A stretch of DNA of 64,000 nt from Sphagnum magellanicum (taxonomy: Eukaryota > Streptophyta > Sphagnopsida > Sphagnales > Sphagnaceae). Shown here one piece after another: positions 1 through 64,000 of the stretch. The first letter of the stretch is position 1. The number at the start of each line of letters is the position of its first letter. Where the stretch lies: the NCBI GenBank assembly GCA_021904315.1, contig CM038921.1, positions 12,492,146 through 12,556,145 of the forward strand. Direction: 5' to 3'. The position numbers were made by a program, and so were the translations under genes. The notes beneath the pieces were generated by a model. That model saw only the letters and a list, made by a program, of their open reading frames with translations. It searched no databases and had not been told where the DNA came from.

Positions 1-628
1 TCCCAGCCTCACATGAAGACAAGTGTCAAGTTGATACATGCCAGGTACACCTCACAATGCTCTTTCTGATTTAGGATCTATGAATCTTGAATACGTTTTC
101 CACAAAAAAACCAGGTGTCTCAATCTCTAGGTCCTCAATATTGTTCTGTGGCTTCACAGGTTTCTTGCATGATCAAAGACTGGACCCTGTCTTTGTTGTT
201 CTCTTCTTTAGTTGTTTAGCAATTGTCATTTACACATGATTGATTTCTTCATTTGCCACAGCCCACTGCATTAGATAAGTTAACAAAGTGGATTCATATT
301 TTCACGTGCGATTTGAGTCCCTTAGATTGTATTATGAACATTGAAGGTAACTTGGGATCTTTTGGTTCCTTGTTGTACAAAACAAGTTCAGGAAGTCAAA
401 ATTTCCAGAGTAGGTTCTGTTGCACCTTTCATCCTCCATGGGTAATAATACATAATACTCAAACTCAATCAGACTTTGCTATGGAGTGGTGCTGACTTTA
501 CTGTTTTTGTATGCAGATTGCATGCACAGGCCTTGACATTGGCAGCACTAGCTGGATGTGCAGTGGTAGAATACTATGACCACCAAAGTGGAGAGAAAGC
601 AAAGAAGTATGAGAAACACATTCAGTAG
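1..628 (+). CDS. HIG1-domain (hypoxia-responsive) protein, 3' part
   Basis: Two exons are visible: 1-44 (partial, the gene starts upstream of the window) and 517-628, ending in TAG. The join at CCAG|GTACAC and TATGCAG|ATTG keeps phase and gives a segment ending a helix with KTSVKLIHAR, then LHAQALTLAALAG and VVEYYDHQSGEKA. This matches the C-terminal half of plant HIG1-domain proteins, small inner-mitochondrial-membrane proteins related to respiratory supercomplex factors. The second hydrophobic helix (ALTLAALAGCAVVEYY) is present, followed by a short charged tail rich in K and E. The first helix would lie upstream and cannot be checked. The family's role in respiratory chain assembly and low-oxygen response is general knowledge. 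Bases 45-516 are intron. Confidence 0.8.
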
Positions 629-1807
629 TTCCCTGCAAGTGGGAATAGTTACAGATTATACCTTGAATAACATGAAGGTGAACAATTGTTCAAAAAGAGA
701 GGATCCCTGTATTTTAGTATATCCATTCATTGTACATGGTAGATCCAATACTATCTTGTTTTGAGCAACAGCTGAACAATCTTCTAAACTCAAAGAGACT
801 AAATAGTTCTAAGGCATTGCAAAGACTGATATACTTACAGGCATTTGCATCAAGGCAATTGTTGACATGTTCAGTGATGGTATATTATCTACACCCACCA
901 CAATGAGCTGATGAAGCCAGTGGGTAGTCAATGGTCATGGCAGCAAGTCACTGCTATTAACAAGGATGGTGATGGTCTGAAACTTGGTGACTGTCAAATG
1001 GTTTTGTTTTCATTTTGCTTGAACTGACACAACAGTTGTTGATGTTCAAAGTGGTATTATGAAGTTTTCTTGTCCACCTCATAGATAAAGTTGAGTCCTT
1101 TGATTGGGATTTTGAAAGATCTGGTTGGATCTTCAGAGAGATTGCCTGGTGGTGACTTGTGCATTAGTACTCAGGTTGTTACTGTGGTCCCATGGATTGA
1201 ATGTGTCCATATCTTAATGCTAAAACAGGAAAGCAATCCAATAGTTCTGTGTTGCAATTTGGAGTCTCTGTTTGCACCACAACACAGGCCTGTGTCTTTG
1301 GAACTAAGCAATCACTCTGCATTCTAAGCTGTGTTCACAAACAAGAGCATCAGGAGTGAGAGAAGAAGACCTTCACAAAGTTGCCTCAAGTAGCCTGCCT
1401 CATGTCTATGCACATATTCATGTGACCTCACATGATCAGAGGTTTAAAGTCCAAAGTGCTCTTCACACGTCTTCTACCACCTAGATCAACAACTTCTATA
1501 TCTGTGGTGGTGAATGGAGCAAGAAAGGTAAGCTCCGTTCTCGGTTAATTTGCCATTCCACTTTTGCTAAATGTAGTGAGCACAACGACACAAATGAACA
1601 GTTTTCTCAGCCAGTTTCCACTCCGTCAACCTAACTGCAAGATGGAAATAAGAGAGAGCAAAGGCATCTTTGAAGCTTTCACAAAATGCCAATCGTCTAG
1701 AGACAAGGAAGATAGAGAATTTGCATGTTTCCAAGGAAGTTGAGAATTCATAACAAACAGATTGAGGATTTTGCAAGAGTGCAAAGAGAAAACTAGTTCT
1801 TCCACCT
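629..1807. other. Intergenic / converging 3' UTRs
   Basis: This stretch lies between the stop of the HIG1 gene (+) and the stop of the cupin gene (-), so it should hold both 3' UTRs facing each other. I see no conserved coding segment or structured RNA. Short open frames here have no recognisable domain and no splice context. Confidence 0.5.
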
Positions 1808-2356
1808 CTAGTCATCTCCATAGGCACGAAATCGATATCTTTGCTCAAATGGTCCATCAAAGCAAAGCTGAGCAGAAAACCATTTGGGATAGCGGACATA
1901 ATCACCAGCATAAAACCATGTGCTGTCTTTGCATTCCTCAGGCGTAACCTGAACAGAACCTTTGACTATGAAAACCTCTTCGTCCACCTTCCATTCCCAA
2001 GGGACCACACACTTGTCAGACTCCCATTTTGACCACTTGTTGATTCCCAGTTCTTCCATGCGCTCTTTGGAGATATTCTTCTCGCAGTGGATCTTGAATC
2101 TCTCCTCAACAGGCCTTAAGACTCTGGCTGTCACTGCAACAACTGCTGCTGTTGCTGCACAATGGTTCTTTCCAATTGCTAATCTACTAGAGCCACCTCC
2201 AATTGTGCGGAGATTTGTACTTGATGTGAAGAACTGGGAGGAGGATTTCAGGGTGGAATTCTGCTGTGTGGATCTTGTCCCTTTGAAGCAAGAACGCTCT
2301 GGAAGAGAAGCTGCTGCCGGCTGCAGCCTAGTCTGAGTCACCAGCATTGCAGGCAT
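1808..2356 (-). CDS. Plastid-targeted cupin (DUF861/Cupin_3-type) protein
   Basis: A single-exon frame of 182 codons with ATG at 2356 and TAG at 1808. Residues 1 to about 85 are rich in S, T, R and A with few acidic residues, as in a chloroplast transit peptide. The mature part starts near RPVEERFKIHCEKN and holds a compact beta-barrel domain: GINKWSKWE, VPWEWKVDEEVFIVKG, FYAGDYVRYPKW, then an aromatic RYRFRAYG end. The order W-x-x-W, W-x-(V/D)-x-E-x-(V/F)-x-x-x-x-G, G-D-x-V-x-(F/Y)-P is typical of the plant EutQ/DUF861-like cupins. The classical HxH metal site is absent, which fits this subgroup; its reaction is unknown to me. It is head to head with the glucosidase II beta gene, with about 717 bp between start codons. 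Confidence 0.75.
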   Translation of the reverse strand: MPAMLVTQTRLQPAAASLPERSCFKGTRSTQQNSTLKSSSQFFTSSTNLRTIGGGSSRLAIGKNHCAATAAVVAVTARVLRPVEERFKIHCEKNISKERMEELGINKWSKWESDKCVVPWEWKVDEEVFIVKGSVQVTPEECKDSTWFYAGDYVRYPKWFSAQLCFDGPFEQRYRFRAYGDD

Positions 2357-2775
2357 GTCTGTGAGAGAAGACGAGGAAGAACTCGTCTACAAATCTAACA
2401 CACGAAGAAAAATCTCAAAGGGAAAAGATAGGGATCAAAGCCTCTCTCCCTAACTCTACCAGCCTCAGCTATTCTTTCTGAAAGATCCTGTAATCAATCA
2501 ACCGAGCTTGCTCCTGAATTCCCCTGAGAAAGAAAACAGCAACAGCAGTGGAAGGAATTTTTTGATCACCCTTTCACGGCACGCTAGATTCTTCCTCAAC
2601 CAGTCGAAACAGAAAGAAAATAAAATCCGCAGAGACAGGGACTAACGGCGAAGAAAGGAAGCCTCAAAATTGCAAGGGAGAATAATAACCTTCGCAGAGC
2701 AAGAAAACTAGAGACACAAAAGCAATTCGAAAGGATATAAGAAAACCAAACAAACCCAAAAGCACCGAAAGAGAG

Positions 2776-2815
<40 letters not shown>

Positions 2816-3073
2816 CCCAACCCTCGAGACGGAAGAGAATCGTGAAGGTTTAGGCTGGGGAAGAGAAGAGAGAGAGGCCCACAAAACCCCTGGTGAGAAT
2901 TAGGTTTAGAAGAATTAGGGTTAGAGCTTTCAGGGTTTCAAGAGAGAGCTTGGCCTGTCGTGCTTTTGAAAATTCCATTCCGTCGTTGATTCTTTCTTTC
3001 TTTCTCGCAGCTGATTCCTAGCGGAGTAGACTGTTTTGGTTTTACAATTGATATGGTTTTTCTTTGGTAGAGG
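2357..3073. promoter_or_regulatory. Head-to-head intergenic region, likely bidirectional promoter
   Basis: The start codons of the cupin gene (-) and the glucosidase II beta gene (+) face outward from this 717-bp stretch. It contains a (GA)n tract at 2778-2813 and telo-box-like motifs near 2900-2940 (AATTAGGGTTAGAG, CAGGGTTTC), common in plant 5' UTRs and core promoters of housekeeping genes. No clear TATA box is visible on either side. Shared regulation is inferred from geometry only. Confidence 0.5.
2778..2813. repeat. (GA)n microsatellite
   Basis: Uninterrupted GA repeat between the two divergent genes, likely in the promoter or 5' UTR of one of them. Confidence 0.9.
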
Positions 3074-4861
3074 ATGAGGAAGTTTTGTTGCAGCTTGAAT
3101 GATTCGGTACCGATAGTATTCGCATCATGTCTGCTGCTGCAGATTCTTCTGTTGCTTGCGCTTGTTCAAGCTGTTGCTGCTGCTGATTCAGTGTTTTCCA
3201 GGAGCACGGGGATTGCTGCACCTCAAGAATGGGGTTTGTTGTATGACAGTGCAACAGCAACGTTCGGCTGCAAAGATGATGATGATGATGCCTCCTCGCA
3301 GCATCATCGCCGCTTTGCCATAGAGCGTTTCAATGATAACTTTTGTGACTGCCTGGACGGAACAGACGAACCAGGTACATCGGCTTGTCCTGACGGAAAA
3401 TTCTATTGCAACAATGTAGGATACGTGCCACAGTACGTGTTTTCTTCTCGCATTAACGATGGCATTTGTGACTGTTGTGATGGAAGCGATGAGTATGATG
3501 GAAGAATCAAGTGCGCAAACACCTGCTGGCAGGTGGGGAGAGAAGCCAGAGAGAAATTGGCCAAGAAACTTGCCATGTACAAAGAGGGTTTGCGCATCCG
3601 CAGGCGGGAAGTTCAGAATGCCAGGGTTTTGCGCCTCAAACAGGAAACTGAAATTGCCTCCTTGAGGCAAGAGGAGAAGAGTCTTGGTAAACTGATCCAG
3701 AACCTCAAAGAAGCTGTAGACAAACTGGAAAGACAGCAGGAACAAGCATCCAAGGCCATGGCAGCAAGTGAGAAATCAGAAACAGACCAAAAACCGAAGG
3801 AGGAGAAGCTGCCTGATGGTTCCTCTCAGGTTTCAGCATTTCACAGCTTGCCAACTGCTCAATTTCTAGAGGCACAGACTTCAGAGCTTAGCGATCATCA
3901 TGATATGGATGTCCACATTCATTGTGATGCTGGAGCAGAGAGCGATTGTGAACTTGATGCCTCAAAAGAGGATGCTGCATCAGAAGAATCGCATGTGGAG
4001 GGAGACCCTGATTTGGCACAGCTATCTAGAGAAGAAATGGGCCGTATAGTGGCTTCGCGCTGGACTGGGGAAGAGACAGGCCTTGATACATCACATGCAG
4101 GAAGTGACCAGCTGGAAATGACTGTTGAGGATTGTGAGAAAACTGAGGATGAGCCTGAGGACAAGGATGATATTGAGTTCAATGGAGGTAACAAAGATGA
4201 TGATCTGTGTGAAGGAGGCAATGGTTGTCGAGATGAGGGAGATACAACTTACAGGGAGGAAGAGGAGGAACACCAACCTGTGTTGAAACAGGAAAAACCT
4301 GCTTGGTGGACATGGTTTTGCTCAGTTGCTGAGATGCTGAGAAATCTCTTTACAAGGAGTATGGCTGACAAGTCAGAAGCAGAACAGGTCAGGAAACAAT
4401 ACTCTGATGCTACTGGAAAGCTGAGCAGTATAAAAGCTCAAATTGCAGAGTTGGACACAATATTGAAGCAAGACTTTGGGGAAGAAGGAGAGTTCTCTTC
4501 TTTCTATGAGCAGTGCTTTGAGCTGAAAGTGAAGCAATATGTCTACAAAGTTTGTCCATTCCAGGAAGCAACACAATTGGAGGGCCACACCAGCACTCAC
4601 CTTGGTGACTGGGATGGCTTCAAGGACAATTACTCCGCCATTATGTTTTCTCATGGTGAACACTGTTGGAATGGACCAAACCGCAGTTTGCGGGTTGAGC
4701 TGCAATGTGGGAAAAGGACACAGTTAAAAAATGTAGATGAGCCCAGCCGTTGTGAATATGTGGCAGAACTCACAACCCCTGTTTTCTGCTCAGAATCAAG
4801 GGTGGAGCAGCTACGACAGGAACTGGATGGGCAACTAGCAGCAGCCTGTGATGAACTGTGA
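3074..4861 (+). CDS. Glucosidase II beta subunit (PRKCSH-type), intronless
   Basis: One uninterrupted frame of 595 codons from ATG 3074 to TGA 4861. Residues 1 to about 37 form a signal peptide (LLLQILLLLALVQAVAAA). A cysteine-rich N-terminal pair of LDLa-like modules follows, with FNDNFCDCLDGTDEPGTSAC and ICDCCDGSDEYDG, the calcium-binding repeats of this family. Next come a charged coiled coil (about 130-200), a long acidic stretch (about 225-400), a second coiled coil, and a C-terminal MRH domain with FSSFYEQCFELKVKQYVYKV, GPNRSLRVELQCG and EPSRCEYVAELTTPVFC, keeping the Q, R, E and Y expected to bind mannose. The protein ends in CDEL, an HDEL/KDEL-like ER retrieval signal. With the alpha subunit it trims glucose from N-glycans for ER quality control. 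Plant orthologues I know have many introns, so the lack of introns is unusual and may mark a retrocopy that kept an intact frame. Confidence 0.93.
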   Translation: MRKFCCSLNDSVPIVFASCLLLQILLLLALVQAVAAADSVFSRSTGIAAPQEWGLLYDSATATFGCKDDDDDASSQHHRRFAIERFNDNFCDCLDGTDEPGTSACPDGKFYCNNVGYVPQYVFSSRINDGICDCCDGSDEYDGRIKCANTCWQVGREAREKLAKKLAMYKEGLRIRRREVQNARVLRLKQETEIASLRQEEKSLGKLIQNLKEAVDKLERQQEQASKAMAASEKSETDQKPKEEKLPDGSSQVSAFHSLPTAQFLEAQTSELSDHHDMDVHIHCDAGAESDCELDASKEDAASEESHVEGDPDLAQLSREEMGRIVASRWTGEETGLDTSHAGSDQLEMTVEDCEKTEDEPEDKDDIEFNGGNKDDDLCEGGNGCRDEGDTTYREEEEEHQPVLKQEKPAWWTWFCSVAEMLRNLFTRSMADKSEAEQVRKQYSDATGKLSSIKAQIAELDTILKQDFGEEGEFSSFYEQCFELKVKQYVYKVCPFQEATQLEGHTSTHLGDWDGFKDNYSAIMFSHGEHCWNGPNRSLRVELQCGKRTQLKNVDEPSRCEYVAELTTPVFCSESRVEQLRQELDGQLAAACDEL

Positions 4862-5724
4862 TACAAGAAAGCACTTCTCAGGGAGAAAAGTCTGAAGTTC
4901 CTTCTTTATAGGAGTTCTCCCTTGTCCTCTGAGAGAGAACCATATTTCAACTTCCATTGCCCAATGTCCTCTAAAATTTGTAAATTAGCTTGGAAACCAA
5001 TCTGTCATGTTTGACATCTTATGACAACTACTGCAGAGTGGCCATGATTGCCACACACTAGACTAACAGCAGCTTGGAACACCAGCTTGTTGAAGTGTCC
5101 AAGAGGAATTAGGAACCACAATTGGCCCAGTTACAGTTTTAAGGTGTTAGTATGTGTCTTATCTGTTCTTCTCTAAGCCTTCCTTGACATATAATACTTC
5201 TTTGTCCCATGTATAAATCTCTCTACAAATCTCAAAACTGTCTTGGAGCAAATTTATCGAAGAATCTAAAACAGGCAGGCATTTTTGTCTTCATGTGACA
5301 AGGTGGGTGGACATGGATGTCATGTTAGTTCCCCAGTGATACTTCTGCTTCTTTATTCGAACCTTTCTATAGACCCAAGGACACTTTTGGACCAAGTGAC
5401 CAAGTGCAAAACTGTGGAACATTTGTTGATGATCCAAATGGGCTCATAGTCAAAGATTATGGTAGAAGGAAATTTGCCAGTGCCTATTTCTTGGTAATCC
5501 AGACTTATGGGAACCATGGGGTTTCGTATTCAGCATTTTACCCAGCAAGTAAGGAAAGGTGAAGGGTTTCTAGGTTTCTTTTCTCGTACTTGTCAGTTTT
5601 CGTATGTATTTTCTTCTTTCACTTCAAGGTGGTCTCCTGGCCTCTCTACAGAACTCCACTAAGCCCTATTGGCTGCCCTGTGTTGCTCAAGTACCCTTTT
5701 GGATGTTTTGCTTTTAACTCTCTT

Positions 5725-5758
<34 letters not shown>

Positions 5759-6011
5759 GCCTCTGAGATTCCAATTCTTGTGTTCTCATTGCTTCACAGG
5801 TGCTTTGTGTGAATTGCCTTCATCTGATTTGTATGTGATTGATAGGCTTATTACTTGTTTGTTGGCATCATTGAGCCTTAGTTGCACCACCACATGAGCT
5901 CTCATACCTTGTACTCTGCGTCCAGCAATGAATAGTATGCTTAGTGGGGATGCTATAATTATAGATGGTTTGTGTCTGGTTGCTTGTATCATCTGAATCA
6001 GTTGCCTTTTG
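4862..6011. other. 3' flank of glucosidase II beta with a (CT)n tract
   Basis: AT-moderate sequence, probably 3' UTR then intergenic. It holds a (CT)n microsatellite at 5726-5756. I see no coding exon supported by splice sites and no structured RNA. Confidence 0.4.
5726..5756. repeat. (CT)n microsatellite
   Basis: About 15 CT units, lightly interrupted at the 5' end. Confidence 0.9.
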
Positions 6012-6014
6012 TGA

Positions 6015-6344
6015 GAGATCTCCAGTGGTGCTCATATGTGACCCCACAAAAATATTTCTGAGATCCAAGTTTAGTTATTTACTTTTTTCCAACCCCACCC
6101 ATAAGACTACAACTGGGACTGCAAATAAGTGGGAGACTACTAATAGCAACTGACCAGGATCAATCAAACTATCTAGCCAATCAACAGCAGGTGTTAGTCT
6201 TTGCTGTGCCTTTTACCAGCCTCAGCAAACTGGAAAAAAATGCTAGGCCAAAACCATTTTGCTAAACCAAACCAGTGTGTTTTGACTTTTCTTCATCCAA
6301 TTTTCGTTTGCTAGGTCACATACCGAGCACCAGTGGAGTTGCTC
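6015..6344 (+). mobile_element. MITE copy 1 (PIF/Harbinger-like, ~330 bp)
   Basis: The left end GAGATCTCCAGTGGTGCTC and right end GAGCACCAGTGGAGTTGCTC are inverted copies of one another, allowing for small gaps. The element is flanked by TGA on both sides (6012-6014 and 6345-6347), a 3-bp target duplication. The interior shares TTTAGTTATTTACTTTTTT, CAACCCCACCCATAA and GACTACTAATAGCAA with five other copies in this window. There is no transposase frame, so it is non-autonomous. Confidence 0.8.
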
Positions 6345-7730
6345 TGAGCATAACTCTGCAACTTGTTGCTCCAATACTTGGGGCACAGGAGGCATGGACT
6401 CAGCAGCCCACACATCATGAATTGAGGTCATAAATTCTAACTTAGTTTAGGTCAGAATCTCATATGTCATGGACTTGGGCGTTGCTGGAGAATTTGTACT
6501 AGCCAACATCATGACCAAGGTCACCCCATTACTTCAGAACAGAAACTTAGGATGCATATCCAGATCCTGAAATTTTGGGCTGAGTGTGACTACATATCTA
6601 CACACACTGTCGGAATCTGATGAAGTGAGTGGGTAATCTACATCGCTGGTGCATCTGCTTCTGCAATTGCAATACATCAACTCTCCTACTTAGGATCTGA
6701 CAGATCCATTGCCCTTGTGTTGGGGTCTAGTAGAAGGCTTCAGAATATGCAGCTGCACAGTATTGAGATACAAGACTATAAGAGCCAGGAGGGCATCATG
6801 GTCACATGGTTTCTTCTGAGGAAAGGCCAGAGCTTCCTGCATTTGTTAGTTGAGATTTGAGCATATAATTGCAACAGTGTTGTTTCCTAATAGAGATTTG
6901 AGTTTACCATTGCTTGGCAGTTTGAGGCTCAACATCCCCTTCCATAAACCTTAAACTTGGATCATGTGATCAGTTCAGCCATTGCTCTGAATTCTTCCTA
7001 ACAATAGTACAATGCTGAAAACCCATGTATTCTTCTCAAATAGAAAACCATGTGGGATCTGTTGGCAAATCCTTCTCCAGCTCCTACAACTCCTACATCA
7101 CTTAAAACCTTGTCATTTGTGATATGCAATGAGCAATCTACTGATACTCTGCAATGACATGAAAGGGTCATGTAACATGTACAAACTTTGCAATAAGGTA
7201 AATTGTTTGGTCTTGGAATTGAAAATTTGCTGCATGGTTCCCTTCCACATGCACAAATGCAAGCCATCAAAATAGCTTCCATGGTGTACACAAAGGATTG
7301 AATGTCATCAGCAATCAATTGGGTTTTACACAAAAATCAATGAGAAAAATGGGACCACCTGATCAGTTGTTGGGAAAGCAAAGAAGCCAGAACATAGTAT
7401 CACCACTCCCAAGCCTCTTTTCTAAACCGCCTTTTCAGTGATGGGTATCCCAATAATAGCATGGGAAAGCTGCCAGTTTCCACACTTTTCCTGCAGCTGA
7501 CATAAAATTCAATATTGAGGTAGCAGTCACTGAAAATGTTTCAATGATGCTGCAAAAGTAAATATAGGTCATGACGGTTAACAGACCAAATGCATCTGCC
7601 TCTACTCAATTGAACATACACAGCAATGTCTCCTTTTGTCATCTTGTGGTGTGCATATGGACCCATTTGCTTGTTTGTTGTAGTGCAAAGATTCTCTTGC
7701 ATTATAGATAAAAACTGGAAACATTTCTGC
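6345..7730. other. 3' flank of the alpha-amylase gene
   Basis: Sequence downstream of the amylase stop codon (minus strand). It probably contains its 3' UTR. No domain, splice-supported exon or RNA gene is recognisable. Confidence 0.4.
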
Positions 7731-10700
7731 TCAGTTCCTTTGCCAGATTTGATAGCCATCCCTGTCGATGCATCGCTCCCAGCTACCCGTGAGGTTGTTT
7801 TGTTTAGATGGGTTCCAATCAAGGTGGCCTATTTTCATGACAAGACTTTCCCCTACGTTGGCAACATAGCCTTCGAAATTGGCTTGCAAGATCTTGACCG
7901 GGCTCCGGCAATGCACACCCGTACGAGTTCTCACAGCAATGAGCTCTGCAATTTGGTCATGTAGACCAAAGTCGTAAAAATGATCATAGAATATCACTGG
8001 CTGCTCCAATCAAAAACAATGATGTCAGAGACAGGCGAGAATGACCTTGTTGTAAGAGTTTGACAGTAGACATCTGCATCATTGCTATCACTGAAAAATA
8101 ACCACAAGAACATCAAAAGACTCTTGCCCTCAAGAAAAATTCCAAACTTTGTCATAAGCAAAATAGTCAATTTCTCATAAAGAATTTAGCTCAGCTGTTG
8201 TGCTCTCCAACCCATCAATAAAAAAATACATGGTTGCCTTACCGTGCCAGGGTGAGTAAGAATGTATGCATAACCCATCATGATCTTATCACGAGGGAAG
8301 GGCCAATGTCCCTGCAAGAGCAAAATGTGAAATCAGAATATATCATGACCAGCACTTTCATATGTTTCTTGCTCAAGTAAGAGCACTTGGTTTTTGAAGA
8401 AACATTTCATCCAAAACAAGAAGGGTACTTCCTAACTTTTTGTCTTGGACAGCAACAGAGACCCGACAGAGAAAAAAACCGAAGAGCACACCTGTGTTGA
8501 GCCAGTGTCATGGTTCTCAAGAAAGGTGACTGCCCGTGAAGGCCACCATCCCATGACCCCCGGTGGCTTGCCTTGAGGATCTATCAGCCTCCAAAACTCA
8601 CCATGTAGAGCAGAGTGTAGTATGCCCTGTAAAAAAATTGGAAAGACAACCAAATCACTCCCAACAAGTGTCACATGAATTGGATTGAAACCCTAAATGC
8701 ATGTGAAATCAGTGTTGACACCTTTCAGACCTTTAAGACTGCAGGATAAACCATAGTTGCAGGGAAAAGAAGACCACTTCCAAGGTAGAAAAGACTCATG
8801 GTACTGTTGTACCTTGGTTGTCACATCAAATGCTGATGATGTCCCACCAGCAGCATTGATCCAGTTGATAATGCGCTGTCTGTGAGAGTCTGCACCCCAA
8901 CCCTGAACCATTCAATACCAGGGCACACAAGATGCACCTAGTGATCTACAACCTGCAACCTTAGCTTTAGGGCACAGTGGAACTGTACCATGACACATAA
9001 CAGAAACAGAATCTTCCAACATTTCTAAACATGCAAAGAGTGTTGAGTAAGTTCCTCAAGGATCTGATGGAAGTATGGCAGAACCTTGATTGTAGCACAC
9101 TCGCCCACCCTCATAAGCCAGACTGTCCCAGTATTCACCAATTGCAAATGCCGGTTTGGTCGCCTCAATGTATTCCTTTACATATCCGCCCCAGAATCCC
9201 CTGTTCCAAAGAAATTTGATGGGCATCAGATAACCCATTGCAAGATAGATAGATCAGAGCTACACACAAATGTGCAAATGCTCCTAACTCAAATTTTGAC
9301 TTCAGACAACTATTGTGGTGTAGTCATTACTTGTGACTTTTAGGATTAAGGAGAAAAAAAGCAGTAGACCCACCTGACAAAGTCTAGACGCCAGCCATCA
9401 AACTGAAAATCATTCCGCAACCATTTCATCCACTCCTTGATGTCCTTCCGCACAAATGTTTGGGAATGGTCAATATTGGGTGCTGCATGAAAGATATCAC
9501 CTGCAGAACGAGAAATGGGATACAGAGATGTGCGTGAAGGCTATCCAGGATCACCTAGATGCTAAGGGCATATACTAGCTTGTGTTGACATTTTGACCTT
9601 CCCAAAAAACAGTTTCTACACACATGTACCATCAGAAGTTCTTAAAATCAGCTGCATAGAATCCAGAGCAAAGTCTAACTGTGTACAAACACATAAATGC
9701 CAGAGACAAACTATGGATGTGTCAAAGATGCCCAAAGCAACATGCAATGCCCATGGTAGTATTGCACCAGGTAAATGAAACCGGATAATTACCACTAGAA
9801 GGATTTCCACGGCCTTGGAAGTTTGGGTCATCTCTTACAATTGCCTCCGGGCCCCAATCAAGTTTGCCTCCAAACACATTCCAAACACCATTTGAGCCCT
9901 ACCCATTTTTCACCCAGCCACAGTCCATCCACCACAGATAGCAATCCCCATCATTCAGTATCAACTATTCATATGCATCACAAACCAGTGAAGCAAAAGG
10001 GTGGGTGGGAGAAGAGTTGGAAACCTGACCCTAAAAAGAAAAAGATCTGAATCTGCTCCTCTGGGAACTTCAAGCAATAGATCACATGTCATGTTACAGC
10101 AACTTCGCATAATGTGAACCCTATATAAACCATCTATTTATCAATCTGATAACCTGGTCAAAATGGCAGGCCCATCACCTGCTTTTGAGCACATCGATGA
10201 TTGAGAACCACATCTCCAAGAACCTGCACCACCACCCAACAGTTCTCACAATCTCAAAATCAGATGGGTGTGTATATTGGGTCCCTCCAGCTTTTCTGCT
10301 TTTTCCATGGTATCCATCCTCTATCTTCTCAGCCAAATATGGAATGTGAAGTGCACAACCAAAACAGCAGGGAGAAATTCTGTATTCTGAAAACAATGTG
10401 CAAATTGAGTGACCCGGAGAGAGAGATGTCTTCTTCACATACCAGAATGTTGTGGTTGTGCATTTCAGCAATACATTGCTTCAATTCGTCTTCTGTGCCA
10501 TATGCCGAGTTCAGGTTGTATAGATCCCCTGGCATATACCCTGCAACATGGATATGCCTCACGAATTTTGAGTTTAGGGTTTAGGATTGGACTGCATGCT
10601 TTGTCTGTGCTATCCAGTTTCAGCCACACCATGAAGCTCAAATAAGCAAGTACCCCTTTGATGATGGTACTGAATGAAGAACTGGCAGCAGTTGACAGAT

Positions 10701-13170
10701 TCCAATATAAAAGCTGCTGGAAATTTTGCAAAACAAGGGTGGCAATGCACAACAGAGAGTTACTAGAAGATTGTGCCCACCTTGAGGGGCTACTGAGTGT
10801 GTAGGTGGTGGTAACCATATCGTAGTAATACCACACTTTGAAAGATCTGCTGCCTTTGGAGCAAGTTCCACCCACCAATCTCGTCTCCAGCTTTCCCAGT
10901 TGAAGCCTTGAAACTAGAACAACAATGTATGTACCAATTGGGTTTAGTTCTCAGGAGCATGAATTGTTCTATATTCTCTTACCAAACTCTTGTGCTCATG
11001 ATGATGTCAAGCCTTGAAAAGCAAAGCCACAAATGCACAGCCACAACAACAGAAGCCAAACTTGCTACCAAAGTGATGGGTATACCAAAGTGATGTTGTT
11101 GACACAGGAACACAACATAAACATGTTGTGACTGCACTCATCACCATTTGCGGAGGTCACAAACTATTGTGTGTCAGTAGAGGATGTTGACAAGAATTAT
11201 CAGAACTTACCACAATCTCATGGCCTGTTCCAGTGCCTGATGCTGCAAAACAAGAGAACATTGGCAAACCTCAAGTCCAGCTCTGTAAGAAGGGGGGGAG
11301 TAAGCACAGACTGAAACCCACCATCATCAGGTTTCTCCAAGTCCAATAGATGATTTCAGTAGAAACAAGGAGTTTTGAAACAACAATGAGATTCATTCAT
11401 GCATGCAAAGTGAGAAAAGATTTGAGAGACAAACCCAGTTTGCCTTCTGCTTCTTCTGGGTCCTTTGCCTGCTTCTTGATGGTCTTTCTTTCGAGAGCTT
11501 GTTCAAGCACCTTCCTTTGTAAGTCAATTTTTTGCTTCTCAGCTGCTTCTGCAGTGTACATGTCATCCTTCACCCTTGCCTTTGCTATGGACCACACATC
11601 TCCTGGGGATGGAAGTTCCAATGGCAGCATGGCTTCAACATCAGCAGAGCTCGGCAATGACTTCTTTGGTGGCAGTCCTTGTTGTCCTACATCAAGTCGC
11701 CGTTGCATCCATTCTGGAGTTTCCCGTCTTGGACCATTTTCCAGAAGGTCATGTCTTCTTGAGTCTTTCTCCAGAAGCATCTGCATGCGCCCACCACCCA
11801 TTATCTGCTCCACAGCACTCTTACTGCTGATGGTTTCAACCCCAAGTTCTTTGACCTGCCTCAGCATATCCTCAGCAGTCATCGCACGGGTCTTCCACAC
11901 TCCAGCTGCAGCTTCAGCTGCTGCTAATGATCTCTCCAGTACTTGATACTCAAGTCCACTTGCCTGTGCTCTCTCATCTTCCATTTTCTGACCTGAAGTA
12001 TTCACAGCTTGTTGAAGAGCTTCCAACTGGCCATTGAATGCAACCCTTGCAGTCTCTTCTTTCACAGCTGTAGCATTCATAAGGACTTCAAGTGCATGTC
12101 TAGAACTGTTCTCACATTCATCTACAGCTTTATCAGCAGCAACCTGGATCTCATGCACCGATGCTTCAGCTGCTACAATGCGTGCCTCCCCAGCTTTTGT
12201 CAAAGCTTTGGCAGCCTCAAGCTCTGTGTGAAGAGATTTAATGGCTGCATTGGCCACCTCCAGCTGATGAACCGCAGCAAGAAGACCCTCTTCCAATGAC
12301 ATAACCTTTTTCTCGGCATGAGATAACTCATGTAGCAACCCAATATGTTCAACTAGTGCTGCTTCCGCATTTTTAGCCTGTTCTTTGGCAGTTTCAGCAG
12401 CTGTAAGAGCAGAGTTGATTGCAACACCTGCTTCCTTGACAGCAGATGCAGCAGTATCATCAACTGTGTTCTGCAACCTTTCTAACAACTTGTGCTTCGA
12501 ATCTGCAGCAGGCATAATCTTTCCTGGTGGCATGTGACTGCTGCGCTGAGAGAATCCAACCCCTTTTTGGCTCCCAACTCCTTCAAGAACATCTGCATTC
12601 TCACCCTGCAAAGTGAAGTTTACCACTGAGGAATGCACTAAAGATGGCAAAACCAACTGCAGAGTGGATCTAAACCCTAAACTGGATCTTTTTGGAGGAC
12701 AGCAGGTGAGAAGAAGAGTAGGGGGTTCGACACCTAACCTTTGTTGAAGTAGCAATAATGAGGAATGGAGAACCATGTTTGTGTTGAAACCGCATCCGAT
12801 GGTGTTTTTCAATTTGTGAGTACCTGAAAGAAAGCGCAAAGAATTCATGCCATGTTTTGGTCACTTATTTCAACAAACAAAGGGAAAAAAATCAACGTCA
12901 ACAGTGCCAGCTGCTGCATGGAAGTTGGCATGTGGAGTGGCTGAGAGCCTCTCATGTGTACCTCTCTGCAGCAGCAAATGAAGTCCTTTGCTGTGAGCAC
13001 AAACTGTTATTGTGAACAAGTGATTGCAGCGGATATGGACATCTTGAATAAGGAACAGCTTGCTGTAAAAGGACAAGCACTGTGTGACTCATAGGAGAAG
13101 CTGCTACTGCTGCTGCTGCTGGAGCCTTCTGTAAGACTCCAGACACATTTGCATGTGCAATTGCTGCCAT
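7731..13170 (-). CDS. Chloroplast alpha-amylase (GH13) fused to an N-terminal coiled coil
   Basis: Fourteen coding exons: 12962-13170, 12676-12823, 11435-12605, 11211-11242, 10781-10913, 10443-10540, 10179-10223, 9793-9898, 9374-9500, 9085-9200, 8813-8889, 8492-8626, 8243-8311, 7731-8000. All joins use GT-AG and keep phase, giving 911 residues. Residues 1 to about 119 look like a plastid transit peptide. Residues 120-509, one large exon, are an Ala/Glu/Lys-rich coiled coil. From about 510 an AMY3-like catalytic domain follows: [24 protein letters not shown] (nucleophile D687), [10 protein letters not shown] (acid/base E712), ENHDTGSTQ (D794). All three catalytic residues are present, so it should cut internal alpha-1,4 bonds of starch. 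The tandem starch-binding (CBM45) region known from AMY3 is not seen. An acceptor just before the ATG (TTTTTACAG, near 13180) suggests a 5' UTR intron. Alternative: a start at 12776 with exons 2-3 read through. Confidence 0.85.
11435..12605 (-). other. Coiled-coil domain exon of the amylase gene
   Basis: This 1171-nt exon encodes about 390 residues before the catalytic domain. It has long heptad-like stretches, for example [19 protein letters not shown] and [18 protein letters not shown], few prolines, and many Ala, Glu and Lys. Its last part ([18 protein letters not shown]) stays helical up to the splice into the amylase domain. The next exon joins in frame (phase 1) at [10 protein letters not shown], the start of the GH13 fold. 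I do not recognise the coiled coil as a named starch-binding module. Confidence 0.75.
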
Positions 13171-14068
13171 TTTTATCTCCCCTGTAAAAACCAAAAAGTA
13201 TCCCGTCAGTGACCAATTGCTGAGAAAGATGAAAACAACTCTCGGGATGTCAGTTCACAGCACATCTGCACAACAGTAGAGTCAGTCAGCAAACAACACA
13301 CGACATCAAGAGGAGAGAGAGAATTAGGTAATGGGTTTGAGATATTTGGATGATCATCCCAATAGAGTGACAAATGGGAAACATTTAGACCTAATTCATT
13401 GGAGTTTTGATTTCAAAGCACTTGCAAAAAAGTCTATGCCAAAGTTTGATCCCGATTCTAGAAATGGTCTTACAGAGTACTTTCTGAGTGCTGTAAAATC
13501 CCGCAACCAGCTTGGATAAGCCCTATTCCACTATGTACTCTGCCAATGCATAATTCTGCAGCTCAATTGGGTACCCATTGGATATTGCTTGCCCTACTCT
13601 GAAAACTGAGCCTTTGTTTTGTCTCTGGACCAAAATCCAAGCTTTTCCATACCCATACCCATTTGTTTGTCAGAGAGGGGAAGGACCTTCAAACACACCT
13701 CCAGTACTGCATCTTCTGAATTTGGACTCTAGAGGAAAATGGGTATTTGGGTTTCACCTGAAAAGGAAATGTGTTACAGAATTTCTCTTCAGCGGCACTC
13801 CATCCACAACACAAGGAGGATTCCTCTTGTCTGTCTGGTTTCAGCTCTTCCTTCCTTCCTTCCTTCTTCTCCCCAGCTGCTACAGATTTGAGATTCGCAA
13901 GCTCAGCGTGTGTAAATCACTCCCAAGAGACTCTCAAAATCTACCTCCAAAACACAAGGACTCCAATTGACCCAGAAGCTGAAAGAAAATAAAATCCCCA
14001 AAACAGGACCTGCACCCAAATCATAAAAAAAGAATGAAGATCTGATGAGAAAAAGATTTGCCACCACC

Positions 14069-14070
<2 letters not shown>
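13171..14070. other. 5' leader and upstream region of the amylase gene
   Basis: The likely 5' UTR intron and upstream exon of the minus-strand amylase gene. A 62-codon open frame on the plus strand at 13331-13519 has no recognisable domain and no splice support. Nothing else stands out. Confidence 0.35.

Positions 14071-14128
<58 letters not shown>
14071..14128. repeat. (CT)n microsatellite, about 28 units
   Basis: Uninterrupted CT tract of roughly 57 bp upstream of the amylase gene; read on its coding strand it is (GA)n. It may lie in the distal leader or promoter. Confidence 0.9.
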
Positions 14129-14129
<1 letters not shown>

Positions 14130-15390
14130 GAGTCTCTCAGAGATATTTTGCCAAAATCCAATTTTTCCTATTTTCACTTCCCATCTCTGAAATCCAACCA
14201 CAACTCCTGCTCAAAATCTTCTGCTAAAAACCAAAATCTCTCAAACCCACCATCTATTCACTAAGCTCCAAACCTTCAAACCTAGTACCAAGTAATTTCA
14301 GTACAAGCTCCCTTGCTGTCTCCGCTAGGCTACAACAACCTCAATAGCAGCAACTTTCCAATGTTACTCAACATTGACACCTCAAGTTCTCAACCCAACA
14401 CCACCATCAACACCATCACCACACCACCATCACCAACTCTTTGAATCTAAAACAGATGCAAAACACAAGACAAAAGTTCAATAGCTTTCTATACCTGAAT
14501 CCACCCAAAAAAAAAAAAAAAACCAAATTCAATTTTTTTTTTCCTTGCTGAGAAAGGAAAGGATTGTGCTGAAGCTGATGAGAGTTGAGTCTTCAGATTG
14601 AAAATTTGTTGTGTGTGGGAGAAAGAAGAGTGAAGAAGAAGCCAAAACTTGTGTGGGTTGTGTTTTGATTGTGTGGATTTGTATGTGTTTTGTTGTTGGG
14701 TTTTTTTTCTTTTTTTTTTGTCCCTTCCCATATGAAGAAGCTTTTGTTTTGCTTAGTGTGAAAAAAGTGACTTCACTTTTCCTTTTGACAAGACTTTTAT
14801 CCCATTTCTTTCTCTCTCTCTTTCTCTCTCTTGGGTTCCTATTTTGCTCATTTCATTTTCCCCTCTCATTTTTCCTCTTTGTTGTTGTGTTGTTTCATAG
14901 TAATAAAAATATTCATTTCATTTTTCCCTTTTCATTCCCTCTTTTTTTTTTCTTTTTTTTTTTGGGTTGTGGTGTTTTTTTTTAGTAATAAAGTCCTTAT
15001 TTGATTTTCCTTCACATTTGATTTCCTCTTCATTGTTGTTGTGCTATTTTTATAGTAAAATAAAGTGCTCATTTCCTTTTTCCCTCTCATTTTTCCTCTT
15101 TGTTGTTATGGTGTTTTCATAGTAATCAAATTTTCTCTCTAACTTAAATGTTAGGTTATTCTAGAGCTTAGGGTTTGGTAAAAATAGCACTGAAACAATA
15201 ATTGAATTGTAAGCCCTTTGAGAAGAAGGGAAGGTGACATAAGTCTTCTTCTTCTTTTGTGGTGGGTCATGAGCTACTTAGTTTATCATAAATTTTTTTG
15301 TTTATTATCTCATTGTTCTTGTTCTTTGTTTTTTTAGTTCTTATTCTCTTCTTCTTGGAAACACATTGCACTTGTTGGTGCTCTTTTTCT
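14129..15390. other. T-rich low-complexity region
   Basis: Long poly-T and TTTCTCTC runs with recurring phrases such as TTTCCTCTTTGTTGTT and ATAGTAATAAA near 14870, 14975 and 15100. This suggests weak duplication. The frames it opens are low-complexity Phe/Leu and are not genes. Confidence 0.6.
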
Positions 15391-15394
15391 TCAC

Positions 15395-16510
15395 TTTTCT
15401 TGTTAAAGTTCGTTACCAAGCGAGTGATGGTGCAATGTTGTTGGTCTTTTTCTTTTTTTTCTTGTTAGAGTTCGTTACCAAGCGAGTGATGGTGCAATGT
15501 TGTTGTTCTTTTTCTTCTTTTTCTTGTTAGAGTTTGTTACCAAGTGAGTGATGGTTTGAATGGGGAATTTTTTTTCCATTGGTTGGACCTCAATTGGACT
15601 AGTTTTTTCCAATCAAACCAAAGCCACATTAAGTTGGGAAGTGGGCGATGGTTTGAATGGGGAATTTGTTTTCCATTCGTTGTTGGACTTTGATTGGACT
15701 AGTTTTTCCAATCAAACCAAAACCGCATTAAGTTGGGAAAGGTTTTTCAACCAATTGTTGTGTTTTGCTTGTGGGTGTTGCTCTTGCTAAGATCATGACA
15801 AGCAAAAAGAGATTGGCATTGCATCCATTGGGTGCTTTTTCCATCAAAGGAAGGGCTCCATTTGTTGGTGGTGGGGCATTGGATTTGGATTTGGTCTATT
15901 CATGTGTATTATGAATTCAAATCAATACCTTTAGAATGAAGCTTTCCATCCAACGAAGGGTTCCATTTGTTGGTGGTGGGGTATTGGATTTGGATTTGGA
16001 TTTGGTCTATTCATGTGTGTTGTGAATTCAAATCAATACCTTTTAAGAATGAGGCTTTCCATAAAAGGAAGGGTTCCATTTGTTGTTGATGGTGTGGCAA
16101 TGGATTTGGATTTGGTCTATTCATGTGTTGTGAATTCAAATCAATACCTTTAGGATGAGGCTTACACTATCTCATCCATCGATGGTGTGTGGTTTGGTGG
16201 TGGGGACTTGTCTCTTCAAATGAAAAAGTCAACAATAATGTTGGCCTTTTTCATATCTACCTATCAATTTGTTGGTCAATCTCTTTGCAAATTTGACTAA
16301 GATCAAGGTTCCACGTATTAGTGGGTCTCTTGTGAAATTGAGTGAGATCAAAATTCTTTGTGAATTGTATTGTTTTTTTCACATCTACCTATCTATGTGT
16401 AGGTCAATCTTTTTGCAAATTTGAGTAAAGATCAAGATTCCATGTGTTAGTGGGTCTCTTGTGAAATTGAGTGAGATCAACGTTCTTTCCATGTGAATTG
16501 TCGAGTCTCT
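15395..16510. repeat. Series of adjacent tandem duplications
   Basis: Four unrelated units follow one another. A ~61-bp unit (GTTACCAAGCGAGTGATGG) occurs three times at 15.40-15.55 kb. A ~97-bp unit (GTTTGAATGGGGAATTT, then CCAATCAAACCAAA) occurs twice at 15.55-15.75 kb. A ~110-bp unit (CCATTTGTTGGTGGTGGGG, then TTCAAATCAATACCTTT) occurs three times at 15.84-16.16 kb. A ~127-bp unit (GTGGGTCTCTTGTGAAATTG) occurs twice at 16.25-16.49 kb. Copies are still very similar. Confidence 0.85.
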
Positions 16511-18780
16511 CTTGTGAAATGAAGTCAAGATTGAGGTTCTCGAATTCAAAATGTTGTTTCACTTATCAATTATCAATATCATACTAAATATTTCTTCTTC
16601 CAAGGTCAACTTTAATACATGTTGAAAATCATAGTTTGGAACCATGATTTTTTTTTGCTTGTGTTGTTGATGTGTACCTCTTCAAATAATAAATCCTTTG
16701 GGAATTCATTGTCAAAATATTATCTAATATATAGGAATATAAATATGATTATACATTTTTTTATAAAATTGATATGTGTTTACCTAAAGAAAATTGGTGA
16801 GCCTTGTATGCAAGGAATGTTCTTTAAGATCTTTTATAAAAAAAATTTTCCACTTTTTCACTTTTGAATTTCAACCACATGAGATCTACACATAGGTGTA
16901 CAACAATGAGATATTTTGTTGCGAATAAATAGTCTAGGGGCCTTCCATTATCTTAAGAGTTTTTCACATTGATATTTTTTCAATGAAATTTTTGATGAAT
17001 ATATATGAATATAAATATGATTATATGTTTTTTTATACATTGATATGTGTTTACCCAAAGAAAATTGGTGAGCCTTGTATGCATTGAATGTTTTTTAAGA
17101 TATTTTACCCAAAAAAAAAATCCACTTTTTCACTTTTCAATTTGGACTTCATGAAATCTATACATAGGTGTATATACAAATGAGATATTTTGTTGCAAAT
17201 AATTAGTCTTAGGGCCATCCATTATCCCAAGAGCTTTTCACATTGATAAATTTTTAATGAAAATTTTAGCTGAAATATTTCAATGAAACGATCAATTGAA
17301 ATTGTTTGGTTAGTAGAAAACATGAAAAGAGTACCTAATGGAAACTAATGCAAAGCATATAAAATTATTGGGATACAAAACTAATGGAAATTTAATTGTA
17401 AGAAAACACAAGTTGTTAACAAACTTTTGATCCACCCCCTAAGGATTTCAACCTTAGTCATATTTCCAAATATAGGCCTACCGTTGTTAATGCATGGTGT
17501 GCACAAGTTGATTTGCCAACATCTAAGAACTCATTGTGTGACAACGTGTATCAATGTTGCACAAATGATATAGAAATCAACACTTATTTCTAACATGTAT
17601 GGTAACACATACCATGCCACCATATGCATTAACTACTAACTCACATACTTTTTTATATATTTTAAAAACATGATAATATTAGAAACATGACATTTTAATT
17701 TATAAAAGATTGGAGACCTAAATATAATAGTGATAATAAAATGCCAATGGGTTATTTCTAGCTTTATTTATTTTCAATTCATCTTTACTTAGGGTAACTT
17801 GTTATAAGCAATGGGTATAATCATTAAAACAAAAACAAACAAACAAACCCCAAAAAAAAAAATTGTCCTTGTTCAGGTTCATTTTTCAATTGTAACATGA
17901 CCTTGTCCTAACATTCAATATGGGAAAAAATAATTCATCACAAAAACTTCTCTATTAGAAAAAACTTGATATAACAAAATTTAAAATATCATGTATATTT
18001 TTATTAAGATTTCATTTCAAAATCAAGTGATGATTTTTGATAAGTCATCAACTAATGTATTAATGTATTGTATTATATGTTAAGGTCTCCTATCTATATG
18101 CATGTTGCAACAATGGTGAAAAGTTTTTCTTGATGTGAACATCAAACTTGGACCTTTTTGCATCAAGGTAAAAATAAGGTAATAGGAGTTGTTGGTGCTT
18201 CTTGAATTGGTTGTGACTAGTTTTGATTGAATAATATGGAAGCATAAAATTGGTTGAATGTTTTTTAGATAGTGTTAAGCGAGTGTGTTCAAATTATTTT
18301 TTACATTCCATCATTTTGATTAAACACAAAAACATTGGTTACGCTCATTAAAATGCGTTGAAATATATTTTATATTTATTTTCTTATTCTCAATTTTATT
18401 TAAATATTAAATTGATATTTTTAAAAAGACATGATATAAATACAACACACATTTTCAACATTATTTTAGTTTATGAAACTTGTAAACATGTTAAAAAAAC
18501 ATTCATTACAACTAAAATTACCTTTTTTTACCCACCAATATTGATATTCTTACTCCATTTGGGGGTTAACTAGTTTTCTTTTATTAACTCACACAATCGT
18601 GGTTCTTGTTAATTATGTGTAAATACATGCATGATATTTGATATCATAATTTACATGTTAAAAATATTAATGCACTAGACTAATGTTAGGATAAAGTAGA
18701 CGTGATTAATTTATTGCTTATGTAAATTACAATGTTCTATGGATTAAAATTCAAAATCACATTGAATTCTAATTTCATCT
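16511..18780. other. AT-rich gene-free region with a diverged duplication
   Basis: The stretch near 16730-16920 recurs near 17005-17200, sharing ATATAAATATGATTATA, GATATGTGTTTACC and AAAATTGGTGAGCCTTGTAT. The spacing is about 275 bp. No coding or RNA feature is recognisable. Confidence 0.6.
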
Positions 18781-18822
18781 TTTACTATGCAAGTTGATTT
18801 GACAAACTTTTATATAAATGCG

Positions 18823-20570
18823 CATACTATCTAACTTTTGTTATGTTTGTGGCAAGGTGGGTCACTTTACAAAATAATGCCAACATTGGAAAGATGATGT
18901 TCAAAGGGAAAGAGAATTCAAATTCAAAAAAAAATCAATAAATAATGCACATAAAAATAAAAGAAATGTCACTAAGTATGAGGGGTCAAATACAATTTCA
19001 ACTACAAATGGCTTTGAAATATCTTTAATTGCCATGAAAAGCAATACTAATAAGTCAAATTGGTATTTTGATTTAGGTGCCATTCATTAGGTCACAATTA
19101 GTAAAGGAAAAATTATGTTAGTTTATTGAGTTAGGCGACAAGGTTAAAGTCAAAGTTGTAGGTGAGGAAGATCACATTGTAAAGGGCAATGACCTTGCAT
19201 TACTACATTTGCAACATGGGGAAATAAAAACTATTATTCTAGATATGTGCCAAGTATAATAAAAAAATTGTTATCAATGGGATAGTTTCATATGAAGGTT
19301 GCATTTTGTTATTTGGAAAAAATAAATGTTGGATTCTTTCAAAAGAAAGCCTTAAGAAGATTTTAGGCACAACAACCTAGGAAAAGGGAAGTAATATTAA
19401 AGACTAAACATGCAAATGGAGTTAAAACCTTCAAAAACAACATGTGGCTTAATAAATATTCTTGAAAATCAAGATGATCCACATGCCATAATATAGAAGA
19501 CTTGGGCACTTGCATTATCATGCCTTGTAGGAGTGTTCTTCCAATGGATGAGCTTTAGGACTTGCAAAGTTAGTTTAACATTTTGAAGTCTACAACAATT
19601 CTTTGACAATGAAACAATTTCATGAGAGTTTTCTAATTCAAAATCAACATTGAAAAGAAAAAGTCTTTGATCTTGTACCCTTGGATGTTTTATGGTCAAT
19701 GGATGCTAAAATCATTCAACAATCATTAATACTCTACATAGTTCTTTCACAAATGATTTTTCATGAGATACTTCGGTTTATTTCATTAATCAAATATTTG
19801 AGGCACTTAATAAGATTAAACAAACAAATGGGTCTTCAAAACAAAGATGGACTCATTTGGCAACATAAAAAAAGAAATGTTTAATAGCACAAGAGGATAA
19901 GTAGCCAAAGGGAATTGACTACATCAAAACCTTTGTGCTTGTAATCTAGTGGGCTACAATTCGAAGTGTGATTATAACCATCACTACTTAGATATATTGT
20001 TAGACATTTAAGTGTTAAATTTTCATTTTTCCACAAGAATCTTGAGGAGGAGATGTACATAACACAACCAAAAGGTTTTATTGTAATTGGTTCAAGCAAT
20101 AATAAAATGTGTTATATGGGTTTAAGTGGGAACTTGGGGTTTTTATACTTGCATTGGTATTCAACTAATATCAAGGATTTTGGAATGTTGAATATTCATC
20201 CAAACAATACACCACTAGATGAAAATTTGCATCTAATTATTGATATGTAGTGTGATTTAATTTAGTAGATAATCAATAGTATTGATTATTAGTGGGATGC
20301 CTTCTTTACATCACTAATATTCGCTTTAACATATCTTATGCAATGAGCAGGATGTCACAATTTATTAAGGAGTTGCAAAAACCATACAATACAACAATAG
20401 CTAGAAAAGTGTTGAGTTATTTCAATTCAATGTAATAAGCCATGGATCATTCTATCATTATGGCAAAAGCTCAATGTTCATAACATATGTAAATGTTGAT
20501 TGAACAAGAGATTTAGATACAAGGTGCTCAATCACATGAACATTACCCAAGTTTGGATAATGTGCAATGG
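18823..20570 (+). mobile_element. Collapsed, decayed Ty1/copia retrotransposon
   Basis: Fragments of a copia polyprotein lie in canonical order, broken by stops and frameshifts. A gag zinc knuckle CYVCGKVGHFTK-stop-C sits at 18839-18880. A protease remnant NWYFDLGA near 19055 has Leu where the catalytic motif has Ser. An integrase-lead segment YRRLGHLHYHAL lies near 19492-19530, and an integrase-like DVLWSMDAK lies near 19685. A reverse-transcriptase piece LEEEMYITQPKGFI is near 20040-20085, and an RNase-H-side piece TRDLDTRCS is near 20505. All this spans about 1.75 kb, where an intact internal region is about 4 kb, so large deletions have occurred. No LTRs could be delimited. It cannot be functional. 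Confidence 0.75.
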
Positions 20571-23500
20571 ATTAATCAAACCATCTTCAACCTATTACAT
20601 AGAACATTGTGAACAAGCAAATATACATTCCAACTAGATAGTTACTGACAAATTTACCAACTAAACCATTAGGACATATAAACCATGCTAAGCTCAATGT
20701 TTTCCCTTTATTAATTATGTTTTTTTTTAATTTTGAAAATAAATAGGAACCCATTAAATAGAACTACTTAGACTATTTTTTCAATGCAACAACCAATATA
20801 AAGGGTTTTTATATTTTTTCTCATGTAGTTTTCCAATTCTGAAAAAATGTTCTCCCTTACAAGGTTTTCACATACTTTCTTTTTTTTTAATTCACATATT
20901 TTCATTTCCTACACTATTGGGACTACTTTTCTAGCATATTTTAGTGCACTTTGACCTTATTATTATTTTTTTTATTCCCATTTATGGCCATGAAAAAAAC
21001 ATGCTCACATAATTTTGTCATTTTTCAAAAATTGCAATAGCATACTGTCATGCAACTTGTGTTTGTAATAACATACATTCATATAACAACAAAAAATTCT
21101 TGCATAAAAGAGACATCAAAATGACAATGGCAATGAGAAAATAAATGATATAATATGACATTTATAAGAGGTAAAATAATTATTTGTTTTCATAGACCCA
21201 ATTTTCAATATTGTGAAAATTTTCAAATGATCATCTTTGATGCGCATGTTTATTTAATTTTGCTAACATTTAATAGGTATTGACGATTATTTGAAGTCTT
21301 CCAATAATTGATGCATCAAACCTTTTTTTAGAAATTATATATCTCTAATCCAAATCAAGAGTTTCATAAAATTCAGAATATTATAATTTTTGAACTCTTC
21401 TATATTCATATATTCATGTATTCATTTCCACAATTAGAAATAATTCATTTCTCCAAAAAAAATAATAATCATGTGGTTGTTGCAAAAGTTCACAATTGAG
21501 TTGGATAATCATCCACGTCAAATTCATTTTATATAACTTTGGCAACAATCCTTCAAAAATGTTTGAATGGTAATTTTTTATGCATACATTGAAACCCAAT
21601 ATACTCAGGGTTATGCAAACCACAAAAATTGGTGATGCCTACAATAATTTGTCCATTTCATGAAAATTTGTTCTAAAGTTCATAAAAAATGAAATCAAAA
21701 CCAAGATGTCTATCTATGAATGAAATTTGTTTGTTTGTTTGTTTGTTTTGTATGTTTTCTTTGTTTGTCACATTGAGATATCCCAAACCATGATGCCTCT
21801 TGCCATGCGTTTGCTACCATTGGAAATCCTTCAATGATGACAAGGGGTAGTTTCATAACGTTTCATCCATTGGTGGAAAAGTTATTGAATATTGAATAAT
21901 ATTTTCATTAAAATTTAATTCAAAATTAAAACTAATAATTATAGGGGAATTTGGACACATTATTGGTTTTTTGGAAAGCCTTTAGTAAGTAGGATTTAAT
22001 GAAGGCAATTTTGGACATTTAAAAACCTAAGGTGTGGGAGATATTGAATTCTGAATTTTTTTTTCATTGGAATTAATTCCACTAAATTACAAAATATGGT
22101 TTTGAAAGGAAATTTTATTTGAGTAACTAGTTCTTGCTTGGCCCAATGGCATAGGCTACACTAGTTGATATATAACTGATAGTTCATAATGTAATAGGCC
22201 ATTTGGGATCAACTATAGGGTGAAGTGATTGGGTTCATGTTCCATTTTGATGTTGTCCGATTCACACTAGACCTTCCATTCATGGCAAAAAAATCAATGT
22301 TTTTTTCCCTGTCATTTTTTAAAAATTATTTGTGATTTGGACCTCAAAATTTGTCGCACATGAAGGTTTAATGAATATGATGGTGATTTGATCAAATTGG
22401 GAGAAAGAAAAACAAACATCCTTTTGAAAAATCCCTCAAAATTGGTTATAGTGCAATTCAATAGACACACCACAAATGTACATCTTTGACGCATAGAAAA
22501 TAATCAATCATGCAAATAATTTGTCAAATGAAAATTAATTTTATTTTGATATTAGATAATAAAAAATCATTGATTTTTAATTTCATTTTTACTTTAATAT
22601 ATCTATATGTTGCTTATATGCTAAATTATATAATCGAATACCATGTATGTTAATATGAGACCTACAAGTTTACCCTACATGTTTGCAAGGTTTTTTTTTT
22701 CTTGAGTAAGGAAAGAGATACCACACGAAGATATCAATGTTGATAGGTTCTTGGATTTTAATAAGTTCAAATCCAATTTATAGGTCAAGTTCCGAGGGAT
22801 GTGAGGTAAGTATGAATGATTCAAATAAATTATTATTTTTATTTTATTTTTGTAATTTGAGTGGAAAAAGAAATTGTTTAATTGCATTGTTGAAATCACA
22901 TTGCCTAATCTAGCCTTTTTATGTGAGATGCCACATAATTGAACATTATTTTAAAATTATTGTAAAAAAAATTTCATTCCATATCAAGAAACATTGTTAG
23001 AACATTTTGTCATGTAATTTTTTATTGGCTTGATTCATGGTTGGCCAACAAAATTGCATCTATGAGTAGGATCTTATGGAGGTAATTTTGAAATTTTAAG
23101 AACCATTTGGAAGGTGAAATTAGTTGGGTAATGAATTCACAATTGGGCCAATGGCATAGGCCACACTAGTTAGACCTTGAGAATGAGCAACTCAATGTGA
23201 ATGAGGTTTTACTTGCTTTCACTTTTAGCACATGTTCAAGAGACATATCCTTCATGTGTACATTTGGTGTTCATATAAAAGAGAAAAAGGGGGAAAAAAA
23301 AAAGAATCCATAATATTTAATCATATGAAACATTTTCAATGCCTTGGGTACTTAGTCATTTTTAGGGGTGACTAAACTTTATATAAGGGCGACTTCAATA
23401 AATTTTAGCAAGTTTTCAAATTTAACATTTTGCTTAAGCTAAATCATTTTAACTTCATGTATAAAATGAAAAAACCATTTTATTGTTAGTATAATATGCA

Positions 23501-24616
23501 TGTGTGGACCAAATGTTTAGCAATAATGACATAAAGTTAAGTAGTTTAAACTAGGCAAATTAACATTTTCTATGCATGAACTTTCATTAATATTATTACT
23601 CTTACAATGGATCTCCATATTACACATCATGCATGTTGGATGTGAGATACAAAGAGTATGATCATTTTATTTATTTGCTAGAGAAAGATGTGAAACTTGC
23701 AAAGGAATGGCCTAGAATAATAACATTTGCTTTGCAATTGGTCTAATTCCCCTATTTAGTTTGATAATGTATCTAACCTAGCAAAACAATTGAAAAAAAA
23801 TTTAATCAAATTGTAGATAATCATTGAGTCTTTTGTAGTGTAGGAATGACACACACTTTAACTTCAAAGATGAAGTAACCTAAGTACTTAGTAAAATTAT
23901 GTTTTTGTGTTGGCTTGTAACCACATAATGGCATGCCCAAAACTATTAAGCTTGTAATTACAATGACTTATATGATTCTCATACATGAAGACAATTAATA
24001 TCAATGTATGTCATGAATGAGCATTTTGGACTTTGGACATTTAAAAAAATGACAAATGTGATGGAAATGGCCATCCACCAACCCAATTTGATCTTTAAAA
24101 CCTGAAAATTAATGTATTGTGAAACATCTTACAATTGGTGGAAGTTGAAAATATTGCATGCATAGAATAAAGCTTATAACAAAAACCCTCCCTTTGGATT
24201 GTTATTATTCAATTAATAAGCTCTCATTTTTCTACAAACCGTATGATCTTTCCTGTGTGAGAGATAGTGGATTTTAAGATTATAGAACAAAAAACTAATT
24301 ATCAAAACACTTAAGGCCAAAGGTTGAGCAAAAATGTTAATTTGAATCAAAATTTAAGCACAAATGTAACATTAGAGCTTTACTAATAAAAAAAACACCA
24401 ACTCATCAAACCCAAAATGAAAAAAAAAAAAAAAAAAAACCCAGAAAAGACCAAAGATAAAACGTGAATTGCACCACAAAATGCTTTGGAACTGAAAAAC
24501 TTTACACTATCTAATTAAAGTGTAAATGTCGTGAATATATTGCACATTGGTGAAGTACTTGGCAACCAGCTTCTCTCTCTAGCTAGTAATGCACATATTT
24601 CTAATACCCAATATTC
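20571..24616. other. AT-rich gene-free region with a dispersed repeat
   Basis: Two diverged copies of a ~190-bp sequence lie at about 21950-22165 and 22985-23172, each ending near CCAATGGCATAGGC and ACACTAGTT. A poly-A run lies at 24420-24440. Nothing else is recognisable. Open frames are short and lack domains. Confidence 0.5.
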
Positions 24617-24619
24617 TTA

Positions 24620-24980
24620 GAGCATCTCAGCGGTGCTCAATATGTGACCCTGCAAAAAAATATTTTTTCACATCCGAGTTTAGTTATTTACTTTTTTGCA
24701 ACCCCACCCATAAAACTGAAACTGGGACAGCAACTAGGTTAGGGGGACTACTAATAGCAAACCACCTGGACCAATCATTATGATATGGGTCAATCAGAAA
24801 CACTGAACAGCAGCAGTCAAGATCATAATTATTACACTCTTCTCTGCAGGTGCACAATGTTGCGGCGCCTTTTTTTCCAGCCACAGAAAACTCCGCAATT
24901 CTGCTGAGCCAAAACCATTTTCCTGAGCCAAACGGACCGGCATGTTTTGACTTTTTGTCATCCAATTGTACTCTGCAGGG
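24620..24980 (+). mobile_element. MITE copy 2 (right end eroded)
   Basis: The left end GAGCATCTCAGCGGTGCTC begins right after TTA (24617-24619), as expected for a PIF/Harbinger-type insertion. The interior matches the family (TTTAGTTATTTACTTTTTTG, CAACCCCACCCATAAAACTG, CCAATCATTATGAT). The right inverted end is no longer readable after CATCCAATTGTACTCTGCAG. Confidence 0.75.
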
Positions 24981-27455
24981 GTTTTTATCATAACCTCACT
25001 ATTTCTCAACCCACTTTGGCAGAACCCACACCTGGCAGTTTCAGGAGAAGAGAGCTAATGTGACCTAAACCAAGTTAACAATTTCTTTGCACTTGTACAA
25101 CCGGTTTTTTAGGCCAAGTGACTGGCATTTGTGGGTCTAGTGGGTGTCTTCAGATGTAGGGTGTGCACTAGGGCTTGGGGGAACCCTAGAAATAGTGGGA
25201 ACCCACTCAAATAGTGAGTTGGTTTGAGAACTTTTTTTTTGCATAAAAACCCCAACTATTTGGGTGGGGAAAGTACAAATAGTGGGCCAATGAGCACTCA
25301 TGGTAATGTGCCCTAAACCTATTTTACAACCATTTAATTTCTCTTTGAACTTTAGTTAGAAATTTGGTCCAATCTAATCATACATGAATTGAATTATAAA
25401 TCCAATCATTTGATCCAAAGTTTGTAAATTCATTATTCTTTGATTTTTTTATAAAAAAAACCAAATTCAAGTGAAGGATGATGAGATATGGAAGCTTGAA
25501 TGAACTCATAGCTAGGTACTACCGAAGGTTGGATTTGAAGCTTCACTGAACCAAAAAAACAAGCTTTTGGCATGGATTAATGCATGCATTCTAATATGAC
25601 ACTCACAATGACTAAGTTAAGTACTCACCCAAAAGAAATTAAAGTAAAAAAACATGATCCATCAAGTAAGAATGGAGCTTTGCAAGTTTTTTGGAATGAG
25701 AATGTGAGTTGAAAACAATTTTCAAACAGCAATTCAAACAAATTTCACTACTGAAACTGTTGGGGTAATCCATAAATGAGTTGGTGAAGTTAGCCCAACT
25801 AGGCTATGAAGGTGGACTAGGGTTAAGCTTTGGACCATGGGCAACTCCATCACAAGTGGGGAAGGAGTTGAATGGGGTTTTCTTGACAAGCCCCTCCCCA
25901 AATCCAAGTAGATGTGCTTGGGTAATGAACAACCATTGGAAAGATATTTGATGTGTGCACCCAACCAAGAAATTAAAAATTAAAGATATTTAAATCTTTT
26001 CTCATCTAAATTGATTTGAAAGGACTGAAAAAAAAAAAAAAAACTATTTCAATCTGGTGAAGCTCTCATAGACTTGCTTACATTTGAGTTTGCCTTACAT
26101 TGCATGTATTGATGTATGTAATAGTATGTTTACCATTTCAGCATTTGCTTGACAATTTTTTTTTTTTCAAAAAAAAATTCTTTAGCAATAAAAATGAAAA
26201 ATTCTTCGAATTCCTACGATGGTTGATGACAAGAGAAAAAAGACATGTCAAAGATTTTTGTATCATTTAAGCACACCACTTATCATCAAGTTTTAGGGCA
26301 TGCAATAGTAATAAAGATTTTCGTAAAGTATGATTTCATGGGGTGAATGCACTGTATCATTGAAAACATGGGCCACAATTTAAGAACATGGGGCACAACT
26401 AATATCATGGTGCAAAAATGAAACATAGGGGAAAAAGATAGGGTGAAATTTTGAAATGTACCAAAACACCCACCTTTTTGGGTTTTTGCTCATGTGCAAC
26501 ATTTGAAGGGAGTCATAATCGTGAGAAAGCCGAATGTTAGAAGCTCTTTACAACTTGAACATGAGAATGGAAGGAGTGAATTGTGAGCGGGTTTGAAAGG
26601 TTTAACATGAAAAAAACAAATTGTGATCAAAAGAGTGATGATGAGATAGGAGGTTTTGTGAGTGTTTTAAAAGGTCAAGTTTTTTTGTTAACACCAAGAG
26701 GTTGGGTTTTTTTTGTGAGCATTGAAAGAGGTTGTGCACTTGAAGGCGGTTGTGTGCTTGAAGGAATATCAAAAGTCTTTAACATCATGCATTGGAAAGA
26801 GGTTGGTGAATGGATGTTGATCATGAAAGCATTGAGGTTACATCAAATATCGATAGGTGGGTGTCAATTGTGAAGGCATTGGAGGTTCAAGTGTTAAAGG
26901 TTGACAAGCAAATGTCAACTATGAAGGTGTCAAAGGTTATAATAATAGTTGGTAGGCATGGATTTGAGTAGTGTGTATATGTAGGTGAGGCACAATCCTT
27001 TTAAAGCCATGGTTATAATAGCAAAAACTTCATGTCAAGTTGAGGACATCTTCCACAATTGTCCAAAAAAATTCATGATTTGGGAAACTTTATTATTGTG
27101 TGTGACGTCTTTTTCCACCTTTGTGTGGATTTTGTTCATTTTTGTTGCATGGTATATGAATTTGTGTAAACCCTAGCCAAAAGACAATTATTTTAATCCT
27201 ACAAGAAAGTTCTTTCATACCTTCATTTAGAAACAAAACTTCAATCCAAAATCGATAAACCCACATACAACGAAAACCTTAACTTAAAGTTAGAGAAAAA
27301 TGTAGTTTTTAACCTTTTATCCTAGATTCCATTGTTGTTGTGCACATTTTCACCCATTTTCCATTGATGCATTCAATGTTTTGGCATCTTCATTGAAAAA
27401 ATAAGGTGTGGTTTGCCATTGTAAGTTCATGTTTGTAATGAGTTTGTTTGTCAAG
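24981..27455. other. AT-rich gene-free region
   Basis: No supportable gene. It contains homopolymer runs near 26025-26045 and 26155-26180, and frames of fewer than 100 codons without recognisable domains (for example 26583-26873). Confidence 0.4.
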
Positions 27456-27459
27456 TGTG

Positions 27460-27980
27460 AACTCTATGCAAGCCTCTAAAAGGCCTACCTCTTATAGTTG
27501 ATGTATTTAAAGAGTTTATTTTCCCAATATAGGATTTTCATAGGCCTTTAAAAGGCATGCCTCTTTTAATTTTTACCTCTAATGACCTTATTTGCCAATA
27601 AAGGTTTTACACAAATCTTTATGAAATTTGCATCTTTTAATTTCTGCTTCTAATGAGTTTATTTGCTCACTATAGGTTTTGTACAAGCTTCTAAAAGGTT
27701 TGCCTCTTAGTTGATGCCTATAATGATTATCTACCTAATATAAGGCCTTTACATGTTTCTAATGATTTGATTTGTCACATATATTCCATGTGCAAGCCAC
27801 TAACAAGCATGCCTCTTTTTATGTAATCATTTAATGACTTGGTTTGGTTTTTATAGGCCATGTATAAGCCTCTAGTAGGCTTGCACCCTCTAATAGGCCT
27901 ACACCCTTTAATGATTTCATTTGCCTTGTTCAAACCTTGTGTAGGCTTGCCTCAAACATGCACCTTTTTTTTTAAGCATC
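27460..27980. repeat. Diverged tandem array, ~75-90 bp period
   Basis: A unit with CAAGCCTCTAAAAGGCCTACCTC, cut here to its core (CTAAAAGG and GCCTCTT), followed by TAATGA and TTATTTGCC-like words, recurs about six or seven times. Spacing is irregular and copies are diverged. It has no coding character. Confidence 0.65.
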
Positions 27981-29800
27981 ATTAGGTTTGTAAGGAATTG
28001 AACTTTAGTCATTGGATTGGAAAATGCATTATGTTTTTTTAGATTCTGTGTTTACAAATGTTTTTGTATTTTTTTGTCTCTATTTCCATTACCATTTGGA
28101 CTTTGATTGTTGGGTTTTATGTCTCTTTAGAATCTATATGTTTGGATTTTATTTTCATAGACCCCTAATGACTTCTCATTTTGGATTATTGGATTTCAAA
28201 CCCCTTGATAAGAGTTCATCACTTTTGCCTTTGGAATTCTTGACCTTCAAACCCCCTAAACTACATTAACAATTTTTCCCTAGATTCTTTGATATTCAAA
28301 CCATGTAAACGTCCCCCCCCACCCCCCATATTATTTTTCATCATTTTTTTATCTTCAAACCCCATAGACTATATTAATGACCTTATTCTTTGAAATTGTT
28401 CTTGATATTAAGTATGGAGGGTTTTCATGTTGATCCATTCATGACACAAAGTAATGAATGTGAATTGTTGCCCAATAACAAGCCCACAAGGCATTTTGGA
28501 AAGAGAAAGGCTTGAGGTGCATTGTGGATTCTTTACATTTGAGTTGCATGGCTAATTTATACAATCATTGATTCATGCTTATAATTAAGGTAGAAAAAAT
28601 GTGATACAATTTATCCCTTACCAAGTGTGTGCAAATTTTATAAGCTACAGTTTTTGAATTTTGAATTTCAAAAGGAGAGCCTCAAGAATAGGCCATGAAA
28701 TAGCTTGAAAGAATTGAAGATCAAATGAAGAGGGTGCAAATACATTTGTGTTGTAAAGTGATCAAATTTTGGCACAACTCAAAACAAAAAATGGTCATGC
28801 AACATGATATGTACTCAAAAGGCAACAATAGTTGATAGATGGTACATCAAGTCCATCATCTCACTCTTTTCCTAGGCCTAGACCTAGTTTTAACCCTATG
28901 TCTAATGAAGCACTAAACCCATTATTGTGACCTATTGCTACATTCACATGTACATTGATGGATAGGCCAATGATGAAGATTGAAATATTGATGTCACAAT
29001 CCAAAAACCTTGTCATTATTGCCAACAAATTAAAGGCCAATGTGACAAATTAAGAAGCTTTGTTAAAGCAAAGGTGGATGCTAACATGAAAGGCAACTAG
29101 ACATTATGGAATGATTATAGATGTAAAATTCAAAGTTAAGGTTAAAGAATTGTTAGACCTATAACTATTAATTGCCATTTCAACCATGTTCCACCAAGTC
29201 ATATAAATGTTCATCAATACCTTCAAATGTGAAATCATGGCAACACATGTTGTTAACCATTAAATTTTTGTGTAAGTGTTAATTTAGAACCTTTGTAAAA
29301 TTTTATTAATTAATATTAATTATTACATTGTCAATTAAACATGTATGAAGTGTAGGTTTGACTTTTGTAAGTGTTTATTAATATTTTGTAAATTTTAAAC
29401 CAATTAAAAAGTAAGTCAGTATTTGAATCAGTTTTTACTTAATGTTAAACAACTATTTTCATTACTAATAAAAACCACCTAGCCTATATAAAGAGGCAAA
29501 TTTGAAATTATTGTCATTCTTTTTCATTTGGTAACAAATTCATAAAATTGTCTTGTTATTTTTTAATTTAAATTTATATGTAATATTTAGTTTGAACATC
29601 CACATGAAATAACAAGGTTTTCATGTAAACACATGTATAGGAAGTTAATGGTAATGTAGCCACCATGAACATATCACTATACTTTTATTTCATGGAATAA
29701 AAACATTTCATCATCTTTTTACATTTACATTTCAATCCTCTTGCAATGCCCCACTCCATCCTAACTTTAAAACTTGCATCCATTTTGTTATATGCCAAAT
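27981..29800. other. AT-rich gene-free region
   Basis: Weak repetition of the phrase TTCAAACCCC...TAAACTACATTAA occurs at 28.2-28.4 kb. A cysteine-containing piece PCHYCQQIKGQCDK near 28990-29030 hints at a retroelement zinc knuckle, but spacing is wrong and support is poor. Confidence 0.35.
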
Positions 29801-30240
29801 TAAAACCTAAAATTAAACCTTAACCCAAAACCTAACCCAAAATCTTAACATAAAACCTAAACCTTATAATAAAACCTAAACTACGACCCAAAACCTAAAA
29901 CAAGTTGCAAAACTTAAACATTAACCCAAAACCCAACACTTTACCTAAAACTGAAAACCCAAAATTGAAAACCCAAAATCCCAAAACTTAAAACCTTATC
30001 CTTAACCTAAAACTTTAAAATTTGAACCTAAACCTAAACCCAAAACCAAAATTTGAAACTTAACATAAACATCCAAACCTAAAACCTTAAAATCATAACC
30101 TAAATTGTAACTTAATCCTTAAAACCATAATTTAAAACTTATAAAACCCAACGCTTAATCCAAAAACCTAAAAAAACAAAAACATAAAACACTACACCCT
30201 AAAAATTTTAAACATAAAACTTTAAAAAATAAAAATGAAA
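29800..30240. repeat. Degenerate telomere-like array (AACCCTAA/AACCTAAA type)
   Basis: About 430 bp dominated by AACCTAAACC, AAAACCCAAAACC and AACCCAAAATC words on the plus strand, so the minus strand reads GGTTTAGG-like. It follows directly the catalytic part of a PIF/Harbinger-like remnant when read on the minus strand. Confidence 0.75.
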
Positions 30241-30299
30241 TCAGAGTGTGGTTCTTTCTTAACATTTGCATTCATTTTGTTAAACACCATAATTGCATC

Positions 30300-31000
30300 A
30301 ATATTAATTCTAGGTGCCACTTTGTGCTTCCCAATGTGACATATTATGAACGTCTTTTCACCCTTGTAATCTAGGTTATTCAACAAATATTCAAAGCACA
30401 CATCTATGTGGACAAAATATTAATGCTAGTTTTTGTGAATGTCAACTAGTGGAAAATATTGATGTCATGGTATGATGTTGAGTACCCAAGGTTCAAATAG
30501 ATGAACAACCCACAATTATCCACCACAATCATATTGTCCATGCAATACATCTTTTTCTACCCATTAAATTGATTTTAATGGGTCGAATTACATGAAAAGT
30601 TACAAATTTTGATGAAGGTCTCGTCAATGAATCCAATGCAACCTTACATTTCAAAAGTAATGGAGTCAACATTCATTGTTCCTCAATATCAAGTCATTGA
30701 ATCTCGTTGACATTGAAAAATTTGATGAAAGATGCCATTGAATTTTTTATCCAATTTCAAATGAAGGCATCCTATTTAGTCACATTATCATGTTCATATA
30801 TACATGACAAAGTTTAGCAAGCAATGTTTCTAGACCAAATCGGATGATTGCCTTGGAGATCTGGTGTGACTCCCATGTGAACCTTGGATGATTAATAATG
30901 GTGAGGATCACAAGTTCCATCAACTTTTCACATTCTCTCAAAATGAAATTGGTGATAGTTTTAAGAAGGTGTTAAACAAAGTTTGCCTAACTCATATGAT
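30300..31000 (-). pseudogene. PIF/Harbinger-type DDE transposase remnant, catalytic half
   Basis: Read on the minus strand, a broken frame gives GCIGFIDETFIKI (about 30648-30610), then MYCMDNMIVVDNCGLFIYL and GYSTSYHDINIF (about 30555-30450). After a frameshift it gives FEYLLNNLDYKGEKTFI and IGKHKVAPRIN (about 30400-30305). This order matches plant Harbinger nucleases: CIGAIDGTHI with the first D, an SxHD-type block, then FEYLLGDxGY, where the second D region here reads NNLDY. Stops and a frameshift rule out activity. Upstream bases to about 31.0 kb give only weak further similarity. The identification is from remembered family motifs. Confidence 0.7.
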
Positions 31001-31139
31001 CACCAAAGACAAGTCACACACATTTATGCCACGTTTTCACGATTGATTGCCTACTTCTCTCCTCCAACTCTACCAATATGAAATAGTGTAAAGTGTTGAT
31101 GCAAGTGATTACTCTCCCGTAGAATTTTTTTAAAAAAAG

Positions 31140-31385
31140 AACTTGAAAGTTCCCCATTCCCCCCTCTTCACAAACAACTACCTAGTGGATTCATTAAATA
31201 AATGGGAGTGGCTACTGAATTGGATGGACATTTTTTTAATAAAAAGGGACCCCATCCCCCACAAAGGATCTTGTAATCTTCCACCCCCTCAACCCTACCC
31301 TCCAACCACCTTTAGCACAAAAAGGTCTCCCATAATCCCGTCTTCCAGAAAGCAGGACCGAGCAAAAAGTAACGCCTCCATCCGG
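31140..31385. other. Short spacer upstream of MITE copies 3 and 4
   Basis: C-rich segment without repeats or domains. A 107-codon frame (31143-31466) runs through it into the MITE and is not coding. Confidence 0.4.
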
Positions 31386-31389
31386 TCCA

Positions 31390-31545
31390 AAATCCTCAGA
31401 TCCTGCAAAAAAAATTCTTCACATCCAAATTTAGTTATTTACTCCTTTCTTCAACCCCACCCATAAAACTAAAATTGGGACAGCAAATAGGCTGCCAGGG
31501 AGTACTAAAGTAATAGCGAACCACCTGGACCAATCAGACTCACGT
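31390..31545 (+). mobile_element. MITE copy 3 (partial)
   Basis: Shares the family interior (CCTGCAAAAAAAATTC, CCAAATTTAGTTATTTAC, CAACCCCACCCATAAAACTA, CCACCTGGACCAATCAGA). Both terminal repeats are missing or eroded. Confidence 0.7.
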
Positions 31546-31579
31546 TCCTCCTGACTGTCCCTCTCTCTCGTCGGCCATC

Positions 31580-31840
31580 TCAAACGTTGCTGAATATGGG
31601 GTGCTCATATGTTACCCTGCAAAAATATTTTTCACATCCAAGTTTAGTTATTTACTTCTTTTTTAAATATTTAAATTTATTTTTTAAATATTTAATTTCC
31701 TCCTCCTGACTTCAAATATTATTCACATCCAAGTTTAGTTATTTACTTCTTTTTTTTTCCAACCCCACCCATAAAATTAAAATTGGGACAGCAAATAGGA
31801 TGGGGAATTACTAATAGCAAACCACCTGGACCAATCGATT
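31580..31840 (+). mobile_element. MITE copy 4 (partial, internal duplication)
   Basis: The left part GGGGTGCTCATATGTTACC begins the family sequence. The segment CACATCCAAGTTTAGTTATT is then present twice (about 31635 and 31722), separated by a TTTAAATATTTAA-rich spacer. The right half stops after CCACCTGGACCAATCGAT. Confidence 0.7.
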
Positions 31841-32029
31841 TTGAGCTACCCATGAAGTCACTGAAAGCTTGGACCAGCCCTGAAAACACCCATTCAAAAC
31901 AACTTTGAAAAAGCTAACCACCATGGTCACTTTTATAACCCCCGGCCAGTTTACTTTCATGGCTACAGACCAGGGATCACGAGGGTGAAATAGGTAATGG
32001 TCACCGACCTCGTTATCTATGGGCAACCT

Positions 32030-32830
32030 ACCTTACCCACCTTGTTACCTTTGGGCTACCTACCTACCTTCCTAACCCTACTCATAGGTCACCTACCCTA
32101 TCTACCCAACAGCTACCTATGGTCTATGTATCTATCTACCCATGGGTCATTTAGGGACTACCTAGGGAGCTATACAGGGATAATCTAGAGGGCATATAAG
32201 GGTTACCTAGAAACATCCTACATTAGGATATACCTAGGGATTACTTGTAGGGTTATGTAAGGGGTTATTTAGGGGTTACTTAAGAGACTATTTTGAAAGA
32301 TATGTTGGGCTCTTTTGGGGCCATTTAAGGTCCAATATAAAGATTGCTGAAGACATGGAGACCTAGAAAATATTTGTAAGGTTAGTTAAGGGGCTGTCTA
32401 AAGGTTACATAGAGGTTTTTTTGGTGCTACCTAAAGACTACCTAGGGACCTCTTTAGGGTTTACTTATGGGTTTACATAGAGGGCTATTTGGGGGTTACT
32501 TTGAACCTATTAAGGAGACTACCTATGGACTTCCTAAATTAGGGGATACCTAACGAATATTTATAGGATTACAAAGGGGGCTATTTAGGAGCTATTTTAG
32601 GGCAACCTAGAGGAATATTTTAAAATTAATCAAAGATTTACTTTGGTTAAGGTTATCCATATAATACTATTTAAAAGGCTATTTAAAAGTTATCTAAGGA
32701 GGATATTTTAGAATCACAAAAGGGATTACTAAAATTAAGGGATATTTAATTGTTATTTACAAAGTTATTTAAGTGAAGGATTACCTTGGGTGTTACATAA
32801 AGCTTATCTAGGCATATATAAATGCTACCA
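32030..32830. repeat. Low-complexity array built on CTACCTAGGG-like words
   Basis: About 800 bp in which short words such as CTACCTA, TACCTAGGG, GGGGTTACTT and AGGGCTATTT recur every 10-25 bp with drift. The first 120 bp use pyrimidine-rich versions (CTACCTACC), then the purine-rich form takes over. It has no coding character and no fixed period. Confidence 0.6.
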
Positions 32831-33079
32831 AAATTTAGTCCAAAATCATAATTTAAAACCCTACCCCAATCCTGTTGTTTAATCTATAAACCCAAAATCG
32901 CAATACAGATTAATGTGAATATAAAACCTTAGTTATCAACTTAGTACAAAAGGCTAATGCATGACCTTTGTTTCAAACCCATAAGCTTTGTTTTATAGGG
33001 TTGGATTATATAAATGGAACTGCCTCACACATATTATTTCTTTTCATTTCACTTGTGAAAGGCATTTCCATTTGGAGAT

Positions 33080-33436
33080 CATGGCCTCATTTTCAAGTCA
33101 TGGTTTTAGTTCTATGGGAGGTGGTTTTAGCTCCTTTTCTTCAAGTGATAATGAAATGTTGGAGCAATTGTTTGTGAACATGGATAGGTAAAGGCAATGT
33201 GCTTTGGCATGTGTACTTGTTGTGGCCAATTCATTTCAAATGTTCAATGCCAATGAGTTGAACAAAGGTGCAAGTCAATGAGTGGACCCAAGTGTGGCAG
33301 TTAAAGATGTGCTCATTATTATGTGGGCAATGCCAAGGTTGCTCAAAATGTTAACCAAACTCACATTGGTGGAATTTGACAAGTTGACAACACTAGTGAT
33401 GCCCACCATTGTAAACCATGCACAATATATAGGCAT
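33080..33436 (+). pseudogene. PIF/Harbinger-like transposase remnant, N-terminal part
   Basis: From ATG 33081 the frame reads MASFSSHGFSSMGGG, then a stop, then QCALACVLVVANSFQMFNA, then LLKMLTKLTLVEFDKL and VMPTIVNHAQY with one more stop. The segment KMLTKLT-hydrophobic-EFDKL-VMPTIVNHA resembles the region before the DDE core in plant Harbinger-type nucleases. The catalytic domain is missing and a telomere-like array begins about 50 bp later. Two stops make it non-functional. Medium confidence, from memory of the family. Confidence 0.5.
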
Positions 33437-33479
33437 GAACTTATTTTAATCTATATTCAAATAAAAAATTTGATTTAAA

Positions 33480-34066
33480 AAATAGGTTTGGAGTTTTGGA
33501 TTATGCATTTCATTGTATAGCTGGGATTGGATGGTTTGGATTAATGTTTTGATTTTAAGGTTTGGATTTAATAGGCTTTGGGTTAAGGATTTAAGGTTTT
33601 GGTTCTAAGGTTAAAGTTTTTGTTTTAGATTTTGGGTTAAGGTTTGGGTTAAAGTTAAGATTTTAGTTTAGGGTGTGGGTTAGGGTTCTAATTCTGTACT
33701 TTGGATCAAGGTTTTAAGGTTGAAATTTTGAATTAAAGTTTGGATTAGGGTTTTAATTGTAGACTTTTGATTAGGGTTTGGGTTTTAAATTTTGTTTAAG
33801 TTTTAGATTTTGGATTAAGGTTTGAGTTAGGGTTTAATTAAAAATTTAGGTTAGGGTTTAAATGTAATCATGAAGGTATTTGGGATTAGCAAAAACACCA
33901 TAAGGTTTGGATTTAGGTCCTAGTTTTAAATTTTGGATTAGGGTTTGGGTTTAAGTTTAAGTTTTAGATTTTGGATTAAGGTTTGAGTTAGGGTTTTAAT
34001 TAAAAATTTAGGTTAGGGTTTAAATGTAATCATGAAGGTATTTGGGATTAGCAAAAACACCATCAA
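33480..34066. repeat. Degenerate telomere-like array (TTTAGGG/GGTTTAGG type) with a 160-bp duplication
   Basis: Words such as GGTTTGGGTTAAGG, TTAGGGTTT and GGTTTTAGATTTTGG fill about 400 bp. A segment of about 100 bp at 33803-33905 recurs almost exactly at 33963-34066 (GATTTTGGATTAAGGTTTGA through AGCAAAAACACCAT). It follows a transposase remnant on the same strand, mirroring the arrangement at 29.8-31.0 kb. Confidence 0.75.
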
Positions 34067-34074
34067 GTTTGAAT

Positions 34075-34870
34075 AATATCTCGTCAATAAAATTTGCATC
34101 AATAGGTTCTACATTTGTGCTTTAATTTTAGGGTGTTGAAATATTAAGGTCGATAATATGAACAAAAACTACCAAATAGATAATATGAAAAAATATGAAT
34201 TGATGAAGAAAAACAACAACCACCTTGCTTCAAATTTGAACAACAATATCCCCATATGTGATTTGGGTTAAGTTGTTGAAATACAAGGGTTTAGATGGGA
34301 TGAGTAAGGACTATTAGACCAACAACTAAACAATGATGTAAAATGACCAACATAAGTAACATATATGCCTTGGACCAAAATTAATCAACAAAATCTACAA
34401 TTAGCATTTCAATGAAATTGAAATATTAGGGTTTGAATGGGATGAACATAAACCATTAAACCACCATGAAAACATTAAATAAAATTGATGAAGAAAAGTA
34501 GAAACAATTTTGGATCAAATATAATCAACAAAATTTGCATTCGGGATCCATGTTAAGGTGTTGATATATTTGGGTTTAGATGGGAGGAACAAGGAATATT
34601 AAACCAAAACCTAAATAATGATGTAAAATAATCAAGAGAAGCAACATATGCCTTAGATAAAAACTAATCAACAAAATCCACATTTGTGATTTCAATGAAA
34701 TCAAAGTATTAAAGTTTGGATGGGATGAGCATTAGACCAACATGAAGACAATCAACAAAATTCATGAAGCGGAACATAACTTATCAACAAAATCCATGTT
34801 TGTGATCTTAATGAAACTGAAGCATTAAGGTTTTGATGGGATGAAAAATTCCACATCAAAAACTTGTTTA
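34075..34870. repeat. Diverged tandem array, ~170-220 bp unit
   Basis: A unit containing AATCAACAAAATCCACATT, TTTCAATGAAATTGAAATATT and GGTTTAGATGGGATGA recurs four or five times with indels. It is not coding. Confidence 0.65.
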
Positions 34871-36825
34871 ATCAATAAAGAAACAAAAATCATCACCAAA
34901 AACATCAAAATGGGTGATAACATAATTGGATCAAAGAAGAATTGACTAGCAATATGAATGAATTATTTTTATATTAATTATAATGAAATTAGGCCTACAT
35001 GTTAAAGCACCTAACAAGGTACACTTACATTTCTAGAAATCTATAAGCAAAATATACATCCTTGTTCCAAATGCAGATGTTTGAATTTTTTCATTTCTTA
35101 AATTATCAAAACCTTTGACTCTTTAAACCTTGTACTATTCACTTTCCAAAACCTCATTTCCATCAACTAAGAAAATTTGATCATCAAACATGACCAAAAA
35201 TCTATCCAAACATTGCATTTCAAATTTTACATGGTCTTTAAAAGAGTATCTATGGAGTCCTTTTCGAGATATCATTTCTCGATAATTGAGATTGTTGGTT
35301 TTGACAATTTCAAGTGCATTCCATATTGTTAATTTTTTCACAACAATAGACCATTCCTTGTTTATTCAGTGAAGGCACCAAAGCATGGAAGGATCGGTTA
35401 ATGGCAAGCATAGCAAAATGTGTTCAATCACTACAAAATTAATCTAGGATAGGAGGCAAAAGAACACTAGATGCAATTAGGATTTTAAATGCATATGGGA
35501 TTTCATATTTGAAATTTGAAGGAGCAAGTTATTGAAAGATTATGATTATAGGCTTGACTTTAACTTAAATCGCTTTAAGGATAAAATTTGAAATTGATTA
35601 ACCACCAATTGCACTAGTTCACACACTTTGCAACAAAGAGTGGAAAAAGACCACACTAAAAGCAAGGACTCCCATAATGTGAAGTCATGGCATTGACAAT
35701 CCCAAAAACATCCTCATGCTCCCACATTGATTACATAAGCACCATTAAGGTAAAAGCACATTACATGTGAGCCACTTTTCACCACTTTTCACCCAAGAAA
35801 GTGATGTATAACAAGTATAATAGGTGTGTAGTAAATTAAAATATTAGTGACATTTTTTGGAAACCCTAAATGTAAGGAAAAAAAAACTTTAGAATGTGCA
35901 TGACAACATTTTGGAATTCAAAGCTCATTTTGAATCAAAATTAAACTTGATCCAATGGTTAGATGAAGAGAATTGGAGAAAACCAATGTGCATAAAATAT
36001 ATAACGTACATCTTTTCAACACCCATAGGGCCTCATGTTTGTGGTTCATGACACATTACTAAACCAAAGAAAAATGAAAAATAATACAATGTTCACTTAT
36101 AAAATTTTCTCCTTTTCAAAAAAATAATGGTTTTTTCCCAAAAAAAGAGTTTACTATGCATTTATTGCTCAAGAAGTGCAAAAAAACACATTTTTTGAAT
36201 GGATTTTCAACCAAAAATTTTAAACTTCTGAATGGTTTTAAATTTAGTTGATGTACATCAATATCATTCACCACCAAAAAATTCATTACAAAACTCCACC
36301 CATAACCTTAATTTTGAAATATATTTGTAATTTTTCATATTCTGTGATGTGTAGTTTTTTGACACATATATACTTCATATGTTCAAGTTTGTAAATGTTT
36401 GTTGGAATTTGTTTTAAATTAAACTAGTTTAAGTCTAAAATTAATCCAATATACTTAAAATAAACAAAAACAATTCAAGATGTGATGTACACATGTACCC
36501 AAAAAAACCAAATGCAATTTTTTTGTTTTTGTGACTACAATTTTTTTTGGGGGGCATCGTGTGCTTTCACCCATCAATGTTTTGTTTTTTTGAAAAAAAC
36601 AACCCTACATTTGGTAAACACTCATATACCTAAAACCTCACCTCATTGTAATGGTTTTGGTTCCAAAAGCCTTTTATCTCTTTTCCAAACATGAATTGGT
36701 ATTATGATTACAACCTCTTCCCCAAACACAAATATCCAAGCTTTGGTGTGGCTAACACAAATCTTCAAGCTCTAGTAGTAAAGTTGTGATGGCTCTTGTG
36801 TTGCCACCTCCTTTCCGAATGTGAA
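34871..36825. other. AT-rich gene-free region
   Basis: No supportable gene. A 68-codon minus-strand frame (35135-35341) has ordinary amino-acid composition but no recognisable domain and no splice context. Confidence 0.35.
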
Positions 36826-36829
36826 TCAA

Positions 36830-37100
36830 GTGTGATCTTTGTTCTTTAATTAATGCAAAGCTTGTATTATCTTTGTTTCCTCAATTATTGCAAAGCTTGT
36901 CTTATCTTTGTTTCCTCAATTTATGCAAAACTTATGTCTTCTTCATCTTCGTTTTTCATTTCCTTTCCAAACCTAAAGCTTGATTTATTTCCACTTCCTT
37001 CGCAAAGCTTTTGCTATTGTTGTATCTCCTTTCCAAACGTAAAGCTTGTGTTGTTTCCATCTCCTTAGTTAACGCGCACCTAGCATGTTGTCTCTATCTT
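36830..37100. repeat. Short tandem duplications around GCAAAGCTTG
   Basis: The word TGCAAAGCTTG with TTATCTTTGTTTCCTCAAT recurs at about 45-50 bp spacing (36850-36930). A related CCTTTCCAAACNTAAAGCTTG version follows twice (36960-37060). Confidence 0.6.
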
Positions 37101-40100
37101 TTGTTTTGTCTCCAAATGCAAAGGCCAATAATGCTTTTGTTGCTCCTCCCCACACTCTCCTATGATGGTTATTGATCTAAACCACTACACTAAAATCTTT
37201 TATGCCTCCTTTAGCTTATGTCATCTAAATCATTTACAATGCAAGGAACCCAACATTCTTCTAGTAGAAACACACGTCAAAATTCTCACAAATTCATGTG
37301 AACCACCCAAAAAGAGAACATGTTCACCTTCAATGAACATGAGAAGTCTTCACATGAAGGGTCTTTGTACATTGCAAAACATATGATCTAGGATGAAATT
37401 GTTTTCATCTCTTGTTTAGGAGAAAATTTATGGTTCATCCTACATTATTTTCCTTTTTCATAAGCTCATCATGACTTTTGTATTACATCATTAGTTTTGC
37501 CCAAACCTAAGGTTCTCATCCTATGGTTTACCTACTTTACAAATAACTTTAATAAGTTGGTAAGTATGTGCAAAAGGTGAAGTCTAAAATCCAAGTGATA
37601 GGTTTGTGTTAGGTTTCGGTGTGCTCATTTATGTTGTAGGGAAAGTTCATGTAGGAATGGGTTTTCCGGAAGGAGGCCCACTTGCCCAAACTTTAGGAAA
37701 ACCCACAAATATAAGAATTTCCATGCACATAACTTATTATATTTAGTTGGGAACATGTGAACATATAAAAATAGGAGGATCTCCCCTTAGTAGAACACCT
37801 TAGGGTTTAGGGTTCAAGATTTAGATTTGAAGGTTTAAAATTTAAGGTTTAAACCTAAACCCTAAGATTCTTCTCCTAAATGAGATTTTTCAAACACAAA
37901 CAACTAAAATGCAATTGTTTACAAGTCAATGCAATTCATATTTTATTTGTGACTTGAAGTTTTGTGCTTATAATTGGGCATAGGATTTTACATCTTCCAA
38001 GCAATGTATTTCTTAGTGGCCAAGAATTTGTCAAATTCCTTTTATGAATCAGATTAGGCTACCATTAAGGTCATTTGGAACTTTCCTTAATGACTAATTT
38101 GGTAAATTTTTTGAGAAAAAAGGGAATTCTTGCCAAAATTTTTGAGGTAATGTTGTCATTTGACAATTTTTCTTTAAAAGAAAAGACCAATGAAGATGTG
38201 TTAGAACCCTGCTTATAAATAATTATTATCATACCTATGATTAATATTTAACAAAAAATAATTCGCAAAAGGTATTGAAAAAAATGAAAAAAATATTGAT
38301 ATTTGTTGAAATGATTGTAAATTGAACTCCCAACTTATGAAAAAATATTTATTGTCCCAACCATTGGGTTATTATTACAAATACGATGTACAACAAAAGG
38401 TGTATTTTCCATAACACGTTTTTCATTGGGCAAAACATACATGACAAAATGAGGTGCTATTATAAACATATCAAGCACAAGACCTTTCTTTCAATGGTTA
38501 CTTGCTAAACTTTTGGTCTATATTATGTTTTTTAAAAAAAAACCTTATCATTATTGGATTTTCAATCATCATTGTAAGGATTCAAAGGCCTTTTCCGTGC
38601 TATAAACAACCTTTTATTGAGTGTGGGGTACTCCAATGCTTGGATGGTATTTTCATTTTATTTGGTAGAACCATAATGCAATGTTTATCTAAGAGAAATA
38701 GGTTTCTAGCTTATGCCTTGTAGAATTTTGAAAGAGAAGAAAAAAAGAGAGGAGGAGAGAGGAGAGATAAAAGAAATGGAGGGGGGGGGGGCTTTGTGAC
38801 AAAGGTAAGGCCTTCATGTTCTTGTGTTTGTGTTTTTTCCTCTCTAATTTCACAATCATCAAAGGTTGTTCATAGTAGCAAGTTTTTCCCTTCTCTTCTC
38901 CACATTTCAAGGCACACAAGGCCCCATTGGGTTTCAAATCCTTGAGGAGTGATACAAAACATGAGAAAATGTAACAACCCAAACAATGCCACAAACATCA
39001 AAACAAAGTTCCCAAAAAACCTAGAAAGTGGTTTCTCATGCAAAACACAAACACATAATGTCTAAGAACCAATCCAGTTTTTGCATAAACAAACAAAATT
39101 GACTTTTGATGATTCAAAATATTTGTTCACTTACAACAAATAGGAATCAAATTTTGACATTTTTGGTGATTTGAGATCACAAATCATGGGATTATATGCC
39201 GAACATGAAATATAACTAAATATCTTGAACTTAATTCACACTTTAACCAATTTTGAGATAAAAACATAATTAATTAAACTAACCCAACTTATTATTACTC
39301 ACCTAAGATTTAGTTGGACAACTTTTTTTTTTTTTTTGACATTTATGATGGAACCTTTAATATGGTCTTAATTGGTTTTTGAATTTCTAAAACTTTTGGT
39401 TCCATCTCCGTTACTCACAACTAATTTTTAAAAAAAAATTAATTTAATTATTACTATTATTATTTGTGTAGTATTATTTTGTTCAAGCAATCCACATAGT
39501 TTAAAATAGAGATTATATAACATTAATATACAATTTTAAAAAGTAACTACTTGCATAAAAAATAACTTGATTAACTTTTTTCCTTTTCTTGAGAACATTT
39601 ATTTATTTACATAAAAAACTTCAACTTGCTTAAAAAATGGATAACACCCGCAATTCAATTTTTAATTCAAGTTTTTAAAAATATACAATTGCTCAGTTTG
39701 ATTCTAGCAAAACATTAAACTATTGGTCTAAATAGCCTATAATTTGACCTAGAACTTAAACTTGTCTAAAATCAAGAACTTGTCAATAATGGTACAAACT
39801 ATAAATTTAATCTTGTTTTGCCATTATTCTTTACTAATTGTGAAGCAAATTTTGCTCAATTTTGAACATGCATGATGGGGCTTTAAAATCAAAGGGCCTC
39901 AATTAAGGTTATTATAACCCCAAGGCTCCGCCTAAACAATTGGATTTTCTTATTTAAATTTACTAGTCTCAAGTTTCAACAAGTTTTTATAAAAGGTACA
40001 ACTCCCCCATTGTGAGCACTATGATTTTAAGATTCTTACACCTCTTTTGGGTTCATTGTTGAACATATTATGGTTGTAAGCTTTTTATATCACAAACTTC

Positions 40101-41480
40101 ATGGTCCATGAATTCGCAATAGTAATCATGTGAAATTTGATTTTTCACAAGTTTTTATTTTCTTAACATTAATGTTGTACATTAAAAAAATATGAAACAT
40201 CTATAAGTAAGATGAATTTTTAAATTCATTTTGAACATGTCCATAGTTCAATTTCAAAAAAATCAAAAATAAATAATATTAAATAAATAAATAAGTTGCC
40301 ATGTCAATTAGTAATTTTAATCATCTCAATCATTTTGGATAATCATTTCAATTATTTCAATTGAATAAACTTAAATAAATTTTTGTCATAAGTGAGTGGT
40401 TTGTCTTTATTAAATTTTTTTCTATCCACTATTTATGTTGACTAAAATTTTAATCATAAAAATCATGTTATGTAATAATGTGATTATTTCCCTTTAATTG
40501 TATGAACATTGAATGTGATATTTTAGTGATGTGAATGTTACATTTTAAAAGATAGTTTTGTGTTTGTTTGTCTTCAATTTTGTTTTGTTTTTTCTTGTTT
40601 TTCATCATGGTTAGGGGAGGTGGAAGTGAAAATAAAACAAGAGGTGGAGGGAAGGTTTACAAGAAATATTTTAAACAAAGAAATAAAATGAAAGCAAAGT
40701 ATGAATTAATGTTCTTAGCATGATCGGTTGAAGCAACCCCCCCCAAGTGCCTCTTAAACCTTGACATTCATTTATTTAAAATTTCTTATACAACCTCTAT
40801 ACAACAAAAGAGATAACAACAAGGTGGAAGAAGAAAATGACCTTAGAAAAATAAAACCACATAACCTTGTTTAAACCCCAAATCTTACTTAGTAACAATA
40901 GCATTAAAAAATCTAAAAATTATGGACAATATGACATATGGACAAGGAATATGAAAAATAAATATATTTTGAGTGAAGCATATGGATATTCAAGCAAATG
41001 CCATACACATTGAGAAAAATGTATGAATAGTTTTTTTGACAACTAATCATTATAACATTCAAACCACAATTTTTTGCCACATGACTCAATGGTTAGGTAC
41101 CTATAATTGGAGGGGAGATAACCCCAAAGGTGGGAGGGATCTCGCGCATTCTTATAGGCGAAAAATTTATACCACCATTAACAAATGGGTGTTTTCTTAC
41201 ACCTTGTGATCTACATATGTTTAGGTTCACAATAACTTCACCTTGCACCTTACAAGGGGTAAAGCCCACGTATTGAAGACATTCCCAAAATGCATGTAGG
41301 GTTGGATGAAGATTTACAAAATAAACACTAAATCGTCTTTTGACTGGTAAAAATGCATATGTTTGCAGTGCCCTACAATTCAATCCTCGGCAATAAATGA
41401 CTCTTTGGTGAACTACATATTGGCTCAGGTGGTGACAGTTAAATAGTGTCTCACTTTGTAGAGTGCATCTTTTCAGGTTC
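37101..41480. other. AT-rich gene-free region
   Basis: No supportable gene or RNA. A small telomere-like patch lies at 37795-37865 (TTAGGGTTTAGGG turning into AAACCTAAACCCTA), a G10 run at 38780-38790, and poly-T at 39325-39340. A 129-codon stretch without stops on the minus strand (41093-41482) has no ATG at its head and no known domain. Confidence 0.4.
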
Positions 41481-41865
41481 AATACAAGTTTAGTTATTTA
41501 CTTTTTTCCAACCCCAACCATAAAACTAAAACTGAGACTGCAATTAGGTGAGAGACCAGGGCCAAGGGGAATTGACCCCCCCCACATTGGGATCATCAAT
41601 TCGCCTTGGCCACTGACTAGTACCTCATTAACAAACCACCTGGAACAATCATTATGATTGGCCAATCAAAAATGGGGAACATAAGTCAGATCATATTTAT
41701 AACACTCTTCTCTTGCAGGTGTTTGGCTTTGCTGTGCCATTTACCAGCCTGAGCAAATTGTGTAAAAATGCAGGGGCCAAACCGAGCCAAATCAGTATGT
41801 TTTAACTTTTTCTCCTTTTAATTTGCAGGGTCACATGCAAATAGTGGGCACGGCTGGAGATGCTT
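41481..41865 (+). mobile_element. MITE copy 5, next to the eL29 promoter
   Basis: The family interior is clear (AGTTTAGTTATTTACTTTTTT, CAACCCCAACCATAAAACTA, CAATCATTATGATTGGCCAA). The right end GGCTGGAGATGCTT is followed by TTA. The left terminal repeat is eroded, and about 70-80 bp of unrelated C-rich sequence is inserted near 41555-41635. The right end sits within 10 bp of a TATA-like motif of the eL29 gene. Confidence 0.7.
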
Positions 41866-41871
41866 TTACCC

Positions 41872-41883
41872 TTTATATTTATA
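41872..41883 (+). promoter_or_regulatory. TATA-like box of the eL29 gene
   Basis: TTTATATTTATA lies about 70 bp upstream of a telo-box-like GATTAGGGTTTGG (41955) and of the GC-rich leader exon of the eL29 gene. The position is reasonable for a core promoter; the start site itself is not known. Confidence 0.45.
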
Positions 41884-42314
41884 ATGTCACAGCTTGTTCC
41901 GAGCCACATTCCGAACCTATTCTTCTCCCGAACCCAAACTTCTCCGAACCCTTGGATTAGGGTTTGGAGCTCCATGTTTCGGTTTCTTTCGTGTCCATTG
42001 TTTTGTCTCGCGCAGGGCTGCTGCTGTGCAAGAGGCGCGTTCGCAACTGTCTCCGGTAGGTAGGTTTCGTGTGCTCTCTTCGTCCCCTGTTTCTCGTTCT
42101 TCACTTGGAAGAATTTCGACGAAAGTTAGAAATTTTCCACTCGTTGCCAAGCATGCAGAGTGTGCGAAACTTTGCTTATCTTGGACGCGTTATCGTGGGT
42201 AGTAAAACTAGCGAAGTCGTGATTCTTGGGGATGAAAGTTAGACCGTGAGTTTGTATCTTGGGTTCTGACGAGTGGGATTTATTTATTTATTTATTCCTT
42301 CTTACAGATAAGAT

Positions 42315-42831
42315 ATGGCCAAGTCTAAAAATCACACAGCGCATAACCAGTCGTACAAGGCGCACAAGAATGGCATCAAGAAGCCAAAGAAACATAAGTA
42401 CACTTCAAGAAAAGGGGTAAGTCGTATTCGTGAGGAGACTTAGTTCCATCTTGTTTTTCTCCTTGGAGGAAGCCTGCAGTATCAGCTCCGGAATAGACTC
42501 AGGTTTCCACATCTGGTATGATTTCGGTATGATGAAGAAGAGACTAAGTCTCCGTCATTGGGCAATTGCGAAACCCTCGAGTTTCACTATATTTTTTCAG
42601 CCTCAATTGCTGACAGAGCTGCGGAGCGTGGTTCTGGATAAAATGTCCTGATTCCAGCTTTAGTTTTCTTTTCAGGGCTTTTTTGTTGCGTTAGGCCAGG
42701 TGAATGGATCATGGTTTATGAAGATTTTTGACATTTTGGTGCAGATGGACCCAAAATTTTTGAGGAACCAGAGATATGCCAAGAAGCACAACCGCAGTGC
42801 TGCTGTGGAGGAAGAGGAGGAGGAGACATAG
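42315..42831 (+). CDS. RPL29: 60S ribosomal protein eL29 (L29)
   Basis: Two coding exons, 42315-42416 and 42745-42831, joined at AAAGGG|GTAAGT and GGTGCAG|ATGG, give 62 residues. The N-terminus [20 protein letters not shown] and the segment [14 protein letters not shown], then [16 protein letters not shown], are the hallmark of eukaryotic eL29, a small basic large-subunit protein. The acidic tail (VEEEEEET) follows. A leader exon with its donor near 42055 (CTCCG|GTAGGT) and an acceptor TTCTTACAG at 42307 indicate a 5' UTR intron, as in many plant ribosomal protein genes. A telo-box-like motif near 41955 fits co-regulation of translation genes. The length and full motif set make this one of the safest calls here. 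Confidence 0.96.
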
Positions 42832-44167
42832 ATGAGCAGTTCATGGCAGAAACTGGTCGGAGTTTCTGCCTTCCAAATTTGGGAACTCCTTACTCTGGGC
42901 TTCACTTCAACAAATCTTCTTTCTTGCTTCAATTTTTTTTTGTGCTTCCCATTTTATATTGATTTCCTTGGTCATCTCTGTCTCTTTAATGTTTTGCTGA
43001 GCTAGCTAGTGGCATGGCTGACTCTCTCCCCCTTACTGTTCATCTCATGTCAGGAAGTCAGTATGACAGTGGAGGTATGGTATTGACCTTTCCTGGCACT
43101 GCTAGTTTTATGACAGACAATTGGTTGAGGTTTGATATTGACCTTTCCCAGCACTGCTGGGAGCTGATGAAGTCAGCGGGGGAAGTTTTGGAAGCTGGTC
43201 ATTACCATACATATCGCTTTTGAAGGTTGTGAACACATTTTGTTCAAACTTGTGTGTGTCTGTCAGGGTTTTCTGTGGCTTTTGATGGTTTTAAGTATTC
43301 TCTTTTTCATGTTTGTGGATAAGTTGGATCTTGAATCTCCAGAACATTGTCAGGTTATGTCTTGATTCTATTCCAGGTTGTCCTGAATTGTAAGAATGGA
43401 AAACTTTCTCGATCGTTATGAAGATCTGTGAGCAAATCTGTTTGTTGGCTGTTAAATTGTGGCTGTCACTATGCCAATTGTTGTCTGACATGTCAGCACT
43501 TTCCCATGGATCCTGTTATTTAACAGAGGTTGAACATCTGTGATCTTCACTTGCTCCTAAGCTCATCAACATTTCTCTCACCAGGCCTCTGATGTTTGGT
43601 ACAAATGCCAGCTTGCCAGTATTTATGTTGTATGAAGTCACAATACAGTTTTAACCTATTCTAAATCCAATAGGGGGGTGTAAATCAAAACTATCGGACT
43701 ATTTAATATGTTCTCAGCACAACTTTGTAGCTTTCAAAAGGTTTGCATCCACTTGACAGATGAGAGATTTGGCATGAGCTCCCTTTGGAGAAGACTGGGA
43801 AGATTTCTATTGATATTTGATAAGGGAATCAATTTCCCAGTGGTACAGACTTCCATGCAATTAAACTCATGCATGAAATACAAGAAATTCTGGTTTCCAA
43901 GGTGTACATTGCTGTCAAGAATTGCAAACTAGACATAGATGCTGCATATGTAGCAGTTGGATGTTCAAATGAATGTTTTCATCCCTTGGTCATGGAATTT
44001 CTTTCACAATTTGAAACCATATCCACATTTGAGAAGAGGAAAAAATCTATTGGTATGTAAACACTCATCACCATCATCAGGACTGGTTTTCCAGTGCCCT
44101 ACTGAACACAACCAGAGGTGACTGCCTTCTTCCATCAATCCTTTCCAAAGTCTCAAGTGTGTGGGGT
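42832..44167. other. 3' flank of eL29 and convergent 3' flank of the rhomboid-like gene
   Basis: The eL29 (+) and rhomboid-like (-) genes converge here. A duplicated phrase, TATTGACCTTTCC followed by CAGCACTGCTGG or TGGCACTGCTAG, occurs twice near 43080-43165. Short frames at 43708-44060 have no recognisable domain. Confidence 0.45.
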
Positions 44168-47100
44168 CTACCAGTTTTCATCACTGAAACCACCATGGAG
44201 AAAGTGGAACTCTGTGGCAATTGGCATCCCCAGATTGTAGAGACTGAAAAAGAGAGCCAGGCAAAGTGCAAATACAAGAAGTAGTCGACTGGGAGGAAGG
44301 GCCTCATTCAGAAGGAGGTAGGAGTCTATTGCATCATCATCACTATCATTCTGACTTTTAGATGCCGCCTCCTCTAAGTGCACATTGACATGCACTGTGG
44401 GGCAAGTGAAAAGCCCAAAGACAATACCCACAACTCCAGCTCCCAAATGTGTCCTGCATCAAACTCAAAGCACATTGTTAGACAGAAGTCCTCCTCAGAC
44501 TATCTGACTGTGTGAACACCATTGACCAGAAGTAGCAGCTTGCATGCCTGTGGCAAACATCACAGCTAGTCAAATTTCAAAGCTCTTAGCTACACACACA
44601 AGCACCCAACAAGAACAATAATGTCCTTTTGTGGACAACAGGTCAAAATGCTGTCTCTTACATGAGATGGGATCCTACCAGTCATCAATTGGGAAGGAGT
44701 TGCAGAAGGCCACAGTGATTGCAGTCATAATCGCCAATTTACGGATCATGTCATCTGCCACTTCAAGTCCAATAATCTCACGGTTGCGCAGCAAGTAAAC
44801 CAGCCAAGTGCCCATAACAGCAAAGATTGGACCCTGTGACATCAGGTAGGTAGAGCAAACAAGGCTAAGTATTCACAGTGCTTAAAGAGTCACTGGATAA
44901 GATCTACAAAGCAATAAGAGTTTGGCCCCTGAATGCTAAAGACTAAATACAAAGTTTGTGCATAGTCAAAGGCAAACTTACAGTGCCACCCACAGTGCCT
45001 TGAGGTGTGTGAAAGAAGCTCATAAGGTTACCGAAAAGGCCTCCAATGACATAGATCATACCAAAGCCAACTGATCCATAGGCACTCTCCACACCAGGGC
45101 CAAAGGACAGAAGTGCCCATGTACTCAAGCCTATGTGTACCAGGTTTGAATGCTGCATGCTTGCAACAAGAAAAGCATGTGTTACAATACTGCAAGCACA
45201 AGCGGAGAACATGGTTAATTGGCCTCAAGCTTGTCCTTCATACTGAATCAAGCTGTGGATCAGGGTCAGGTTGACCTGAGTCAGGCCTAGTCTGTTTTAC
45301 AGGAAATGAACAATACTCACATTATTTGATGGTATATTAGAAGAAAGTAAAGCAAATCACCAGAAACATGGGTGTAACAAGACGCCACCACTCTCCATCC
45401 ACAATAAGCTCATTCACTTTGGCTCCATATAAGTAGGGAAGTGACGCATCTCCCATGCCTGGCACACCTTGTGGACTTGCCAAGCCAAACAAGAAAACAG
45501 CAAGGTTGACACCAACTAGCGTGTTCCTGCATATGACTCAGCCACAAATTACAGCACTCTTTAGGCAGGATTTGTGGCTGATCCTGTCAAGGATGCAAAT
45601 CATTCTAGAAGCATATGTATGAGATTCCAGAGAAAACCCTTATTGCAGAGAAAACTCCACAAAAAATACTTTGAAGGTAATCTTCTGGCAGTGCCAGCAA
45701 AACCAAAACTAAAATGACAAAAATGAGTGTAGTCATGACCTTATGAGTGTCACTCACAAAGTATCAAACCATTGCCTTTGTCATGAATAGAAGTGACAAG
45801 CTGCAGTGACAGTGGGTTTAGATAGTACACAACAATGCAGAACATCCCCTAAAGGCACTGGAAAACGTATCTAAGAGATTGCAGAGGAAACTCGACAATG
45901 ACACTTTGAAGGCAACTGTTTTGTCAGTTCCAGCAAAACCTAGACTAACATGAAGGATTGCATGAAATCATACAAACAGCAATGGATATTTATTCCAGTT
46001 AATGATTGGGAATGGGTTGCTGAAAGTTTCTTGGCCTTACAAATCAATCCCATCATCTAGCTAACATGGTCTTTGAAACCACGAAGAAATTGGAGATGTG
46101 GTTGGTGATGACACTTTGCACCTCTCAAACAATGGTGTCTTGAATTTTTTTTTGATCATTGAGACTTAGAGAAATGACAGACCAAGATGGGCAGGTGAGA
46201 GTAGTGTGCAACTCACACTTCATAAGAGTAGGAATCACCAGCTTGCAAGCCCCAGATAGGGTCTTGAGAAATGTGTGGAGGCAAATTATTATCAGTCTGC
46301 TGCACTCCTTTCTCTAGGGTTGCCTGTAGCTCTTCCAACAGCTCTCTGTAGTCTAATACTTCATCCTCGTCCTTGTCAGCAGCTTCTCTTGCCTCTATAG
46401 TAGTTGTGTCTATTTCAGCCTGAGATGCCACCTCCATTTTTCTCTCTGCCATTTCTGCTGATTCCTCTTGTACAACTGCACCGCATCCAGTTGTGCATGT
46501 TACTACTAATCTTGAATAATTGATTGAAGAAACTGATTTCTATGGAAAACATATGGACTGCAAGAAAGTGAGATAAGAAGAGAACGAAGAAAGACCTTCA
46601 CTGGCTTTTGGTGGATGCAGCTTGTTGAAATACGCGTCCAAAGCTCGTAGACCTTGTGAAGAAACCCTTGCTTCTTCGTTGTCTGGATCTGTTGTCCGAG
46701 AACCAGTTCTTGTTGCAGCTTCTGCTTCTTCACTCGCTTGACTAGTTTGGCTCACAGCACCATTGCTCAAACTACTGGACGCGCTTGAAGAAGTTCCATT
46801 TAGATCACTACCACCATGGAGCTTATCAAAATATGCATCCAGTGTGCTTAGTCTCTTCCTCCTATCAGGCTTTCCTCCTTGCCATTCTCTTCTACTACTA
46901 CTTTCAATACTGGAGCTCGCGGTGCTCGACGACGACGATGTCGACGGATTCTCGCCAATCTCCTCCACCTCCTCTTCAATCTGTTCTTCTAATGGACTGC
47001 TCCGAAGACAGCAGCACACTGGCAAAGAAAATTCCCCGCACCTCTGGCTGCCACCAAAGCCATGAACTGAAGAAACACGCCTTCTATTACCTGAGTTATA

Positions 47101-47262
47101 TAATAAGAAGAAACTCCTGCTGCTGCTGCGAGGAGTTCTACACATTGCCGCCCCTCCAAACTTCCGAAAGCCATTTCTGAGGGGACAAGAAGAAGCTGGA
47201 GGCTCCTTGCAGTAGTAGTAGCTCCTCAATTGAGCAGCTTGCAACCCTTGAATACTAGCCAT
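44168..47262 (-). CDS. Plastid rhomboid-like membrane protein lacking the catalytic serine
   Basis: Six exons: 46596-47262, 46217-46475, 45361-45526, 44982-45152, 44679-44833, 44168-44453, giving 567 residues with phase kept throughout. The N-terminus is Ser/Arg-rich and plastid-like. Two copies of a short motif, LDAYFDKLH (141-149) and LDAYFNKLH (208-216), precede the membrane part. The rhomboid fold follows: TLVGVNLAVFLFGLASP, GEWWRLVTPMFLHSN with its loop WR motif, FGPGVESAYG, GNLMSFFHTPQGTVGGTGP and DDWTHLGAGVVGIVFGL. The second catalytic residue, His475, is present. Where active rhomboids have GxSG, this protein has G-G-T-G (Thr421), so it is probably a pseudoprotease like some plastid rhomboid-like proteins (RBL9/11 type, from memory). 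About 45 residues after the last histidine include an acidic loop and a final hydrophobic helix (LLLVFALCLALFFSLYNLG). Confidence 0.85.
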
Positions 47263-47399
47263 ATTTCTCTCTCTCTCCCCCTCCCTCCCCGCCCAAAAAA
47301 TAACTCAGAAAAAAAAACCCCGTTACCACCTTCTTCACATATGGAGCTGTAACATCATTCTGTCCAATCGGCACAGAAAACAAAACCAAATTTTTATTT

Positions 47400-47424
47400 C
47401 TCTCTCTCTCTCTCTCTCTCTCTC
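47400..47424. repeat. (CT)n microsatellite in the rhomboid-like gene leader
   Basis: About 12 CT units some 140 bp upstream of the start codon; on the coding strand it reads (GA)n. Likely 5' UTR. Confidence 0.85.
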
Positions 47425-47820
47425 GCTCCTCCTTCCTCGACACTACTGTAGTACAAAACACATACATACACCAGCAAAACACAAGCTTGCTGTAACCTAA
47501 TCTCAGGGGAAGCTTTGCTGCAAGTGAGAGTCCGAAACTCTGCAACAACCGGAATTAGTTTCAGAGCTTGATGTGTGCAGAAAAAAAATACTTGGTGGAT
47601 TTTGCGGCAACTGCAGTGTGCGTGGTTTTGGTTTGCTGCTTCCGATCTGCTGCTCCTGCCCCAAGAGATTCAAGGCCATGGCCATTCGCAATACCGGCCT
47701 AGCACAGGCAGCAAGGCGAAAAACGGTCTTCAACACCCCTATCCAGAAAAAAACACAGTCCAATGCGCACCGGCGATTGACACACTCCTGTCCGTGTAAT
47801 CGACGTCCACGGCTGCAGAT

Positions 47821-48082
47821 GCCGATCTCGTCCGTTGAAAACAGAATGTGCGACCATCGGTAGCGGGTGGTGAACGGCGACGAGAAAGCCGATCGTGTCC
47901 GTTGAAAACATGATGTGCGACCATAGGTATCGGGTGATGAACGGCGATGAGAGAGCCGATCGTGTCCGTTGAGGACATGATGTGCGACCATCGGTATCGG
48001 GTGATGAACGGCGATGAGAGAGCCGATCGTGTCCGTTGAAGACATGATGTGCGACCGTCGGCAGCGGCCGATGAGCGGCCAT
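47821..48082. repeat. 67-bp minisatellite, four copies
   Basis: GCCGATCGTGTCCGTTGA (first copy GCCGATCTCGTCCGTTGA) starts at 47821, 47888, 47955 and 48022, giving an exact 67-bp period. Each unit also carries ATGTGCGACCAT and GGTGATGAACGGCGA-like words. It is unusually rich in CG dinucleotides compared with its AT-rich neighbours. Since 67 is not a multiple of 3, it opens long frames on the minus strand in all three phases; these are not genes. Confidence 0.92.
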
Positions 48083-48105
48083 GAGAGAGAGAGAGAGAGA
48101 GAGAG
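48082..48105. repeat. (GA)n microsatellite
   Basis: GA run directly at the end of the 67-bp array. Confidence 0.85.
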
Positions 48106-48577
48106 CGAGAGCTCCTCCGCGCTGGCAGCCTGTTTTTCATTGGTGAAATTTCGCCAAAAAAGCGAAATGTTTTTATAAAAAATAAATAAATGAAGTGATT
48201 TTCGAGGTTTTCAATCGCCACAAGTGAGGGAAAAGAATAGTAAAATCAGAGTTTTTAAAAATATTTGGCTTTCAGTTTTTAGCCAAAAATAAAAAAAGGA
48301 TGATTAAATTTTTGTATTGTATTAAGGGTTAAAGCCATATTTGGCTAAATTTTCCTACAGATGATTCCCACTTTGGCTTTAAAACAAAATTCCTTAAAAA
48401 AGACTCTGATCCCACCTCAAGCTACTGAAACATTCAAAAAATCACATCATTTCTGAATTTTCGATTTTTGGTTTCCTTTTCCAACAAAAATTTGCCAACT
48501 TGAAAAGGGTAGCCCTAACAGGTGAGCATTGCGCTTACCGAAAATAGTGGGTAGGGATTGACCATCCCATAATACAT

Positions 48578-48682
48578 TTTATCTCTAGTTGAAGCCTTCC
48601 ATAATAAATAAAATGATCCAATTTATGGATGAGTAAATTGGATTTTTTAAATTTTTAATGGAAGGCTTCATCTAGAGATAAA
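48578..48682. repeat. Hairpin-forming inverted repeat, ~45-50 bp arms
   Basis: The left arm begins TTATCTCTAGTTGAAGCCTT and the right arm ends AAGGCTTCATCTAGAGATAA. They pair with few mismatches through CCAATTTA at the turn, leaving almost no loop. It could be a tiny foldback element or the source of a small-RNA hairpin. Confidence 0.75.
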
Positions 48683-50143
48683 TTGGTTTTTGTGATGAAA
48701 TTCAGAAAACCATCAATTTTTTGGGGGTAAAACTCAAAAAACCATAATTTTTGTGGTGAACTAGGTTCGTCCTATCTTCACCCCCTTTCCTTTTGCCTGA
48801 GCGCGTCCACTGCTGCTACATATATTTTCAGTGCTCTTACCTGTAGAACTACTATGATTACTCTCGAACCTTGAGCATTAAATGCTGAGTTTCAGCATTT
48901 CACACTGAGATTTAATAAAGTTTCCTTACTTTGCAGATACCACTCAAGGTTTTTTTTTAAAGGATTTTGTGATGTAGCCAAGGTGGCGACCATCCAGAAA
49001 CTAATTTAGCCACACTTCTGACTACATACCAGATACGAAAGGAGAAAAAACCCAGGATCTTTCTATATTCTTGGCTACTTACTGGAACTTATTGTAAAAA
49101 TCTGGCGATTTGAATTTATTTTTCTTTTCTAAATTTGGCGAATTTGGACCATTTTTTTCCCATGGAAAATCCTTTGTAGTGGTCGAAGTCACATTTTTCA
49201 GGTCGAACTTTTGCAAAAATTCGCCAATAAAAAAAAACACTGGTACCACTGAAAGAGGGTATAGAGTATAGAGGGTGAAAGTTGGCCCAAAGAGAGGGTG
49301 AAGACAGGGTGACTTTACAGATAACTCTATTACGGAGACAAGGTGACTTTGCAGATAACTCTATCATGTAGTGGCAGATTGGGAATAGTGATATTTATCA
49401 AACTCTGTGCTGGCAGAAATTTTCTAGTGTGTGTAGAGGGCAAATTATCAAATGAAATTTTTCCTTCACAAAAGGGGTGAGTATTTCATTTTTAAAAATG
49501 CCCAGTCAAATTTTTTTTTCCTTTTTTTTAACAAGAAAAAAACAATTTTGTGCCAGTGCTTTACATCAAGTTGTGCCCTTTGAGTGGGGCGTTCCCAAAA
49601 CAAGCCCCTAGTCAAGGCAAGGGAGAACTTATTTCACTTAGAGTAGCAAAATCAGCCAACAAGAATCTGCTTGAAGGTGTAAGTAGATTCACATGTCTTG
49701 ATAACAAACTTCCTCGAAAGCTTTACAAATACACACCATTACAAATTACCAAACCATAACAATGGATTATACTCCTAAGTTATTACAACATGAGCAGTGT
49801 TGTGCAACTGTGATTTCCTTCCATACCATACAATTCAAACTTTCTGACAGTTTTGCAAATCAGTACCCAATTGCTTTACTTTTGCAGAGGTATCATCACA
49901 AGTTCTTGCATCTGTCCAGATGCACAGATGTAGTTACATAGGCACTATTTCCAAACATGATTTTAATATATTATTCAGGCAGCTAATCTTCAGGTTGGGA
50001 AAACACATTACACTAGAGAAAGCCACATTGTCCTGGATACTCCATATACCAATTCTTAGAGTGATTCTCATCACCCAAAATGTCTCATTGAACTCAAAAT
50101 GCTGCTTGAGAACATAGAATTCATTAACTCAGCTTGCAAATTA
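48683..50143. other. Intergenic, 3' flank of the serpin gene
   Basis: Contains AAACCAT(C/A)AATTTTT-like direct repeats near 48705-48750 and a small duplication, GTGACTTTNCAGATAACTCT, near 49309 and 49347. Part is 3' UTR of the minus-strand serpin gene. No gene seen. Confidence 0.4.
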
Positions 50144-51513
50144 CTAGTCTGCCTTTGTTGGGTCGGTTACGTGCCCTATGAAAAGGATAACATTTGTGGA
50201 TTCCTCCTTGATTATGAACAAGAATGGGTGGTCAGCCACAAAATGTTGGGGTTCTTGGTAGCACATCAACTCCATAACGACTCCAGTAGCAGCTGCCGCC
50301 TCTGTGCCTTTCTCATTAACTTCAACAAAAGCCTTTTGAAAAATATCAGAAATGTAAAGATGACAATGATCATCGCCTGCCACCACTGATGAGTCAAGCA
50401 TTTCTGTAAAATCGGCTTCATTTGGTAAGAAGGGCAAAGTGAGACCCAAGCTTTGCAAAGCTCGAAATACCTCAAATCCACATGATATCTTGAACTTGGG
50501 TAGCTGGAAGTCAGATACAGGAACTTCTCGAGTTATTTGAGCAAGGTCATGTGATAGCACCTTTGGATCCAAACTTTGCTCAAGTTGCAGCAGCCCCTTC
50601 TTTTGATGAGGCAGTAAGATGTACATTGAGAAAATGTGGCATTTATCATTCCCTACGGTATTATAGGGAAGACGAAGTGCTTTGAAAGTTTCAAAGCTTT
50701 TGATGTGTTGTTTCTTCTTTGTTTGCATCATTGGCACCTTGAGGCTCCTTCCATCCAATAAGTAGAATTCCCTGTCTTTGGTGTTTGACTCTGCAAATGG
50801 CTCTTGCCAGGTACCTTTGAAGTACAGAGCATTGGTTAAGACCAGCCTTGTCAGTTTGTTGATTGAACCTTCAGGTAGAAGGTTTTCAATTCTTCCACAG
50901 GTTTCCTCCTCGGCCCAAGCATTAATTTCCTCTCTGGCTTCATTAGGCTGGACCACACAAAACCAACCGAATATCTAGATCTATTCTCATAAAATTGCTG
51001 AAATTTCAGTTGACATGAATTTGTGCCATGAACACAGCAAACCCTAAACCAAACGAAGGAACAACAGTCCGAGGTCAAACCTACCTCGTGAATGAAGTCG
51101 ACCGACCCAGCTTCACTTCCATAGCTATTCTTGAGCAGCTTCTGAAACGTGGGTTTGAGTTTCAAGCTCTGCTCCACCCACACGCGGTTTGCAACCTTCA
51201 GCAACGGACCACCACCACCACCATGCTCACTGCCTGCATTCGCCAGCACCACACTCGTTAATTGCGAGGAGAATTTATGCAACGGATCCCCTTCTTGGGG
51301 CAGCTTCAGCAGCTGAGCGATCTGTTTCCGCGTGGCTCCCTTGGCCCCAGCCAACGCCATCGCCAATGTGATGGCAATACTGAGAGGCGACATCACTAAA
51401 TTGGTCGCCTTCTCGTCGTCGTCGTCGTTGTTGTTAATCTTGAGCAATGCCTGGTATAACTCCATACTAAACTCGGATACCCCCTGTACTTCCGCTGCTG
51501 CCTGCACATCCAT
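50144..51513 (-). CDS. Plant serpin (serine protease inhibitor family)
   Basis: Two exons, 51085-51513 and 50144-50947, with the single intron at the position usual for plant serpins (after SVDFIHE). The product has 410 residues from ATG 51513. Conserved blocks include NLVMSPLSIAITLAMALAGA, LVLTNALYFKGTWQEPF, PKFKISCGFEV, FQKAFVEVNEKGTEAAAATG and FVADHPFLFII. The hinge EKGTEAAAAT is small and flexible, as in inhibitory serpins, so loop insertion should work. The reactive loop after it is GVVMELMCYQEPQHF. By counting from the hinge, P2-P1-P1' is about L-M-C, not the Leu-Arg bait of well-known plant serpins. No signal peptide is visible, so the protein is probably cytosolic. Its target protease cannot be named from this. 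Confidence 0.9.
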
Positions 51514-51929
51514 GGCTCCTCCCTCCACGAACTTGAAGTGCACTCGTGATGATGGACCAGTAATTCTGAAACTCTTGGGTATGTTGAAAATTTGGTATGT
51601 GTGTGTGTGTCTCAGCTCTCTCTGTGTCTCTGTGTCTCTCTCTCACACACCCACCCACTCCGAGTTTTTACTCTCTCTTTCTTTCTTGATTGATTTTCTG
51701 TCTCGGAAATTGTGGGATTTGCTGCGAGGTGCGAGAGAACGAAGATGGAATGCGCGCTTGACCAGGGACTGGGTTATCGCGGGTGGACGGGTGGCGCCAG
51801 GGTGCGAGGTGGCATTTCCATGTGGCGCATTGCGGGTGAAAATTCAAGATCACGCTTTCTAATAATAACCCTGTTCTCACTAATTGATCACCCAATGACT
51901 TCAGAGTAGGCTACTAGGTAATGAACTTT
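51514..51929 (-). promoter_or_regulatory. Leader and promoter region of the serpin gene
   Basis: Upstream of the serpin ATG. It contains GT/CT-rich tracts (51597-51650) probably in the 5' UTR and a GC-rich segment (51720-51840). No clear TATA box was found. A MITE-like element (51930-52147) begins about 420 bp upstream of the start codon. Confidence 0.4.
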
Positions 51930-52147
51930 TAAAGGTGCATTCACACCTAATGTGAAGTCAGGGTTAAATGAAAATCTAGGTGGCATCTTAGGTGGCAGAA
52001 AATGTTAAATGGGCGATTGTTTAATATTAAGTGAATGTTAACTTAACATAAAATCTTTGTGGTAAATAGGTTTAGGTTCGAAATGACTAGGTTGGTGTTA
52101 GGAACTTAATATTAAAGTCCTTAACACCAAGTGTGAACGCACCTTTA
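51930..52147. mobile_element. Second MITE-like family, ~218 bp with 27-bp inverted ends
   Basis: The left end TAAAGGTGCATTCACACC and the reverse complement of the right end TAAAGGTGCGTTCACACT match at about 22 of 27 positions over the full ends. TA sits at both borders, which might be a Tc1/mariner-like (Stowaway) target duplication or part of the repeat. There is no coding capacity and no other copy in this window. Confidence 0.65.
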
Positions 52148-55100
52148 TGTTGGGCTGTTTCCCTCTTGACTTTGGAAGTTCTTTCCAGTGTCTTTTTCTT
52201 TTTTAACCCTCTCGGTAAGATCTTACCAAGGTTATAGTAGTGCCGGAGCCTAGGGTCAGCTTTCATATTGACAAAATGAATAATTTTTTTATTTTCAGAA
52301 AATTATTTGAATTTTATAATTATTTCATGATCTACTATTTTCTTTGTCATATGAATGAAATTATTCAAACATGTAGCTTTCAATAATTGTAATGGTTTTC
52401 AACACCTTTAGCTTTTTATTTTCACAAATGTTCATTTCATTGTTCATTTCCTTATTGAACTCCTTGATTGGATCCGGCAACAAACTGTCAAATAATTAAT
52501 TAAATTTTAAATCTTAACTTGGACATTTGATTTTTTAATTCTGAAATTTTAATGGTTATAAATAATAATAAACACATGTTTTTTAAGTTTATGGGACAAT
52601 CTAGTGTGTCTAGATTGTCTCAATCTTGAGTTGTTGAAAGTCTTGTGACCTAAAGACATGTCTTGTGAGGTGCAGGACGTAGTTAAAGTTTTACCTTTTT
52701 GTGTTTTGTTACATGGTGATGTGATCATCACCTTGTTGGCAATTTGTCCTTGAAGAAGGAAGGTGATGGCAACTAATAATAGTGGCATTGTAATTATTCC
52801 AATTCTTCTATACCTAGTTTATTGTTGAGCATGCGTGTTGGTTCATAAGCTTTTTGCAAGTTTTTTATGTGGAGGTGTTGTGTCGAGGAAATGTAAGAAG
52901 AAGGATGGAGATAAGGAGTTGGAAAAAGGATTTAAGGGGAGCAATGTTCTTGGCAAGACATGACCTAGAAAAGCTAAGTATCATTTTGTGAAATCATGTT
53001 GTTCTTCTAATTGATTTTGTTTTCTACAATAGAAGTTGTATCCGATGTTTATTTTTCGTTGCGTAGGTATAGTTTTTTGTGAAGTTGTAGAAAAGAACAA
53101 TGTCAATAATGTTTTGTGTTTTCATTGATTTGAAATTGGAGATCTGAAAAGGATGACAATGTTTAGGTTCATGAGTTTGAGAAGTCCTATGCATAAAGGT
53201 TTGGGTAGAATTTGTCTTTGTTGTGGGATCATGGAGTAAAGGTGCCTTGGTTTGGGAATTCATCGTTGAAGAAACAAGGGTGGACATTTTTTATTTTTAC
53301 CTTTGGAAACATAGGATGATAGTTGTCCATAGACAAGGGAGGCAAAGAGAGAGACAATTCTAATCCATTTTCTTTGGTTTAGGGTTGTTAAAGATTATAG
53401 TAAATAATGTGTGTTGATTGGCAAGATTGCGTGTTGATTTTTAAAGTTTGGTGTTGATATTTGGAAGCATGTTTTCAAGATGCTATGAATAAAATTTCTC
53501 AAGTGTTTGCATGAGCTATGTATGGGAGTGATAATGTAGATAGTGTAATAGGCAAATTTTCAAGTTGCACCAATTTTGGTTATAGTATGTGGTTTAGACT
53601 TGACATTCAACATCTTGCAGATTTTTAATTTTATAGAAAATTTGGCATAAATAATAAATATTTTTTCAAAAATTTCCACAAATTTTTTTTAAAAAATTTA
53701 TCTCAAAATAGTTTAGGTATTACGATATTTTAAGAATTATTTGATTACAAAACTAACCTTCATGTATGATAATGTATTAATAGGTATACATAGGGTGTTG
53801 AATGGGCTCATGTGTAAATCTGCAAAAAAATGATATAGCCAATGAAATTGTTGAAATTTTGTGGATTTTTTTCTTAGTTATCTTGAATAAACTAATAGTT
53901 AAATGTGTAATAGGGTTTGATAGGTTTGTGAATTTTTTTAAAGATCAGTGGAAATGCCACAAAAGGGGTCATTATTTTCAATGTTCAACAAAAAAAAAAT
54001 TGTGTGTAGGTTAGAAAAGGTTTTTGCAAGCCAATGGGATTGTTAAATTTGAATTTTGTGGTCTGAATTTGTTTACTTAATTATCATGAATGAAAAATCA
54101 TTATATGATACCATAATACCTTGGCCTCTTTGACACTTGTTTGTTGAATAATTAATTAATGTTGAGGATTCCATTTTAACAAATGACACATTTTCAAATG
54201 TTTCATTAGATTTTTTATTTTCTTTTAAATGTTTTTTGAAAATTTCAACATTTTTGAAAATAATGTAATTAATGTCAAATTAGTGTAAATATTATGGTAG
54301 TTATTTACAAACATGGTTCCAGCACATTACTTGTCCACTTTGTTGTTCTTTTTCTTTGTGGTAGAAATTTTCGTAAGTTGGGATTTTTTTTTCCAAATTG
54401 GTCACAAATCAGTGCCTTTTAAAACAAAGTTCATGGTTGTTTCTAATAAGTCCACCTCTTGGTCACTTTATGAATTTTTTTCATTGCCATGTAATCCATT
54501 AATGAATTCAAAGTTCTAGGTAGGCCTTAATTATTTTTCAATACTTATTTCCTTTGAGTGGTAATATCTTGGTAAACTTTTAAGCTTTGGTTGACTTCAA
54601 TTTCTTTTCTCTTAGTCCTTCTGCCTTTCCTTTATGGTGTCTTTCTTTTGGAATCAAAAGATCTCCCATAAGATTTTTAATCATAATGACAACTTCAACA
54701 GCGTTGTTTTAACAATTATAATAAAATGTCAATTTTCAAGTAGAGTTGTTATTTTAAAAATTCCAAAACATTATGTTCATGTTTAATGAATATTTGAATG
54801 TATTATTCTTAATAAACATTTCCAAAAGATTTTGGAATCAAAAGATTGACTACAAAGTTTTTAATCATAATGAGCACTTCAACAATGTTGTTTTTGCAAT
54901 TATAATAAAATTTCAATTTTAATGTAAAATTCCCAAAAAAAATCTTCACAACATTTCATTCAAATTTTTTTGCATTGTAAACACAAAAACATAATTATGA
55001 ACACAAAGACATAGTTGTGAAAAAAAAGGATAAAGAGGAAAAAGGTGATCTTATAACACACCTCCTTGATGTTGTGAAAATAAAAAAAATACAAGGGTTG

Positions 55101-55740
55101 CCAACATTGTCACATGTTTCTTCAACTTTGGGAGGGGAAAAGACCTAAAGGATGATGTTCTAACATCCCTTCTTATGTGTTTGATCGTGGGAATGAAAGC
55201 AAGTTGGGTGATGCAATTGCAAAATTGTACTTTTTGCTCCTTGTTTATAACCTTGTTAAGGTGAAATAAATAATTAAAATAAATTGAATGAAAAGGGAAA
55301 TAAAACAAAATAGTAAAACAAAAGTTTTTTTTTAAAAAAAGAACAAAAAAAAAGACATTAAAAAAAAATGTTGCCACCACCTTAAACTTTAATTTAATTC
55401 ATGATATTTTTTTTCATTTTTTACAGCAAAATTATTTGAGTTTACACTTTAAAAAACCTTTAAAAAAAATTTGATGCCAACCTTTTTTGATGGTTACATA
55501 TAACCCCCAAAAAACATAATATCAAAAATGTTACAATAATCCATTTTTTGAAAATTTTCAATAACCATAATTTGACCAAAATTCAAGACCATTTAAAAAA
55601 TTTATACATATGTTTCAAACAAGTAGCCAAAAATATATAAACACATTTTATAAAAAATATTTTCATATTTAACTTGTAACCAACTTGATGAAATTTTTTA
55701 TGTATTATTCATTATTTTGGTTATAATAAAAATTTGACAA
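52148..55740. other. AT-rich gene-free region
   Basis: No supportable gene. A possible zinc-knuckle remnant (WKCHKRGHYFQC, about 53950-53985) could derive from a copia gag but is too degraded to call. The phrase AATCATAATGA(C/G)(A/C)ACTTCAACA recurs near 54680 and 54865. Confidence 0.4.
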
Positions 55741-55744
55741 AGAA

Positions 55745-56580
55745 AAACTGACGCGTTCCCAAGTCCTTTACTAGACCCACTTGAAGGTCCAAGTACGTTG
55801 AATTACAAAAAGTTGGGATTTGAGGGCCGCTCCCAACTTCCAGCATTAAAAGGGGGTAGAGGGGTGTGTTAGAAGTCCCGAGATTAGACTAGGAAGAGGG
55901 CCAAGTATTATCTCACTCGAATTTGCATCCAAAACCAACCACAAGAGGGTTAATTCACATTCGGGAACACCCTTAAGTGTTGGGACAAGCCACGAGCATT
56001 TGGACTCATTTGACTCACCATGGCCCGGACTCAAAGGAAGCCACCGCCTTCCCCCATATAGTATTCTCTGCAGCTTTCCGCCGAGGCTACATCCGAATAA
56101 CACTTTTTCCCAGGACTCCCAAGGAGGAGTCTCGAAACTGTCTTGGGTTGGAGTCCCGGGACTTTGGGAGCTCATATCTCCCGGCTCCGACTTCCAATTA
56201 GAGTGAGGTCTAAATCAAATTTGTAGCTCTCCTCGAAAGCTTTCCAATGCCATGCTGTACTCCTTCAGCAAATTTCGGGAAGAGGTTGATTCTCGACTTT
56301 TAGTGGTCGGGAGTCAAACTGACAGTTTGACTCCTAGCCCTTCTTTTGCCCATAACTTGGGCTGCAGATGTCCAAATGGCACATGCGAGGCTATTTTGGG
56401 CATCTAAACTTCAAGACCTTTCCATTGATATAAAGAACACCTCAATGCGAGGTGTTTTGACCCTTGAATTCAAGCTCTGAATTTTCGGGAATCCTGGAGG
56501 ACTCCAACTTCCCACTTTTGAGAGTGTGAGTTTCATCCTCACACTTATCCCAAAATGGGGTTGCGACAAAAACATTGCAT
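55745..56580 (-). mobile_element. LTR-like sequence, copy 1
   Basis: A GC-richer block in AT-rich surroundings. Read on the minus strand it begins TTGTCGCAACCCCATTTTGGG and contains GTCAAACTGTCAGTTTGAC and AGCTACAAATTTGATTTAGA. These words align in order with the plus-strand copy at 56.8-57.4 kb. Starting with TG(T)TGCGACCC-type sequence is reminiscent of an LTR, but no polyprotein, primer site or target duplication could be defined. Confidence 0.45.
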
Positions 56581-56807
56581 GATCACAATCACATGAATGC
56601 CCTCACCTTATGTGATCTTTTGCATTAATATCATGTTGTAATAGATGAATGAAAATGTCATTTCAAAATACATTAATATAATTCATGATATAATTTTTGA
56701 TGTCACAATCCTTAACACCACAAAGTTACTATGTGTATCGTTAAAGTAATATAACCATATTAAATTTTTTCCAATATTTTTGAGTTTGTGTAGGGTAAAT
56801 GTTGCGA

Positions 56808-57440
56808 CCCTAGTTTTGGGCTCGCGACCAAGGCAAAGGATTGCAAAGGTGTGAGTTGAAAGTGAAGTTCAAGAATCAAATTTCATGCTCACAAGAGTGT
56901 ACAAGAATGTGAAGGAATGATTCACACATTCTCAAATGGGTTTTCACTTTGGGAATTGGAGTCCCTATGAACAAAATATTTGGAGAGCGATTTCAAAATG
57001 CAAAATTCATTGAATTGAAAAAATTCCTTATATTATTAAAAAGCTCTTGAAACGTAGATCTTTAAAATGTGTTCCATGATATATTTAAGTATTTACATAA
57101 GTTATAGCTCAAAAAAGGGTCAAAAATCAAACTATCAATTTGACTTTCGACTACTAAAAGTTGAAAATCATCATAATTTACTTACTTGTAGGTGGAGTGA
57201 CACATTTTGTTGAAAAGCTTTTGATGAGGGTTACAACTTTGTTTTAGACCTCATCTCAATCGAATGTTTGCACAAGAAATTATGGCCATTCAAAGTGCTG
57301 GGAATCACAATTTTGAAAATTTCAAAACTCCTAACTTGGGAGTTCCAAAACAAAATGATATTTGAATGTAATTCATGTGACGAATCACAAAGAATACTAT
57401 AAAAAGGAAGGTGATGACTTTTTTCAAGTCCAAGTCATGA
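56808..57440 (+). mobile_element. LTR-like sequence, copy 2 (inverted relative to copy 1)
   Basis: Starts TGTTGCGACCCTAGTTTTGG and contains ATCAAACTATCAATTTGAC, CGACTACTAAAAGTTGAAAA and TTACAACTTTGTTTTAGACC, matching the reverse complement of 55.75-56.58 kb with strong divergence. A TATA-like CTATAAAAAGG lies near 57398, where a promoter in an LTR would be. It is more AT-rich than copy 1, suggesting it is older or more mutated by methylation-driven C loss. Confidence 0.45.
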
Positions 57441-58480
57441 TGAGTCTTGTAAGTCTATGTGTGCTTGTGGTTTGTTCATGCACCAAAAATGTTCAAATCA
57501 TGCATTAATCAACTTGTTGTTTGATTTATGTAGATTAATATGAATAATTGGCTTGTTTGTCATTTGTTTTAATTTTCATTCCAAAGTTTCAGCACACCTT
57601 TCTATTTCCATAATGCTATGAATTAAGGAGTGTATCCCCATTCTTTATAATGTTTTCATCTTCGAATTCACATTTGAGTTTCACAAAGAATTTGAAGGTG
57701 TGTCAACAAGACCCTCTTGGAAACACCTCCTTTCAAAACTTGACAATCATTTTATGCTTAGGTAAAAAAATAAAAACCATCATAAAGATGAGATAAGATG
57801 ACATGAATATGTCATAAACAAGCTTTCATTGTACGATGCCAAGTTATACAAATAAGTAACACAAAATTTGATTTTGAAACCTAAATCAACCTTTAGGAAA
57901 CACATCAAATTCAAAGTGAAATAAGTAGTCATATGAGATTTTCCCCCTTTATTCTCCTCAGAAACATACTACTGTAGTAAGGTTGATGAACAAACATTTA
58001 AAAATTCATAGGAACAGAATTTGAATCCTCACACATTGTTCCTCTACTTCTAAAGCTCAAAAAATATTTGTAACCCTCCAATTTGTGCATCCATTGACAC
58101 AAAAGTCATTCAACTTGATTAAGGAATATGAAAAAAATATTGAAAAGTGCTTGATGATAAGAATGTGTTTGGTGATGGGTGATTCTACCCTAGTTAGTAA
58201 AAATATTGCCCATGCCATAATTTGTTGTGATCAAGAAAGGCTTCTTGCTAACAATGGTTGAATGCAAAATGAAATATTTATTCACCCCATTTGTTTTGAT
58301 GCCAAATCGATGGAAGCCATGAATTGCCAAGCTCAATCAAAATCGTTCTCAAAGGCAACATCCACTTGAATTGATGGTCATTTAGAAGCAGCCTACCCTT
58401 TTGCCACCTTTGCATTTATTGTTGTTAACCTAAGTATGCCATGAGGACATCAATGAGGGTGCTTGAAGCTTTACCCATCA
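57441..58480. other. AT-rich gene-free region
   Basis: No gene, RNA or clear repeat seen. Confidence 0.35.
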
Positions 58481-58484
58481 ACAC

Positions 58485-58695
58485 TAAAAACACATCTATA
58501 AGATTGTAGAGAAAACTCTACAATAACAAGAACATAAAGAGAACTGTTGCATTGGTTCCAGGAAAGCCAACAGGCCAAGAATGAATGCAGCCATGACCTT
58601 ATGAGTGTCACTCACAAAGTATTAGACCATCACCTTCATCATGAATGGAAGTCACTAGCTGCAAGTACTTCCCACTGGCTGCATCAGCTCCTGAC
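58485..58695. repeat. Dispersed repeat shared with an intron of the rhomboid-like gene
   Basis: CATGACCTTATGAGTGTCAC and TCACAAAGTATTAGACCAT here match 45736-45770 inside the rhomboid-like gene's second intron. The preceding GAGAAAACTC...AAC and CCAGNAAANCC words match 45650-45705 and, again, 45890-45945. On the minus strand it reads LQLVTSIHDEGDGLILCE before a GTGAGTG donor-like site, so it may be a fragment of an old exon. Confidence 0.55.
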
Positions 58696-59269
58696 AGTGT
58701 GTGTGTATACAAGTGCATAGACAATAATAATCTGTTCAAAGTTTTTGAGCACAATTTTTTTTGTTTACAAAAATCTACATCCTGAGTATTTATCACATTT
58801 CTGGAATCATTCTTCTTGTCAATTTCTGGATATTGAAGGTCTATTCTCCTTCGTCAATTGCCATTTACATCAGAAATATCCTCAACCCATTTGGATTACT
58901 GAGAGCTTGATTGATACACAATAAAAGGGAAAAGAATTACACTTACTTCAGACAGTCCAAAAAGTGGAAGAACATGCTGCTTCTGTCATCGAATATGTGG
59001 TATCTGATACACACCCAAGAACACTAGGATTATGAAAAATCAAGTTGATTCTTTCCATGTACAATAGTCTTTTTTCAAGTCTGGAAAAATGTGAGGAGGC
59101 TAGAGATAAGATACCGCGCAACAGCATTAGTCAACCATTTGTATCTGCAGCTTTGGGGTTGGGAAATCACCCTTTGTCCTGCAACTGGATATCACATTAT
59201 GCAACAGATGATGTCTTAAGCCTTTAACCCTACAAGCATGGGGAAGAGCTGTTCAGGATGCCAACAAAA

Positions 59270-59480
59270 CAGAACTGTGAATCCACGGCTACTTCTTTTC
59301 TGTGCAATGAAAAAGAGCTTGATGCCCACAAAAAAAGAAAACATCGTAGATCCCTGGCTGCTTCTTTCTGCAACGAAGTGCTTCATGCCCCCCCAAAAAA
59401 AAGAAAGAAGAAAAGGAATGTGAGGCCGTGGCTACTTCTTTCCACAATGAAGTGCTTCTTACCCACCAAACCAGAAACGT
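59270..59480. repeat. Three imperfect ~65-70 bp repeats upstream of the NHL gene
   Basis: CACGGCTACTTCTTTTCTG, CCTGGCTGCTTCTTTCTGC and CGTGGCTACTTCTTTCCAC each start a unit, followed by (G)CAATGAA, GTGCTT and an A-rich tail. The copies differ in the length of their A run. Confidence 0.65.
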
Positions 59481-59809
59481 GAACTCATGCACATCGTTTT
59501 AATTGCAAAAGGTTTAGGGTTTAGAGTTCCTTGATCCTTCCGTCCTTCCGCAAGAAATTAGGGTTTAGTGGTCTGCACTAGTGCAATCTTTTCATTGAGT
59601 TGCGGCTGCTGGAGTTTGCAAAGCGTTAGGAGTCCTTGCTGGTCGCGATTATTGACTGGCTAGGTAATCTGTCTGCTCTAGGGTTTGGCTAAGTTGAGCA
59701 GCGGATTTTTCTTGAGGGATTTCGCAACTTGTTGATGAAGGAAGGAATTTACTTTGTTTTCGGGGGGTTTTTTTCCGTTTCTCAGGCTGCTGCTGCTTTG
59801 ACAAATGCA

Positions 59810-60058
59810 ATGGGAGGCGGAAGGAAGTTCGTTTCCGCAATCTGTGTACGCCGTCTTCACGACATCGCAGCACTCGATGGATCGGCTACTCGTCAGTTTT
59901 CTGTGCTGAAAAATAGTTTCCAGTCGATGAGCACTGTTTCCTTACTTAGAGCACTTGCAGCCTCTCGAAGCATTTCAGGTAATGTTTCGTTTGGAATTCC
60001 TTTGGTTTACAGCCTGCATCCCGGTGTTGTTGATGGGTCTTTCTATAAAAGAATTCGG

Positions 60059-60114
<56 letters not shown>

Positions 60115-63100
60115 TCAAGTTGGTCAGATTGATTCATATCTGTATCTTCTGCAGAAGACAAGTCTCATCTTGCAAAATAAAAAGTCATAAATTGCTTGTT
60201 TTGTGTGCAATCTTGAGTTCAGCATTGACAACCAAGGCAGTGAAAGAAGGAGCAACGATAGAGCCTTTAGGAGGACTCGTGGATCCTGAGGTGCAGGGTG
60301 ATACCACATGTCGCCAGTTCTTGGAATTCTATTCTGCTCAAGGCAACAAGATATTGCCTAGCTCCACTCCGGTGCCTGATGACCCCTACCCATCTCCTCA
60401 CATCTGCTGGCATACTTCAATTCACGCCCATGTTTCTTAGCATTTTTATGCAGATGGTGATCACAGATCTATCTAGCCTCTCACCATGGAAGAGCAACTC
60501 CAGTGGTGCTCAGTATGTGACCTTGCAATTAAAATTGGATGAAGAGAAGTCAAAACATGCCAGTTTGGCTTAGCAAAATGGTTTTGGCCCAACATTTTTG
60601 CACAATTTCCTGAGGCTGGTAAAAGTCACAACAAAGCCTAACACCTGCCAGAGAAGAGTGTAACAAATATGATCTGACTGCTGCCCCCTGTTTCTGATTG
60701 GCAAATTGTAGTGGTTTGCTATTAGTAGTCTCCCACCTATTTGCACTCCCAATTTTAGTTTTATGGGTGGGATTGGAAAAAAGTAAATAGCTAAACTTGG
60801 ATGTGAGAAATATTTTTGCAAAGATCACGTACTGAGCAGTGCTGGAGATGCTCTAACTCCTGCACATGAGAGAGAGAGTCACATGTGCAGTGTTTCTGCC
60901 AGTGTGATTTGGTTTGTGGGTTGCAGTCTCTCTGAGTTAGGTAATCACTGTTGAATCACATACTGGAATTCCCTTTCCTTTGGTTCATGGAAATTGAAGA
61001 TGTCTTGTTTTGGTATTTTGCAGGTAAGGGTGATCTCAGTGCCAGGTACACCCATGGAGCTTCGTGGTGGAACTCATGTCAGCAACAACACAGCAGAGAT
61101 ACCTAGGTGGAAAATGATCTCAGACCAAGGGATTGCTGCCAGGGTGCAGTGTGTTCAGGCACTTTCTCAGAGGACTGTCATTGAGGAGGTTTGTGCTGCC
61201 CAGAATGAGTCTTCTTCACTGAGGACTGAGCTGCTAAGCCCCACAGAGGAAACAAAGCCCAACACCCAGCACACGAGGTTTATAGAAGATTCCCAGTTTT
61301 GCAGCCATGGCTTTGACACACTGCTGTGCTACCCAGGTAACATGTAGCAACATGATCCTCCTGTGTTGCATGCTGTCTATAGAAGCAGCTAATCAATATG
61401 CAGATGAGGTGCATGGTTCTTTTGTGTATGAGAAGAGACAAGAGAGATCAAGTGGATTGCAGAAGATTTTCAATCTTCATTGATACCTGCTGAGATTCAC
61501 ATCAAATTCCAGAGCATCTGGATTCTTTGAGAATCAGATCAACCAAAGCATTGGGTTTGATCATGATGAACGTTTAAATGGCAGCATCTAAATATTTTGT
61601 ATTCACTGTTTCGCAGGCAGTGTCTCAACAGATGGTGAACAAGAACGGGTGTTCATTTCTGATACACTCCATAACCGTGTCATTATTACTGACAGAGATG
61701 GGACAGTTATAGATTGTGTGAGAACTGCTCTATTCTCACTCCCTTTATTCACACCATGGTTGTCAGAAGAAAGTCCCTTTTACTCTGGGGATTCCTTAAA
61801 TTGCAATTGTAGGGATGTTACCATCTGCTGGGATTAACATTAAAACCTGTGATGATTCCAATCTTTGTAAATGATGGAAAATATTTCTGTTGGCAGATTG
61901 GGTCAGTGGCAGGGTTTGAAGATGGTCCTTTTGAGACTTCCCAGCTACATTCTCCAGCTTCTACATCATTCCATGCTGAAACAAATTGCCTTTTCATTGC
62001 TGATTGTGAGGTACTGCCACATGGATCACAGAACTTGCTAGATCCAGGACTGGGACTGAGGAATAAATATATAGTTGCACAAACATAGAGCCAGACACAT
62101 ATATTGTCAAGAGTGGAAGGGCTCTTTCATTTGTTGCTCATTTTATGTATGCTCGTTCATTTCTTGTGTGAAACTTTTCAATTGAGAGTTTCCTGGTTCT
62201 TAATCAGAACCATGCAATCCGCAAGGCAGATCTCAGCAATCGAGTACTGCAAACTGTGTACCCTTTACCAGAGGTCCCCACAAGGGCTGGCACCATCCAG
62301 AGTTTGTTGCACTGGCTTGGCTTTACAAAGAGCGAACCTCATGAAGAAGGAAAGGAAGAGGGAAAAAAAATATTTTTGTCATTCCCTTGGCATCTTGTTA
62401 TGGTATCCAGCTCACAGTTGATCATTGCAAGTTATGGGTAAGTCAAGGTTTGCCCCTTCATAGCCTTCTGTGTTCATGTCTATCTGGCTGCTCTGATGTC
62501 TGCCCAAGACTCCATATCTTTCCTAGATCTATTCACTCACATCTGGCTCTTTACTCTGCAGATTTAAGAATTTATGGACCATCGATGTTGATTCTGGAGC
62601 AACCTCAGAAGTTACCAATCAAGGTGTGTTGAAGATTGTTGTGTGTTTCATGATTTTCATGCCAATATCAGATTTTACTTTGATCATCTGATGCCAAATC
62701 CATTCAGGTGCAAATTTTGTGTACACCCTCACTGTCTATAAAACTTGATCTGTTTACAACATTCTACTAATCTATTCCCCTTTCTTCATTAATTGCAGTT
62801 CTCTTTGTCTGAAACTCCTCTTGCAATGTCCAAACTGGGTGCAGGGTCAATAGGGCCACAAGGCTATGCCAAGCAGAGTCCTATGATTACAGTCTCAATT
62901 TGGTGATCAACTGTCTAGACATGTGGCATGGCAGTATTTTTGAATCCTGTTTGGTGTCAACAACAGAACCGCATGAGATCGCCCAAACATTCCTGGCATT
63001 CAAGTCCCAGGCTGAAAGTGTCAGGGGAGGCAATTGGGATCATGCATGTGAGAAACTTGAGAGCATGGGTTTCATTAATCTTGTGTCACAAGTGTCAACC

Positions 63101-63989
63101 TTGAAGGATTGTGTCATCTTCTCAGATCCAGGTAACCTGAATTCAGAGTAGGATCTTTGGAAGTCTTTGGGCAAAATTTTGGTGACCACATTGGACTTGC
63201 TACCAGACGTTGTCATTTACTTCCAGTCATGATTTGCTGAAGGGATATGGATCCTATTTTCACAGAGAAGGAACAAGTTTTGAAGATGGACTTGAGGACT
63301 GGAAGCATTTCATCATTGGAGTTCTCTAACCTTGGGCTTCTTGGTTTGCCATCATGGTGGTCATTGCCAGCCAACCTTCAATTTTCTAGCAGGTGGGTTT
63401 GTAAAGCAAAAGACATTATTTGGATAAATTGGTTTCCCAGTCTGGATTTTCAAAAGGGCTACTTGTTTCTACAAACTAAATTTCATTTCTCAAAGCTTGC
63501 AGCATGCCAGGGCACTAAGAATTGCTGTACAGAGGTGCATATAGATCTTCATGAATCTGACAAATGTGTTTGCCATGTGACTTTGTCCAGCCCAAGCTCC
63601 ACAGGACAGTCACATCAAGTTTTCTTTCAAAATGATGTCCAAGAACTTTGTGAATGCTTCAAGGTGCAACCTGGTAAGACTGTCTGATTTGTTGGCTTAT
63701 GAGCTTGGGGGGATATAAATTTTGTATGTTTTGTGATTTTGGGGCTATTGAAAGATGTCTTGTCACAAAACTGAAAATGGAAGGATAGTGTGATTAGGTC
63801 ATGCAGTTCAGGAATATTCACTCAAGCTTTTGGTTGGGATCCGCAGGGAGGTGTTTGATAAGTGTGGATGTCAGCATTCCAAGAGGGACAAGTCTGGTGG
63901 AACCAGTCAGTGAGGGCTCTGTATGGCGCCAAGGTCGGGGTTGCTTGGTGGAGCTGTCGGTTTTAGGTGGTGACTTAGCAGCTAGAAAG
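59810..63989 (+). CDS. NHL-repeat protein with mitochondrial-type N-terminus, 3' end beyond window
   Basis: Ten coding exons fit GT-AG and phase: 59810-59978, 60223-60431, 61024-61336, 61617-61717, 61897-62010, 62208-62437, 62562-62623, 62877-63131, 63266-63673, 63847-63989, giving 668 residues so far. The N-terminus MGGGRKFVSAICVRRLHD is basic and amphipathic, as for mitochondria. Exons 4-7 hold NHL repeats: VFISDTLHNRVIITDRDGTV, GFEDGPFETSQLHSPAS, CLFIADCENHAIRKADLSN. Later blocks VLKMDLRTGSISSLEFSNL and LVEPVSEGSVWRQGRG match the C-terminal part of plant NHL proteins of the EMB1974 (At3g07060) type, from memory. An acceptor at 59785 implies a leader intron. Exon 2 is the least certain, since its link to exon 3 rests on phase only. 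Intron 2 carries a MITE. The molecular role is unknown; the repeats form a beta-propeller that binds partners. Confidence 0.8.
60060..60110. repeat. (CT)n microsatellite in intron 1 of the NHL gene
   Basis: About 25 CT units, 80 bp downstream of the exon 1 donor. Confidence 0.9.
60492..60853 (-). mobile_element. MITE copy 6, inside intron 2 of the NHL gene
   Basis: The best-preserved copy, 362 bp, in reverse orientation relative to copies 1-5. The left end GAGCAACTCCAGTGGTGCTC and the reverse complement of the right end GAGCATCTCCAGCACTGCTC pair over about 30 bp. Flanks are GAA and TAA, a 3-bp duplication with one change. It carries AGTAGTCTCCC and TATGGGTGGGATTGG, matching the family on the other strand. 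Confidence 0.85.
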
Positions 63990-64000
63990 GTAGGGAGCAT

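What the first reader, a model, noticed from the sequence alone, without database searches (positions are those of the whole stretch)
7731..13170. A plastid alpha-amylase whose N-terminal half is a ~390-residue coiled coil
Hand-built exons give one continuous product: transit peptide, a single large exon of Ala/Glu/Lys heptads, then a GH13 catalytic domain with D687, E712 and D794 intact. The plastid AMY3 type I know has tandem starch-binding modules in front of the catalytic domain. Here they seem replaced by a coiled coil, which could anchor the enzyme to a starch granule, a membrane or a scaffold protein.
Basis: partly seen in the sequence, partly recalled or inferred. Interest (0 to 1): 0.75.

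Follow-up and report, generated by a model that had tools for sequence, protein, structure and literature searches.

The report
Moss chloroplast amylase with helical arm
A peat-moss gene for a starch-digesting enzyme, probably of the chloroplast, carries a long helical arm instead of starch-binding modules; it belongs to a known but little-studied plant amylase subfamily (AMY6) that is widespread in land plants but reported missing from the cabbage family, which includes Arabidopsis.

Summary
The gene is real. Fourteen exons (13170-7731, minus strand) give an uninterrupted 890-residue protein: a low-acid N-terminus, a helical region held in one exon, a conserved linker and a GH13 alpha-amylase with D666, E691 and D773 intact. 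No starch-binding module is found, while the same library finds one in a CBM45-type amylase. The coil claim needs trimming: AlphaFold shows one 220-residue helix (133-352), about 95 residues of linker with a highly conserved motif (GPRRExPxWM), then a short helix. 'Replaced' is not supported: this is AMY6, a separate plastid subfamily named in 2019; the four early land plants sampled there have AMY6 and lack the CBM45 type (PMC6426938, passages). I find arm plus amylase in hits from mosses, liverworts, ferns, lycophytes, gymnosperms, angiosperms and probably one streptophyte alga. The exon boundary at the foot of the arm looks shared by moss and angiosperms. None of 60 AMY6 sequences has Cys at AtAMY3's redox position 499. 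Some Asteraceae have a coil stub but keep the linker. The arm's partner is unknown; oligomerisation or docking is my best guess. A new member of a known kind.

The parts
7731..13170 (-). AMY6-type alpha-amylase gene, 14 exons, 2673-nt coding sequence, 890 aa
   Evidence: 13 introns, each GT-AG, no internal stop; P0001, P0002; tree
12739..13170 (-). Exons 1-2 (13170-12962, 12823-12739), residues 1-98: plastid-transit-like N-terminus
   Evidence: no D/E in the first 68 residues; plastid targeting of AMY6 predicted in PMC6426938 (passages); no targeting predictor was run here
11435..12605 (-). Exon 3, residues 99-488: helical region, linker and C-terminal helix in one exon
11844..12503 (-). Predicted 220-residue helix (residues 133-352), the coiled-coil candidate
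   Evidence: AlphaFold model of the window's own exon, pLDDT 75-98 over most of it; boundaries converted
11562..11843 (-). Linker (residues 353-446) with GGRM and LELP.P..VWSIA motifs; two short helices
11706..11735 (-). [10 protein letters not shown] motif (residues 389-398)
   Evidence: in 60 aligned AMY6: G 60, P 57, R 59, R 57, P 58, W 59, M 53
11463..11561 (-). Short C-terminal helix (residues 447-479) leading to the catalytic domain
11211..11242 (-). 32-nt exon 4 (to residue 499) joining the arm to the catalytic domain
   Evidence: same exon end (EIV, then divergent residues) in ORFs P0147, P0148 and P0181
7731..10913 (-). [quoted passage not shown]
   Evidence: Pfam PF00128 and PF07821; best PDB relative 3bsg, alpha-amylase type A isozyme, E 4.5e-133
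10911..10913 (-). Phe500 codon at the position of AtAMY3 Cys499 (redox switch partner missing)
9382..9384 (-). Catalytic nucleophile D666
   Evidence: aligned to a solved plant amylase
9134..9136 (-). Catalytic acid/base E691
8507..8509 (-). Transition-state stabiliser D773

Best explanation
The gene encodes a Sphagnum AMY6, an active plastid endo-alpha-amylase (shown: family and intact active site; inferred: activity and plastid import). It lacks CBM45 and would bind starch through the catalytic domain and its surface site (the WW pair, residues 760-761, is present). It carries the enzyme on a helical arm of about 33 nm (220 residues x 0.15 nm, inferred). The arm most likely oligomerises and docks the enzyme on another plastid coiled-coil protein, while the conserved GPRRExPxWM linker at the arm's foot acts as a specific contact or hinge. 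Without a cysteine at the Cys499 position it should not be switched off by the AtAMY3-type disulfide, so position rather than thiol state may control it. Oligomerisation, docking, the linker's role and the control are inferences.
For: Gene model and P0001, gapless over residues 1-591. Catalytic acids and WW pair in 59 of the 60 sequences of A1, the 60th, P0001, being cut short. Catalytic tree: window with three Sphagnum rows (100/99) and inside the mosses (100/99). No starch-binding module in 8 AMY6 proteins scanned (the model and 7 others), against a strong hit in the CBM45-type control. 220-residue helix at high confidence. Arm plus GH13 in listed hits from moss, liverwort, fern, lycophyte, gymnosperm, angiosperm and probably an alga. 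Linker motif kept in 53-60 of 60 sequences per conserved residue while most of the coil drifts. Cys499 position: 0 Cys of 60.
Against: No interaction, localisation or activity data. AlphaFold was run on single chains, so dimerisation is untested; the full-length P0002 model is poor (mean pLDDT 59.9) and breaks the helix at 287-295. Periodicity lies between heptad and hendecad, which also fits a lone helix. The coil is variable: Sphagnum lacks an N-terminal part seen in other lineages, and six Asteraceae proteins have little of it, so it may be a spacer. The linker also holds a variable block (residues 401-420 of P0002, entropy 2.14), and one coil block (301-320) is as conserved as the linker (1.30).
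Confidence: 0.5

Rival explanations
1. The arm is a passive spacer or solubility element: a long charged helix that keeps the catalytic domain away from other surfaces, with no partner. The linker and catalytic domain are what matters.
For: Arm plus linker are only about 28-35% identical between the window and most angiosperm rows; length varies; six Asteraceae proteins have little coil, five of them with the linker motif; periodicity mostly above 3.5.
Against: One stretch absent from Sphagnum (LVLAKQDAVELAVQVEKLAE...) is strongly conserved among the angiosperms shown, which a mere spacer would not need; 109 of 127 sequences examined have more than 350 residues before the catalytic start.
Confidence: 0.3
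2. The protein is a regulatory, enzymatically dead amylase, as the branching-enzyme-like MKIP1 became a splicing factor (PMC13172542, passages).
For: Unusual N-terminus; precedents in plastids.
Against: The three catalytic acids and the WW surface site are kept in 59 of 60 sequences, the 60th being cut short, and listed angiosperm AMY6 hits are 78-81% identical to the window over the catalytic part.
Confidence: 0.07
3. Two neighbouring genes, a coiled-coil protein and an amylase, were joined on paper.
For: The junction exon is only 32 nt.
Against: P0001 crosses the junction with no gap; P0003 and P0004 encode 2373 and 2316 coding nt on contigs of 2875 and 2660 nt, too short for unspliced genes if their introns resemble the window's; the arm-profile search showed no separate coil family among its 96 hits.
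Confidence: 0.02

Closest known systems
AMY6 subfamily of plant alpha-amylases (Ju et al. 2019, PMC6426938; abstract and passages seen)
   Same: Sphagnum fallax listed among its carriers; N-terminal extension of 460-570 aa; plastid prediction; closest to AMY5; tree here places the window with moss AMY6
   Different: The main text has 0 occurrences of 'coil'; its Fig. S2 and tables were not available to me and may show more. It reports AMY6 in none of 11 green algae; P0045 looks like a streptophyte alga sequence (gene-name style recalled).
AMY5 subfamily = Arabidopsis AMY3 (At1g69830), plastid, CBM45
   Same: GH13 domain, plastid, long N-terminal extension
   Different: CBM45 modules and a Cys499-Cys587 redox pair in AMY5; helical arm, GPRR linker and Phe (55 of 60) at the Cys499 position in AMY6. 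Only one AMY5 protein, P0023, was at hand.
Plastid coiled-coil starch proteins (PTST family, MRC/PII1, MFP1)
   Same: May work like: long plastid coils in starch metabolism (recalled; titles and abstract starts)
   Different: No homology detected: the arm profile returned 96 hits that look like AMY6 or its fragments, though only 7994 candidates were scored. No direct comparison with these proteins was made. None of them has a GH13 domain (recalled).
Barley alpha-amylase 1 (1ht6; 3bsg scores best)
   Same: Catalytic domain, 448 bits
   Different: Secreted (recalled), no arm

Membership tests
AMY6 (Ju et al. 2019) | Catalytic domain groups with moss AMY6, apart from AMY3 and AMY5 | tested here: met
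   window with 3 Sphagnum rows (100/99) and with Ceratodon and Physcomitrium (100/99), no AMY3 or AMY5 row inside. Limits: 3 of 26 named rows dropped (P0037, P0039, P0061, motif not matched); AMY5 is two copies from one protein on a long branch, unresolved among AMY6; AMY3 labels are mine; no AMY4 row; midpoint root; long-branch warning
AMY6 (Ju et al. 2019) | N-terminal extension of 460-570 aa | tested here: met
   window extension about 490 residues; 109 of 127 sequences examined have more than 350, range 372-658, median 565 among them
AMY6 (Ju et al. 2019) | Chloroplast transit peptide | tested here: inconclusive
   no D/E before residue 69 in the window, but nine other AMY6 have 2-5 acidic residues in their first 60; no predictor available
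AMY5 / AtAMY3 type | CBM45 modules in the N-terminal half | tested here: not met
   positive control P0023
AMY5 / AtAMY3 type | Cys499-Cys587 redox pair | tested here: not met
   Phe500 at the Cys499 position; Cys587 equivalent kept; 0 of 60 AMY6 have the first Cys, 60 of 60 the second
GH13 alpha-amylase | Catalytic Asp, Glu, Asp | tested here: met
   D666, E691, D773
Coiled-coil protein | Long continuous helix with core periodicity | tested here: met
   220-residue helix in the window's exon, broken once in P0002; alignment periodicity above most shuffles, but not a clean 3.5 heptad; no dedicated coiled-coil predictor was available
Coiled-coil protein | Oligomerisation through the helix | not testable with these tools
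   single-chain prediction only

The most novel reading that the evidence does not exclude
AMY6 is an overlooked, streptophyte-wide plastid amylase that is physically held on a coiled-coil scaffold (such as the starch-granule-initiation or thylakoid-associated complexes) and trims glucan primers in place. It would add a spatial control to starch turnover that Arabidopsis and its relatives have lost.
Probability: 0.12. Interest if true: 0.75.

Novelty: new member of a known kind. Interest (0 to 1): 0.42.

Why it matters
Starch breakdown is understood largely from Arabidopsis (recalled), whose family lacks AMY6 according to PMC6426938. An old arm-bearing enzyme suggests a second way of directing an amylase inside plastids, and it can be tested in Physcomitrium, where the CBM45 type is reported absent. 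It also bears on a published inference: that AMY3's Cys499 is found only in angiosperms (PMC8256493, passages) may partly compare two subfamilies, AMY5 in angiosperms and AMY6 in bryophytes.

Tried and rejected
A hidden further coil exon: six N-terminal coil pieces from other AMY6 searched against the window gave no significant hit (best E 3.0), so the Sphagnum arm is probably shorter, as in P0001 and P0002. A standalone relative of the arm: the profile of arm plus linker (A2) returned 96 proteins of 233-872 aa among the 7994 candidates scored (those sharing most words), weakest E 4.0e-47. They look like AMY6 or its fragments from names, Pfam and alignment; I inspected the ends of 62 of them and built no tree. 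A known fold: PDB profile search with the linker best E 0.32; Foldseek of the exon model best E 4.9. Own-genome search for paralogs: not answered. Rfam: no match in the window at gathering thresholds. Weak Pfam hits below cut-off in the N-terminal parts of P0045 (SPT2_N, TLE_N, YgaB) and P0054 (GAF_PdtaS) were set aside.

Literature: I found no description of the AMY6 coil in the listings, nor in the passages of the papers I opened. That covers open-licence PMC texts; supplements were not readable, including Fig. S2 of PMC6426938. Papers opened were seen as passages (PMC6426938 also abstract and outline): PMC6426938, PMC13172542, PMC13368610, PMC8256493, PMC6685290. The cassava paper PMC13368610 gave nothing on AMY6 for the terms I searched.
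Full report
What was checked. I rebuilt the gene from splice signals and protein similarity. Fourteen exons on the minus strand (13170-12962, 12823-12739, 12605-11435, 11242-11211, 10913-10781, 10540-10443, 10223-10179, 9898-9793, 9500-9374, 9200-9085, 8889-8813, 8626-8492, 8311-8243, 8000-7731) join in frame, the 13 introns are GT-AG, and the product is 890 residues with no internal stop.

Independent support for the splicing. A JGI protein, P0001, matches residues 1-591 at 97% without a gap, crossing the disputed junction between exon 12605-11435 and the 32-nt exon. Its last residues (VMGLPF) are exactly what the window's intron after exon 7 encodes up to its stop, so it looks like a transcript that keeps that intron. 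P0003 and P0004, from Sphagnum-like relatives, encode 2373 and 2316 coding nt on contigs of 2875 and 2660 nt; the window's gene spans 5440 bp. That these contigs are transcripts is my inference; I could not open them.

The organism. P0001 (97%) and Sphagnum fallax P0002 (80% over 882 aligned columns) place the window in Sphagnum or a close relative. The catalytic tree puts it with three Sphagnum rows (100/99) inside the mosses (100/99). That tree has limits: 3 of 26 named rows were dropped because a motif did not match, AMY5 is two copies from one protein, no AMY4 was available, subfamily labels of the outside rows are mine, and the program warns that long branches meet.

The arm. Pfam finds GH13 (PF00128) and the C-terminal amylase domain and nothing in the N-terminal half of the model, and nothing above a curated cut-off there in seven other AMY6 proteins, though P0045 and P0054 have weak hits below cut-off. 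The CBM45-type control P0023 hits PF23166 at 1.3e-100 in that scan. AlphaFold on the window's own exon with 75 relatives gives one helix over exon residues 35-254 (model 133-352), pLDDT 75-98 over most of it; then a linker with two short helices, block means 42-68; then a helix at model 447-479. The full-length model of P0002 is weaker (mean pLDDT 59.9) and shows the long helix broken into 124-286 and 296-339. So the coil is about 220 residues, roughly 33 nm if straight, not 390.

Results against a textbook coiled coil. With Ala counted as core, the alignment-averaged spectrum peaks at 3.62, 3.54 and 3.56 for three references, and power at exactly 3.50 is low (1.6-1.8). Shuffles reaching the peak: 0, 0 and 11 of 1000. 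With only large hydrophobics the peaks are 3.58, 3.54 and 3.46 and the signal is weaker: 38, 49 and 4 of 1000. Among single sequences, the window peaks at 3.64 and eight others between 3.50 (P0012) and 3.66 (P0063). The window's coil is matched by 11 of 500 shuffles and its catalytic domain by 8 of 500, so that test does not discriminate. A mixed heptad/hendecad coil and a lone helix both fit.

What it is. Ju et al. 2019 (PMC6426938; abstract and passages) divide plant amylases into AMY1-AMY6. AMY6 is described there as a novel subfamily with an extension of 460-570 residues and predicted plastid transit peptides, found in Sphagnum fallax, Physcomitrella, Marchantia, Selaginella, Amborella, two palms and almost all main dicot lineages except Citrus and Brassicaceae. 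The four early land plants have AMY6 and no AMY5 (the AtAMY3, CBM45 type). The window gene fits AMY6 on the features I could test. The word 'coil' does not occur in that main text.

How widespread the architecture is. Of the 2099 hits of the catalytic search, 120 were listed, at least five of which (P0022, P0023, P0025, P0027, P0031) are other amylases. Of 127 sequences examined (126 proteins then held plus the model), 117 have the catalytic start motif as I wrote it, 109 of these have more than 350 residues before it, and 104 match the GPRR pattern. The 60 aligned in A1 were my selection. Carriers include liverworts, ferns, Selaginella, Diphasiastrum, Cryptomeria, Amborella and many dicots. 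P0045 (SM000112S23996) and P0042 (Gb_18574) I read as Spirogloea and Ginkgo from recalled gene-name styles. If right, AMY6 predates land plants, against its reported absence in 11 green algae.

An old junction. Of 62 proteins of 400-560 aa among the hits, 57 end with the pattern expected if they run into a phase-1 intron at the window's own exon 3 boundary (KL then G). The pattern is loose; the five misses are P0181, P0188, P0204, P0207 and P0209. P0147, P0148 and P0181 also show the end of the 32-nt exon (GREIV, then unrelated residues). That these are genomic frames is inferred.

Which part is conserved. Per 20-residue block of P0002, mean column entropy is 1.69-2.21 in ten of the eleven coil blocks (121-340) and 1.30 in the other (301-320); it is 2.17 at the coil-linker border (341-360); in the linker and following helix it is 1.26, 1.38, 2.14, 1.27, 1.20 and 1.64 (361-480); in the catalytic domain it is 0.09-0.84, with 1.06 in the last block. 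The motif GPRRExPxWM is kept but not invariant: in 60 sequences G 60, P 57, R 59, R 57, P 58, W 59, M 53. The Sphagnum chr10-type paralogs read GLRR. Six proteins from genera I know as Asteraceae (P0054, P0074, P0079, P0090, P0097, P0102) have short extensions of 127-286 residues; five keep the GPRR pattern, P0079 does not; Cynara P0206 keeps an intermediate coil. Gene-prediction error could explain some of these. The arm is thus variable in length, the linker much less so.

Redox. AtAMY3 is regulated by a Cys499-Cys587 disulfide whose reduction activates it (PMC6685290, passages). In the one AMY5 protein here the two cysteines are 88 apart, as expected. AMY6 has Phe (55), Leu (3), Met (1) or Ile (1) at the first position in 60 sequences, and Cys in 60 of 60 at the second. 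PMC8256493 (passages) reports Cys499 only in the angiosperms it examined. If its bryophyte 'AMY3' sequences are AMY6, as the reported absence of AMY5 there suggests, the pattern partly reflects different subfamilies. I did not see its alignments.

Verdict. A well-preserved member of a known but little-studied subfamily. What is interesting is that the subfamily as a whole couples a complete amylase to a helical arm and a conserved linker, with no known starch-binding module in the eight proteins scanned and without the known redox pair. The function of the arm is open; docking or oligomerisation is my best guess at about one in two, a spacer the main rival.

Noticed in passing
window 10178-10158 (intron after exon 7): JGI protein P0001 ends by reading this intron exactly (VMGLPF, stop): an apparent intron-retained transcript that would give an arm plus a cut catalytic domain.
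   Followed up: partly
P0002, P0010, P0007 and the window gene: Sphagnum seems to hold at least two AMY6 types, perhaps three (S. fallax chr4-like, chr10-like, and the window/P0001 type). Identity to the window: 54-69% over residues 100-500, 93-95% over the catalytic part.
   Followed up: partly
P0024 (Sphagnum balticum, 579 aa): AMY6 catalytic domain behind an unrelated N-terminal stretch that resembles an RPW8-like segment by eye (recalled, no search); may be an annotation fusion.
   Followed up: no
P0054, P0074, P0079, P0090, P0097, P0102 and P0206: In these Asteraceae proteins the coil is reduced to a stub (intermediate in Cynara P0206) while the catalytic domain, and in most the linker motif, stay.
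   Followed up: partly
window 3071-4861 (+): Intronless 596-residue frame with glucosidase II beta-subunit domains (PRKCSH-like, 2e-33).
   Followed up: no
window 50144-51642 (-): Two overlapping frames that match the two parts of a serpin (Pfam 2.6e-78 and 9e-24), probably one gene with an intron.
   Followed up: no
window 1808-2386 (-): Frame with a Cupin_3 domain (2.6e-13) and a Ser-rich start.
   Followed up: no
window 16000-42000: GC is 28-36% in 2-kb steps against 36-47% in 1-16000 and 42001-52000; no closed frame of 170 aa or more lies there. GC falls again at 52001-56000.
   Followed up: no
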